The notes under the pieces were generated by a model. That model had not been told where the DNA came from. It saw only the letters and a list, made by a program, of their open reading frames with translations, and ran no database searches. 64,000 bases of DNA from Terebella lapidaria (lineage: Eukaryota; Annelida; Polychaeta; Terebellida; Terebellidae), in NCBI GenBank assembly GCA_949152475.1, contig OX424570.1, positions 23,556,694 to 23,620,693 on the forward strand. The letters are read 5' to 3'. This document shows positions 1 through 64,000 of the stretch, one piece after another; within the stretch, counting starts at the first letter, position 1; every line of letters starts with the position of its first letter. The position numbers and the translations under genes were made by a program.

Positions 1-1462
1 AAAATCTTCACAGGCCTGAATACATATTGAAAGTAATAATAATAGCAAACAGCATAACAAAACTCATACATCTAGACTAATGAAAAGAGTAAGGTGCGTC
101 ATTGTTACAATTTAGTTCTCAGCGTATCCATGCATCCACATTCTACAAGACAAGTTTTGTTGTTGTTATTGTTGATGTTTTTTGTTGTTGTTTTTCAGTT
201 TGCACTTCGGCGTATATACATATATAAGATGCGTCATTGTTACCATGATATATACACACATATATACATACCCACACACACACCTATACATACATGTATA
301 TACACACACAGACACACACACACACATATATATAGATACATACATACATGTGCGTGCATACATGAAGACAAAAACCGTACATGTATGTGTGTGAGTACAG
401 AACTGTTTTCCATTCATTTTGTTTCAACTTATCTATTCACAACATATTTTCTTAAATACGTACATGTATGCAACACTCAATTTTTCTGGTAATTCGTTCA
501 TTCACTCATAGGAATGAAAGTATGATACATACTGTGCTCGATATATAGACACGAGACTTGTATGGTAGATTTTGCTGTCATTTCATTGGAGGCATGTAAC
601 ATTTTTCAACATTTCACTGATAGCAAACTGGCATTGTTTTCATTTCATTGGCAGCGTATCAACATACAGGCCTTTTTACATGTAGAATTCTACAGACTTA
701 GAGAATGTACTTATTGATGAATTCTATACAAGTACTCAATTTGAACGCAAAAGCAAGAATAGTAGCAGTGTCTTGGCCAATGTTCATAGGTTAATTGATT
801 GTGCACCACACATTTAACTAAAAGTGTTCACACGGACATTGTCATTACTCGACACGTTTACCAGTTTTTCATCACGTTGGTTGCTTTAACGGTGGATTAG
901 GCGTTCTGCAGAACTGATCGGACATCCATCAGGAGTCTCCCCATGTTGTTATCGCCCTTCCAAGTCAGGTGGAAGGCCAAGCTTCCAAGCCAGTCCAGCA
1001 GTCATCATCGCACCTATATATACACCACTGTGAATAAACTGCACTGATTCTACCTGTTGCCATGGAGTCTACTTCTTTAATAAAAAGTGTGTTATAATGA
1101 GACGCAGGAGTTGTTCGTCTATAGCACAACCCTCTACGACCCACTGTATGCGCAGGGTTGAATAGGACCCGTGAAAACTATTCTACATTGATAGCTACAC
1201 TACGCTTCAAGTGTCTATACATTACGCCTCAAGAGTCTATACTCCGTTGTGTATCTATACTCACCAGGTAAGCATAGTCAAAGTCCACGATACTGAACAG
1301 GTAGCAAAATTTGGCTGACTTGACTAGTAAAAGGTTGACTTGAATTGCGGAAAATTGAAACATGGTATGTAGCCAACAATATTGCAGTGCCTATGAAACT
1401 CCAATGCATTACATGATTCGACTCTAATGGCAAACATATTGTTATTTTTTTTTTACCAATAG
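1..1462. other. No gene resolved; microsatellites
   Basis: I see no convincing exon here, although the missing 5' exons of the downstream membrane-protein gene should lie in it or beyond the window edge. A donor-like CAG/GTAAGC stands at about 1268-1274, but its upstream frame is not clearly coding. A mixed TA/CA microsatellite covers about 235-345. Confidence 0.5.
235..345. repeat. TA/CA-rich microsatellite
   Basis: Alternating purine-pyrimidine runs (TATACACACA, CACACACACA, TATATA). The small reading frames on both strands here follow from this composition. Confidence 0.8.
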
Positions 1463-1609
1463 GAGCGACAGTCATGGTTCCTAGTCGGATTCATCATTCT
1501 CATTTCTCTCATAAAGATATTAATGGGGATCACGTTAATTGACGCATGTTTTCGTATCGGTGAGCATACGTTGCATGGATGGCGTTGTAAAAAATGATAA
1601 CGTTAAAAA

Positions 1610-1687
<78 letters not shown>

Positions 1688-4600
1688 GCAAGTATTGTAT
1701 CGTTAGATTGAGATTTGATATTGCAGGTAAGGAGTGTCCACTCGGCCCAAGAATCACTGCAGTGATATACGAACGAGGCGTTGAATTGACCACAATACTA
1801 TTTGCATCAACTTTGTTTCAGGTAAGATGATGAAACGTTTGTGTCATCCAAGTAAACGTGTATATAAGTAAACATCAATGACATGTTGAAGTCAGATGTT
1901 CTGTTTAATAGTAAACGCAAATTCTAGCGTGCTGAAAAAATTGACAGAAAATGAATATCTTTTTTCGCACCGAGATATGATCGGCATTTGGTGGAGTGTG
2001 TTACTCATACTTCACGCTAAATTGTCACATTTTCTCTGTATTACCAAAGTAATTCTTTAGCGTGAAGTATGATTTCCGCACTGGATTCTCGTGGGCGCAC
2101 TGGGTTCTGTCAAGTTTTCAAGATTTGTGCACCAAAATTCCTATTATAATGAGTATTCATGACGTCACATATGGAGATTGCCTTAATAAGCAATATAAAG
2201 AGCTTTTTTCTGATTTACCTGTGAATTAATGGCTTATTGATCTCACATGAAGCCTGGTAATAGAAAATGGTTTGTTTTCAGTGTACGAATAGTATTACGG
2301 ATCAGCTACTAATGTGCATGTTTGGGCCACAAAATCTCACTCGTACATTTCCACATTTTTGCGCCAATCAACCCAAGATGCATTGTGTGTGGGCCCTTAG
2401 CAGCCGCAGTTGCTATGGGACATATCTCAAACATAGTTACCATGGCAAGCGAATCTGGTAACTGAATATATTATATACCATACCGAACAAGGTACATGCT
2501 ATTCATCAGGAATTTTCACGTATATTGGAAAACTTTTTTTATTAGCCTAGTTAAGTTGTACCCTTGTGACGTCATCACGAACACTCGTGTGATTAAATCA
2601 AGAATGGAACACGATATAATTTTTTTTTTAAAAAAAAGGTCATATCTGCATACCAATTCATAAGACGTACTTCATCATCTGTCATAAATAAGTAACCCGA
2701 CTTGAGTTGCACTTGAGCTTTGCAATGGGTATTGTACAGTCAGTATAAGTGGACGACCATTATTTGTTTATAGCGATTCCTAGTGTTAACACTCGCCCTT
2801 TGCACTGATATCGAAAACTTTGCTTCTCGAACAAGAATATGTTTACCACAAAATGAATATATATAAATAGTTTTTTTTTGTAAATTGCCAAAAATGCCAA
2901 AATTTATGTCATTTTAGGTAAATGACGGAATATGTATAAGAAACAAACACGGTGACCCCCTATTTTCTTTTCAGCATTAGGATGCTGATCAGTTACTTTA
3001 TAAAATAGGTCATTTTGAAGAGATAATATTCAAGAAATGACTTTCAAATTTTGACTCTTCGTTACCTCAATGTTTGTAACGGACTACGTTAATATTCTAT
3101 TTTGATTTGGACCTTATGTTAATATAGCTAGTTAATTCCATGTATTCCATGAATTCCATGTAATGAAATGAACGTAAACAAGTTTCAACTTTCAGCTGGT
3201 GTTTTCTCGTAAACTCCCAAATACCAAAAATTGTGCCTATGTGGTGACAACCGTGACGATTTTGGAACTGGTGTACATTTTTTGGCTAATCTATGCCCAT
3301 CATAAAGGTGAGCATGCGTTATCTATCGCACACATGCAAGTGTACAATTTACAATAATATTTTCATTGAAACCTTTTACGTATTCATGTCATACTTGATC
3401 CAATGAGAAAAAAATTAGCCCAAGGGCTAAGAAAGGTTACCGGACAATATATATTTTAGATATTAGTATTTTCTCCCGTGACCTTGGTCAATTCAAGGAC
3501 ACGATAATATTCGGCATATGTCATTTCTAGTATGTCCACAATTGATTCATAAGCAAGCAGGTCATAGCAATATTCAGCATATATCATTATATATATTAGC
3601 CATTTTGTCCTGTGACCTTGAAAATGAGGTAAAGGTCAAATTCAACGTCATGACAACATTCAGAATACATCATTTCCTATATGTCCACAATTGATTCCTA
3701 AGCTGTAATGTTGATAATAAGCGAGATATAAGCCTTTTTGTGCTCTGACCTTGAAAATGAGGTCAAATGTCAAATTCAAGGTCATGAATATATTCAGCAT
3801 GTATGACTTCCCATATGTACACAATTGATTCCTAAGCTGTAAAGTCAATAATTGGCGAGATATTAACCATTTTGTGCTTTGACCTTGAAAAACAGGTCAA
3901 AGGTCAAATTCAAGGTCACGGGAATATTCAGCATATATCACTTCCTATATGTCCACAATTGATCCCTAAGCTGTAAAGTCGATGTTAAGCGAGAGATTTT
4001 AGCCATTTTGTGCTCTGACCTTGAAAATGAGGTCAGAGGTCAAATTCAAGGTCACGACAATATTTGGCACATATCACTTCCTATATGTCCACAATTGACT
4101 CCTAATCTCTAATCTCAATATTGAGTGAGATATCAGGAAAAATTGTTTCCCATTATAGGAGAATTTAACATGGGAAAGTCCCATTTGGGACCTGTCGAAA
4201 AAATCAAAATGGCTGCCACACGCAGATCGGCGATTCAGGGCCAATGAAACTTATATACGTCACAAGGGTATATGAGAGGAATCTTTTGAAACAAAAATCT
4301 CAGAAGTGGTCAGACAGTTTTTGAGAAAATGGCCGCCAAAGTCCAAAATTGGCCGTTTTTCGACGAAGACGGCCGCTCTGACCTTGAAACCGAGGTCCGA
4401 GGTCAAATTCAAGGTCACGAGAATATTCAGCATATATCATTTCCTATATGTCCACAATTGATTCCAAATGGCTAATCTCAATATTGAGTGAGATATCAGG
4501 AAAAATGTTTCCCATTATAAAGCATAGTAACAGTGTCTGCTAAAAATTGGCGGTTCTCTGATTCGCCAAGTTGGGCCCATTTTAAAATCAATGGATTCAA

Positions 4601-7600
4601 GATGCATTTTCAGTGTCGAGGTGTGATTGAATTGAATCATTTATGTCATACACCATATATTTTCTACACAGACATGTGTATTTTCAGTGTCGATTCGCGA
4701 TTAAATTGAATCATTTTTGTAACACCACTATCTACTTGTATTTTCCATACTGGCACATGCATGAATGTGACACATTTGTAGGTGTTCGGATCTGACAAAT
4801 TTAATATATCTTGAAAATCACACAATTTGCAGGATGTTGAAGTTAATTTTTAACAAAATCATAACATTTCCTAACCACGCAGATTATTGCAATACAAAAC
4901 TATGACGTACAATGCAAAAAGTACTAGTAATATATGACTGGTTCTTCTAGCTCACAAATTTCTATGGTAGAAATTCACATTTGGGAATGAGTATACGAAT
5001 ATTCCATGTGCTCGTTTTGCTTCAATAAAAAAAATCAGTTGGGTATATACAGTAACCTTATCAGTATTAAACTAGTATATTCTGGAAAACTAGAATCGGA
5101 AATAAAACTAGTACAATATTAAGAGTCTACAGATCAAAAAGAAATTCTCATCCGACAAAGAGGGTGCTGTTGTTGTGTCCCAGGCAAATTTTGCCTGCAT
5201 ATCTCCCACTGATAAATTGTCACGCGCATTGAGATCAACCCAATTTTTCCCTTCTTTTCCTCCCAGTGAAGCGACAGTTAACTTCGTTAGCTGTTGTATC
5301 AACATATCCAATCCAAGGGTAGTCGGCTCCGTCATCAGCGGACTTGACTGCATTTGCATTTCCCCCACATCAACATTCAAGGGGCGCAGGATAAGGCCTA
5401 TAAAATAGAAAATGATATCAGGAATCTGTGTATCAACAATGAGGTTCCTGTTTGCCACCAGGATCGCCACCATGTAATTCGGGTATAGATAAACCATAGA
5501 AACAGTCTACTGTGCCAAATACATACAAAAACGTAATAATGTTACATTAAATTTTTGTTGTGTTTGTTTTGGCATAATGCAGACAATGGACATGACGTTT
5601 TTTGTACTTCTTGGGCATAATAGACTGTTCTAGAGCCCCAAAAGCACATGGCATCAGCAGGTACCCCATTCCATAATAATTTATGTACCAGTGTTGTAAA
5701 GGTCCTGAAACAACAAAATAATAGTATGCATACCGGTCGGAAGATCAAGTGAATGTCAGCAGTCTCCTTAATTGTATTGGAATTCGAAGATGACTGGATA
5801 ACTGTGGACATTTGCGATATTTGATAAGATGTATCAAACATATTCTATCCATATCCGTTGTCATTATCGACATTCATATGCCCAAAATTCTACAATTTAC
5901 TCTCACAAAATGTATACTAATCCTCATAACTTAAATCATCATACAGGTAATCATTTGCGTATTACAGTATATGTCCTGGAATCGCCTGACATGTCCCGAA
6001 TTAGTTCTTATTATTGTTAAATACAAAAAACTGGATTGGTCACAAAAAGCGCATAGGACTCTATGACAATGATTACAATCATTCACCGATATGAGATATT
6101 GAATAATTAGGAAACTATGTATGATGTTATTATTCATGCATGTATTCATTTCATATAGACACTGTTTGAATCCATTTTTTTTACCTGTAAGTTCAAAATA
6201 TCTATTCATCATAAAAATGAACGATCTTTTTCAGGGTGATTTATTTGAATCGACTATTTGAGTTGTGTTTCAATGTATGATCTGGTATAATAGTATTCCT
6301 TGACAACACAGTGATATTTAAATTTTTAATGTTGTTCTCAGTGATTCTGAATGATTTATTGATAGTACAAACGATTAAATATACTAGTATAGCAAACATA
6401 ACAGTTTACCTGAGTACTGGTAGTTGATTTATTTAAATCACTAAATCAATTAATGCGTGTACACCAAGTTCTTATTCGATTGTGTGAAATATCATATGAA
6501 CTTACCAAATATTCACTCTTCAACTGGGAGGTTTTTTAAACCACATAAAACTATACTGTCTGTGCCTAGAGATTGTGAAAGACGCAACTGAAAATAAAAA
6601 TGCTTTCTTGCTTGGAAATCACGCAAGTGTTTCCCTCTAAGTCTTCAGCTTTTTGATAACTAGAAAGTGTTTACTGAATTGAGTGGTTGTAATATACTAT
6701 TATCATACAAAATGACAGTCAAGGCAAAAATTTGGTCATTGTTAGTATCCAGTAATTTAAATTTAAAAACTTGGTCCTAAACATACGTCATTTTTATGTA
6801 TTATGTCCTCCAATAGCTGTGTTGTCGTGTAGCAAAGTAAGACTGATGATTTGGAATCACATGCTCTATAGTAATTTAGTCATAAGAAAACGTCAACCAC
6901 CGTGACCTGACAATATTGAGCAAAGCCAGCAAATGTACAGTGAAAAACAAAACAGAAGAAATCACACATAGTTAATACCATAGATCTGAACGAGACTCGT
7001 GTAGATACACTACCGTTCATACACTAACATTTGCACATGATTTATTTAAATCGCCATCTGATATAAATTGTTAGACTAGATGTATATTACATAGAGGGGG
7101 TGTAGAGTACTTGTGGTTAGTAATACCTGGAGGATCACCTATGACTAAGTGTGGTTGTAAGAATGAAGAGGGGTTGGCGGCACCAGTGTAAGTTTCGCTG
7201 ACGGAATGCAACTTCGATTTTTCGTTTTGGCAATGATACCAGTTTAAAACAAAGACTAATGTTCGCCTTATCAGTTGCTCATGTAATATCGAATGCATGT
7301 CATATCCATGGTTAGGTTTCTCTCTCGCCCCCTATTGGAAAGTGAAAACTTGACCAAAATTCAATATGAACATAGAACTTGCATAAATGATCTGATTTAT
7401 TTAAATCAGATCGAGATTTTGGCAATAATTGTGGGGCAGGAAATGCTCACTCTTTCCGGAACACCTGATTTCACCTCCTAATGGCCATTTACGGGGGTTC
7501 ATGAGTTTCCCTGTCATTTTTGTTTTCTCTCACTTCGTATGCCTGATATGACTTTCTGTCCCCGGACTATGAGATTGGATAACGGACCCTGTTTTGTTTG

Positions 7601-10600
7601 CTCGGAATACTTAATACTGGGTATTGATTCCACGTCTATTGTAGGCACTGACATAATGGCATTTTCCACGGCTGAAGCTTTTAATATTTTGATACCCAAA
7701 TGGATCTAATGAGTTTAGTCCTACATGGATCTGCAAGTTCTTTTTTATTCACTGAAAATGGAATATCTAATAGTATTACAATTATTCAACAATTGTGATT
7801 TAGGCAGATTTATTTAAATCAAAGACGAAACCTAAAATTCAATCTAGTTCACAGTGACAATGATTTTCAGTTTGCATCATGCCTTTACTTCAGGGGAAAT
7901 TATGTTGCATATAGATCTACATAGGCCTACGTGGCCTAAGTCCAAACTATAAATATCAGACCCATATATTTACATGTATAAGCCAATATAGCTGAATATA
8001 TAGGCCTGGATTAACACAATAGCCCATATATTAAGAATATTTTCTCCTGCACATTTGATAATATGAACATTAACACACATTCACTTGTCTTCGTCGACTG
8101 CCTTGATGTTTGAAAAGAAAAAAAAAACTATCAAAGATGCTTTATATTATTGACACATGTGTATTATAACAGTTTGCAAATCAAGCAATTAAAAAGGATT
8201 CTGCTCAAAGCTATGTAATTGTAAATACAGCGCTGTACAGAGTATAAGGCTGACTGTTATAATCTCTTTGAATTATTTCAAACTCACCAAAGTTTTCCTT
8301 GCCAAGTGTTCTATGTGATGGCATTTTCCAACTGACTTCGATATATCTATAAACAAACATGATCTGTAAATAATATTCACCTTCACTGGCTCAAGTGAGT
8401 TCCGACATACCAGTATACGTTTGAAATTGCGAAGTTGTGTCCTAGCTTGTACATGTTCGTGTAACTTTTAGCATACTAGTGGACCTTGCTAGAAGTTTTT
8501 GCTTTTAGTAACAGGCTAGCTGTGACTGCGTAGATCTACCCAAAACGTTGTAATGGGGGAAAACGTCATTCCACCCTATACTATGGTGAACAAAAACGTT
8601 ACCTAGTAACGTCATGGCAACACGCGCACAAAGAAAACGACCAGTGTTTGTCAGCGTTTCTTATCACAGTTGAATAAGAACCACTACACGTAGTAGATCT
8701 AGACTAGTAGCCTACATGTACACTGTACATGGCAGCATTCAAGCAGGAAAATTCTCAATTAAGTCCGATTGCATGCAAATGCTTACATCGTGATAGATGT
8801 AGACTCACGCGTGTATACCTAGGTGCATGTCTGTTTATATCGAAGTCAGTTGGACAATTCCATCACATAGAGGAAACACTTGGCAAGGAAAACTTTGGTG
8901 AGTTTGAAATAATTCAAAGAGATTACTAGTATAACAGTCAGCCTTATACTGTGTACAGCGCTGTATTGAATATTCAATACAGCGGTGTGCACAGTAGGCT
9001 AAATAACAGTCATTACATAGCTTTGAGCAGAATCCTTTTTATTTGTTTGATTTGCAAACTGGTATAATACACACGTGTCAATAATATAAAGCATCTTTGA
9101 TGTGTTTTTTTCTTTACAAACATCAAGGCAGTCGACGAAGACAAGTGAATGTGTGTTAATGTTCATATTATTAAATGTGCGGGAGATAATATTGTAACGA
9201 CCAAGCGGGACCACAGGTCTACTCAAGTGTGTGTGTGTGATGAACAAACTGATAGCCACGCAGGTATAAACTTTAATAAATCGGCTGTTTATTCACAAGC
9301 GTATGCAATTAAATCTGGACACCGAATCAGTATTACAACCCTCAAAATATCCAATGCCACATTTCGGACTTACAATGAAATAACCCCGTTTGGGCTTCAG
9401 TGTCAAACAACCCCCAAATACTATGTAAATATATATATATGTAAAGTTCAATATCACCCCTTAAATGCACAGGGCCTGATAGCCTTACACCATCAGATTT
9501 TTACACAACGTGACAAGGGATACTCCCTTAGAATATACATGTACTTCAACTGTATTGAGGCTCCAAAAGGAGGCAATTGTAAATAAAATATGTATACTAT
9601 AGAAGTCTGTGCTCCTAAAGATAGATCGGTTAGCGCCCAAAAGGACAGTTTGGTAGTGTGCTGCCTGTCAGTCAAATATAACTTGATTGTAACCTGTTAT
9701 GGCCTTAAGTCAGTGCGGCCGACACACCTACAGCTTCGGAAGCTGTAGCCTGGACGGGCTCGAGACCGTACGGGAGCCGACACGCCTACAACTTAAGGAG
9801 CTGTAGCCTGGTCGGACTCGAAACCGTATGAGAGTCGACGCGCCCACAACTTGAGAAGCTGTAGCCTGGTCGGACTCGAAACCGTATGAGAGTCGACGCG
9901 CCTACAACTTGAGAAGCTGTAGCCTGGTCGGACTCGAAACCGTATGAGAGTCGACGCGCCTACAACTTGAGAAGCTGTAGCCTGGTCGGACTCGAATCAG
10001 TGTAATGTGAGTCGACACGCCCACAACTCAGGGAGTTGTAGCCTGGTCAAGCTACATACACTGACAGAATATTAGGGCTGAAATAGCAGCCAGCACACTA
10101 CCAAATGTTACTGTAAATAATAGTGCTATAACACCAACCTCTCACAGTTGGTCTGAATGCCGCAAATATCCAAGCAAATGGATACAAGTTCCTATGTCGA
10201 GAATGCTGCTACACTGACTGGTCAAATGTGCAAAACACTAGCTCTGTCTCCTGAGGCTTCAAGATCGCAACTGCTCGAGCCCAAGGGGCTCACTTTCTTT
10301 TATAGATCCAGGCTCCAAAGTAGGTCACGGCAACCTGGATCGCTCTCAGCCAATCCCCGAGGGACTATCCCACCCCAAAATGCCGTTTTATGACCCCTCA
10401 ATTTCCGGTGAATCCACACATGTGGTTCGACATAAAACATGTAAATTACAAGAAAACTGATACATAACATGATCAAACAAATACATACCCAACTGGGGGA
10501 AACTTCCTGGCTTCATAAAAACATGACATCAAGCTATGAACACAGTAAACAAGTGCGAAAATGTTGACAGAAAATCTGCCCAAAATATTACATAATGGCC

Positions 10601-13600
10601 GCCGCCAGGAAGGAACTCTTCCGGAAGCGGGTGAAAAACTGATATAAACAAATATGGAGGCGCCTGACAGGCAAAAATACACGGAACGGTCTATTTGGTC
10701 AGATAAAAACATGCACAAACACTGATAGGAACACCTGAATACATGAAAACAAGTATATAAACCCCAAATATCCAATTCCCAAATATAAGAACCCGACCCC
10801 CTTTAATGATTAAAATATTGACAACAAATGGTGCGGCAAAGTGACAACTCTGCCGATTCAACTAGAACTGTATTTTACAAGATACATTGCGGCGCACCGC
10901 CAAAAACCATATTTGTTACAATATTCTTAAGATATGGGCTATTGTGTTAATCCAGGCCTATATATTCAGCTTTATTGGCTTATACATGTAGATATATGGG
11001 TCTGATATTTATAGTTTGGACTTAGGCCACGTAGGCTTATGTAGATATATATGCAACATAATTTCCCCTGAAGTAAAGGCATGATCCAACCTGGAAAACA
11101 TTGTCACTGTGAACTAGATTGAATTTTAGGTTTCGTCTTTGATTTAAATAAATCTGCCTAAATCACAATTGTTGAATAGATATTCCATTTTCAATGAATA
11201 AAAAGAACTTGCAGATCCATGTAGGACTCATTAGACCCACTTGGGTATCAAAGTATTAAAAGCTTCAGCCATGGAAATTGCCATCATGTCAGTGCCTACA
11301 ATTATTGCCAAAATCTCGATCTGATTTAAATAAATCAGATCATTTATGCAAGTTCTATGTTCATATTGAGTTTTGGTCAAGTTTTCACTTCCAATAGGGG
11401 GCGAGAGAGAAACCTAACTATGGATATGACATGCATTCGATATTACATGAGCAACTGATAAGGCGAACATTAGTCTTTGTTTTAAACTGGTATCATTGCC
11501 AAAACGAAAAGTTGAAGTTGCATTCCGTCAGCGAAACTTACATTGGTGCCGTCAACCCCTCTTCATTCTTACAACCACACTTAGTCATAGGTGATCCTCC
11601 AGGTATTATTAACCACAAGTACTCTACACACCCTTTATGTAATATACATCTAGGCTAACAATTTATACCAGATGATGATTTAAATAAATCATGTGCAAAT
11701 GTTAGTGTATGAACGTAGTGTGTCTGCACGAGTCTCGTTCAGATCTATGGTATCAACTATGAGTGATGTCTTCTGTTTTGTTTTTCACTGTACATTTGCT
11801 GGCTTTGCTCAATATTGTCAGGTCACGGTGGTTGACTTTTTCTTATGACTAAAATACTACAGAGCCTGTGATTCCAAATCATCAGTCTTACTTTGCTACA
11901 CGACAACACAGCTATTGGAGGACATAATACATAAAATTAGCCCAAAGGCTAAGATAGGTTACCGGACAATTTTGGTTTGGCCATGGCAGCATTGGAAGGT
12001 AACAGACCTTTTACCAATCAAGGTTCGCAGTGTAAACATATGACCTTGGGATTTACCAATCAAGGTCATCTGTATGAACTTCGATGTTACCATTACATGT
12101 ACGTGTGCGGCATTTGATATTCTATATGTTGGGTGGAATCGTTTAGGCCGCTCAGGTCAATTTACACATTCCAAGTCAGACATTTGGCACTCAAGGTCAT
12201 CTGACGTCAAGTTCAAGGTCATCATTAGTTGTGCCATATATGTCTTCCTATATGTTCATAATGCAAACAGGAGCTCTATCTGCAAGCATTTCATCTACAA
12301 AGGCAAATCTGGGCATTTTTTGACCCCAAAATGGCTGTTTTGACCTTTCAAGGTCATCCAAGGTCAAATTCAAGGTCACCACACAAGTCGCCATATATGA
12401 CTTCCCATTTGAAAGTGCCAATTTCTAAGCTCTATCTTCAAGCGTTCTATGAGTACAGTCCTGACAGCTCCCATTATGAAGGAAAAAAGTGCCGAAAATT
12501 TTCTAAGTCCAACATTTTTTTCAAAGGGTGAAAATTTTTTTTTGCCTAGAAATGGCCCAAAATGGATAGTAATGTTATTTGGGGCGAAAAAATTTTTTTT
12601 CGCCGACTCGTCAAAAATTCAAAATGGCCGCCACACTGAGATCGGCGATTCAAGGGCAACAAAACTTATACACGTCGCAGAGGTATATAAGAGGAATCTT
12701 TTTAAGCAAAAATCTCAAAACTGATCAGAGAGTTTTTGAGAAAATACAGACCAGGTGCAAATTTGAGCGTTTTTCGACCCAAAAATGGCTGTTTTGACCT
12801 TTCAAGGTCATCCAAGGTCAAATTCAAGGTCACCACACAAGTCGCCATATATGACTTCCCATTTGAAAGTGCCAATTTCTAAGCTCTATCTTCAAGCGTT
12901 CTATGAGTACAGTCCGGACAGCTCCCATTATGAAGGGAAAAAGTGCCGAAAATTTTCTAAGTCCAAAATTTTTTTCAAAGGGTGAAAAATTTTTTTTGCT
13001 CTAGAAATGGCCCAAAATGGATAGTAATGCGATCTGGGGCGAAAAAATTTTTTTTCGCCGACCCGCCAAAAATTCAAAATGGCCGCCACACGAAAACCGG
13101 CAGATTTAGGGCAACCAAACTTATACATGTCACAGAGGTATATGAGGGGAATCTTTTGAAACCAAAAACTCAAAACTGATCAGACAGTTTTTGAGAAAAT
13201 GGCCGTCAAAGTCCAAAATTGAGCGTTTTTCGACAAAAACGGCCGCCATTTTGAAAAAAATGCGAAAATCAAAAAACAAAAAAATACCTCCTTCTCAAAA
13301 TATTTTTAGGCATTTTTGTGCAAAATTTCAGAAAGATTCGATCGTTAACTTTAAAGATAAAAATGTTAACGCCGGACGGACGGACGGACGGACGGACGGA
13401 CGGACGGACGACGGACGCAACGCCATGCCAATAGGTTATCGGACCAAAGGTCCGGTAACCTAAAAATGACGTATGTTTGGGACCAAGTTTGTTGAATTTA
13501 AATTACTGGATACTAACACTAACCAAATTTTTGCCTTGACTGTCATTTTGTATGATAATAGTATATTACAACCACTCAATTCAGTAAACACTTTCTAGTT

Positions 13601-16600
13601 ATCAAGGAGCTGAAGACTAAGATGGAAAAACTTGATTCTTGTGATTTCCAAGCAAGAAGGCATTTTTATTTTCAGTTGCGTCTTTCACAATCTCTAAGCG
13701 CATACAGTATAGTTTCAAATGGTTTTAAAAACCTCCCAGTTGAAAAGTGAATATTTGGTAAGTTAATATGATATTTCACACAATCAAATAAGAACTTGGT
13801 GTACACGCATTAATTGATTTAGTGATTTAAATAAATCAACTACCAGTACTCAGGTAAACTGTTATGTTTGCTATACTAGTATATTTAATCGTTTGTACTA
13901 TCAATAAATCATTCAGAATCACTGAGAACAACATTAAAAATTTGAAATATCACTGTGCTGTCAAGAAATATTATTATACCAGATCATACATTGAGACACA
14001 ACTCAAATAGTCGATTCAAATAAATCACCCTGAAAAAGGAGAAAGATCGTTCATTTTTTTAACTTACAGGGTAAAAAAAATGGATTCAAGCAGTGTCTAT
14101 ATAAAATGAATACATGCACGAATAATAACGCCATACATAGTTTCCTAATTATTCAATATCTCATACCGGTGAATGGTTGTAATCATTGTCATAGTGTCCT
14201 ATGCGTTTTTTTTGCGACCAATCCAGTTTTTCGTATGGAACAAATATAAGAACTAATTCGGGATATGTCAGGCGATTCCAGCTACGCAAATGATTACCTG
14301 TATGATGATTTAAGTTATGAGGATTAGTATACATTTTGTGAGAGTAAATTGTAGAATTTTGGGCATAGGAATGTCGATAATGACAACGGATATGGATAGA
14401 ATATGTTTGATACATCTTATCAAATATCGCAAATGTCCACAGGTATCCAGTCATCTTCGAATTCCAATACATGGAGACTGCTGACATTCACTTGATCTTC
14501 CGACCGGTATGCATACTATTATTTTGTTGTTTCAGTACCTTTTACAACACTGGTACATAAATTATTACGGAATTGTTGATACACAGATTCCTGATATCAT
14601 TTTCTATTTTATAGGCCTTATCCTGCGCCCCTTGAATGTTAATGTGGGGGAAATGCAAATGCGGTCAAGTCGCTGATGACGGAGCCGACTACCTTTGGAT
14701 TGGATATGTTGATACAACAGCTAACGAAGTTAACTGTCGCTTCACTGGGAGAAAAAGAAGGGAAAAATTGGGTTGAGCTCAATGCGCGTGACAATATATC
14801 AATGGGAGATATGCAGGCAAAATTTGCCTGGGACACAACAACAGCACCCTCTTTGTCGGATGAGAATTTCTTTTTGATCTGTAGACTCTTTATATTGTAC
14901 TAGTTTTATTTCCGATTCTAGTTTTCCAGAATATACTAGTTTAATACTGATAAGGTTACTGTATATACCCAACTGATTTTTTTTATTGAAGCAAAACGAG
15001 CATATTGAATATTTTTATGCTCATTCCCAAATGTGAATTTCTACCATAGAAATTTGTGAGCTAGAAGAACCAGTCATATATTACTAGTACTTTTTGCATT
15101 GTACGTCATACATGTAGTTTTGTATTGCAATAATCTGCTTGGTTAGGAAATGTTATGATTTTGTTAAAAATTAACTTCAACATCCTGCAAATTGTGTGAT
15201 TTTCAAGATATATTAAAATTGTCAGATCCGAGCACCTACAAATGTGTCACATTCATGCATGTGCCAGTATGGAAAATACAAGTAGATAGTGGTGTTACAA
15301 AAATGATTCAATTTAATCGCGAATCGACACTGAAAATACACATATCTGTGTAGAAAATATATGGTGTATGACATAAATGATTCAATTCAATCACACCTCG
15401 ACACTGAAAATGCATCTTGAATCCATTGATTTTAAAATGGGCCCAACTTGGCGAATCAGAGAACCGCCAACATGGGAAAGTCCCATTTGGGAACCGTCGA
15501 AAAAATCAAAATGGCTGCCACACGCAGACCGGCGATTCAAGGCCAATGAAACTTATACACGTTACAGGGGTATATGAGAGGAATCTTTTGAAATAAAAAT
15601 TTCAAAAGTTGTCAGACAGTTTTTGAGAAAATGGCCGCCAAAGTCCAAAATTGGCTGTTTTTCGAAGAAAACGGCCGCCATTTTGAAAAAAATGCGAAAA
15701 TAAAAAAACTAAAAAATACCTCCCTCTCGGAATATTTTTAGGCATTTTTGTGCAAAATTTCAGAAAAATCCGATTGTAAACTTTAAAGATAAAATTGTTG
15801 ACGGACGGACGCCGGACGACGGACGCAACGTCATGGCAATAGGTTATCGGACCATAGGTCCGGTAACCTAACAATACATATTCTCTAGCACTCTGTATAT
15901 ATTTATTGATAAATTGACAGTGATCGCCATGGCAACTGATCTGGTCGGGATAAGACGGGATTGTACGAACGAAGACGAGATGGCGCGAATAGCAGTGTCC
16001 AAATGTTTAGGTGAAGAGCAGATGACAAGCATGGCATTGTACTATGGTTTGAGCGAGCACGAGGTGGCAGAGTTGGCATCGCTGTATGATCTGAGTAGCG
16101 ACGATGAAGAGATACTGAGTAGCCATCTGCCCGGATGTGAACCTTACGATGGGGAAACTACTTTTAAAGTCGTGCACATTACTATAACAACTGGCAATCA
16201 ACCTCTCTTCACATTGTTTTTGATGATAAGCATGAGCATTTATCTGAACGCTCGTCCTTGACGTCGTTGTAACAATTCAGGGTCTCTCCATCATGTACTC
16301 ATTCAATCAACCTATCGCCGAACCAGTTTGTCCGAGTCTTTTTACGTCAATATCGACGCATTCTGCAAAACGTCATTGTTGGCCAAAGAGAAGTTTGCCG
16401 ACGTAAAATGTGCAACTCGGAAAACTTTTAGGGGCTTCGGCGATAGGTCAATGAGGTTCCTGTTTGCCACCAGGATCGCCACCATGTAATTCGGGTATAG
16501 ACAAACCATAGAAACAGTCTACTTGCCAAATTCATACAAAAACGTAATAATGTTACATTAAATTTTTGTCATGTTTGTTTTTGCATAATACAAACAATGG

Positions 16601-17369
16601 ACATGACGTTTTTTGTACTTCTTGGGATAATAGACTGTTTTAGAGCCCCAAAAGCACATGGCAGCAGCAGGTACCTCATTCAACCTATTCTTCAAATTTA
16701 CAAAATGTAAGACGAGTAGATAAAGTCTAACAGTATGACAACTATTGAAGCATAACACAAAAACTATCCTGATACAAAACTAAATCGTTATAGAGAGATA
16801 ATATTTCAACGTCTGAAAATCAGTGTTATAATTGACCCGTTATGAAATATTTGGTTTCGTATTCATGACGTCAGCGGAGTTCTTTCAGTTAAAAATTTAA
16901 ATTGGTTGTGTACATAATGATGCATCTACATGTAATAGTACATGTAGTTATGCTGGTAGATAATTAAACAAATTCAATATGTTGGATGAATATTCCATCT
17001 CGTTCTGTGAGAACCAGAATTATTATCACCTGATGAGCTGCAGTAATATTAACACATGAGAAGTTCTGAACAGTCCTGATTATTTTGACTATCTTATTCT
17101 ATCGTTATCTAGACTATGATGAAGTGATTTTGATGGCAATGTGTTTTTTTGCATATTCTGTTATGGAGTGCATCATATTCGATCGTTTTCCGGCAAATAA
17201 CATAGTATGGAGACCTACAGTTTTATTTTGCTGCAATTTAATCGGGAATTGTTACAGCATATCAATGCAAATAATACAAATGTATATAACTTACAAGTCT
17301 GAGTTCTCAAATCTGAGAAGTCACATAATGAGAAACTCACAATCAAGATTCAGATACATCAAAGCTTGA
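1463..17369 (+). CDS. Multi-pass membrane protein, 3' exons (partial)
   Basis: Four exons assemble with matching splice phases: 1463-1559 (phase 0 in, 1 out), 1727-1821 (1 in, 0 out), 3196-3307 (0 in, 1 out) and 17113-17369, ending in TGA. All acceptors are AG and all donors GT (GTGAGC, GTAAGA, GTGAGC). The joined product is 186 residues plus unseen N-terminal sequence. I count about five hydrophobic helices: one starting SWFLVGFIILISL, one near ELTTILFASTLFQ, one near TVTILELVYIFWLIYA, one near VILMAMCFFAYSVMECIIF, and one from VLFCCNLIGNCYSI. The tail is short and basic. I do not recognise the family; the helix density would suit a small multi-pass family such as the DRAM/TMEM150/PGAP2 group, but no diagnostic motif is visible. 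The last intron is 13.8 kb and holds a split Helitron-like element and a large palindrome. The 3' end converges on the glutamate receptor gene 570 bp away. Confidence 0.66.
1618..1684. repeat. (TA)n microsatellite
   Basis: About 33 uninterrupted TA dinucleotides follow an A-run, in the first visible intron of the membrane-protein gene. The IYIYIY reading frames on both strands are products of this repeat. Confidence 0.95.
1822..3195. other. Intron without recognised features
   Basis: This is AT-rich intron sequence between two exons of the membrane-protein gene. Apart from short A or T runs (for example near 2620-2640) I see no repeat boundaries, RNA gene or coding signal. Confidence 0.6.
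3415..4540 (+). mobile_element. Helitron-like satellite element, 5' part
   Basis: It starts with the family's 5' hairpin TTAGCCCAAGGGCTAA followed by AGGTTACCGGAC. About five diverged copies of the 134-bp core unit follow (GACCTTGAAAATGAGGTCAA, then the TTCCTATATGTCCACAATTG segment). The start of the 3' tail (CCCATTATAAAGCATAG) comes next, then another core unit. The expected end, a hairpin GGTCCGGTAACCTAA, is not here; a matching tail resumes at 15475. I infer one element split by the palindrome between them. There is no coding sequence, so it is non-autonomous. Confidence 0.7.
5108..5497 (-). other. Unidentified arm-conserved reading frame (left copy)
   Basis: The last 75 residues of this frame, beginning MTEPTTLGLDML, recur in the opposite arm at 14676-14903 with about eight substitutions and no interruption. 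A splice-acceptor-like TTTTATAG lies just upstream of the conserved part. The frame includes TIR sequence of a MITE at its 5' end, so its first third is not original. I recognise no domain. Survival of an open frame in both arms could be chance at this low divergence, so coding status is open. Confidence 0.25.
5441..5667. mobile_element. MITE copy 1 (GAGGTTCCTG ends), AT duplication
   Basis: Ends GAGGTTCCTG and CAGGTACCCC are imperfect inverted repeats flanked by AT. The other palindrome arm (near 14575) keeps the uninterrupted site, so the insertion followed the palindrome. A second copy lies at 16453-16677 and a third, itself interrupted, at about 62935-63350. Confidence 0.8.
7432..7637. 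mobile_element. Short unclassified insertion, ATTG duplication
   Basis: The segment starting TGGGGCAGGAAATGC and ending GATTCCACGTCT is flanked by ATTG on both sides (7428-7431, 7638-7641). It is missing from the right arm, which reads continuously across the site near 11300. A longer relative of 328 bp lies at 24748-25075. I see no clear terminal inverted repeat and cannot classify it. Confidence 0.65.
9193..10920. mobile_element. LTR-like insertion (solo-LTR candidate)
   Basis: A 1728-bp block begins TGTAACGACC and ends TTTGTTACA. It is flanked by ATAT on both sides and absent from the left palindrome arm, whose sequence gives the empty site. TG...CA ends with a short target duplication and no long inverted repeat suit a solo LTR. 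It carries a 58-bp tandem array and an inverted pair around it. No coding region is seen. The family is not identified. Confidence 0.5.
9722..10049. repeat. 58-bp tandem repeat array
   Basis: About five copies of a 58-bp unit containing CTGTAGCCTGGTCGGACTCG and GTCGACGCGCCTACAAC. The central copies are nearly identical, the outer ones diverged. It lies inside the LTR-like insertion. Inverted copies of TTGGTAGTGTGCTG flank it at about 9648 and 10095. Confidence 0.85.
11937..13463 (+). mobile_element. Helitron-like element, variant core
   Basis: The 5' end is TTAGCCCAAAGGCTAAGATA then GGTTACCGGAC. The 3' end is a (GGAC)n microsatellite at about 13374-13410, then the hairpin GGTTATCGGACC/GGTCCGGTAACC and CTAA. 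The core is a tandem pair of about 454 bp (near 12331-12784 and 12785-13200) rather than the 134-bp unit. The left palindrome arm near 6790 lacks the element, which proves mobility. The insertion site is an A-run. No protein is encoded, so it is non-autonomous. Confidence 0.78.
14676..14903 (+). other. Unidentified arm-conserved reading frame (right copy)
   Basis: Right-arm partner of the frame at 5108-5497: 75 residues starting MTEPTTFGLDML and ending near FFLICRLFILY. The MITE that disturbs the left copy's upstream part is absent here, so this arm shows the older arrangement. No known motif, signal peptide or convincing helix pattern is seen. Confidence 0.25.
15475..15873 (+). mobile_element. 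Helitron-like element, 3' tail
   Basis: Sequence from ACATGGGAAAGTCCCATTTG runs through the conserved tail and a GACGGACG microsatellite near 15800. It ends with the hairpin GGTTATCGGACC/GGTCCGGTAACC and CTAA. It picks up the family consensus close to where the copy beginning at 3415 breaks off, on the other side of the palindrome. Confidence 0.72.
15914..16261 (+). other. Unidentified 115-residue open frame
   Basis: An acidic, probably helical frame in the long intron of the membrane-protein gene, with segments LGEEQMTSMALYYGLSEHEV and LASLYDLSSDDEEILSSHL. The spacing of hydrophobic residues around YGLSEHEVAELA is loosely like an adaptor (death-fold) domain helix, but that is only an impression. 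There is no flanking splice evidence or repeat hallmark. It could be a fragment of an older transposon gene. Confidence 0.25.
16310..16448. mobile_element. Hairpin MITE (ACCTATCGCCGAA ends)
   Basis: ACCTATCGCCGAA at the left and its complement at the right enclose about 140 bp. The complementarity continues imperfectly inward through TCCGAGT and TTTTTACGTC, so most of the element folds on itself. Target duplication is not resolved. Confidence 0.6.
16453..16677. mobile_element. MITE copy 2 (GAGGTTCCTG ends)
   Basis: 225-bp relative of the insertion at 5441, with ends GAGGTTCCTG and CAGGTACCTC flanked by AT. It abuts the hairpin MITE on its left. Confidence 0.78.
17113..17369 (+). CDS. Last exon of the multi-pass membrane protein
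   Basis: The acceptor TTATCTAG opens a phase-1 exon that exactly completes the codon left by the exon ending at 3307. It encodes two hydrophobic helices, then a basic cytoplasmic-looking tail ending in TGA. It is listed separately because about 13.8 kb of mobile DNA separates it from the rest of the gene. I infer the link from phase and character; a transcript would prove it. Confidence 0.6.
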
Positions 17370-17939
17370 TGCCGCTTATGTCATTATCCAGCATTCTGAG
17401 TAACGCGTTTTCAGATTCTGACAGCAAAACGATGTAATCTAAATGACATTATGCAACGAGCTCGTATTTATTCACAAGAAAGTTTTGCAAAAAATACATT
17501 GCTACAGGTACAGTACCTGCATTATAGTCATTTAATGGCAGTGAAAACTGGATAATATGATTATCCATGTGCCATCGATAATTGTATCGTTTGTATACAG
17601 CGATATGCACTACATGTATATAGCCAAGCCATTTGTGAATACCATATGCAAGTAACAACCACATAGCGGAGTGCACTCTGGCAGGAGAATAAATCAAATG
17701 TATGGAAATGATGTTTTCTTCCTACTACAGTCTTACAGCTGAGACTGGCGCTGTGCAAGCCAAATTGCACTAAACCCACGTTGTTTTTGTCCTATGTGGA
17801 GTGCACCGCATCAAGGTTGACCCATGTTACTGCTCCACGCCACTGGGTAACGACGGCATAGCGCCATCATCCTTCGTTTAAAAATGAGAAAACATATGGG
17901 TACGTTGCTCTTAAGCAATAGGTGCATATAGGTGCACAG
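17370..17939. other. Convergent intergenic interval
   Basis: 570 bp separate the stop codon of the + strand membrane-protein gene from the stop codon of the - strand glutamate receptor. Both 3' UTRs must lie or overlap here. No repeat is recognised. Confidence 0.55.
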
Positions 17940-20900
17940 CTATTTCTCAACATCTAAATTTCTTTCTTTTTTTCGTGCTATACACTCCTTATGATTTATT
18001 GCTGCAGTTTCGATACGATAAAGACTCACTTTTCCACGATGTCTATAGTACAGGATTTCACCAATTGCAGTCACCACACATGCTACGATCCCTATCACCA
18101 TGGTAACCACAACACCCCAAAACATGTTTATGTCAACAACCTTAGGCTCTCCCTGGTTGACATAAAGTGACAATTTTTTGGCCAATGTCTGTAGAGAAAA
18201 AAATGAAGCGCACCAATAATCATGTGTTGCGAACTCTACTTGTTTATAAAATAAACCTGATGAAATTATTTTGTTGTAAAACAACCTACGCTAAGAGAGG
18301 TTGCCGGACAATATATGTTTTATACATTAGATATTAGCCATTTCAACCCATAACCTTGCGAATAAGGTCACTGGTCAGATTCAAGTTATATAGAATATTC
18401 AGCATGTATCTTTTCTTATATGTCAACAATTGATTGATAAGCGGTACATTCAATAATAAGAGAGATATCAGCACTTTGTCCTGTTACTTTGAAAATGAAA
18501 TCAAAGCCCAAATTGAGATCATCAGAATATATCGGCATATATCATAATCCTGAATATCCAGGATGATACACAAGTGTGAAAGTCGATAATAACAGATACA
18601 TTAGCCATTTTGTTCCATGACCTTGGAAATGAGGTCAAAGTTTAAATTCAGGGTCATGACAATATTCAGCATATAGCGCTAAACATTAATGTTTAATGTT
18701 TACAATTAATTCCTAAGCTGCAACGTCGATAATAACGAGATATTAGCCATTTTGTGCTCTCACCTTGAAAAAAGATTTCAAGGTCATATTCAGCACATAT
18801 CATTTCCTTTATGTGAAAATTAGGTCAAAGATAAAATTTGAGGTCATCAAAATATTCGGCATAAATCATGTCATATAAATAGTACACAATTTATTCCCAA
18901 GGTATAACGTCCATAAGAAGCCCTAACCATTTTGTTCTTTGAGTTTGAAAATTTGATCAAAGGTCAAATTCTGGGTCACCAGAATATTCAGTATACATTA
19001 TATCATGTCCACAATTTATTCCAAATCTCTAATCTTAAATTGAGTGGGAATAATGGAACTTAGAAATAATATGTCCCATTATAAAGCATAGGAGGATTTA
19101 ACATGAGTCCAATTTGGGCCAAATTTGGGCCAAAATGACTCGCTTCGAACGATTCAGAGGCAACAAAACTCATACTAGACCAAAGGTCACAAGGATCATA
19201 AATTCGGAATAAATCACTCTGAGATTTCTTGGACAAATATCAGAGTAAACAATTCAAACCAAACGCATAATGTTTGATACTAACATTCTCTGTGGAGGTG
19301 ACATTCCAGCACTCCCCTCGGCCTTCCCACCATTTCCTCTCCAAAGACTCTATCTCCCCTTCCTCTTGCAGCTCGAGAATCACTCGGTGGAAGTCCTCGA
19401 GGTGCGGGGAATTTCTGGGCACAGCCAGTCCATAACTTCTAGGAGCGTACAGTTCACCCACCGTGGTCAAGTCACATGGCATCTGGTTCATGAAGAACCG
19501 GGCAGCCAAACTCTCCATTAGGAAAGCATACTTCCCTGAACGAACCTTTGATGAAAGGATGGGAATGTCATCAGCAAATGACACAACAAAGGTTTATGAA
19601 GACATCCATTTGTAGAGACAACTACACGACTACAGAAGCTAGGATGTGTTCATCTGAACTATTGTCATATTTATTGCACTGATGTCTTGAGAACAGAAAC
19701 CCATAATCCCATAGAAATTAGAATGAACCCCCCCCCCCCCCCGGCCCCCAAATAAAAAAATAAGAATAAACCACACCACTTGAAAGGATATGGTCATAAA
19801 AAAATACAACATTACCCGCCTGACTCCTTCCATAGTGTAAGAAACAAATTGTTTGGCCCCTTCATCTGTCTCCCAGTACTCCTTCAACAGTCTGAACTCC
19901 TCTTTCTTCGGAGCTACAGTCCTCACATAGCTGAAAGTCACCATTATGGTGTAACAACCCATTACCACCAATAAAACAATGTGAATTTCCGTGCTTATTG
20001 CATTCACATGATTGGAAGTCGTTTATTCTCCAGTGGCACGGAAATAATCCGAATGATTCAGTGAAAATAAGCATTATTTAGTGATCAAAGAAATCGCCTA
20101 CTCGAAGGTTGCTCCACTTGACAAACAACCAACTGTGAAGTCTTGAAAGTTGTCAGCGACGATGTCTTTGAGCCCGGTGATGCTGTGCTTGGTAGGGGCG
20201 TGTGTCTGGAACATACTGGTCCACCACAGGTGATTGACAAGTGATCCTATGTACGTCACAAGGGTCAGCGTCACGAACGCGAACCAGAAACACGTCAGAA
20301 CCTTGGCGGCGATGGAGCGAGGTGCACGGTCAAATCCTGTTTATATTGTAATAGGTGATAGGTGGTCTAGTACATCATCAAGTGCAATTAATAACCATGG
20401 GTGTATGTAAGGTACTGGATATTCATTGGATATGCAGACGAAGAACCACAGACGTAATATAACAGATGCCAACTGCCCAGACATATTTATATTATGCACA
20501 GTTTAGAACCACAGGACGCACCTTGCCACTGCATTGTGGTGAAGACAAACCACAGGGAACCAGACCAACTGAAGGAATCGCTCTCACTCTTCTGTACCTG
20601 GCCTCGCTTGTAGCAACCCTCCCACTCATACGGATTGAAGTGATTCATCAGACCCAGCAATACTCCTACCTGTTACATGTATGTAGAGCCGTTACAATTG
20701 AGAGGCCTGTCACCTCTATATGTATTATTGCTTTGAATATCTACTCAGACCTAGGAGTGCAGCCAGAATTTCTCAGTGGAATAGATGCATGAATACTTGC
20801 ATTACCAAATACTAATATTGATGTTCATATATTAAACCCAAAACGCCTGAAGAAGCAAGAGGATGACTTCGTATGGTGAGTCAAAATAGACACCACAACA

Positions 20901-23900
20901 CCCATATATGTTGTTCCTTGTGTTGTTTTGCTCCTATGATGAAGGACATCATTCGACTTATAATTTCTACATTTTTAATCGTGGTTGGGGGGAGGAAATA
21001 TATCAGCCCGTGGTTCCATGAAGAATTACCAGAGTGTGACAAGCATGATACAGTTTATCGATCAAAACATTCGATTTTTTTCACTCTACACCACAATAAC
21101 TCATTCAGAACTGGAAAAAAGTGTTATTCATACACAATTCCCTTTTCTTCAGAAAAAGGGCAACGTCGTTATCAGTATATTGCAGTCATATATAATACAG
21201 CTCATTTTGTTGAAGATGATTGTTGTGCTCCATATAAGTCTACTGAAACAGATGTTGTCAATATGGTTAAAACATTATGATGACGTCACACTATTGTGTG
21301 AAGCGTGGATTATTTTTGAGGAATCAACTAGAAGCCGGGGATTCTTAACGCACAATTTCCAACACTTTGAAAAGAATCAACGGTTAGTCATGGTAAATTT
21401 TTATTTGCAGAGCTCACACATAATATTATTGGATAATTTCGTGTACATAACCAGTATATGTGATATTGCATATTACATAACAGCATATTTCAAATTCAAG
21501 TTCAGGGTAATCTTGATTGGCAACTTGTCTTTGTTTCTGATGGGAAATTCAGAGCGTGGATCCTCCGTAGCACTACTTGTGCTTGAGATTACTGCACTTA
21601 TCTTCTTGCGCTTGGCATCGGACACGCGCTTGTACGGACGGACAGCCAGAGAACGATGACCAGTAGTTCCACATATCAGCTGCTCATCCATATCTTGTTC
21701 AAACAGACGCGAAGCGGCTGTGGCTCGTAAGGAATGATTTGTTCGATATCCATCTAATCCAGCGTCCTTACAGAGACGTGAGACAGTTTTCATCAACTCA
21801 TTCTCTCGTTATTACTTTCCAGATATGGTAATTTTTCAAATTGTTACAACATGAATTTGCTGACATTGTCGTTTATGTCCATTATGCAAAGTAATCTCAG
21901 CTGTTCTGTTTAAATGTCGGCATTCCACTCTGAGATGCACTGTCCAACGAAGCCTCGAATTTCTGGCATGTTGACACGAGTTCGTCGTCTGAGATGTCAG
22001 AATATACAGGTCGATACGCCGGAAGATTGGGCCTAAAAGCATGAAATTACTGTTAGTTATTATACCAATTACCACAAACTGTCATCATAGAAACATTTAA
22101 TCAGATATACAGCAACTTCGAATAGTTTATACATACTGTTTCGCCACTCGTAGTCCGATATCCAATTCGGAGTGTTTTGTCACCAATATTTCCGAGCATC
22201 TGTGCTGCATCGAACGCTTGATCGCTATCTACAGATGCATTCAAATCAAAACTGATTTTGCTCTGTGTGATGAAGATATCGTCATCGTCGCTCACTTGCG
22301 CCTGCATTTTGTCAGTGTCGAGTCGAGTGATTTTCTGGGTTTCGCGCAATTGTATTTATATCATGTCACTCGCAATGGTTCAGTGATTTAAAGAATCCAC
22401 ACTTTCAGTCTGTATGCATGACGCGAAAAGCATACATGACGCAACTCACGTTTGTAATACTATTATATTATATCTACACATGACTAGGCCTACACATGTT
22501 TTAAGTCGGAGAAAAGACTCAAAAGATGTGGATTCTTTGATTTCAATGCTCTCGGCCGCTTCGCGGCCTCGAGCATTCAAATCAAAGAATCCACACTTTT
22601 TCGTCCTTTCTCCTAGACTTAATTTTCTTATTGATAAAATCTTTGTGGAGTTTGGTGGTGGAATATTTCAGCAAACTATTAATATCCCTGTGGGTACAAA
22701 ATGTGCACCACTATTGGCAGACATGTTTTCATACTTATATGGATCAAATTTAATTCAACATCTCAAACGAGGAGGATCTAAGAAGCAAACTGGTAGCTTC
22801 AATTTCACTTTTTGATACATGGAAAATGTATTGTCACTGAATAATCCTAAATTTGGTGATTTGTTTGGTTGGACTTCATATATGGCCAATTTTTTCTTCT
22901 GGGGCCAAAAAGTGGACATTTCGGTAAAATAAAAAAAAGACTTTTATTATTGGGTAAATTTCGCTTGAAAACCAAGCAATGAATCATGGAATCATAATGC
23001 TGCATCTATTTGGGCTATTTGGAGTAATAAAACCTGCTTTATCATTAAAATGCAGCAGATATGTTCTCTGGCGTTGCGTATGTTACTCTGCAACAAAATC
23101 ATACTGTAATGATATAAGCAAGCCAATTAATACGGTCATATGTGTTGAAATACAAAAACTGTCTTTACCTGAATGCATAATACCAGTTTCAATCAGTCCA
23201 TGTTGTGTTAAAGATGTAAAATATGAAGACGAATGATATTGGCTGTCAGGTTAATTTAGCGACAACTTCTAGTTATGTTCCCATGTATGTGACACCACTT
23301 TTCCTTCATTTCTTGGTATAATGAGGACTTAGTCAATCTATGGAATCTTATTCCTCAATTACAAGTTAATATTTCACTTGGAACCAAATAAAATATGTAG
23401 TTTAATGTTGCGTATGTTATGCTGACACAGATAATTTGAAGTTGTTTGTATGTTACATTTGACATTGCAGGTATGTTATGTTTGACATTGAGCTTTGACA
23501 CCATGTAGCAAACAAAATAAATCACACAGTGTGATGTCTGAATGTTGGCAAAAATATGCCAATTTGACTATCTGCCATGGTCAGCATTAGCGAGATACTG
23601 TATATCTCGAATAAAATTAGGAACAGTATGAATAAAAAGGTAATATAAGTTCGTATGTTACTATCGGCAATCGGAAAACACGGTCAAACATAACGTACGT
23701 AACATTGACTGCTTTATTGCCTGGGTGGAGCTAGGTGCCCCCCCCCCCCCCCCCCAAAAAAAAAAAAAAAAAAAATTGGCCATATTCTAATGAAATTGGA
23801 ATTAAATATATTACAGACTACTATAATTTATCCAACTACTTAGATCTAAGGTTGGATATTGAAAAAAATTCTAACTTTACAACTAGATTATACGACAAGC

Positions 23901-26900
23901 GTGATGATTGCAATTTGTCACAGTGAATTTCTCTTTTCTAAGCAGCAACATTCTTATGTCGCAAGCTTGCGGCATATTTGTCTCACAACCATACGCTATT
24001 CAAGAGCTAGATGCAGATATGACGACTTTGTTCACCGAACTTCGTTCACTAAACTGCTGCGACAAGAATATGTTTTAATAAGTTTAATAAGTAACCTACA
24101 GTGGAGATAATTATTTTTGTGGCCAGCGGAAATATCTTGGGATGGGAATGTTTATGTGATTAAGAACTTAATTGAGAAATTTATTGGATTGAATTGCTCA
24201 TTATTCTCCATATAATAAACAAAGAAGAACATATCTATTGATGTGTATCCGAGCAAAGACATTCAATGGTTTTAATGTTGCCCAATGTTTTGGATCAAAT
24301 TGATAGTTAACGCGTCTATTTTGGTGTAAGGAAATATTTTTCATCACATTTCATCGCTTTTATATCGTAAACTATAACAGTTGGCAACCTTTCGTAATTG
24401 TTCTGCCAACATCAGAAATTTAGCGCTTCTGTACTGCTACTGAACGTTGCGCTACTGTATGCGTATGTATCAAGGTAAATCAACAAGTATCGCAAAGCTC
24501 CCACAGTATTTGCGTTTTCCACAAGATTAAAATTTAAAACCTCATGGAAACAATCAGAAATATTATTTTTGGAATTTTTGTGATCCTTTTCTTGAGTTTA
24601 CTATATTACATTAATGATAGCAGGACTGGGCCCACACATGAGACCAGCGGGACGCGCTGGCCAATCTGCATTCAAGAAATTCTATGGACTCGTCACAATC
24701 TGGTTGATATGGGGAGGGGGGAGCACATCACAATCTGGGGGCACATGTGGGGCAGGAAATACTCTTTCCAGAACACCTGATTGCACCTTCTCGCCTTCTT
24801 GAGAAAAGTGACGTTAAGTGGGTATTTTTCGGTTGGGAACACATCCCAAAATGAGGTTTGCAGCAAATATTTTTTCCTTAGTATAGATTGGTCAAAAAGC
24901 ATATCTGGCCATTTTGGGGGGGGGGGGAGGGGGGTTCATGAGATTTCCCTGACATTTTTGTTTTGTCTCACTTCGTATGCCTGATATGACTTTCTGTCCC
25001 CGGACTATGAGATTGGATAACGGACCCTGTTTTGTTTGCTCGGAATACTTAATACTGGCTATTGATTCCACGTCTATGTACCCACCACGATGAGAACGAT
25101 GAAGGCGGTGAGCCAAACCATCGGGGCCAAGGGCCGGAATACACTGAAGACATTGGGCCGCATGTTGGTCGAGTTGTCCTCTAAATATGCCTTTCGTACG
25201 AGAAGTGTGAGGCCATAATTCTGAAAAGGTTTCACGAAGTCGACAACACTCTCTCTACTACTGGTAACAACGAGTGCGGCACCCGTCATGTCGGCTCCTA
25301 CAGATCTGTTTCCCTGCACTTTGCCATCCGGACCATACTGTGTACACAGCGCGAAAGTAGTAAGGCCAATTTTAGACATTGAATCAAGGCATACTGTACA
25401 ACTCGTGTTATCTGTAATATGTGTGTACGTGCAACGGTAAAATCAATATGGATGTCGTCTGACTGTCGGTGCTTATTTATAATTCATGTAATATATGACA
25501 AACGTACTCATTTAATTTTCTCATAATCAGTCTTCCTCTCAAATTAGCATCCTTGCAATATATGTTTCCAGTGTATTGTTTGTTTCCCCACAGTTTACAC
25601 GCTACTTCGGAGGCATGTTAATCATTTGGGGTCATTTCTTACCAGCTGGTACCTAAGCTGTTGTGACAAGTACATGTTTTTTTTCCGAGACTAAAAGACT
25701 CTTGCACGAACTTTATGAACATCATCATGATCCAATTGATGATTACATGTGTACTAAATCTACGACAAGTTCTTTTTCTCGACTGGTTTGCTTATTCAAG
25801 ACGAGTGCCATAACACACGATTTCACTTGATTATGGCCATGTTCATGGGGCTCCATAAATATCCCCCATATTGCCTTATCATGGACATGGAGATTTGATC
25901 GCACACGAGCCCGTAATCCAATCTAAAAAAATACAGGATTCGTTCTTTCGAAACGCTTCATATTTGATATCGATCCGACGTTTCTACGTATAGAGACTTT
26001 TTACCGATAAAATAATAAAATTATTATGGAACCAATAAATAGTCATGTGCCAGGGCCAATTCGGTGTTCGTGCAATTTGGTGATCAGCATGCCAAACAGC
26101 TCGGCTAGTGAGCTATCCCTTCAGCTCGCTCGGAAGTGTTGGACTACCGTTCGTCAGGTTGTCGGTTCGAATCCCCTCTCGGGCTAGTGGATTTTTCTGA
26201 ACCCTGTGATACACAATATGTATGTATGGATGAACATGCATGAGAATAACTAATCAACGTACCTGCCTCTTTGCGAGCTCCCCTATTATTCCATTCCAGC
26301 GTCCGTCCTTATCTACTGACCCGTATTTACCATCAGGAACCAGGTACAGCTCATACTCGAAACCCAGCCGCCGGGAAATCATTTTTATCAGGTCCGGTAT
26401 GAATCCGGTCATGTCTCCCCCATCATTCAGCATAGTGTAGGGTGGATACTGATACAGCAGATAATCAAATCATCCATGTTACTGTGGATACTATTCTGTC
26501 ACCAATCATTCAACCAGCATATTATTATCGCCAAAAATTGAGAATAATTTAGGTTGTAACGATACGCAATAAACACACATAAAAACACTCCTCATTGTTT
26601 GGTTGAGCAGCAAGTTTCAATTTCCACGGAAAATAGTATTTCTCCTGGACTCTGATTGAATATGCAGCAAGCCTGCAACGTTTTCAGGCACCCATTTCAA
26701 ATGGCACTTCGCAGAGAACATCAATTGGGAGGGAAAACTAGACCCGGTATGTAGTTGGTTCTAGTTGGTAGTGTCTACAGTAACACATAAACTATTGAAA
26801 ACTATTGTTCTACACATATATAGTATTTTGTTCTTGAGAAATAATATTACCTTGGTATGCTCAGAATGTTAAACCACACTCACCATAATAGTTGTGATAC

Positions 26901-27221
26901 GAAGCGTGTCATTTAAAGTTGATATCTTTGATCTAGGTGGAGCTGTAATTGTTAAAGTACACGGTAAATTGTGTACATAGAACTCCGATCTAAGTCAAAG
27001 TCGACGGATTACTGCTATTTGTATCCATTTTTTATCTACTAGTATATCAATTACAAGCCCTAGAAAATATTGATAAAGAAATGACTGTCAGTGTCGGACA
27101 ATTGTGTTTTTCTCATTTGTATGATAAACTTACCTATATCACCAGGGGTCGCCTCCACGTGTAGAGACAAGCAAAGAAGTAAACTTACACAATTCAAGAG
27201 AAACAACTCACATGTGTACAT
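17940..27221 (-). CDS. Short ionotropic glutamate receptor subunit
   Basis: Nine exons join in frame on -: 27221-27134 (signal peptide, LLNCVSLLLCLSLHVEA), 26942-26884, 26448-26263, 25313-25086 (start possibly 25337), 20669-20522, 20336-20102, 19930-19816, 19545-19285 and 18188-17940. The product is about 522 residues. S1 holds RITTIMYPPYTM, a GFIPDLI stretch and TSSRESVVDFVKPF, whose Arg (about residue 131) matches the agonist-binding arginine of the family. M1 spans the 25086/20669 splice, the re-entrant loop ends TTMQWQG, and M3 follows. S2 holds SGKYAFLMES, PCDLTTVGE and ERKWWEG; M4 is VVVTMVIGIVACVV. Two oddities stand out. The amino-terminal LIVBP-like domain of AMPA/kainate/NMDA subunits is absent, and the M3 SYTANLAAF motif reads TYIGSLVNHL. 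It is probably a membrane cation channel or receptor; agonist unknown. An Ionotropic-Receptor-like assignment is the alternative. Confidence 0.86.
18292..19200 (+). mobile_element. Decayed Helitron-like satellite element
   Basis: It begins CTAAGAGAGGTTGCCGGACA, a mutated 5' end. About six strongly diverged 134-bp core units follow, then an outline of the tail (CCCATTATAAAGCATAGGAG). The 3' hairpin is missing. It lies in the last intron of the glutamate receptor, antisense to it. Its divergence is well above that of the arrays at 46-51 kb, so it is older. Confidence 0.65.
21000..21268 (+). mobile_element. Penelope-like element remnant, first part
   Basis: Translations resemble the SLYTTI.HSEL and KKGQ/N segment of Penelope-like reverse transcriptases and parallel the copy at 53770-54180. 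It is a broken fossil in an intron of the glutamate receptor, continued at 22623 after an insertion. Confidence 0.5.
21271..22618 (-). mobile_element. Crypton-like element remnant
   Basis: The block is flanked by TTAA at 21267-21270 and 22619-22622 and interrupts a Penelope-like remnant whose other copy (54050) keeps the site intact. There are no terminal inverted repeats, which suits insertion by a tyrosine recombinase. On - a frame at 21796-21473 carries the C-terminal recombinase signature HSLRATAASRLF, then TGHRSL and a candidate nucleophile in PYKRVS, like Crypton / ZMYM2-type recombinase domains. A further frame (22349-22101) lies upstream. Most of the catalytic domain is missing. A long hairpin with arms ATTCTTTGATTT/AAATCAAAGAAT sits at about 22523-22596. 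Confidence 0.55.
22623..22880 (+). mobile_element. Penelope-like element remnant, second part
   Basis: The frame contains the RT palm-side motif IPVGTKCAPLLADMF followed by SFNFTF, typical of Penelope-like elements. It continues the fragment at 21000-21268 across the Crypton-like insertion. It is a fossil. Confidence 0.6.
22881..24747. other. Intron sequence, low-complexity runs
   Basis: Part of the 4.4-kb fourth intron of the glutamate receptor. It contains a C-run followed by an A-run at about 23736-23775 and several TATGTTA/GTATGTTA echoes between 23400 and 23480. I see no exon or RNA gene. Confidence 0.5.
24748..25075. mobile_element. Short unclassified insertion beside a splice donor
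   Basis: A 328-bp relative of the 7432-7637 insertion, with the same start TGGGGCAGG and end CCACGTCT, flanked by ATG. Its right end lies about 10 bp inside the intron from the exon end at 25086 of the glutamate receptor, just past the donor GTGGGT. Confidence 0.62.
26110..26190 (+). ncRNA. tRNA-like sequence (pseudogene or SINE head)
   Basis: It has an A-box-like CAGCTCGCTCGG and a perfect B box GGTTCGAATCC about 45 bp apart, in the third intron of the receptor gene. The acceptor stem and anticodon arm do not fold convincingly, so I take it as tRNA-derived rather than a working tRNA. Confidence 0.35.
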
Positions 27222-28216
27222 GTTGATGCTATGGTTATGAAATCTAGCTTCGAATATTCCACCCAGTTGTCACACTGAATAATCGTGCCACAAGTGATGT
27301 TAACTCGAATAAAACTGCATTTTCAAACTGTGAACAAAGTCTTCTTCACTGGTATAAAGGTCAAGTGAAAATGACTAAAGAGTGTATGTTATGCGGGTGG
27401 TGTTTCACTGTAAAAACAAAAAACAAATTGGAGCTCCAGTTTATGTATAATGATGGCGATGTAAAACATGTCAGTTTTAAAACACCAAATAGTTTCGCAC
27501 AATTATCAGGGATTGGTGTGAAAGCGTTCAGTTATTTTGTCCTATAATTTGTGGCATCACAGTTGATACATCAGTTGTCCAATAGCTTGTATTTTGGATC
27601 GTATGGAATAGTCTGGGGACCAATTATGGGATCTGAATCATATGCAATATTGTTTTATCAGTTATACATGTATTTTTGCATATCATAAGTCGCTCTGAAA
27701 CCATAACTATTTGACTGTGGGAAAATACCACAAGATACCCATATTTAATATGGGCGAATATGTAACACGTAGAAGTATCTACTTCTGTATGGGTGTCTAT
27801 GGTTTAGTGAAATGTTCACAGTTTAATGTACTATACTTTCCGACAGAGTACTTCATGGGATACATGTGGAAACAGGTGATGTTTTCGTTTCGAAAAAAGG
27901 TAATAACGCAGGGCAGAGATTTCACACCACGAAAAACAAACTTCAATGTTGACTAGTATATCAATTTTCAATAGCAAATTAATAAATCATAATGGCGGAA
28001 AACTACTGAATTTTTGGCTATACCAGTAATAAAAATTACTATTAGTTGAATGGAAATCACTATATTTAGAGGCTGAATCCCGTTTTGTTCCATTCCCGTC
28101 CTATGCCCTAATCCAGGAATGGGGGCGAATTTGTGCAAACAAAACTGGCTAGACCTTGTTATAATTGCAGCGTTATTGACCAGTGGGACCACGGGTAATC
28201 GGAGGCAATTTCCAGT

Positions 28217-28705
28217 AATTACCCTCGCCCCGATAGGGGCAGAGGGTATTGTAATTGGGTCTGTCCGTTTGTCTGTCTGTTTGTCTGTCTGTCCGCGCGC
28301 ATATATCAAAGGATCATTATCGCCCGATGTCGAAAAATTGGGGGTCACGAATTCGGTTATATTTGGCCAGCGACGTTTCCGTGCAAATGTCTGCGCTCAT
28401 AACTCAAAGGCAAACGGTCCGATCGATTTGAAACTTATAGGGCTGGAGTGCTATGGTAGTGTCTCAGTCCCTTTCAAATTTTGCCAAAATCGGGTGAAAA
28501 TGTTTGCCATGGCAACGGAAAAAAGAAAATCATATAATTGGCTATAACTCCGGTTCTAATCAATATGAAATTGTCAACTTATTTTTGTATTTTTCTTTGG
28601 CCAATTCCCAATCGTATGGCGTACAACCGATGGTCTTAAGACCAAAGCTCTCAATTATCGCCTAATGTTAGTTACTAAATCTGAAGGGCGAGGGTCTGCA
28701 ATCTC
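28217..28705. repeat. Dispersed-type repeat with GC-rich ends
   Basis: It starts ACCCTCGCCCCGATAGGGG (itself a hairpin) followed by a GTCT/GTCTGTCC microsatellite. It ends at GAAGGGCGAGGGTCTGC, which partly complements the start. The arrangement suggests a non-autonomous element, but no second copy is in the window. Confidence 0.4.
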
Positions 28706-29068
28706 TGATTGTCTCGTTGTACTTGTTATACCAAGTTATTTTTAGACACGCACAATCAACACCGAAGAGACAGATGATTATGGATGTTGAATTGTTCTTT
28801 TAATTCCAGCAAACTACAGCGCAACTGTGATTTTCCCTGTCACAAAAAGGGGGTCAATAATTACGGATATATCATATCTATGGCGCATTTGGTAGAAGAA
28901 GTTGAGCTACGTTCTATATTTCACCATTTCATGGAACAAAAGTATGTAAACCTATAGTTAAAATGTAGTAGTTATATGATCGAGCAATGTGGACAAGTGC
29001 TGTGATGAAGGTGATTGGGCGAACATGACCTTCTGGAAAGTTGATACATCCTTCATTCCACGGCAATT

Positions 29069-29317
29069 CTATGTTCCTATATAAAATGTTCCATATGGAA
29101 TTACTCGGGCATCCCTGATTCCAGGGTATATCACGTTTGGGCCAAAAGAAATATTTCTCTCATAGGTATCAATAGTTCTAGGAGATATGTTCAATGTACG
29201 TATCAACCTACATGTATAACCATCAAAACAACCAGATTTTGAAGATGTAAATAACAAACCTAAACACAACATTTTTGGAAGAAAAATCAATCTCGAAATA
29301 TTCACAGCCATATTCAC
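29069..29317 (-). CDS. Possible small secreted peptide (hypothetical)
   Basis: A start inside the frame (near residue MAVNISRLIF) gives about 80 residues with a hydrophobic leader ending near LLFTSSKSG. CFDGYTCR follows, a possible disulfide ring, then a basic and polar C-terminal half. It is single-exon and unsupported by neighbours. It could be a chance frame or one exon of a longer gene. Confidence 0.25.
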   Translation of the reverse strand: MNMAVNISRLIFLPKMLCLGLLFTSSKSGCFDGYTCRLIRTLNISPRTIDTYERNISFGPNVIYPGIRDARVIPYGTFYIGT

Positions 29318-31891
29318 ACTCTGGCGTCATCAGGGACAGAGACAGTGTGTGAAATATAACTGTACAGTGGAACGCGTGATCACGGTCAAGCACAATCGCG
29401 GTCAAAGCCTCTTTGGAAGTCAACAATCTCGGTCCCAAACTCATTATTGTCTCCTCCTTCAGCGACGTATTCAGATACGATTAAAACGGCCCATGGGTGG
29501 GTGCGGTGGGCCAGTCCTGTTATCTTACGGCAGTATTTGTTTTGAAAATAGTGGTTTCAACGGAAATATCAAAGAAATTCCCACAAAAATATTTGCTTTA
29601 GTTCTCATTTAACGTTTTACAATTTATTGATGTCTAATAACCGCACAATATTGCGACTATTTCGAGTTTTAACCAATGAGTGATCCTAGTGAACTCGACT
29701 CATTCATGAACGCGATGTGGCTAACAGCGAGAATTATATCCAGTGATGAATGCAAATGTGTGACGTAACTTTAAGAGAATTACAGCTGTATATGGGGAGG
29801 GAGATTGGAGGTGGAATTTGCGAAGCATTGTTCATGGATGTACTGCCAGAATTGGCAATCACAAAATCAAAAAAAACTTGAATATTTCATGCATTGCGGC
29901 CTGTGATCTTATCTTACACAAATCGGTTGATTTGCGTAGATATTCACTATGTTACACATTATTTGATTGAAATATTGAACAAGGTAATCAACACAGGTTT
30001 TCAAAGTGCGAAATATGGTAAAAATATGGTATTGTCCACCTATCCTGCATGGTGTTTTGAGCAGGGGTGGCAGAGGGATTATGATAATGATCTTGCAGTT
30101 GGCCGAGACTCGGTCGAGTCTTGTGAATTTGCGTCCAAGGGGGGACAGGCTGTGCAAGGACAAAATGACTGTTGCAAGCCTAATGCAAGCGAATTGGAAA
30201 ATAGCTCGACGAATTGAAAAAAAAAATAATCAAACAGGTATTTATCTCGATGAATAAATCTGTTATTTTATCATGATACCCCCTGGAGAAATTATATTCA
30301 AGAGGTATGCACAATGTCATTGCTGAAACACTGTTTTGGAAGGTCATGTTTATAAATGAGATAATCATCATTGTCTACCTTTTGTGGTACTAGAATTGTT
30401 TTGAATCGTATGAAAGTATTGAAATTAACTTGATAAAACATATAAAAATCTTCTTTTCCTGGTCCCCCACATTTGAGTCAAACTGCGCAATGCTGAGAGG
30501 CGACACATGTTTTTTACTTTATTTCCTGACCTTACTTGTCATTAGTATTTATTGTGTGAAAAAGCATCAAATGACATTATTAAACGCTTGTAAACCGGTT
30601 TATGGTCAGGTAATATGGCCCAGGTCCACGATCAGTAACAACAACGGCCTAAAAGTAAAAGCCAATCAGGAGGCGCGAATTTTTTTTTACGGTGCGCTGA
30701 TTGGCTGCTCACGATCATGACCAGTAATTAGCAGTGGGGCGCACGGGCAAATTTTTCAAATGATCGTGCTTGGAACAGTGACCTTAACGTTTTTTTTCAT
30801 TCGTTTTAAACATCTTTTGTTGATAGACCTGTGTGTATGTATGCTTCTGTTGTTAATAAATAGAAAACCCTCCTCGCACTATCATGACACCCGACTGTCT
30901 TCTCTGTAAGAATATCAACTGAAATGTAGTTCACAAATCGACAGAAAATAGATGGCAAGCCCCAAAAGAAACGAAATATCACTCCTGCACAAGGTAGGAA
31001 TATAGGGGTCACCGTGTTAATTTTTCCACAACAGGCATCATGTCATTTCAGAATAAGGAATGATTTTGATCATGTTCGGACTTTGTGGCGCAACACTCTA
31101 CTATTTTATCATCGGGCTGATTTCCTACTGAATCGTTTGTCCTAATGCTATGGTCATTCGTCAATTGTGCACATACCTCTACTCTTCCGAAAATCTATTC
31201 TTCCTAAATTTTCATTCAAAGACAGCATATAACGCCTTCCGTTTGATGCCTGAATATGTTAGCCAAAGAGCATTTTGGAAGTCAAATAAGTCTGCATTGT
31301 TCCCAACATAAACCTGACCTACGATGATTAATGTTCAAACTCAAGATGATACTTACTTTAGAATGTGTGAGTTGGCAATTGGATACAAAACTGTTGAGGA
31401 CAAAACTAACTTAAATTTCCATGATTTCCACTAGGTAAAGCTAGATTATGAACAAATTTACCGTAACATCTATACCCCCTTGGTCATCTTGGTGTGATAT
31501 TCAATAACAGCAGAGTTAACTTCTCATTTTCGCGGGAAAATACAAAATTGGCATTTAAGTTTTAAAAAAACATTAGGAAGAAGTAGGCTATGCGTGAAAC
31601 TTTATTTTCGCTTGTTTCATTGCATCCTTCATCTCAATGTCCCATGCGGATACTAAATAATATGACAGTACAATAATATGTACAGTTATATTACAGGAAA
31701 CACAATTCATCCATTTATTCAATTGTTTACAAGTCACAACGCAACCACACATGCGGACATATCGATTGTTTTTTTCTACGCTATTTTGTCATTCAGTTAG
31801 TCAATCAATTAATTAATCAGATATTCTCAATGTATACATCAATTTATAACAGGTTACAAAATAGTGCACCATTAACCTGCTCCATCAATAG

Positions 31892-34800
31892 TTAGAGGAT
31901 GGCGTCGCCTGGAAAAACAAAATTGTTCATTTCAAATGGGAGTAATTATTATTCTTATTTTTCTTGTTGATTTTGCATTCACTCTCATACAGCAACTTCA
32001 ATGCATGGAATTGTCTTACCGTTCCTTCTTTTGGGTTTCCTCATCTCGTAAATTATTATCGTTACTATATTCGCAATAACCATAACACCGAAGGCAAACG
32101 ATACGCCAGTTACTGCGCTGTACATTTTCGCACAAGGGTCATTATCTGTAAGACAAAAATTAGCCCAAGGGCTAAGAAAGGTTACCGGACAATATATATT
32201 TTAGATATTACTATTTTGTCCCGTGACCTTGAAAATAAGGTCATTGGTCAATTCAAGGACATGATAATATTCGGCATATGTCATTTCTAGTATGGCCACA
32301 ATTGATTCCTAAGCTGTAAAGCCAATAATAAGCGAGATATTAGCCATCATGTCCTGTGACCTTGAAAATGAGGTCAACGGTCGAATTCAAGGTCATAGCA
32401 ATATTCAGCATATATCATTTCCTATATGTTCATAATTGATTCCTAAGCTATAAAGTCGATAATAAGCGAGCTATTGGCAATTTTGTCCTGTGACATTGAA
32501 AATTAGGTCAGAGGTGAAGTTCAAGGTCATGACAATGTTCAGAATATATCATTTTCTATATGTTCACAATTGAATGCTAAGCTGTAAAGTCGGGAAAAAG
32601 CGAGATATTAGCCATTTCGTTCTCTGACCTTGAAAATGAGGTCAAAGGTCAAATTCAAGGTCATAGCAATGTTCAGCATATATCATTTCCTATATGTTCA
32701 TCATTGATTCCTAAACTGATCCTGAAAATGAGGTCAAAGGTCAAATTCAATGTCAAGGCAATAATCTGCATATATCATTTCCTATATGTTCATAATTGAT
32801 TCTCAAGCTGTAAAGTCGATAAGAAGCGAGATATTAGCCACTTTTCCTGTGACCTTGAAAATGAGGTCAAAGGTCAAATTCAAGGTCATTAGAATATTCG
32901 GGATATATCATTTCCTATATGTCCACAATTGATTCCTAACCTGTAAAGTCAATAATAGGCGAGATATTAGCCATTTTGTGCTCTGACCTTGAAACTGAGG
33001 TCAGAGGTCAAATTCAAGGTCACGAGAATATTCAGCATATATCATTTCCTATATGTCCTCAATTGATTCCTAGTCTCTAATCTCAATATTTAGTGAGATA
33101 TTAGGCATAATGTGTCCCATTATAAAGCATAGGAGAATTTAACATGGGAAAGTCCCATTTGGGATGAGTTTCAAGCGCAACGAAATTTATACACATCACA
33201 GGAATACATATGAGAAGTGTTATGTATCAAAAAGAAAAATTAGGCCAAGGGCCAAAGGTTACCGGACAATGTTTAATATTTTAGATATTAGCCAGGTCAC
33301 TGGTTAAATACAAGGTCAAGAGAATATTCAGACTATATAATATTAAGTCACTGGCTAAATACAGGGTCAAGAGAATATTCAGCATATATCATGTCCACAG
33401 TTGATTGCTAAGCTGTAAATTCAATAATCAGAGAAATATTAGCAATTTTGTGCTGTGGCCTTGAAAATGAAGGCAAAGGTCAAATTCAAGGTCATCAAAA
33501 TATTAAGTATATATCATTTTCTATATGTCCACAATTGATTCCCAAGCCATACAGTCAATAGAGGAGCAAGATAATGAGGTCAAAGGTCAAATTCAAGGTC
33601 ATGACAATAATCTGTATATATCATTTCCTATATGTTCAGAACTGATTCCTAAGGCCACACCAATTTATAACGTTGGTCGATGGAATCGCCGCCCCTAAAA
33701 ATTCTTCCTCGAAATTTCGATAAAAAAAATCGCCGCACCTATTTTGAGCTGACAAAATCTAACGACATTTTATTTGCAGTCCGCATTTTACAAAAAGCGC
33801 AAACATTCGATCGGCGGTAAAACTTTGTGAAAAAATCAAATCAAAATGAGTTCTCTTAAAAAGGGTTGTGACCCGATATCGTTGATAGTGTCGTTTCAAG
33901 GAAAAAGAACTGCATTCCAAGTACCACTTGCGACTACGTTCGCCGAGTTATTCAGTTTGTTCTGTGTCAATACATGTCTGACAGAATCAGTTGGGGTGGG
34001 CGATAACACAAGCATTTCAGCACAGCTACACGCGGGGCTCGCCCCTGGCAATGGAATATCAGTATCGTCGCTGACATTGAATGTTTCATTGTGTAATGAC
34101 CTGGGATTAAAGTTTGTTGAATTTCTACAGCCAAAATGTTCAAGTGACACCAAATCTAATCCAGGTCTTTCAACCTCTCAGACTCAAAAACAGAATGCCT
34201 TTGACTTTCTCATGCATTCATCATCTCAGATGACTGCCTTCCCGAGCAAAACACTTCCAAGCTCCCAAGAAATTCCACTGAATGCACAGCAAAAAATGCA
34301 CAATGACATCCTGGACTGGGCAGCCAGCATAGGGTCTGCGTGGACAAACTCAACCTTGCTTAGTGGGGCACACACACTAAAAGCTCTATCAAACACACTT
34401 TGGTATATTGACCATTCGCATGAAAAACTAAAGAGTCAAGGCTGTCGAGTTCCGAAATGTTTTGAAGCATTCTCCAACTATAGGGACTTTTCCAAACAAC
34501 ACAGGAAACCTCAGCCACTATCGTACGAAAAGTTGAACGAACTTTGCCTTGACTTGACGAAAATACTCTCTTTCCCATCTACTTGTACCAAGCAGAATAC
34601 TAAACTTCACAAGAGTATTGAGTCCCTACTGACCATACTCATGAAGTATTGTGCTCATCTAAAGCAGGACAGCGAATTACACAAGAAGAACAGGGCATCA
34701 GTTGAGTCAGTCCAACCCAAAACCAGCACAGAGCCAGAGACACAACTGATCAGTCTTGACGCGATCCCTAAAATTGACACAAACCTCTATGGAAATTTGG

Positions 34801-37800
34801 ACACTCACCTAGCAAACATAGGCAACTACTCTTTTGTTGATTTGGACGAATTTTGTCCAGCTGATCGCTTGAAAAGACGAAAGTATTTGGCTGACCTACG
34901 ACTCAGAAGTTGTGCGATGCTGTACCGAGTTGTCTACGGTGGCTCACTTGGAACAATCAACTTCATTTGGACGGTGGATATCGCAGACAGTGATGAACAG
35001 AAACTCATGAAAAATGCAGAAATCATGAAACAGATCGAAAAGACTATGCCAAAATTTACCTCTCGTGCAATGAAAAGAGATTTTCTCAACAAATACTCGA
35101 AGGTGGCGAAGTGTTCCAAATCTGTTTTGCGTCACATGTTGTCAGACATCACTGGAAGCATATCGACGGCAGAAACAAAGAAACAAAAAGAAGTCGACGA
35201 CAGAGTTGCCGAATATTTGCTGTGTGGGGATGAGACAGACCTCATTTTAGATCTCCGTTCCCTGCATGAAAGAAACACAACTCGCTTTGAAAGATTCTTT
35301 CAAGAAGTTGAGAACTACTTTGCTGATCAACTGGCAGTGCATGAAAGGAGACATGGTACTGAACAGTACATCCCATTTGCCATGTCAAAAGAAGATCTGA
35401 GGGCACAAATTATCGAGCGTCTCTCCGATGATGTCCCGATTCCCAGTGCAGAGACCTTGAGACTCCAGTTTCATCCTGCAAACTGCCACGCCAAAACAGC
35501 TGCTAAATACTATGGCAGATTTGATGTCAAGTTTCGCCTGCAAACACGCATGTCCAGGATGCATCATGTTGACACCAGATATGTGGCAACACAATACGGC
35601 TACATGAAAGAATTCGCTGTCATGTTTCGAGATCACGCGACAATGGTCTGTATGGACGACAAGGCGATAGTCCCAGTGGGTGAGCCTGATCTGCCCATCT
35701 CTACTGGAGTAAGGGGACACAACAAAGTATTGGCGCCTCTCGATAAACCGCTCACTGCACTCGACCATGATTTCCACACCGCAGGCATTGTTCCATCTGT
35801 CGTTTTCATTCCGACCATACCTGACCACAAATGTGACAGCTTCTTCACAGGAAATGTGTTTGTGACCTTGAAAGATAAGGTCTTCCAAGCATCCACACCT
35901 TTCAGGCACTCAGCAGAACTCCTACATATCTTGAGAAACAACTTCTCTGCAGACAGTGTCAACTCTGATAAACCAGTTCTGTTGCTGTTCACTGATGGTG
36001 GCCCTGATCATCGTCTGACCTATGACACTGTCAAAGTAGCACTCCTTGAAGTTTTCGTGCAACTGGATCTCGACATGTTGATCGCGATGAGGACAGCACC
36101 ACATAATAGCTGGACAAATCCTGCAGAACGTTGTATGTCGCTGCTGAACCTTGCCCTTCAACATGTTGCCCTGAGCAGGGATAAGGTGCCGGAACCACAC
36201 GAGCGAGGTATCAAAAACAAATCCAGTCTGACAGCAATCCGCAACCATGCTGAAATCACAGACTCTTTCAAGGATGCCTACTCTGCCAGTATGACGCCAG
36301 TGATGGAGCTCTTGAAAGAAAGATTTGACCGGCTCTCGCTGAAGGGTACACCGTTCGTCACCTACATGGGATTATCTGATGAAGAAGTTGCCGCACCTCT
36401 TGATATTGTTCGTCAGGTAATCTAATTCATTTGCATGATTCATAGGACTGGAATAACAATTTTACATAGTTGTAAATGAATTTGTATTTACTTCACTGAA
36501 TTCAGGTGACTGGATGTGGAAATCTGAGCGTCTCCAGCTCCTGCAAAGACACTCGCTCACACAAAGACTTGATGGCATTTCTCAAGGACCACTCAAGAAG
36601 TGCAAACTACTGCTTCCAACTGAAGAAGTGTAACAGGCCAGAGTGTGGGTACTGTAGTATGAACCCACCAAGAGTAGACGATGAAGTATTCGCCAAAATG
36701 AGCTACCTCCCTGAACCAGAACCAAATGAGTTTGGAGAAAGCTTCAAAGATTTCAGTGAGGTAAAGATGTTCTAAATATTATTCTGAAATATTTATAAAT
36801 TGCATTCATTTTCTTCAGTATGTAATGCACTCTCTGGAAAATACCTGCTCTCTACATAATCAATGTTTCCCGTGTTCCAATGTTTATGCATATTAAATTA
36901 CTGTAATTTTGATGTACACATGCACAATGCAAACAGGATTCATCCCTGTTTTTCAGCTGTACGGAAAGGAGCTGCCACAGCGCCCCGATCGACACATGCC
37001 ATCAGCAAAAATCGAAGGTGTCAACCCAGAGGCGCAGGATGCTGACAAGTCTCATCGAGATGTGCTCAAGGCAGCAAAAGTCCGATCCAGGGTAATCTGT
37101 ATACAGTGTGGCAAACCACGGTGCATCTACTCCATGCAGAAGCTGTCAGTGGAACAGGCAAGTATTTGGCATAGTACTTCGAAAGAAAACAGCGATATTC
37201 ATGGTTAAAAATGTGAAGTACATGTGTTTCTTTTGCATATTGATTTTGACTTAAATGTTTTCTTGTCACATGTATACATGTATAACAAAAGGCATATTGT
37301 AATTTAGAAAAATTTAAATCGGTATCAATGATAATTCTGATAAACTCTCAGGTGATTTTTTCATGTTTTTTCTCTTGCAGGAGAGGTACTTGACCAGGAC
37401 ACGGGAAGAATGTTGGTACGTCTGTGGCGATGGATTCCCTACTCACGACGCTGCCACAGACCTTGTCATTCGGCGTGCCATCATGTGCTCGACCCCAATC
37501 GAGGTTTCGTACTTCTCGTCACCTGTATACTTGCCACCAGTGTGCATCCATTGCGGAGTCGAAGAAAATTTGTTAGATGACTACGATGACTACATTGTCG
37601 AATTACATGAACAATTCTCAACGGTGCGCCCAATTTGTTCTGCTTGTCGGTCTGCTGGCAAACAAGCATTGACATGGGGCAAAAAATTCTTTCAAAAGAA
37701 ACAGAAGGTCTAGACTAGAAGACACTATCTCGCGTACTATTGTACATGCTAACAGTATTTTATTTTTTTCTAACAAATGTGATATCTTTGAGTTATAGTT

Positions 37801-40800
37801 TCTGCTGAATATAGTATTTTAAGGATTTATATATTTTTGTCTATTTTGATGGGATTTTTGTTGATGATCTTTGTTGAACAGAAGATTTGAGTTACAGTAT
37901 TGGCATTGCTATATTGGTTATTCCGAATCATCTTTGTGATCGTTTTCATACTAGATGTGTTAGTGATCCTTCTGTAGTACTGGTATTTTGCATTGTGATA
38001 TGGTTTTTGCTAAATATATTAGCATCATTTAAAATCTTAATATTTTATCGAGTCATTTTTTTAGAGTTCATGTTACTGTCGTGTTTCTGTTGTGGATAGA
38101 AAATGTTCAGTAACTCTTCTTGTTCATGATTCCATATTTTTTCTGCAAGTGTGCATTTTGTGTCTCAATATCAATATGGTGCTCTGCTTTAATATGTAAA
38201 TCTTGAAGAGTGAATTCATGTTACTTTCGTGTTCAACTGTGTAGGTTTCACTTGGCTACCAGGTTTTTTGAGGACATTCCTGATGTTGATAGAAAATATC
38301 TGCTCATTTTCCTTGTTCATAATTCCATTATTTTTGGCAAGTGTGCATTTTGTGTCTCAATATCAATATGGTGCACTATTTAGTGAATTCATGTTACTTT
38401 TGTGTTCAACTGTGAAGATTTCACTTGACTATCAGGTTTTTGTGAGGACTTGATTTTGATAGAAAATGTTTGGTCATAATTCCATACTTTTTCGGCAAGT
38501 GTGCATTTTGTATCTGAATATATGGTGCTTTCTTTGAACCATAGTTGATCTCAATAAAACCTATTTTTATTCGAAAGCTTTCTATTTTCAATGTTAAATG
38601 CATTGACATTGAAATAGAAATCAAAATGCAAATATGTGGTCAAACATTTTATTGCAACATTAGAAAAATGTAAATTAAATTGGCACATGCATGTACATAT
38701 AAATTGTTCACCATTCCTTTAAGACATGAAAACGTTCACCAAAATTAAGACATGAAAACATATATAATACCGATACAAATATATATATTGAACATTGTAT
38801 CAAATTGATCATTCTGTAAACCATTCCCTCGTACCAAACTGAGCCGTAAGTCAGAATTTATTACTTTAAAATAATCTCTCTGTAATGAAATTGTAATCAT
38901 CAATATACAAATGTTCAACCTCCCACTGTCAGGTAATGATCTTTTCATGTGTACACTCAGTGTTTAGTTGCGGTGTTCGTCTGAGTTGTTTTCGCATTGA
39001 GTATTGACCGCTCCTCGATCACGCGGGCGGGCAGTAGTATAATATTGTATGGGGTGATATTGGTCATTCGACCGCAGACCGCAGCAGTGGACGGATCACT
39101 GGCTCGAGAAGAATGCCAGGCATACATTTTGGCGAGAATGCCACGTGTTTGTAAAATGGTTCGAGAAGAATACCATTGAATTAGAAGTTATTTCATGAAG
39201 AAACGAAGCAGCTTGGTTTGAGAAGAATACCAGCTGAAGTGTATATTTTTGTATTTGTGTTCGTCTACCAAGGTATGTTCACACAGTTAGATTTATTGGC
39301 CTAACTTTGATGTTAGCGGGGTAATTGATTTGTATTATCAGCTGTAGCAGCATAGGCGTATATTCCATATTGTAGTTATTGTCTAAACCGTTAAGCTACC
39401 GTGCGTAAACTAGTTTTTGTATTTTATTATTATTATTGTTAGGAATATGCTACGACAGCAGAATTTGTAAATTATTTCAGTGCCTTCTGTGTGAACGCCG
39501 TGCCTGTGTTGTCGCTCCGTTGTCCTGTCGCCATTGTTCGTCCGCCGTGTTCAACGTGACGTCGTCGTAGACTGCGCCGAAGTCGAGTACACCGTATCAT
39601 CTCATCATCAACGTCATCACCACGCGGTCCTCGCACTCTCGCCAGCTCGCGTACAGTCATCGCTCGGGCACGCTTCGTCAATTCACAAGGTTATAATCAT
39701 GGGACATTCATGGGACATTTTTGTGTAAAGTGGACATTCAATTTGTGGGTTATATTGTTCTGGTCGTAAATTAGTGCTGAAATTACTGTTCTGGTATATA
39801 TATCGTGGGGTTATAAATAAATGTTTGTCTGTGTAACTTGTGTTTCATCTGTCGTCTTACACCACACTTTGCTGGCCCAATAAGTTAAAGGTTTTCTTTT
39901 AACTATTTCATTACATTTTGGCGCCCGATAAGGGACCAGCAAAACGGTGTGTTGGCGGTGGCTGTCTCACGAGTTAGCGCTCATTATGCGCACCATGCAT
40001 ATTCAGTGGCGGTTAATTTGTATTTCGGTAGTGTCCGGCACTTGGTAAATGTATGTCTAATTGTTGCCATTTTGGTATATACTGTGCGGGAAATGGATCC
40101 CGAGAAACTTGTTAATGCCGGCAAGGCAATGGGTCTTGAAGGTACGGAATTAGTGGCGTATGTAGAGAAATGTCAAACTGAGTTTTATGAGAGAGAGGAG
40201 AGAGCTGGTGCTAGAGAACTCAGGATTCGAGAAATTGAGGCAGAAACTGAGCGCCTTAAGGCGGAAGCGTTGCTGCGACATGGTGATACAGAAGATAGTG
40301 ATCAATCTAATCAATCTAGTCGTACTACTTCCGGAACGTTGCCTAAAGCTCCCAAACTTCCCCATTTCGACGAGACAAAGGACAGTATTGATTCTTATTT
40401 GTTACGTTTCGAACGGTATGCAGAAAGTCAGAAGTGGTCTCGTGGTGGGTTAGCGTCGTATCTCAGTGCATTGTTGAAGGGTGGCGCATTAGAAGTGTAT
40501 TGTCGCATGCCTGCTACTGATGCTTCGGATTATGACAAGGTTAAGACGGCCTTATTGAAGCGCTACGATATGACAGATGACGGTTTCAAACGGAGATTTT
40601 TCTCGGCTAGACCAGAGAGAAACGAGACTCCATCCCAGTTCATTGCTCGTTTGGACCACTATTTTTGTCAACAGTTGAACACACGTTTGAAGGTGTTAAG
40701 GATTTGCTGGTGTTGGAACAGTTTTTGCGTCGTAGTTCACGTGATTTAGAGACTTATCTTCGAGAGAGATTCACTAGTGACATTAGAGAAATGGTTAGCT

Positions 40801-43800
40801 TGGCAGATGCATATTTGGAGGCTCATCGCTCGTCACAAACTAACAGGCAAAGTTCGCAGCAGAAACCACAGCCAAAGTATAGCGATCAAACTGATAGTGG
40901 CTCGGTTCAGGACGGTTCTAGGGACAAACAGGGTGTACAGGATAGGCGCGTACGTCTTTGCTTTATTTGTGGCAAAGCGGGACATATTGCTCGGGATTGT
41001 AGGGCTGTTCCAAATAAGGGTAATGTGTCTAGTTCGACGGTAATGGACGACAGGAATCAGCCAGAGGATGTTGTACGTAATCTTGACGATGAATTAGAGC
41101 TTGAGTCTGGTTTGGTTGGAGGGAAACCTGTGAAATTGCTGAGAGATACGGGGTGCACAGGTGTCATTGTTCGTCGTGATCTTGTGAGTGATGACCAGTT
41201 AACAGGTAACCAGAGCTCGTACATGACATGTGATCGCAGCACTTGCACTGTACCAACTGCACGAGTAGAGGTAGTCACGCCTTACTACTCTGGACCAGTG
41301 ATTGCATTGTGTATTGATAATCCTGTGTGTGAGCTGATACTTGGTAATTTTATCCGTACGGAGAATGGTAAGTTTCCGACTCCACAGCTAGCTGATTCTA
41401 TTGGATGTGTGTTTGATGAGCAGGATTCTACGGATTGTTCAGCAGTGGTCACTCGTGGTCAAAGTAATCGTGATTCAAAACCGGTTAAACCATTGGTTGT
41501 TCCCAGTATATCAGGCTTCGGTTCGCCAGCAGAGTTCAAAGCTGAACAAGACTCTGACAGGACGTTGCATCATTTCCGAGAGATGGCTGACAAGGGTCAA
41601 GTTATTCACAAGTCCCGGTATGTGATCAATTTTTCGATTGTCGATGGGCTGTTGTATCGTCAGGTGAGGTCAGGTGGAACGCTGCAAGGTGAGAAGCAGC
41701 TACTTGTCCCTGGTAAGTTTCGTGAAAACATCATGCGGATGGCTCATGAGACGTTGCTTGCGGGTCATTTAGGCATCAAGAAAACGACCGATAGGGTGTT
41801 GTCTAGTTTCTATTGGCCAGGCATTCACGGGGACATCATGAGGTTTTGCCAATCATGTGATATTTGCCAGCGCACAGTACCACGAGGTAAGATTCGCAAA
41901 GTTCCTTTGCAGAAGATGCCGGTTATGACTACACCATTCCATCGTGTTGCAGTTGACATTGTGGGTCCGCTTCGCCCTGTTACCAGTCGTGGTAATCAGT
42001 ACATTCTGACTATTGTGGACGTCGCTACGAGGTACCCGGAGGCGATTCCGTTGGCTAATATTGACACAGCTACAGTCGCTGAGGCTTTGGTGAAGGTATT
42101 CTCACGTGTCGGTATTCCGCAGCAAGTTTTGTCTGATTGTGGCACACAGTTTACTTCGTCTATGATGAAAGAGGTTGAACGGTTACTCTCTATTGATCAC
42201 GTCACTACTAGTCCATATCATGCCCAGTCTAATGGTTTAGCAGAGAGGGTGAACGGCGTTGTCAAATCCATGTTGAAGCGTATTGCTGCCAATAATCCCA
42301 AGGAATGGGACAGGTACTTGGAACCTCTATTGTTCGCTTATAGGGAAGCTCCTCAATGCAGTATGAAATTTTCCCCATTCGAGCTGTTGTATGGGAGGAC
42401 CATACGTGGACCAATGTCAATCTTACGTGAGTTGTGGACGAACAAATCACTAGATGAGGACACACAAAACACATATCAGTATGTTGTTGATTTGAGAAAT
42501 CGTATTGAAGAGTCGTGTGACATCGCTAAGCAGGAACTACTGAAGGCTCAAAGTGTTCGAAAGTCGCATTTTGATAAGCACACGTGTCAGCGCTCTCTAC
42601 GGGTTGGTGATCAGGCGTTGTTATTGCTCCCTACAGACGCAAATAAGCTTCTGATGCAGTGGAAAGGTCCTTTTGATGTCATTGGTAAAGTTGGCTTGAA
42701 TGACTATGTGCTTCAGGTTGGTGATAGTGGGCGCGTTTTTCACATCAATATGTTGAAGAAGTACTTTTCTCGTAAGGCGGTAGACAAGCCAGTTATGTCT
42801 ATGACTGCAATTGCTTTTGACGGCCAGGATTCGGATGACCCAGATAGTATCGTATCACATAAACCAGATCGGGTGGAAACGTACAAGGATGTACACATTG
42901 ATTCGGATCTGACAGATTCCATGCATCGGGATATTTCCAGGGTTGTTTCAGAGTTTCCAGACATATTTTCGTCTTTACCAGGTTCCACTAGTCTCGTAGA
43001 ACATGACGTTCATTTGGTGGATCAGACACCAGTTCGTACTAAACCGTATCCAATTCCCTATGCAATGGTTGATAAGGTCAAGGAGGACATAGATCAGATG
43101 CTCCAGATGGGTGTCATTGAACCTTCTCAGTCGCCGTATTCGTCTCCCATTGTCATTGTTAAGAAGCGTGATCAGTCTAATAGGATTTGCGTGGATATGC
43201 GAAAAATTAACAAGATTACTGTATTTGATGCTGAGCCGGTCCCTGATCCAGAATTGATCTTTGCTAGTGTTGCTAATGACAAGTACTTCACAAAGCTTGA
43301 TTTTTGCAAAGGTTATTGGCAAATTAAGATGAGTGACAGGTCTAAGCCTATTACTGCATTCAGTACTCCTTTTGGTCAGTATCAATTTTGTCGAATGCCA
43401 TTTGGTTTGGTTAATTCAGGTGCTTCGTATGCTCGCATGATGCGTAGGTTAATCCAGGACATGCCTAACGTCCATAACTTTGTTGACGATGTTCTAGTTC
43501 ATACCAAGACGTGGACAGAACACTTACAAGTGCTGAAGGAGTTGTTTTCTCGTATCCAGTCGAACGGTCTTACAGTGAAACCATCAAAGTGCTTTTTGGG
43601 TTATCAGAACGTTGATTTTCTTGGTTTCAAAGTTGGTCAGGGTTTCCGTCGTATCTTTGATGAGAACAAAGAGAAAATTCGTAGTGTTGGCAGACCTACA
43701 ACTAAAACTGAACTGAGATCCATGTTAGGTTTACTCAATTTCTATCGCAGACATGTTCCAAATTATGCAGCGATTGCAAGGCCTTTAACGGATTTAACTC

Positions 43801-46800
43801 GAGGTGGTGTTCCAAATGAAATTCCGTGGCCTCCGCAGTGTGAACAATCGTTCCAGCAGTTGAAGGATGCTTTATCATCTGAACAAATTTTGAAGTTACC
43901 CGATATGTCAAAACCTTTTGTGCTCAGGACAGATGCTTCGAATTCCGGTCTAGGGGCTGTGTTGTTCCAGGATTATGGAGGTACATTATTTCCGGTCCAT
44001 TGTATCAGTAGGAAGTTAATCCCAAGGGAAGAATCACTATCTACAGTAGAGAAAGAGTGTTTAGCTATTGTGTGGGCCGTGGATAAGTTGCAGGTGTTTT
44101 TGTATGGTCAGGAGTTCATTCTAGAAACGGATCATGCTCCGTTGCAGTACCTGAACAAAGCGAAGTTGACAAACCCTAAGTTGATGAGGTGGGCTCTGTC
44201 ACTACAGCCCTACAGGTTCACTATTAGGTCAATCAGAGGTGTTGACAATGTTGGTGCTGATTATTTCAGCCGATTACCAGAGAGTTGAAATGTAGCAGTA
44301 AAAAGTTGACTATAAACTGAAGTAGAAGTTGTGATTGAGTTGAATTGTACCTATGCTTGAGTGGGAAAGCGACCCGTCTAAGTTTATTATCAGTGATTTT
44401 GAAGGTTTTTTTCAGTTGACCAAAGTTGTCGAGGTCTATCATATTTTGTATTCGTACTCAAGATGAGTTTACTTGAGTTATGGTATCTTGTAAGTGGTAA
44501 TAAGAAACGAGATAAGTAGAACTGAAGTCATTTCGGAGGTCATGTATTGTACCTAGAGGTTAGAGGTCATGTATTGCATGTATTGTACCTAGAGGTTAGA
44601 GGTCATGTATTGTATGTATTGTACCTAGAGATCATGTATTGTACCTAGAGGTGTTGATCATGAGGTGTTGATCATGGGTTGGACAGAAGTAGATAAGCAG
44701 ACTGAACATTTATATTCTTGGGAAGGGAGGTGTGTAATGAAATTGTAATCATCAATATACAAATGTTCAACCTCCCACTGTCAGGTAATGATCTTTTCAT
44801 GTGTACACTCAGTGTTTAGTTGCGGTGTTCGTCTGAGTTGTTTTCGCATTGAGTATTGACCGCTCCTCGATCACGCGGGCGGGCAGTAGTATAATATTGT
44901 ATGGGGTGATATTGGTCATTCGACCGCAGACCGCAGCAGTGGACGGATCACTGGCTCGAGAAGAATGCCAGGCATACATTTTGGCGAGAATGCCACGTGT
45001 TTGTAAAATGGTTCGAGAAGAATACCATTGAATTAGAAGTTATTTCATGAAGAAACGAAGCAGCTTGGTTTGAGAAGAATACCAGCTGAAGTGTATATTT
45101 TTGTATTTGTGTTCGTCTACCAAGGTATGTTCACACAGTTAGATTTATTGGCCTAACTTTGATGTTAGCGGGGTAATTGATTTGTATTATCAGCTGTAGC
45201 AGCATAGGCGTATATTCCATATTGTAGTTATTGTCTAAACCGTTAAGCTACCGTGCGTAAACTAGTTTTTGTATTTTATTATTATTATTGTTAGGAATAT
45301 GCTACGACAGCAGAATTTGTAAATTATTTCAGTGCCTTCTGTGTGAACGCCGTGCCTGTGTTGTCGCTCCGTTGTCCTGTCGCCATTGTTCGTCCGCCGT
45401 GTTCAACGTGACGTCGTCGTAGACTGCGCCGAAGTCGAGTACACCGTATCATCTCATCATCAACGTCATCACCACGCGGTCCTCGCACTCTCGCCAGCTC
45501 GCGTACAGTCATCGCTCGGGCACGCTTCGTCAATTCACAAGGTTATAATCATGGGACATTCATGGGACATTTTTGTGTAAAGTGGACATTCAATTTGTGG
45601 GTTATATTGTTCTGGTCGTAAATTAGTGCTGAAATTACTGTTCTGGTATATATATCGTGGGGTTATAAATAAATGTTTGTCTGTGTAACTTGTGTTTCAT
45701 CTGTCGTCTTACACCACACTTTGCTGGCCCAATAAGTTAAAGGTTTTCTTTTAACTATTTCATTACACTCTCATACCAATTTTGTCAAACCAAATTCCAT
45801 TGACACGAAATATTGTTTAAAAAAAATATATCCCTCGTATGATTTCTGACGCAACAAATTCCAAAGACAAAAAATTTAATATTAAATGTAAAAAAAAGTC
45901 GCTCCCACGTATGAATTTTTCCGGACAAAAATCCATAGACCAACTTTATAAATTGGCGTGGCCTAAGCTGTAAAGTCGATAACAAGCGAGATATTAGCCA
46001 TTTTCTCCTATACCCGTGATAATGGGGTCGAAGATCAAATTCAAGGTCATCAGAATATTCAGCATATATCATTTCCTATATGTCCACAATTCATTCCTAA
46101 GCTGTAGAGTCAATAATAAGTGAGATATTGGCCATTTGTCCTGTGACCTTGAAAATGAGGTCAAAGGTCAAATTCAAGGTCATTGGAATATTCGGCATAT
46201 ATCATTTCCTATATGTCCGCAATTGATTCCAAAGCTATAAAGTCGATAATAAGCGAGATATAAGCCATTTTGTGCTCTGACCTTGAAAGTGAGGTCAAAG
46301 GTCATGTTCAAGGTCATGACAAGATTCAGTATATATCATTTCCTATATGTTTGCAATTGATACCTAAGCTGTAAAGTCATTAATAAGAGAGATTCTAGCC
46401 ATTTTGTCCTATGACCTTGAAAATGGGGTCGAAGGTCAATTTCAAGGTCAGCATAATATTCAGCAAATATCATTTCCTATATGTCCACAATTGATTCCTA
46501 AGCTGTAGAATCGATAATAAGCGAGATATAAGCCATTTTGTGCTCTGACCTTGAAATTGAGGTCAGCGGTCAAATTCAAGGTCACGAGAATATTCAGCAT
46601 ATATCATTTGCTATATGTCCACAATTGATCCCTAGTCTCTAATCTCAATATTAACCTTTTCGCTACTGACCCACCCCTCAGCCTCCATACTGAGCCGATT
46701 CATGTATGAATTGATAGGATTTCTATATGTTTGATTATTTTTATTTAATATTGTTTCAGAATAATTAGGTGCGAAAATAAAGTCATATTATAGTGTGTTA

Positions 46801-49800
46801 TTTCTATATAGTATACTTGTCAACCCCATTTCATCGGTTACCGTGGAAACAAGAATTCTAGGGACTAAACAGATGGCTATTTTCATTTTTTTTATCATAC
46901 AGCCATATTCGAAATTGTAATGAGATATAATCCAATACGTTTTACTCTAGTATTTGTAGTCTTCTATATTTGTGATGATGTGAATGTCGTGAGTTTTGAT
47001 GGTGTTTACAGCATGTCAATATCTTGATTACTTATGGAGATGTTAAAGTTTTAGTGAAAATTGTCAGTAGTCCGACCCATTGTAATCGGTATTTGTGACG
47101 TCACAAGTTTAATGACAGGTTAATTATTCAATTAACTAAACAGTCAATTAAGCTTCTAGATTTCAATCGGTGGCAATATGTATGTGCTAGTTTAGCGTGT
47201 AGGTACATTCTCGGGTATATATAACATTAAATACAATCAATGGACAGTTACCTCTACATCTATTGGTTGTCAAAGTCATGGTTACGCAGCGTAACCATCA
47301 GTACAGCAGGAGGGTGTGGTATGGTTACGCAGCGTAACCATGAGTAGTGAAAAGGTTAAGTGAGATATTATGCATAATGTGTCCCATTATAAAGCATAGG
47401 AGAATTTAACATGGGAAAGTCCTATTTGGGCCGAGTTTGGGTCAAAATGGCCCACTTCGAGCGATTCAAGCGCAACGAAATGTATAGACATCATTGGAGT
47501 ACATATAAGGAGTGTTATGTATCAAAAAGAAAAAAAGTAACTGAACAGATTTTGAGAAAATGGCCACCAAAGTCCAAAATCAGGCATTTTCGTCGAAAAC
47601 GGCCGCCATTTTGAACAAAATGTGAAAATAAAAAAAATAAAAAATACCTCCCTCTTGAATTATTTTTAAGTATTTTTGTGTAAAATTTCAGAAAAATTCG
47701 CCCGTAGACAAATAAGATAAAAATGTGGACGACGACGACGATGGACGACGACGGATGCAACGCCATGCCAATAGGTTATCGGACCATAGGTACGGTAACC
47801 TAAAAAAATTAGCCCAATGGGCTAGTAAGGTTACCGGAGAAATATACAGAGTTAAGCCGAGAAAGTTGAAAGTCAAATTCAAGGTGACCACTGAAATCGC
47901 CATATCTCTAACCGTGAAAATGGGATCAAAGGTTAAATTCTAGATCACCAAACTATTCAGCATACATCATTTCCTATATGTTCACTATGGACCCCTAAGC
48001 TGTAAATTTGATGATAAGCGAGATATAAGCCATTTTGTAATCTGACTTTGAAAATAAAATGACTGACCTTGAAATTTAGGTCAAAGGTCAAATTCAATAT
48101 CATTAAAATATTCAGAATATATCATTTCCTATATGTTCACAATTGATTCCTAAGCTGTAAAGTCGATAATAAGCAAGATATTAGCCATTTTGTCCTGTTG
48201 ACCTTGAAAATGAGGTCAAAGGTCAAATTCAAGGTCATGAGAATTTTCAGCATATATCATTTCCTATATGTTCACAATTAATTCCTAAGCTGTAAAGTCG
48301 CTAATAAGCAAGATAATGGCCATTTTGTCCTGTGACCTTGAAAATAGGTCAAAGGTCAAATTCAAGGTCACGAGCATTTTCAGCATATATCATTTCCTAT
48401 ATGTTCACAATTGATTCCTAAGCTGTAAAGTCGCTAATAAGCAAGATATTGGCCGTATTGTCCTGTGACCTTGAAAATAGGTCAAAGGTCAAATTCAAGG
48501 TCACGAGCATTTTCAGCATATATCATTTCCTATATGTTCACAATTGATTCCTAAGCTGTAAAGTCGCTAATAAGCAAGATATTTGCCATTTTGTCCTGTG
48601 ACCTTGAAAATGAGGTCAAAGGTCAAATTCAAGGTCATGAGAATTTTCATCATATATATCATTTCCTATATGTTCACAATTGATTTCTAAGCTGTTAAGT
48701 CGCTGATAAGCAAGATATTGGCCATTTTGTCCTGTGACCTTGAAAATGAGGTCAAAGGTCAAATTCAAGGTCACGAGAATTTTCAGCATATATCATTTCC
48801 TATATGTTCACAATTGATTCCTAAGCTGTAGAGTCGCTAATAAGCAAGATATTGGCCAATTTGTCCTGTGACCTTGAAAATGAGGTCAAAGGTCAAATTC
48901 AAGGTCATGAGAATATTCAGCATATATCATTTCCTATATGTTCACAATTGATTCCTAAGCTGTAAAGTCGATAATAAGCGAGATATTAGCAATTTTGTCC
49001 TGTGACCTTGGAAATGAGGTCAGGGTCAAATTCAAGGTCATGAAAATATTCAGCATATATCATTTCCTATATGTTCACAATTGATTCCTAAGCTGTAAAG
49101 TCGATAATAAGTGAGATATTAGCAATTTTGTCCTGTGACCTTGGAAATGAGGTCAGGGTCAAATTCAAGGTCATGAAAACATTCAGCATATATCATTTCC
49201 TATATGTTCACAATTGATTCCTAAACTGTAAAGTCGATAATAAGCGAGATATTAGCCATTTGTCATGTGACCTTGAAAATGAGGTCAAAGGTCAAATTCA
49301 AGGTCATGAAAATATTCAGCATATATCATTTCCTATATGTTCACAATTGATTCCTAAACTGTAAAGTCGATAATAAGCGAGATATTAGTCATTTTGTCAT
49401 GTGACCTTGAAAATGAGGTCAAAGGTCAAATTCAAGGTCACGAGAATATTCAGCATATATCATTTCCTATATGTTCACAATTGATTCCTAAGCTGTAAAG
49501 TCGATAATAAGCGAGATATTAGCCATTTTGTCCTGTGACCTTGGAAATGAGGTCAAAGGTCAAATTCAAGGTCACGAGAATTTTCAGCATATATCATTTC
49601 CTATATGTTCACAATCGATTCCTAAGCTGTAAAGTCGCTAATAAGCAAGATATTGGTCATTTTGTCCTGTGACCTTGAAAATGAGGTCAAAGCTCAAATT
49701 CAAGGCCACGAGAATATTCAGCATATATCATTTCCTATATGGTCACAATTGATTCCTAAGCTGTAAAGTCGATAATAAGCGAGATATTAGCAATTTTGTC

Positions 49801-52800
49801 CTGCGACCTTGGAAATGAGGTCAAAGGTCAAATTCAAGGTCACGAAAACATTCAGCATATATCATTTCCTATATGTTCACAATCGATTCCTAAGCTGTAA
49901 AGTCGCTAATAAGCAAGATATTGGTCATTTTGTCCTGTGACCTTGAAAATGAGGTCAAAGCTCAAATTCAAGGCCACGAGAATATTCAGCATATATCATT
50001 TCCTATATGGTCACAATTGATTCCTAAGCTGTAAAGTCGATAATAAGCGAGATATTAGCAATTTTGTCCTGCGACCTTGGAAATGAGGTCAAAGGTCAAA
50101 TTCAAGGTCACGAAAACATTCAGCATATATCATTTCCTATATGTTCACAATTGATTCGTAAACTGTAAAGTCGATAATAAGCGAGATATTAGCCATTTTG
50201 TCATGTGACCTTGAAAATGAGGTCAAAGGTCAAATTCAAGGTCACAAGAATATTCAGCATATAACATTTCCTATATGTTCACAACTGATTCCTAAGCTGT
50301 AAAGTCGATAATAAGCGAGATATTAGCCATTTTGTCCTGTGACCTTGAAAATGAGGTCAAAAGTCAAATTCAAGGTCACGAGAATATTCAGCATATATCA
50401 TTTCCTATATGTCCACAATTCATTCCTAGTCTCTAATTTCAATATTAAGTGAGATATTAGGCTTAATGTGTCCCATTATAAAGCATAGGAGAATTTAACA
50501 TGGGAAAGTCCCATTTGGGCTGAGTTTGGGCCCAAAATGGCCCACTTCGAGCGATTCAAGGGCAACGAAATTTATACATGTCACAGGGGTACATAGGAGG
50601 AGTGTCATGCATTAATAAGAAAAAAAGTTACTGAACAGATTTTGAGAAAACGACCGTCGAAGTCCAAAATTGGCCATTTTTCGACGAAAACGGCCGCTCT
50701 GACCTTGAAACCAAGGTCAGAGGTCAAATTCAAGGTCACGACAATATTCAGCATATATCATTTCCTATATGTCCACAATTGATTCCTAGTCTCTAATCTC
50801 AATATTAAGTGAGATATTAGGCTTTAATGTGTCCCATTATAAAGCATAGGAGAATTTAACATGGGAAAGTCCCATTTGGGCCGAGTTTGGGCCAAAATGG
50901 CCCACTTCGAGCGATTCAAGCGCAACGAAATTTATAGACATCATAGAAGTACATATGAGGAGTCTTATGTATTAAAGAGAAAAAAAGTTACTGAACAGAT
51001 TTTGAGAAAATGGCCGCCAAAGTCCAAAATCAGGCCTTTTTCGTCGAAAACGGCCGCCATTTTGAAGAAAAAGCGAAAATCAAAAAACTAAAAAATACCT
51101 CCTTCTTGAATTATTTTTAAGTATTTTTCTGCAAAATTTCAGAAAAATTCGCCCGTAAACAAAAAAGATAAAAATGTGGACGACGACGACGACGGACGAC
51201 GGACGACGGACGACGGACGCAACGCCATGCCAATAGGTTATCGGACCATAGGTCCGGTAACCTAAAAAAGTTACTGAACAGATTTTGAGAAAACGACTGT
51301 CAAAGTCCAAAATTGGCCATTTTTAGACGAACACGGCCGCTCTGACCTTGAAACCGAGGTCAGAGGTCAAATTCAAGGTCACAAGAATATTCAGCATATA
51401 TCATTTCCTATATGTCCACAATTGATTCTTAGTCTCTAATTTCAATTTTAGGTGAGATATTAGGCTTAATGTGTCCCATTATAAAGCATAGGAGAATTTA
51501 ACATGGGAAAGTCCCATTTGGGCCGAGTTTGGGCCCAAAATGGCCCACTTCGAGCGATTCAAGGGCAACGAAATTTATACATGTCACAGGGGTACATAGG
51601 AGGAGTGTCATGCATCAATAAGAAAAAAAGTTACTGAACAGATTTTGAGAAAACAACCGTCAAATCCAAAATTAGCCATTTTTCGACGAAAACAGCCGCC
51701 ATTTTGAAAAAAATGCGAAAATCAAAAAACTAAAAAAAACCTTTCCTGGAAATATTTTTAGGTATTTTTGTGCAAAATTTCAGAAATATTCGACTGTAAA
51801 CTTTAATGATAAAAATGTGGACGGACGGACGACGGACGACGGACGACGGACGCCGGACGCAACGCCACGGCAATAGGTTATCGGACCAAAGGTCCGGTAA
51901 CCTAAAAAGTTACTGAACAGATTTTTAGAAAATGGCCGCTAAAGTCCAAAAGCAGGGATTTTTCGTGGAAAACAACCGCTCTTTTGAAAAAATTGCGAAA
52001 ATCAAAAAACTAAAAAATACCTCCTTGAATTATTTTTAAGCATTTTTGTGCAAAATTTCAGAAAAACAATCGCCTGTAAACAAAAAAGATAAAAATGTGG
52101 ACGACGACGGACGACAACGACGGACGACGGATGCAACGTCATGCCAATAGGTTATCGGACCATAGTTCGGTAACCTAAAAACAATTATAGTATTTCCTGA
52201 CAAACATTGAGTTTTTATACTTACCATAATCTTTACAGACGACGATGATTTCACTGTTGTATTCCCATTGTGTCCACGTATTATCCTCTTCCCATTGTGA
52301 CGTCACTTCCTCTGGAGAATAGGCATGGCTCAAACCAGCCAATATGAGCGATTCGTTACTGCAAGGAACACGACCTACAGCCCACCCTTGCCATTCGTAG
52401 CTGTCCAACCTCTCCAATAGATAGTAGAGAAATTGATGTTCGTCATCAAGCTCGTATAGGAATCTTCCATTGCAGGTGTTCTCTGTAATTTGATATTCTC
52501 CCTCGTAAGAGTCGTATGGAAATCCCCCAAAGTCATCCTTGATCTCGACGACGGAGCACGCTGAGGAAATTAAAGAAGTCATGGATGCCACAGCTTTACT
52601 GTGATTTCATACATGCTGGGGATTTTAAGTGGCATTTCATGTTTATGTCGGTTTTGTTTTGGAGCCGTGTCTCTGAACAGTAATATGTGGTCGAGCTTGG
52701 GGTTCTTTCCCAAACATTTTGTTTTTTACGTCCATATTTTTCATCATCGAAATTTTGTGGGAATAGGCTGATACAATATGATAGTTTGATCTGATTTCAC

Positions 52801-53302
52801 TCACCACTATCCAAACAGGTTACGGTGGCAGAACTTGTATTGCTTCCAACGGTTCTCCAGTTTGACGTCACATCCTCCAAGAGGTTGACATCTTCCTCCG
52901 CCCACATAACAATATTATTGGAATTACACCGCTGGGGTCCTATCATCCAACCAGAATCGTTGCTGCCAAGTTCCCCAAAGAATATGTAATAACTTTGATA
53001 ATCTGAAACACGTTGCGCGAATACGCTCCTCCCGTGGCAATTCAGACGACTTGGGTGTTGTGTGTATGTTCCATCTACACCTAAATTGATGGTTTTCACT
53101 TCAAAATTTGTACAGGCTGGAAAATGTGAATCATAGTTTACTTCGTCTGTAAATGCTTAGGTACATAATGTTATTAGATATTTCTACGATTATTACGTGT
53201 CCAACATTCGTAATGGCAAGTGGACTTACCCAGCATCACTCCAGGAATGCACATTGACATCAAATACAGTGACAGCGGTACACGCAACACATTCATCAAC
53301 AT
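31892..53302 (-). CDS. Type I membrane protein with two four-cysteine modules
   Basis: Five exons join on -: 53302-53230, 53116-52805, 52560-52225, 32145-32020 and 31908-31892. Every junction is phase 1. The product is 287 residues: signal peptide (MLMNVLRVPLSLYLMSM...), module 1 (about residues 25-128), module 2 (129-240), then a DPCAK stalk. A single helix (VTGVSFAFGVMVIANIV) follows, then a basic tail KPKRRN ending DAIL. The modules share a first AC, then C-x-GR, a YY aromatic pair, GW-(I/V)G ending in Cys, DVTS/EVTS before a Trp, and a last Cys in VTC/VVC. Each therefore has four cysteines. Symmetrical phase-1 exons are typical of shuffled extracellular modules. I do not know a name for the module. 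The third intron is 20 kb of mobile DNA. A secreted or membrane recognition role is only an inference. The gene diverges from the fibrinogen-domain gene. Confidence 0.74.
32020..32145 (-). CDS. Transmembrane exon of the two-module protein
   Basis: The acceptor TTACAG and donor CGGTAAGA bound a 126-bp phase 1-1 exon encoding the stalk, the single helix and the basic anchor KPKRRN. The next exon, 31908-31892, adds only five residues and a stop. It is listed separately because the preceding exon lies 20 kb away, so this link most needs a transcript. Confidence 0.65.
32160..33237 (+). mobile_element. Helitron-like satellite element, 3' end missing
   Basis: 5' hairpin TTAGCCCAAGGGCTAA and GGTTACCGGAC, about seven core units of 134 bp, then the first part of the tail (CCCATTTGGGATGAGTTTC). 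It stops at about 33237, where a second 5' end starts, so the tail and 3' hairpin are lost or replaced. Confidence 0.75.
33238..33652 (+). mobile_element. Helitron-like element, 5' portion before insertion
   Basis: A variant 5' end AAATTAGGCCAAGGGCC and GGTTACCGGAC is followed by about three core units. It breaks inside a unit at ATTCCTAA, where the DNA transposon begins, and resumes at 45964 with TAAGCTGTAAAGTCGAT, rebuilding the consensus ATTCCTAAGCTG. Confidence 0.78.
33653..33684. repeat. Left terminal inverted repeat of the DNA transposon
   Basis: 32 bp starting GGCCACACC and ending GTCGATGGA; 29 of 32 positions match the complement of the right end. The immediate interior has two ATCGCCGC motifs (near 33685 and 33729). 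Confidence 0.9.
33846..37713 (+). CDS. DDE-like transposase candidate, four exons
   Basis: Exons 33846-36416, 36506-36760, 36957-37157 and 37381-37713 join with all introns in phase 0, giving 1119 residues. Introns 1 and 2 are GT-AG. Intron 3 starts CAG/GCAAGT, a GC-AG donor. The first 110 residues look like a small globular domain, then a linker. From about residue 340 a long helical region contains RLKRRKYLADLRLRS. The catalytic-like core has MDDKA (Asp about 604), FTDGGPDHR (Asp about 717) and NPAERCMSLLN (Glu about 761), in the order and spacing of an RNase H-fold DDE enzyme. The C-terminal 260 residues are rich in paired cysteines (CNRPECGYC, CIQCGKPRC, CIHCG, CSACR), likely zinc ribbons. 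It probably cuts and joins the element's ends. The frame is open throughout with no damage seen. Confidence 0.82.
37714..38880 (+). repeat. 3' region of the DNA transposon with ~185-bp units
   Basis: About three imperfect copies of a unit carrying GTGCATTTTGTGTCTCAATA and TTCATGTTACTTTCGTGTTC lie between about 38040 and 38520. A polyadenylation-type AATAAAA follows near 38555. It is probably the transposase 3' UTR. No second gene is seen. Confidence 0.55.
38881..39915 (+). repeat. 5' LTR of the Gmr1-type element
   Basis: It starts TGTAATGAAATTG and ends TTTCATTACA. Length equals that of the 3' LTR, and the small frames inside both translate identically. Confidence 0.93.
39919..39936 (+). promoter_or_regulatory. 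Primer-binding site
   Basis: TGGCGCCCGATAAGGGAC begins 3 bp after the 5' LTR and resembles the lysine-tRNA type site TGGCGCCC. Confidence 0.75.
39949..40749 (+). CDS. gag-like open frame of the LTR element
   Basis: The structural-protein region begins at or before the Met of MDPEKLVNAGKAM. It includes a charged coiled-coil-like stretch and a Ty3-type Gag core (FERYAESQKW...YLSALLKGGALEVY). It overlaps the following long frame, as in many Ty3 relatives. Kept as a fossil description only. Confidence 0.75.
   Translation: MLAVAVSRVSAHYAHHAYSVAVNLYFGSVRHLVNVCLIVAILVYTVREMDPEKLVNAGKAMGLEGTELVAYVEKCQTEFYEREERAGARELRIREIEAETERLKAEALLRHGDTEDSDQSNQSSRTTSGTLPKAPKLPHFDETKDSIDSYLLRFERYAESQKWSRGGLASYLSALLKGGALEVYCRMPATDASDYDKVKTALLKRYDMTDDGFKRRFFSARPERNETPSQFIARLDHYFCQQLNTRLKVLRICWCWNSFCVVVHVI
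40665..44288 (+). CDS. pol-like open frame of the LTR element
   Basis: A 1207-residue frame. Domains in order: CCHC zinc knuckle (CFICGKAGHIARDC), aspartic-protease-type DTG, HHCC zinc finger and integrase core (SDCGTQF, GLAERVN), a GPF-type C-terminal module (MQWKGPFDVIG), reverse transcriptase (FVDDVLVHT) and RNase H (RTDASNSGLGAVL). The Ty1/copia-like domain order in a Ty3/gypsy protein identifies the Gmr1 group. Confidence 0.9.
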   Translation: MSTVEHTFEGVKDLLVLEQFLRRSSRDLETYLRERFTSDIREMVSLADAYLEAHRSSQTNRQSSQQKPQPKYSDQTDSGSVQDGSRDKQGVQDRRVRLCFICGKAGHIARDCRAVPNKGNVSSSTVMDDRNQPEDVVRNLDDELELESGLVGGKPVKLLRDTGCTGVIVRRDLVSDDQLTGNQSSYMTCDRSTCTVPTARVEVVTPYYSGPVIALCIDNPVCELILGNFIRTENGKFPTPQLADSIGCVFDEQDSTDCSAVVTRGQSNRDSKPVKPLVVPSISGFGSPAEFKAEQDSDRTLHHFREMADKGQVIHKSRYVINFSIVDGLLYRQVRSGGTLQGEKQLLVPGKFRENIMRMAHETLLAGHLGIKKTTDRVLSSFYWPGIHGDIMRFCQSCDICQRTVPRGKIRKVPLQKMPVMTTPFHRVAVDIVGPLRPVTSRGNQYILTIVDVATRYPEAIPLANIDTATVAEALVKVFSRVGIPQQVLSDCGTQFTSSMMKEVERLLSIDHVTTSPYHAQSNGLAERVNGVVKSMLKRIAANNPKEWDRYLEPLLFAYREAPQCSMKFSPFELLYGRTIRGPMSILRELWTNKSLDEDTQNTYQYVVDLRNRIEESCDIAKQELLKAQSVRKSHFDKHTCQRSLRVGDQALLLLPTDANKLLMQWKGPFDVIGKVGLNDYVLQVGDSGRVFHINMLKKYFSRKAVDKPVMSMTAIAFDGQDSDDPDSIVSHKPDRVETYKDVHIDSDLTDSMHRDISRVVSEFPDIFSSLPGSTSLVEHDVHLVDQTPVRTKPYPIPYAMVDKVKEDIDQMLQMGVIEPSQSPYSSPIVIVKKRDQSNRICVDMRKINKITVFDAEPVPDPELIFASVANDKYFTKLDFCKGYWQIKMSDRSKPITAFSTPFGQYQFCRMPFGLVNSGASYARMMRRLIQDMPNVHNFVDDVLVHTKTWTEHLQVLKELFSRIQSNGLTVKPSKCFLGYQNVDFLGFKVGQGFRRIFDENKEKIRSVGRPTTKTELRSMLGLLNFYRRHVPNYAAIARPLTDLTRGGVPNEIPWPPQCEQSFQQLKDALSSEQILKLPDMSKPFVLRTDASNSGLGAVLFQDYGGTLFPVHCISRKLIPREESLSTVEKECLAIVWAVDKLQVFLYGQEFILETDHAPLQYLNKAKLTNPKLMRWALSLQPYRFTIRSIRGVDNVGADYFSRLPES
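44538..44665 (+). repeat. Short tandem repeat before the 3' LTR
   Basis: GTCATGTATTGTACCTAGAG-type units recur about four times between the pol frame and the polypurine tract. Confidence 0.7.
44719..44732 (+). promoter_or_regulatory. Polypurine tract
   Basis: TGGGAAGGGAGGTG directly precedes the 3' LTR, in the expected place for plus-strand priming. Confidence 0.8.
44733..45767 (+). repeat. 3' LTR of the Gmr1-type element
   Basis: The same 1035 bp as the 5' LTR, followed by CTCTC, the target duplication. Confidence 0.93.
45768..45931. repeat. Subterminal repeats of the DNA transposon, right end
   Basis: Read on -, units starting GTC-ATGGA / GTCTTTGGAA with TCATACG-GGGA and a T-run recur about every 50 bp, up to the terminal repeat, three times. 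They could be transposase-binding sites. The LTR element interrupts the array on its left. Confidence 0.6.
45932..45963. repeat. Right terminal inverted repeat of the DNA transposon
   Basis: 32 bp ending AAATTGGCGTGGCC, followed at once by TAA and intact satellite sequence. It fixes the 3' boundary exactly. Confidence 0.9.
45964..47803 (+). mobile_element. Helitron-like element, portion after insertion
   Basis: It resumes the element begun at 33238 with about five 134-bp units, then the tail interrupted by a TTAA-flanked element (46655-47355). A GACGACGACG microsatellite near 47726-47755 follows, then the terminal hairpin GGTTATCGGACC/GGTACGGTAACC and CTAA. Confidence 0.8.
46655..47355. mobile_element. 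TTAA-flanked non-autonomous element (piggyBac-like ends)
   Basis: The ends CCTTTTCGCTACTGA and AGTAGTGAAAAGG are inverted, with TTAA on both sides (46651-46654, 47356-47359). Removal restores the tail consensus CAATATTAAGTGAG. It contains two copies of the palindrome ATGGTTACGCAGCGTAACCAT minus its last base or so, near 47277 and 47322. There is no coding sequence. Confidence 0.8.
47808..51266 (+). mobile_element. Helitron-like element with expanded satellite core
   Basis: The 5' end TTAGCCCAATGGGCTA and GGTTACCGGA is followed by about 18 tandem 134-bp units (about 47960-50440), far more than in sister copies. The tail then occurs twice, separated by one more unit (about 50700-50830). A GACGACGGACG microsatellite at about 51180-51220 and the 3' hairpin with CTAA close it. 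No protein is encoded. Confidence 0.83.
47960..50440 (+). repeat. 134-bp satellite array (~18 units)
   Basis: Consensus landmarks are TGACCTTGAAAATGAGGTCA, AGGTCAAATTCAAGGTCA, CATATATCATTTCCTATATG, TTCACAATTGATTCCTAAGC and GATAATAAGCGAGATATTAG. Spacing measured between neighbouring GACCTTG starts is 133-134 bp. Near 49603-50138 a two-unit (268-bp) block repeats almost unchanged, showing recent higher-order duplication. Confidence 0.92.
51267..52178 (+). mobile_element. Two further Helitron-like 3' tails in tandem
   Basis: After the hairpin at 51266 two more tail copies follow without 5' ends. One runs to about 51904, with one core unit and a GGACGGACG microsatellite. A shorter one runs to about 52178. 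Each ends in GGTTATCGGACC plus a pairing GGTCCGGTAACC-type arm (the last is one base short) and CTAA. Tandem 3' ends suit rolling-circle read-through or recombination between copies. Confidence 0.7.
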
Positions 53303-53769
53303 GATCAATGTGTGTACGAGATGTGTGTCTGTTGTGTGTACGAGATCAACTTTTGCTTCGACTGAAGATCGATTTCTCGAATATCCCATTTATACTTTCT
53401 TCATGGATTATGTGACAAATGAAAACATTTATGTCATTTCCAGGATTGGTTTGAATGATGATTCATTCCTCAAGACCCACTCATGCAAAAGTGTAGATAT
53501 GACACTACACTACACACCTTATTAATTATCAACAACACTTCTCATGTATAAGATATGGCGTAATATCATTTTTTCTAGGTGACACAGTGCACAGCTTCAG
53601 TAATACATGGCTTATCACGACCCGTTGAAAGTCTAGATCACATAAGGACACACTATTACTCACAGTAGTCACTGGTGATTACAAAAAAGTAAACAATGCG
53701 AACACCGTGAGTCATGAGATATTATACTATCATCAGATGTGTTTTACACAAATGAAGCCTCATTAATGG

Positions 53770-54190
53770 TATAAACCAAATGTGGACATTAAAAAATTCC
53801 AAATCTTTATTGGAATATCTACATGTTCACACACTTTCAAAAGTAACGTTTATCAAAACATTTGATTTTTCCACTTTGTACACAACTATACCTCATTCTG
53901 AACTGAAGTCTCGGCTTAAAAAACTCATCAATGATTCATTTTTCTCTAAAAAGGGACAACGTCGGTACCACTATATCGTAGTGTATAATACGGCTTATTT
54001 CGTTGAAGGCGACTCTGATGCCCCATACAAATATACTGAAACAGATGTGGTAAATATGGTTAATTTTCTGATTGATAATATTTTTTGTGGATTCTGGTGG
54101 TCGAATATTTCAACAAACTATTGGTATTCCCATGAGTACAAACTGTGCACCATTATTGGCAGACCTGTTTTAATACTCATATGAATCAGA
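53770..54190 (+). mobile_element. Penelope-like element remnant
   Basis: The frame has FDFSTLYTTIPHSELKSRL, then KKGQRRYHYIV and ETDVVNMVNFLIDNIF, the N-terminal reverse-transcriptase blocks of Penelope-like elements, parallel to the remnant at 21.0 and 22.6 kb. It is broken and partial. Confidence 0.65.
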
Positions 54191-54640
54191 TTTTATCTGA
54201 TACTCTATGAGTTCCATGCAACTCCAATTATGAAGGAAAAATTGGGGAAAATAAAAAGAAAAAGACTAAAACATTTTCAATGGCAAAACAAAAACTGTTG
54301 TTCTAGAAATGGATCAAAATGGATAGTGACTTGATTTAGGCAAAAAAAATTGCCGACCTGATGAAAATTTAAAATGGCCGCCATGACTCGCGACTCAAAA
54401 GCAACAAAATTTTTACAACTTACAAGGGTACATAAGGGAAATCATATACATGATTTTGAAAAAAAATTTTTTGAACAGATTTGAGAGAATGGTCAAGTAA
54501 AAAAAATAGCCCAAGGGCTGGACAATTTTGGTTTTAAACATTGCAGGTGACATATGAGAATGAGATTCACCAATCAAGGTCACCTTTGTGAACTTCAATG
54601 TTACCATGAGTGGGCTGCATATGACTCTATATATGTTCAT
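54190..54640 (+). mobile_element. Fragments of the variant Helitron-like family
   Basis: CTATGAGTTCCATGCAACTC and the AAAATGGCCGCCAT-type tail match the element at 11.9-13.5 kb. A new 5' start (TAGCCCAAGGGCTGGACAAT) at about 54508 runs on for about 100 bp. Both are truncated. Confidence 0.5.
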
Positions 54641-54932
54641 AGTACAAACATATAAGCAACTATTTTGCTTAGATCGATAAGACCTTTCATATAAGTTCAT
54701 ATCTTATTTGCACTTTACTAATCGTACTAGTACTAGATGTCTCCATCACGGAGTATCTCATTATACCCAGAAGCCATATGTTTAGAGGCCGTAGTAAGGC
54801 GTTCGGCACTGCTGAATTATCGAGCGGCATCACTTACAGCGAGCTAAATGGTTAATGTTACTTCGTTTTTTTTGTCTCGCCCCACCGTTCGGCTGCAGAT
54901 ACCAGCTACATACACGGCACCAAGACCAGACG

Positions 54933-57900
54933 ATGAAGTCATCAGAATCCGCTGTTTTTATATGGATAGCTTTATGTTATATCCATTGTGTTTTATCAGT
55001 TGATATATCGGATAAGTTCGATGTATTTTCTGACCAGAAATTCTGGCCGGCAACTGTTCTGAAGACTCAAGAGGTGACAGGCCCAAGAGACTGCGCCAAA
55101 CTCTGTGGACAACTTGTGTCTTGTGCGGCAGCAAATCTCGGGCCAAAACTGAATACTGGAAAATACTCCTGTGATTTGCTTCTGGAGGCTGATTTGAGTA
55201 GTCTGATACTAGCGACTGGAAACTACGGAATCCAAAAACAAATAGGTAAACATATACCCCTTTTCCCAAAATCTGTTACATTTTTTTAATTGGTATCATC
55301 AAAATCTGGTTCTATCGGTGGTAACATGTGCACGTTCGCTAGAGGTGTCGTGTACTAGTCAAACAATTCTTGCATCTCACACCCAATCATGAATATGTTA
55401 CAGTTACATTGATGAACACTAATTATTCAGTAACGTAAGTTTTTATTATCGTAGTCGAAGGATATACACTAACAAAGCAACATTTAAAGTTAAATTACCA
55501 CATTCGATATAGCGCTCTTTTTTACACTCAACCCCAATCTGAGTTAATGTACTTGGAGCAGCCACACTCAATGCGACACCCATACAACACCAATTATCAA
55601 CCGGTACCCATTTCAATCCTGGGTGAAGATAGAAACAATATTGGTGAATGCCTTACCTAAGGACACTAGTGAAATAGCACAGCAGTCCAGCTCGAGGCTC
55701 GAACCCATGATCTTTGGATTACAAGTTCGACGCCTTATCCACTGTGCCATTCACTCAACTCACTATTCAGTCTCCGATCTAACCCCAAAAAGCCGTTAAA
55801 TCTCAAATTTTGAAGTGTCCGGTTCTAATCCTTCAGGATCCATTATAGGTGGGATCCGACGACCACTGGATCCATTGAGTGGGGATGTTCAACCTCACAT
55901 TTCAATATATGGATATGTAGCCTGTAAAAAAACAAGAACAATCCAGTTGCGGATGACCGCCTGAGTTGTAAGAATATCTCGGGGACACCCATTCTCCTTG
56001 GTGCCTATGCATATTGTATTAAGAAGTTATGTTACTGTATGATAACACTATTCATGACTACTGATTACTGTTTTTGTTGGACTGCAATGGAGATGCCATG
56101 CATAACAATTTTAAAGAATTTAAACTTAACTGATCATTTTTGAATATCACCATAATCACAGAATCTCTGGAGTATAATATAGATACTAAATGTTCCTGAA
56201 TACTATTCCACTGTAATACTATTTGTGTTAAGTAGAATGATACACTAATATTCAACAGCACTATTAGCATGATTAGTTTTCAACAAATAAATATTATGTT
56301 CCGAATCCCGGCCCAGCACAAGCTTTGGGTGCCCTGTCTTTAAATAGTACTATATAGGACTATTGCTAAATTCCGCCGAAAACGGGAATTTCATTATAAT
56401 TATGAAAATTTAGCAAAGTGACGTGATTATTATTATTTAAACCATTCACTCAACAGAATACAAATTTCGTCCTTGTAAGTTACTTCTGAAATTCCTGTCA
56501 ACTCTAATAATATCAGAAACCGATAAAAGAGGGATTCTTGATATTATGCATTAAAGTACTAGGAACATGAAAATATAATGTGAACCCAAATGAGATACCT
56601 TTTTTTGCTGAGTTAAATGCAGTTTACTGCGTGCCAATATCTCTATTGGTTAAAAGGTTATGGCCATTTTAATGTCACATTTTGGCAGGTTTTGACATAT
56701 GCTGGATTGAACACTTCTGGATTTTATGCGAAGCTAATTAGTATGCAAATGAGGTATTTGTGACGTAGAAGTGGGAATATTTTTAATTAGGCAAGTTTGG
56801 GACTTAATATAATTGATCTGGTCAAAATTATTGCAGACCTAATCTTCGATCATTGATAGGCATGGTCAATAATCAGTGTTGTTCAAAGTATCATTGTTGC
56901 CATGGTTACAATCCACCTGCTGGAGTCCCTAGCAACCATTAGTTGCTATGGGTGCTAATTGCCAGAAATAGGGGTTTTGACAGAATTTGATTATTGTATA
57001 TTAATGATGCATGTGGAGTCAATCCATTTTCACCGTTGATTTTGTTTGCTTATCAGTATGACTGTGGATTTGGGCCATAGCAACCGTGGTTGCTAGGGGC
57101 CTAATATCAATACTGGTGACCTTGGCAACTATCCGGATGTGAAATTCATTGACTATCAATTATGAAGAGCATGTGGAATAAGCTTTGTTGAATATTTGCA
57201 AATTCTTAAGAATTTAATATGCCAATAAAACCATCTGATTAAAAAATGTCCCCCCTGTGACGTCATGCATACAAATTTGCATATTATTGAGCTATATGAT
57301 TTTTCAAATAGACCTTTGGGCAATTTGAACTTTCAAGAACTGTAACTTTTGACGGAATCGAGACATTCACATGCTGTAAAAAAACCGTTCTGGTCAGCTC
57401 ACATGGTGCTTTAATCTGATCTCACATAATATTTTCATGTTCCTAGTACTTTAAATATAATCATGTTACACGCCAATGATTGTAGAGTGAAGCAAATTTT
57501 GTTTACTAGATGTCAACTTCAAGGTTCAGTCTACATGCATCGTATGAGGCCTGGCATTCTACACAGCGTAATATCCAGAAGGCTCCCTACATGTACAAGC
57601 ATGTTCAGTACATTTCACTAGTACATTGGCCCATGGGTCACATACATCCCTTCAGCCACCTGTTTGTTGATGTAAGTTGGGAACAGGCGAAAGGAGAGGG
57701 GTGGTGTTTCTGCCTTGTAAAAGAAGGAAAGAAACGAGCATGGAGTCAAGCACCTGCTGATGGTCCAAGCACATGAAGCAGTTGACCCAGTGCTGGCTGA
57801 CAATACTTCCAACAGGTATCCAGAGTACACAAACCGGTCCACTCTGGCTCCTGATGCCAGTGCAAGGGCCCGTGGGAGTTGGGGGTTGGGTAGAGGTGGG

Positions 57901-60900
57901 TATGGGGATATGATGCCCTACCATGACACTTATATTGTACAGGGGCAGTATATCCCACTGCAATCACTGTTATGCCAGTATTTTATGTATTTTTCTAATT
58001 GCATATGATAGGTATAATTTATGTAGATTTTTTTTTTTATGAAAATTAGCATTCCTATCTAGATTTTCAAGAGAGTATTATGATTCTTTGGCTTCAGGAC
58101 ACAACTTTTGTCCGGCAGTATATTGTATCTGGAGGTGACTTCCAGAGTCGTTAGGACGGTCCAGCCAAGTTCTATGACCGACACCACAGCTGTGTGCGAT
58201 GTTCCCAGATTTGGGGAAATTTCGGGGGTTAGATCGGGGATTGTATTTGTTTTGATAGATTGTCCGGCTTGGTTTCAACCCAATGTTATGACAATTATTA
58301 TGTGGGTCCATGATGTTCTGCAGATTTCGCCGACGACGTGTATTACACATATTCATGCCCCATTGTCACTTACTGTCCAATATGTGCATTCAATGTTACA
58401 TATGACATTTCGCAATATTGTTTTATGAATAAAATTAGGCACAAAAATACATTGGATAGTGAACGATGTTCGTGGTAATGAGCAAAGTGTGAACACTACA
58501 TGACACTTTTCTCAAACTTGGGCTACAAAATGAAGACTCAGAGCAATACATACAATTCTAGGGTATTCGCGACATGAAATCCACATGTAGTCGATGCACA
58601 AGTCCAGCAATATGATGAGGAAAAATATATTTTGTTCCCATATGTCTGCATATTTGGTGCAATAGAACGTGTCAGAAAACGTTCGGCGGCTAGCTGCAGG
58701 GTGTCTAGAGAAAGCAATGGAGCATGAATTTATTGTTCCACCACCCAAATGATTCTAGGGGTATTTAATGATTCCAGGGGCAGGACCCGTGATTCTGGGA
58801 GCAAGGTTGTGTGATTCTAGGGAAAATTATTGTCAAAACAGGTAGGGTGTCCAAGAATATTGCGCAAAAAATGATGTAAAATCTGCAAGAATCAACACAT
58901 TTATTATTCGATTAGTTGGCTCGATTTATACCAAGGAAAGGCCAGAAATATACCACAGAACATAAAAAGGCTCTGGCTTCCCTAAACTTTGAATCTGTTT
59001 CTGGCGATGGCGATCAACGGTTCACAGCCACAAGTGTATCCACTGTATGCTCTGGTATATTCTCATTGAGAAAACAAATGCATTAAAAATTTGTGAAGGT
59101 GAATTGTTTTTATTCATTGTTTGGATTAATTTGATATTTTCCATCCCTATCCTCCTAGATGTATATGGGGTGCAGCTGTGTATACAAGAATGTATGAAGT
59201 GAAAACTGATGAAATGAGGTGGAAACTTAGCTCGTATATTCGTTTTTTATAAGTTTTGAATGTGCTTTCAAATTTAGTATAAATTCCTATTGACTATGCC
59301 TTGAATTGGTCTAGATCATTTCCAAAAATAATATATATTGGGGGTTACGGCACCGCTAACCTCACCTCCCCTCCCCTTCCCGCTCCCCCTCCCCCCCCCC
59401 CCCACACACACACCACCCCCACCCTCCTCCCCCCCCCCCCCCCCCCACACACACACCACACCACCCCCACCCCCGTCCGCTAGATTTGACCCCGAAGCCC
59501 AACTTGTTTTTTAGGGATCTGGTTTACTATTGATTGGAACCATGAAGGACTGATTCACCTGTCTCGTGAAGAACATTACAATTATGTTCTTCATTTGAAG
59601 CTCCTAATAATCTCTAAGCATCGAATGCAGTTGATCAAACAGATCATTCTCTGGGGGCGAACCAATTGAATATCATTAGTGTTATTGAAGTGTTAAAAAA
59701 CGTGTCTGTGAATTACATACGAAAACGGAGAATACGTATCATACTACATATGGTCCTTAGATATAATCGATGATTCTGAACTGCAGACATTTTATACACA
59801 ATGGAGATTAGATATTTGAATGATAACGACCCGCATATATTGTCCCGAGATGATAAAATGTATGGATATCCATGAATACATCTACAAAGGTTGGTTGTCA
59901 ACTGAAAACGAATTAGTCGATATAATGTTTGATCAGAAAAATCTGGTTGTGAGAAGTTAGTATTAGGATGGCTTCTATCTACCAAGCATTTTTGTTTGAA
60001 ATTTCAAGCCGTCATCTTCATTTTTTTTTCGTTTCTGGTATGGTGAAGCAAGAATTCACATGTTATATATTTGCCAAAACAATTGAAATTAATTTTTTGG
60101 AGAATTGTAAAATTTAATCTGCAAAACAATACCTTACGTTGCGAAATTGAATAATATTTTTTCGCTTGGGGAATCTACGTTCATTTGTGAATTTATAATG
60201 TCAGGGTGAAAACGGAAAAGAAAGTTAGGAAAAGATGTGAATAGAAGTCTCAGAAATACTTACATTATATTATTATTGCATTTTTACATTCTGTGAAAAC
60301 TATATTAATCTGTGAAGTATACTCAAAATACCTCCAAAATAACTATCCTTTAGTTGGATTTAAACTTTTGCATATTTGTCGCTTTTTTGTCCATAGCCAC
60401 CACCGATTACTGCAGTGTAGAACCAGAGAATCCATGTCAAAATGGCGGCACTTGTGTTTCCGGTTCCACTAATTACACGTGTCAGTGTACAGACAACTGT
60501 AATGGCACCACGTGTGAGTGTTGTACACTGCACCAGTTCGACGGATACACGGACACCATAACAGTAAGCAGTCCCATTGCTGCTTTCCTAGATGTGGACA
60601 TCAACGCGTTTATTGATGACCAAACTGATGGACAAGAATGGATTGTAAGTCAAGAAATAAAGCTCAACGATTGCAATATACTAGTGGGGCTGGAAATGTT
60701 TATTGACCAATATGCCGGTGATCCAATTTCCAATCATATTTACCATGAGAATAACATTGAGGAATTCTGGGCCAGTAAGTTATTCACAATTCAAAAGTCA
60801 ATCATGGCACTTCCTATTCATGAGCAGAATAAACACGCTGTCAAATTATATTTTTGCGGTTAGGTTGCTTTGAATTTGTAAAACTAGGTTCATTGTCATT

Positions 60901-62782
60901 GAGACGCCGCATTTTTGTCATTCAAGACGAGTTGTATAAAAGACGACTTTTTATTAAATGTCGAAACTACATTGTATCAAAATGTACATATGACAAAAAA
61001 TCGCTTCCGATGCTGTGCTCGTGAAGTTAAGATGACCCCAGTTGTTGTTCTAATCTACCACCTCATGCTGCTATCATACAATATTCATATCACTCATATT
61101 CTATTATTATTACACATATTTATGGTATTTCCCATCCACGAGGTGCTGATGAGGCGACATGACGGCTCTGAGGACTTTGTTGGTAAAGTCTGGGCTGACT
61201 ACAAGTCGGGATTTGGAACACTCGAATCAGAGTTCTGGATAGGTAACTTCTATATTATTTCTTATACATGTATATATACAAACTCTAATATCCATGCTGA
61301 CACTCTGTTTGTATTGTCTGTATTGGTGATATCCTATGGCACAAAGACGCTGAGATATTAAGCTCTTTGAGCTAGCTTTTAAATTGTGAACTATTGTTAG
61401 GAACTACATGAGAATTATACATACATGATTATTAAACGCATTATTTGAATTTGGGCTGGTAAATCGAGAATGGAGCGAGAATATTTCTAACAAAAATATC
61501 GAAAACGTGGATGCAGGTTTTGTGCGCTCATGACTGTGTATTTTTACTTGTCATACATCTATATCATGGGATCACGTTTTAGTAGTTCAATTGGTTCTAA
61601 GCTTTCGGAAAATGGGCATTACTCATACTGGTTCAGTGTGGAAACAGCCATATTACATATACATACACTGTTTGTTTCTGACCAAATACCCCAAAATATC
61701 ACGAAGCGGCACTTTGCCTCAATCGAGTGCTGACCACTCTCTTTCTAGCGAATCAACATACAACTTATAACAATTTAACAACTGGTGTCAACCCATGGTG
61801 ATATCGTTTTTCATTATTATTTCACAACGTGGGTCAAATGACAGTGACACCTCTTGATATTTCAGGCTCTGCAGACACTGTCAATGTTGCTTTGGGTGGA
61901 TTTTGTTTATATTTCAAAGGAGTCGCAAGATTCTGCGATAGATATATATCTATATATATAAACAATATCAAATTATGGTTGTGATATCGTTGATGGGTCG
62001 ACACCTTCAGCTGATACATTAAATACACAGTCTTTTTTAATTAGCTGCTTTCTGATATCAAACAGTATTTTGATCACACATTTTTTTATAAAAAGCTTAC
62101 ACACATTTTAGTATTGTTTCAGCCAATTGTAAGTGGTGTTACTTATATTACATCACAATAAGTTATTCGTTTCGTTTGCTGAACCTACGACAAAAGGGTA
62201 AATCAATCAAACTACGTGAGCAGACTAATTAGAAGTGACACACTTTCTAATGATACATTCAGGCAATGACAACATGTACTACCTGACCAACAATGGGAGC
62301 TCTTGGACCGTCCGCTTTGACATGAGATCATTTGGTGGAGAATGCAGATTTGCTGAGTACACGACATTCAGTGTCGGGGATGAGAGCTCGGGTTACATCC
62401 TGACTATAGATGGTTATAGTGGCACTGCAGGTATTGAAGACTGTTGTTGTGATCAAGTTTCGTTTTGTCCATTTCGTGCAAACAGGTACTAGTACAAAAT
62501 GAAATTATTGATATTTCAGGGGATTCAATGAGCAACCCAGGAAGTTGGGACCATCGAAACCAGAAATTCACTACGACTGATGTTGATAATGATCAGGCTG
62601 GTAGTGGTAATTGTGCGGTGTGGGCCAGAGGTGGCTGGTGGTACAACTTTTGTTCCTACGCCAAGCTTACTGGTGTCTATGGCAAAGACCTGCCGACGGA
62701 AAATGGGATCTTCTGGGCAGCCTGGCTTGGTTGGGAAGAGAACATGGAAAGAGTCGAGATAAAAATCCGACCTAACGAATAA
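54933..62782 (+). CDS. Secreted fibrinogen-domain protein (PAN-like, EGF, FReD)
   Basis: Five exons join in frame: 54933-55245, 60397-60644, 61143-61242, 62263-62430 and 62520-62782, giving 363 residues. A signal peptide (AVFIWIALCYIHCVLS) is followed by an apple/PAN-like region with CAKLCGQLVSC. An EGF-like domain (NPCQNGGTCVSG...CQC) comes next. The fibrinogen C-terminal domain then runs from about residue 160: VLMRRHDGSEDF, WADYKSGFGTLESEFWIG, a DxDND calcium-type site, NCAVWARGGWWYNFC and a final KIRP. The start at 54933 is preferred over 54855 because it gives a clean signal peptide. The usual VYCDM-GGGW block is replaced by a divergent stretch ending GQEWI. FReD proteins commonly bind acetylated sugars or microbes; that role here is inference. 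Intron 1 is 5.1 kb. Confidence 0.85.
55505..55770 (-). mobile_element. tRNA-derived SINE
   Basis: On -, an A box TGGCACAGTGGATAAGG and a B box GGGTTCGAGCC stand in tRNA spacing, with a TTGTAAT anticodon-loop-like sequence (threonine type). About 190 bp of unrelated SINE body follows. It sits in intron 1 of the fibrinogen-domain gene. The 3' boundary is approximate. Confidence 0.65.
56555..57450. mobile_element. TTAA-flanked 896-bp non-autonomous element
   Basis: The terminal AGTACTAGGAACATGAAAAT at the left and its complement at the right form inverted repeats of about 30 bp. TTAA stands at 56551-56554 and 57451-57454. There is no protein. The TTAA target suits piggyBac or Kolobok, but the ends differ from the 46655 element. 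Confidence 0.85.
57455..60396. other. Rest of intron 1, low complexity and remnants
   Basis: It contains a C/CA-rich run at about 59385-59475 and GATTCTAGGGG echoes at about 58750-58820. A segment near 58935-58985 (ACATAAAAAGGCTCTGGCTT) is shared with the insertion at 63.5 kb. Frames at 57510-57970 on both strands show no recognisable domain. Confidence 0.45.
59385..59475. repeat. Poly-C / CA-rich low-complexity tract
   Basis: Repeated runs of 10-16 C separated by CACACACACCA. It is responsible for the proline-rich frame at 59301-59483. Confidence 0.9.
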
Positions 62783-62934
62783 ACAGTTACGTGCTAATTT
62801 TGATTGTACCAGGATGAATGTCAAAAACTTGGATGGTTTATTGGATAGAATCCTGTCATCTGGCATCTTTATCACAAAAATAGACCCACGCACATAAACT
62901 AACGCAGTGCTACTTTGATAGACAGCATATATTG

Positions 62935-63350
62935 GGGTACCTGCTGATGTCATGTGCTTTTGGGGCTCTAAAGCAGTCTACTGTAAACCCGTTAATGTTC
63001 GCTACCTTTTATTTCGCGGATTTCGCGGTTTTAACAAAATAGCGAACTTTAATGGATCGCAAACTATGAAAGTTACATTGAAATTAATGTAAAAGTAAGC
63101 AAAACACGAACTTAAATGGTTAGCGAACAGTCAATATTTCAAAAACGCGAACTTTAATGGGAGCGAACTTAAATGGGTTTACAGTATTATGCAAAAATAT
63201 AGACATACAAAAACGTCATGTTCATTGTCTGCATTATGCCAAAACAAATATGACAAAAATTCAATGTAACATTATTACGTTTTTGTATGTGTTTGGCACA
63301 GTAGACTGTTTCTGTGGTTTGTCTATACCTGACTGAATGGTGGCGATCCG
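62935..63350 (-). mobile_element. MITE copy 3, interrupted
   Basis: Reverse-oriented relative of the MITEs at 5441 and 16453 (GGTACCTGCTG start, GTGGCGATCC end). It is split by the TA-flanked element at 62981-63184. Confidence 0.75.
62981..63184. mobile_element. Tc1/mariner-type MITE nested in a MITE
   Basis: The ends CTGTAAACCCGTTAATGTTC and its near complement, flanked by TA on both sides, enclose 204 bp. Uninterrupted copies of the host MITE show the filled TA site. Confidence 0.82.
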
Positions 63351-63440
63351 GTTATCCTGAGTGACATGTCCGAGCATTTACCGATATTCACGTTTGTAGG
63401 AAACAAAGTCACTCTTCGGGTAACCTAAAAATCACTCTTC

Positions 63441-64000
63441 AGGTTACCGGACCTATGGTCCGATAACCCAGTAGCGATTTAGAGGAGGCGGGGCGGGGGG
63501 ATTACTGGGGTCAGGACATCCCCCCCCCCCTTTCGGAAAAACTACATGTACATCAGAGCTTCCATAGGAGGATTCTGGCCTCATGCCTGAAAACAATTAT
63601 GTAGAAATATCATGTTTGGAAACATGTTGTTCATCTGATCGTATTGGGTTTGTTCGAAATGCATACTCAGGACAGACCAGGAAGCTACCACAAAACATAA
63701 AAAGGGTTCTGGCTTCTGAGGCCCATCAGCGGGCCCAAGACCCCCGGCACAAATGTGCAGCTTCCCTTCTACAATTTTTACAAACTTTTCAGAACGTAGC
63801 CATCAATGAACTTTCAAGTGCAATTTCTTCCCAGGATAGGCCACAAAATCAATTCAGACCATATAAAATATCTGGCTTCTGGGGCTCAAGGGCCCCAGAC
63901 CCCACGCCGTATAATGCTGGACTCCCTCTTTCCAAATTCCTGGATCCGCCCCTGTAACCTATTAGCATGGCATTGCGTTCGTCGTCCGTCCGTTCACATT
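63441..64000 (-). mobile_element. Helitron-like 3' end on -, split by an insertion
   Basis: The terminal hairpin AGGTTACCGGACC/GGTCCGATAACC lies at 63441-63468. After an insertion the element continues (CTATTAGCATGGCATTGCG and a GTCGTCCGTCCG microsatellite) to the window edge and presumably beyond. Confidence 0.72.
63469..63954. mobile_element. 486-bp insertion, hAT-like ends
   Basis: It begins CAGTAGCGATTTAGAGG and ends TGGATCCGCCCCTG, whose complement starts CAGGGGCGGATCC, an end seen in hAT-type elements. TAACC flanks both sides (63464-63468, 63955-63959), shorter than the 8 bp usual for hAT, so the class is tentative. The 124-residue frame inside has no known domain. Confidence 0.55.

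Follow-up and report, generated by a model that had tools for sequence, protein, structure and literature searches.

The transposon and its insertion site

The window (the whole 64-kb stretch of DNA analysed) contains one observed copy of a DNA transposon, spanning 33653-45963, whose left end (GGCCACACC...) opens at 33653 and whose inverted partner closes at 45963. The terminal inverted repeats, at 33653-33684 (left, + strand, GGCCACACCAATTTATAA...) and 45932-45963 (right, - strand), agree at 29 of their first 32 bases; among 20,000 position pairs drawn at random nearby, the highest agreement was 21. The motif GGCCACRCC is found twice in the window, both times at the element ends, compared with 0.23 matches expected, and the 32-bp repeats starting with this motif that had been proposed in a preliminary description of this DNA are confirmed.

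The insertion target is a 133-bp satellite. Copies of TAA flank the element at 33650-33652 and at 45964-45966, as seen for both by sequence inspection and in an empty-site test: once one TAA is deleted, the satellite monomers become ungapped. For the empty site, made by deleting one TAA and joining the flanks, BLAST returned 44 matches in the window; of these, 40 crossed the junction, 27 of the 40 without gaps; with both TAA retained, 39 matches crossed the junction and none was ungapped (3 gap letters per row in all four displayed alignments). Sites resembling CCTAAGCTGTAAAGTC with at most 3 mismatches occur 33 times in the window, counting the right flank, compared with 0.29 expected. The TAA duplication and the restorable target described previously therefore hold, given the 27 ungapped junction matches with one TAA and none with both. 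Judged from this single copy, the duplication may instead be of 5 bp (CCTAA), with the ends shifted by 2 bp, as CC lies directly 5' of TAA at both flanks; the symmetry of the ends and the bacterial relatives favour TAA.

The transposase gene and a nested retrotransposon

The transposase gene lies on the + strand and comprises four exons which, when joined, encode 1119 residues with no internal stop, in agreement with the intact frame reported earlier. Exon 1 (33846-36416, 857 codons) covers the N-terminal part and the DDE domain, and also a putative helix-turn-helix at about residues 527-545; exon 2 (36506-36760) is Cys-rich; exon 3 (36957-37157) is followed by a GC-AG intron; and exon 4 (37381-37713) carries CxxC pairs along with the stop codon. 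The first two introns are GT-AG, and an alternative GT donor for the third, at 37092, likewise leaves the frame open (1097 residues). The open gene is compatible with recent activity of the element. Any function of the first 500 residues and of the Cys-rich tail is putative; the tail reached no zinc family in the Pfam scan. The catalytic triad consists of D604 (codon at 35655-35657), D717 (35994-35996) and E761 (36126-36128), all on the + strand, with 112 residues (111 if D605 is taken) and then 43 residues in between; the spacing of 113 and 44 given previously is correct as position differences.

Absent from the preliminary description was an LTR retrotransposon (38881-45767, + strand) with integrase and reverse transcriptase domains, nested in the DNA transposon and not part of it. 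Its LTRs (38881-39915 and 44733-45767) are identical, 1035 bp each, and it is flanked by a 5-bp duplication, CTCTC (38876-38880 and 45768-45772). It accounts for 6887 of the 12311 bases, over half of the interval, and entered the DNA transposon later; the latter measures about 5.4 kb without it and 12.3 kb with it.

Profile comparisons of the catalytic domain

The Pfam and NCBIfam scans matched no transposase family in the window protein. The earlier interpretation was only partly sustained: a DDE element of presumed cut-and-paste type, with exact ends, TAA and an intact gene, remains, but the view that it fits no superfamily that could be named is not supported, its DDE domain matching ISAzo13/TP36 in profile-profile comparison. 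In hhalign, the window protein matched 35 ISAzo13 sequences (TP36, PF07592) at 89.3% (E 2.1e-6, residues 583-839), and its DDE part alone at 92.4% (E 5.3e-7). The match was 82.2% (E 1e-5) for the DHD-containing subset (25 sequences), just 26.9% (E 7e-4) for a 10-row, mostly classical subset, and 15.5% (E 0.0017) for the initial 4-row set. The score of 58.2 with the 35 rows compares with a maximum of 24.1 in 100 shuffles, and that of 51.0 with the DHD subset compares with a shuffle maximum of 27.9.

Control sets aligned to the whole exon 1 protein gave 1.9% for IS630 (17 rows) and 0.1% each for rve (11 bacterial rows), IS4/IS5-type PF01609 (12 rows) and IS256 (15 rows); ISL3 (3 rows) gave 0.2%. 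With the DDE part alone, IS630 rose to 3.8% and the remaining sets stayed at or below 0.1%. One row of the IS630 control (L098) was placed among ISAzo13 in a tree of 45 rows, so that any error of this control would be on the generous side; the window protein occupies a very long branch of this tree, with no supported position.

By BLASTP, residues 597-767 matched the ISAzo13 protein L005 (E 1.8e-4, set of 47 proteins). Under three MAFFT settings, D717, G719, N758 and E761 were the same residue in all 35 bacterial rows; D604 was conserved in 33 of 35 (gaps in the other 2), and the leading Asp of the DHD motif in 31. As judged from sequence profiles, the catalytic domain is homologous to those of ISAzo13/TP36 transposases. 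A host gene lying between chance inverted repeats would account for a single observed copy and a large multi-exon protein; this reading is extremely improbable, given the exact ends, the restorable target and the catalytic residues that align with ISAzo13.

The hmmsearch results were contrary to the hhalign match (89-92%, controls at or below 3.8%), being non-significant and equal for IS630. The window protein scored 3.9 bits with the DHD subset profile (best of 201 decoys, 6.9), 5.2 bits with the profile of all 35 rows (best decoy of 201, 4.8), 4.8 bits with that of the other 10 rows (best decoy of 201, 1.6) and 5.0 bits with the IS630 profile (best decoy, 2.6). PF07592 matches three of the three bacterial rows tested, and neither it nor the NCBIfam ISAzo13 models recognise the window protein. 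This missed recognition is a mark of divergence; it reflects a library threshold and not a property of the element.

Bacterial ISAzo13 loci

Among 68 loci of bacterial relatives scanned, 63 were above the end-score cut, 28 of them with a usable direct repeat and 35 with none; 25 of the 28 repeats were TTA (16) or TAA (9). In a comparison of 44 ends from 22 loci (repeat Calothrix copies set aside), all began with G and 19 had CCA at positions 8-10, as do both window ends. A window end and an end of locus L028 agreed at 13 and 12 of 18 positions, a weak likeness equalled by 43 and 145 of 2000 random sets. The DHD group of ISAzo13, bacterial and archaeal insertion sequences (e.g. L005, L028 and Calothrix L011-L017), has the DDE pattern D..DHD..D.G..P..S..N..ER in common with the window protein, and 42 residues separate the last two catalytic residues (hand count, L007), compared with 43 in the window protein. 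These insertion sequences also resemble the window element in their TTA/TAA 3-bp duplication and in their G-initial ends, often with CCA at positions 8-10. They differ in the distance between the first two Asp (85 residues by hand count in L007, 112 in the window protein) and in their transposases of about 400 residues, encoded in one open frame without a long N-terminal part or Cys-rich tail; identity to the window protein is 16-23% across the aligned part.

Placement among transposon superfamilies

The element is very probably a eukaryotic, presumably animal, DNA transposon with one large spliced ISAzo13/TP36-type DDE transposase, forming a very divergent branch with ISAzo13 and the eukaryotic Zator; it extends this known kind rather than clearly founding a new one. 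The kinship follows from the homology of the DDE domain, the TTA/TAA duplications and the published pairing of ISAzo13 with Zator. Zator was recognised through Pfam 07592 and differs in this from the window protein, which PF07592 does not reach. In the parts of the literature consulted, Zator of animals and other eukaryotes is described as related to ISAzo13/TP36 (PMC10045372, PMC7386202, PMC5718144), and both have 3-bp duplications (PMC10045372), the kind seen here as TAA in the empty-site test. The window element is likened to Zator through this pairing and these duplications, and not by sequence.

Tc1/mariner elements show an NP.E pattern near the catalytic Glu, which IS630/Tc1/mariner and the window protein have in common. 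IS630/Tc1/mariner are wider relatives of ISAzo13, the ISAzo13 and IS630 sets matching each other at 99.7% in hhalign, and reach the window protein at only 1.9%; their duplication is given as 2-bp TA in the relevant part of PMC10045372. The element might be a separate undescribed superfamily near IS630, Tc1/mariner, ISAzo13 and Zator, a possibility that we regard as rather unlikely. It would fit the long unplaced branch, the failure of PF07592 to reach the protein, the similar hmmsearch scores for the ISAzo13 and IS630 profiles, the introns and the long additional N- and C-terminal parts; against it stand the hhalign preference for ISAzo13 over IS630, despite the strong mutual match of the two, and the TTA/TAA duplication in common with ISAzo13 loci. 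Both readings agree on an ISAzo13-related core and on the mechanism, their sole difference being the distance from Zator. Tentatively, such a superfamily could be an animal one that split early from the ISAzo13/Zator stem, generating TAA duplications and perhaps active to this day, with a large multi-domain transposase whose core is of ISAzo13 type.

PIF/Harbinger elements have 3-bp duplications of the TAA type (TWA). The TAA found here is of this type, also common to ISAzo13 loci, and would suit a PIF/Harbinger-type element (IS5 group). This assignment is very improbable; the case against it rests on the Pfam scans, in which no DDE family (DDE_Tnp_4/IS5-type included) was matched, and on the 0.1% of the PF01609 control, the DDE domain having no sequence match to PIF/Harbinger or IS5. 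Academ elements have 3-4 bp duplications. An Academ-type element would also suit the 5.4 kb found here, the mean Academ length in bivalves being 5565 bp in the part of a survey consulted (PMC10294476); with the ISAzo13 match as the sole point against it, we consider this origin scarcely credible. Retroviral-type integrases (Ginger, IS3EU, IS481EU) were rejected on the rve control and on the lack of any Pfam rve match; the likeness to integrases suggested in the preliminary description is, for the retroviral type, not supported by that control.

In the ISAzo13/Zator placement, the transposase, with its ISAzo13/TP36-type DDE domain after the putative helix-turn-helix, would bind the GGCCAC... 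inverted ends and excise the element by cut-and-paste; reinsertion at a TAA or TTA trinucleotide would generate the 3-bp duplication, and the element may be active at present. Two agreeing lines, the sequence profile and the target duplication, tie bacterial ISAzo13 to a large intron-containing eukaryotic transposase missed by Pfam and NCBIfam. Provided that proteins of this sort are common, animal genomes may hold many that go unrecognised. This copy, exact at its ends and apparently intact, offers a practical start for activity tests in this little-studied branch.

Searches for relatives and structure prediction

No relatives of the window protein were confirmed in collections of viral contigs or genome contigs, and none was found in phages or plasmids; PDB sequences gave one match at chance level. 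In 292 cyanobacterial genomes, matches at E 0.1 or better were obtained in 15 (best E 0.0058), none convincing, and only one of the matches listed (661-783) fell within the DDE domain, riddled with stops. TDGGPDHR and DGGPDH occurred in no transposon paper reached by text search, which does not cover alignments in figures, and DGGPDH occurred in one unrelated paper; among the matches listed for literature on new superfamilies, Academ and Zator, none names this element family.

The structure prediction proposed beforehand gave poor AlphaFold models (mean pLDDT 32.8 alone, 49.8 with 28 ISAzo13 rows), and the fold search with them returned no structure at E 0.001 or better. The weak top matches, not treated as evidence, included RuvC, Argonaute and UvrC, which are RNase H-like proteins, beside the unrelated lumazine synthase. 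The DDE domain presumably adopts an RNase H-like fold. In the model built with the bacterial rows, which themselves shape it, the strand-helix order near D604, D717 and E761 fits such a fold.

Ends, target site and transposase gene

The DNA transposon extends from 33653 to 45963 (12311 bp). Its inverted ends, 32 bp long as in the preliminary description, share 29 bases, whereas no pair among 20,000 drawn at random exceeded 21 matches; GGCCACRCC occurs within the window only at these two ends. The element is inserted in satellite DNA that repeats every 133-134 bp (arrays at 3458-4527, 32203-33239 and 45962-50849); 33 target-like sites are present in the window at three mismatches or fewer, counting the right flank. 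Joining the flanks with one TAA deleted restored the monomer, and 27 of 40 junction-spanning matches were ungapped (BLAST, window), compared with 0 of 39 when both TAA were retained. Consequently, the target duplication is TAA, as first proposed along with the restorable target, with the reserve that CC stands before TAA at both flanks.

The transposase gene comprises four exons encoding 1119 residues with no internal stops, bearing out the undamaged frame already reported; introns 1 and 2 are GT-AG and intron 3 is GC-AG, and the catalytic domain lies in exon 1 (857 codons). Both the open gene and the good preservation of the ends point to insertion in the fairly recent past; the recent activity previously deduced is compatible with the open gene. 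Several CxxC pairs in the C-terminal tail make its description as zinc-ribbon-like plausible. Imperfect repeats spaced by ~150-190 bp at 38064-38530, between the transposase stop codon and a nested LTR element, are perhaps subterminal repeats of the transposon.

Relationship of the transposase to ISAzo13

Pfam scans of the window protein and its parts revealed no transposase domain, and an NCBIfam scan of the exon 1 protein gave no match. Zator has been described as resembling bacterial ISAzo13, with 3-bp duplications in both (PMC10045372), and a second paper pairs Zator with ISAzo13-like elements (PMC5718144); ISAzo13 sequences were therefore gathered for comparison (ten from plasmids and 80 loci in prokaryote genomes, from which 35 distinct proteins were kept). 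BLASTP within a set of 47 matched residues 597-767 to L005, one of these bacterial proteins (E 1.8e-4). The hhalign value was 89.3% (E 2.1e-6) with all 35 rows, 82.2% with the 25 containing a DHD motif, 26.9% with the 10 others and 15.5% with the initial four; the score against ISAzo13 was 58.2, versus 24.1 for the top of 100 shuffles. The controls gave 1.9% (IS630), 0.2% (ISL3, three rows) and 0.1% apiece (rve, PF01609 (IS4/IS5-type), IS256).

In the alignment of the 35 rows with the window protein (three settings), D717, E761, G719 and N758 were matched in every row, D604 was aligned with D in 33 rows (two gaps), and the first Asp of DHD was matched in 31. On this alignment, the role of first catalytic Asp is assigned to D604 in preference to D605. 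Upstream of the catalytic residues, IPSAETLR resembles LPTSETIR of L005, in a region taken for a putative helix-turn-helix.

Other analyses speak against this relationship. With ISAzo13 profiles, hmmsearch barely separated the window protein from the best decoy (3.9 versus 6.9 bits for the DHD rows, 5.2 versus 4.8 for the 35 rows, 4.8 versus 1.6 for the 10 rows), and the IS630 profile performed equally (5.0 versus 2.6). Insertions that the protein carries between motifs may account for this poor separation. A phylogenetic tree gave the protein no supported position, structure prediction was poor both with and without bacterial rows, and fold searches with the models returned no significant match.

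The preliminary description had considered this a DDE transposon outside any nameable superfamily and called for a profile search; the DDE residues do align, whereas the hhalign match argues against a position outside all known superfamilies. The element appears to belong, though strongly diverged, to the ISAzo13/Zator kind, and we would place it at that level rather than as Zator proper. Its host is probably an animal, to judge from its introns and a glutamate-receptor fragment elsewhere in the window. Having a named relative, it is not filed as a new superfamily, a bolder reading that we regard as possible although rather doubtful; an Academ-type element is very improbable.

Ends of the bacterial relatives and proposed mechanism

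The end-score cut was passed by 63 of 68 scanned ISAzo13 loci, 28 with a usable direct repeat and 35 with none usable, a count shaped by the scan, which sought repeats beside ends. The repeat letters were not so shaped: TTA (16), TAA (9), TCA (1), TAG (1) and a longer match containing TTA (1). Seven of the 28 are copies of one Calothrix element at separate insertion sites, each between TTA or TAA repeats; excluding six of them left 22 loci and 44 ends, all starting with G and 36 with GG. CCA occupies positions 8-10 in 19 of the 44, as in both window ends. The ends (GGCCAAACCAAT) of L028:153-1331, an ISAzo13-type element from a Chloroflexota MAG, are the closest to the window ends among those compared, a statistically weak likeness.

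Transposition is most likely cut-and-paste. The GGCCAC ends would be recognised by the putative helix-turn-helix, perhaps together with the N-terminal part; cutting of the ends and their joining to a TAA/TTA target, staggered by 3 bp, would be the work of the DDE core. Stagger and target are evident from the duplication; the remaining steps we infer from the known behaviour of DDE elements of this group.

Nested retrotransposon and other features

An LTR retrotransposon with two identical 1035-bp LTRs is nested in the transposon at 38881-45767, bordered by a CTCTC target duplication. It was inserted ~1.2 kb past the transposase stop codon, thus leaving the gene untouched; without it and one duplication copy, the transposon measures 5419 bp (12311 - 6887 - 5). 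The identical LTRs show the recent arrival of the nested element only. In its pol frame the integrase domain lies upstream of the reverse transcriptase (Pfam), an order that differs from the usual one of Ty3/gypsy and which we take to be that of Gmr1-like elements.

The window also contains a large inverted duplication in pieces (4547-7435 and 11295-15470, 91-97% alike) and, on the minus strand, fragments of a tyrosine recombinase, perhaps Crypton-like (21473-21805; Pfam Phage_integrase, E 1e-6), and of a glutamate-receptor ligand-binding domain (25074-25442; Pfam, E 4e-7).
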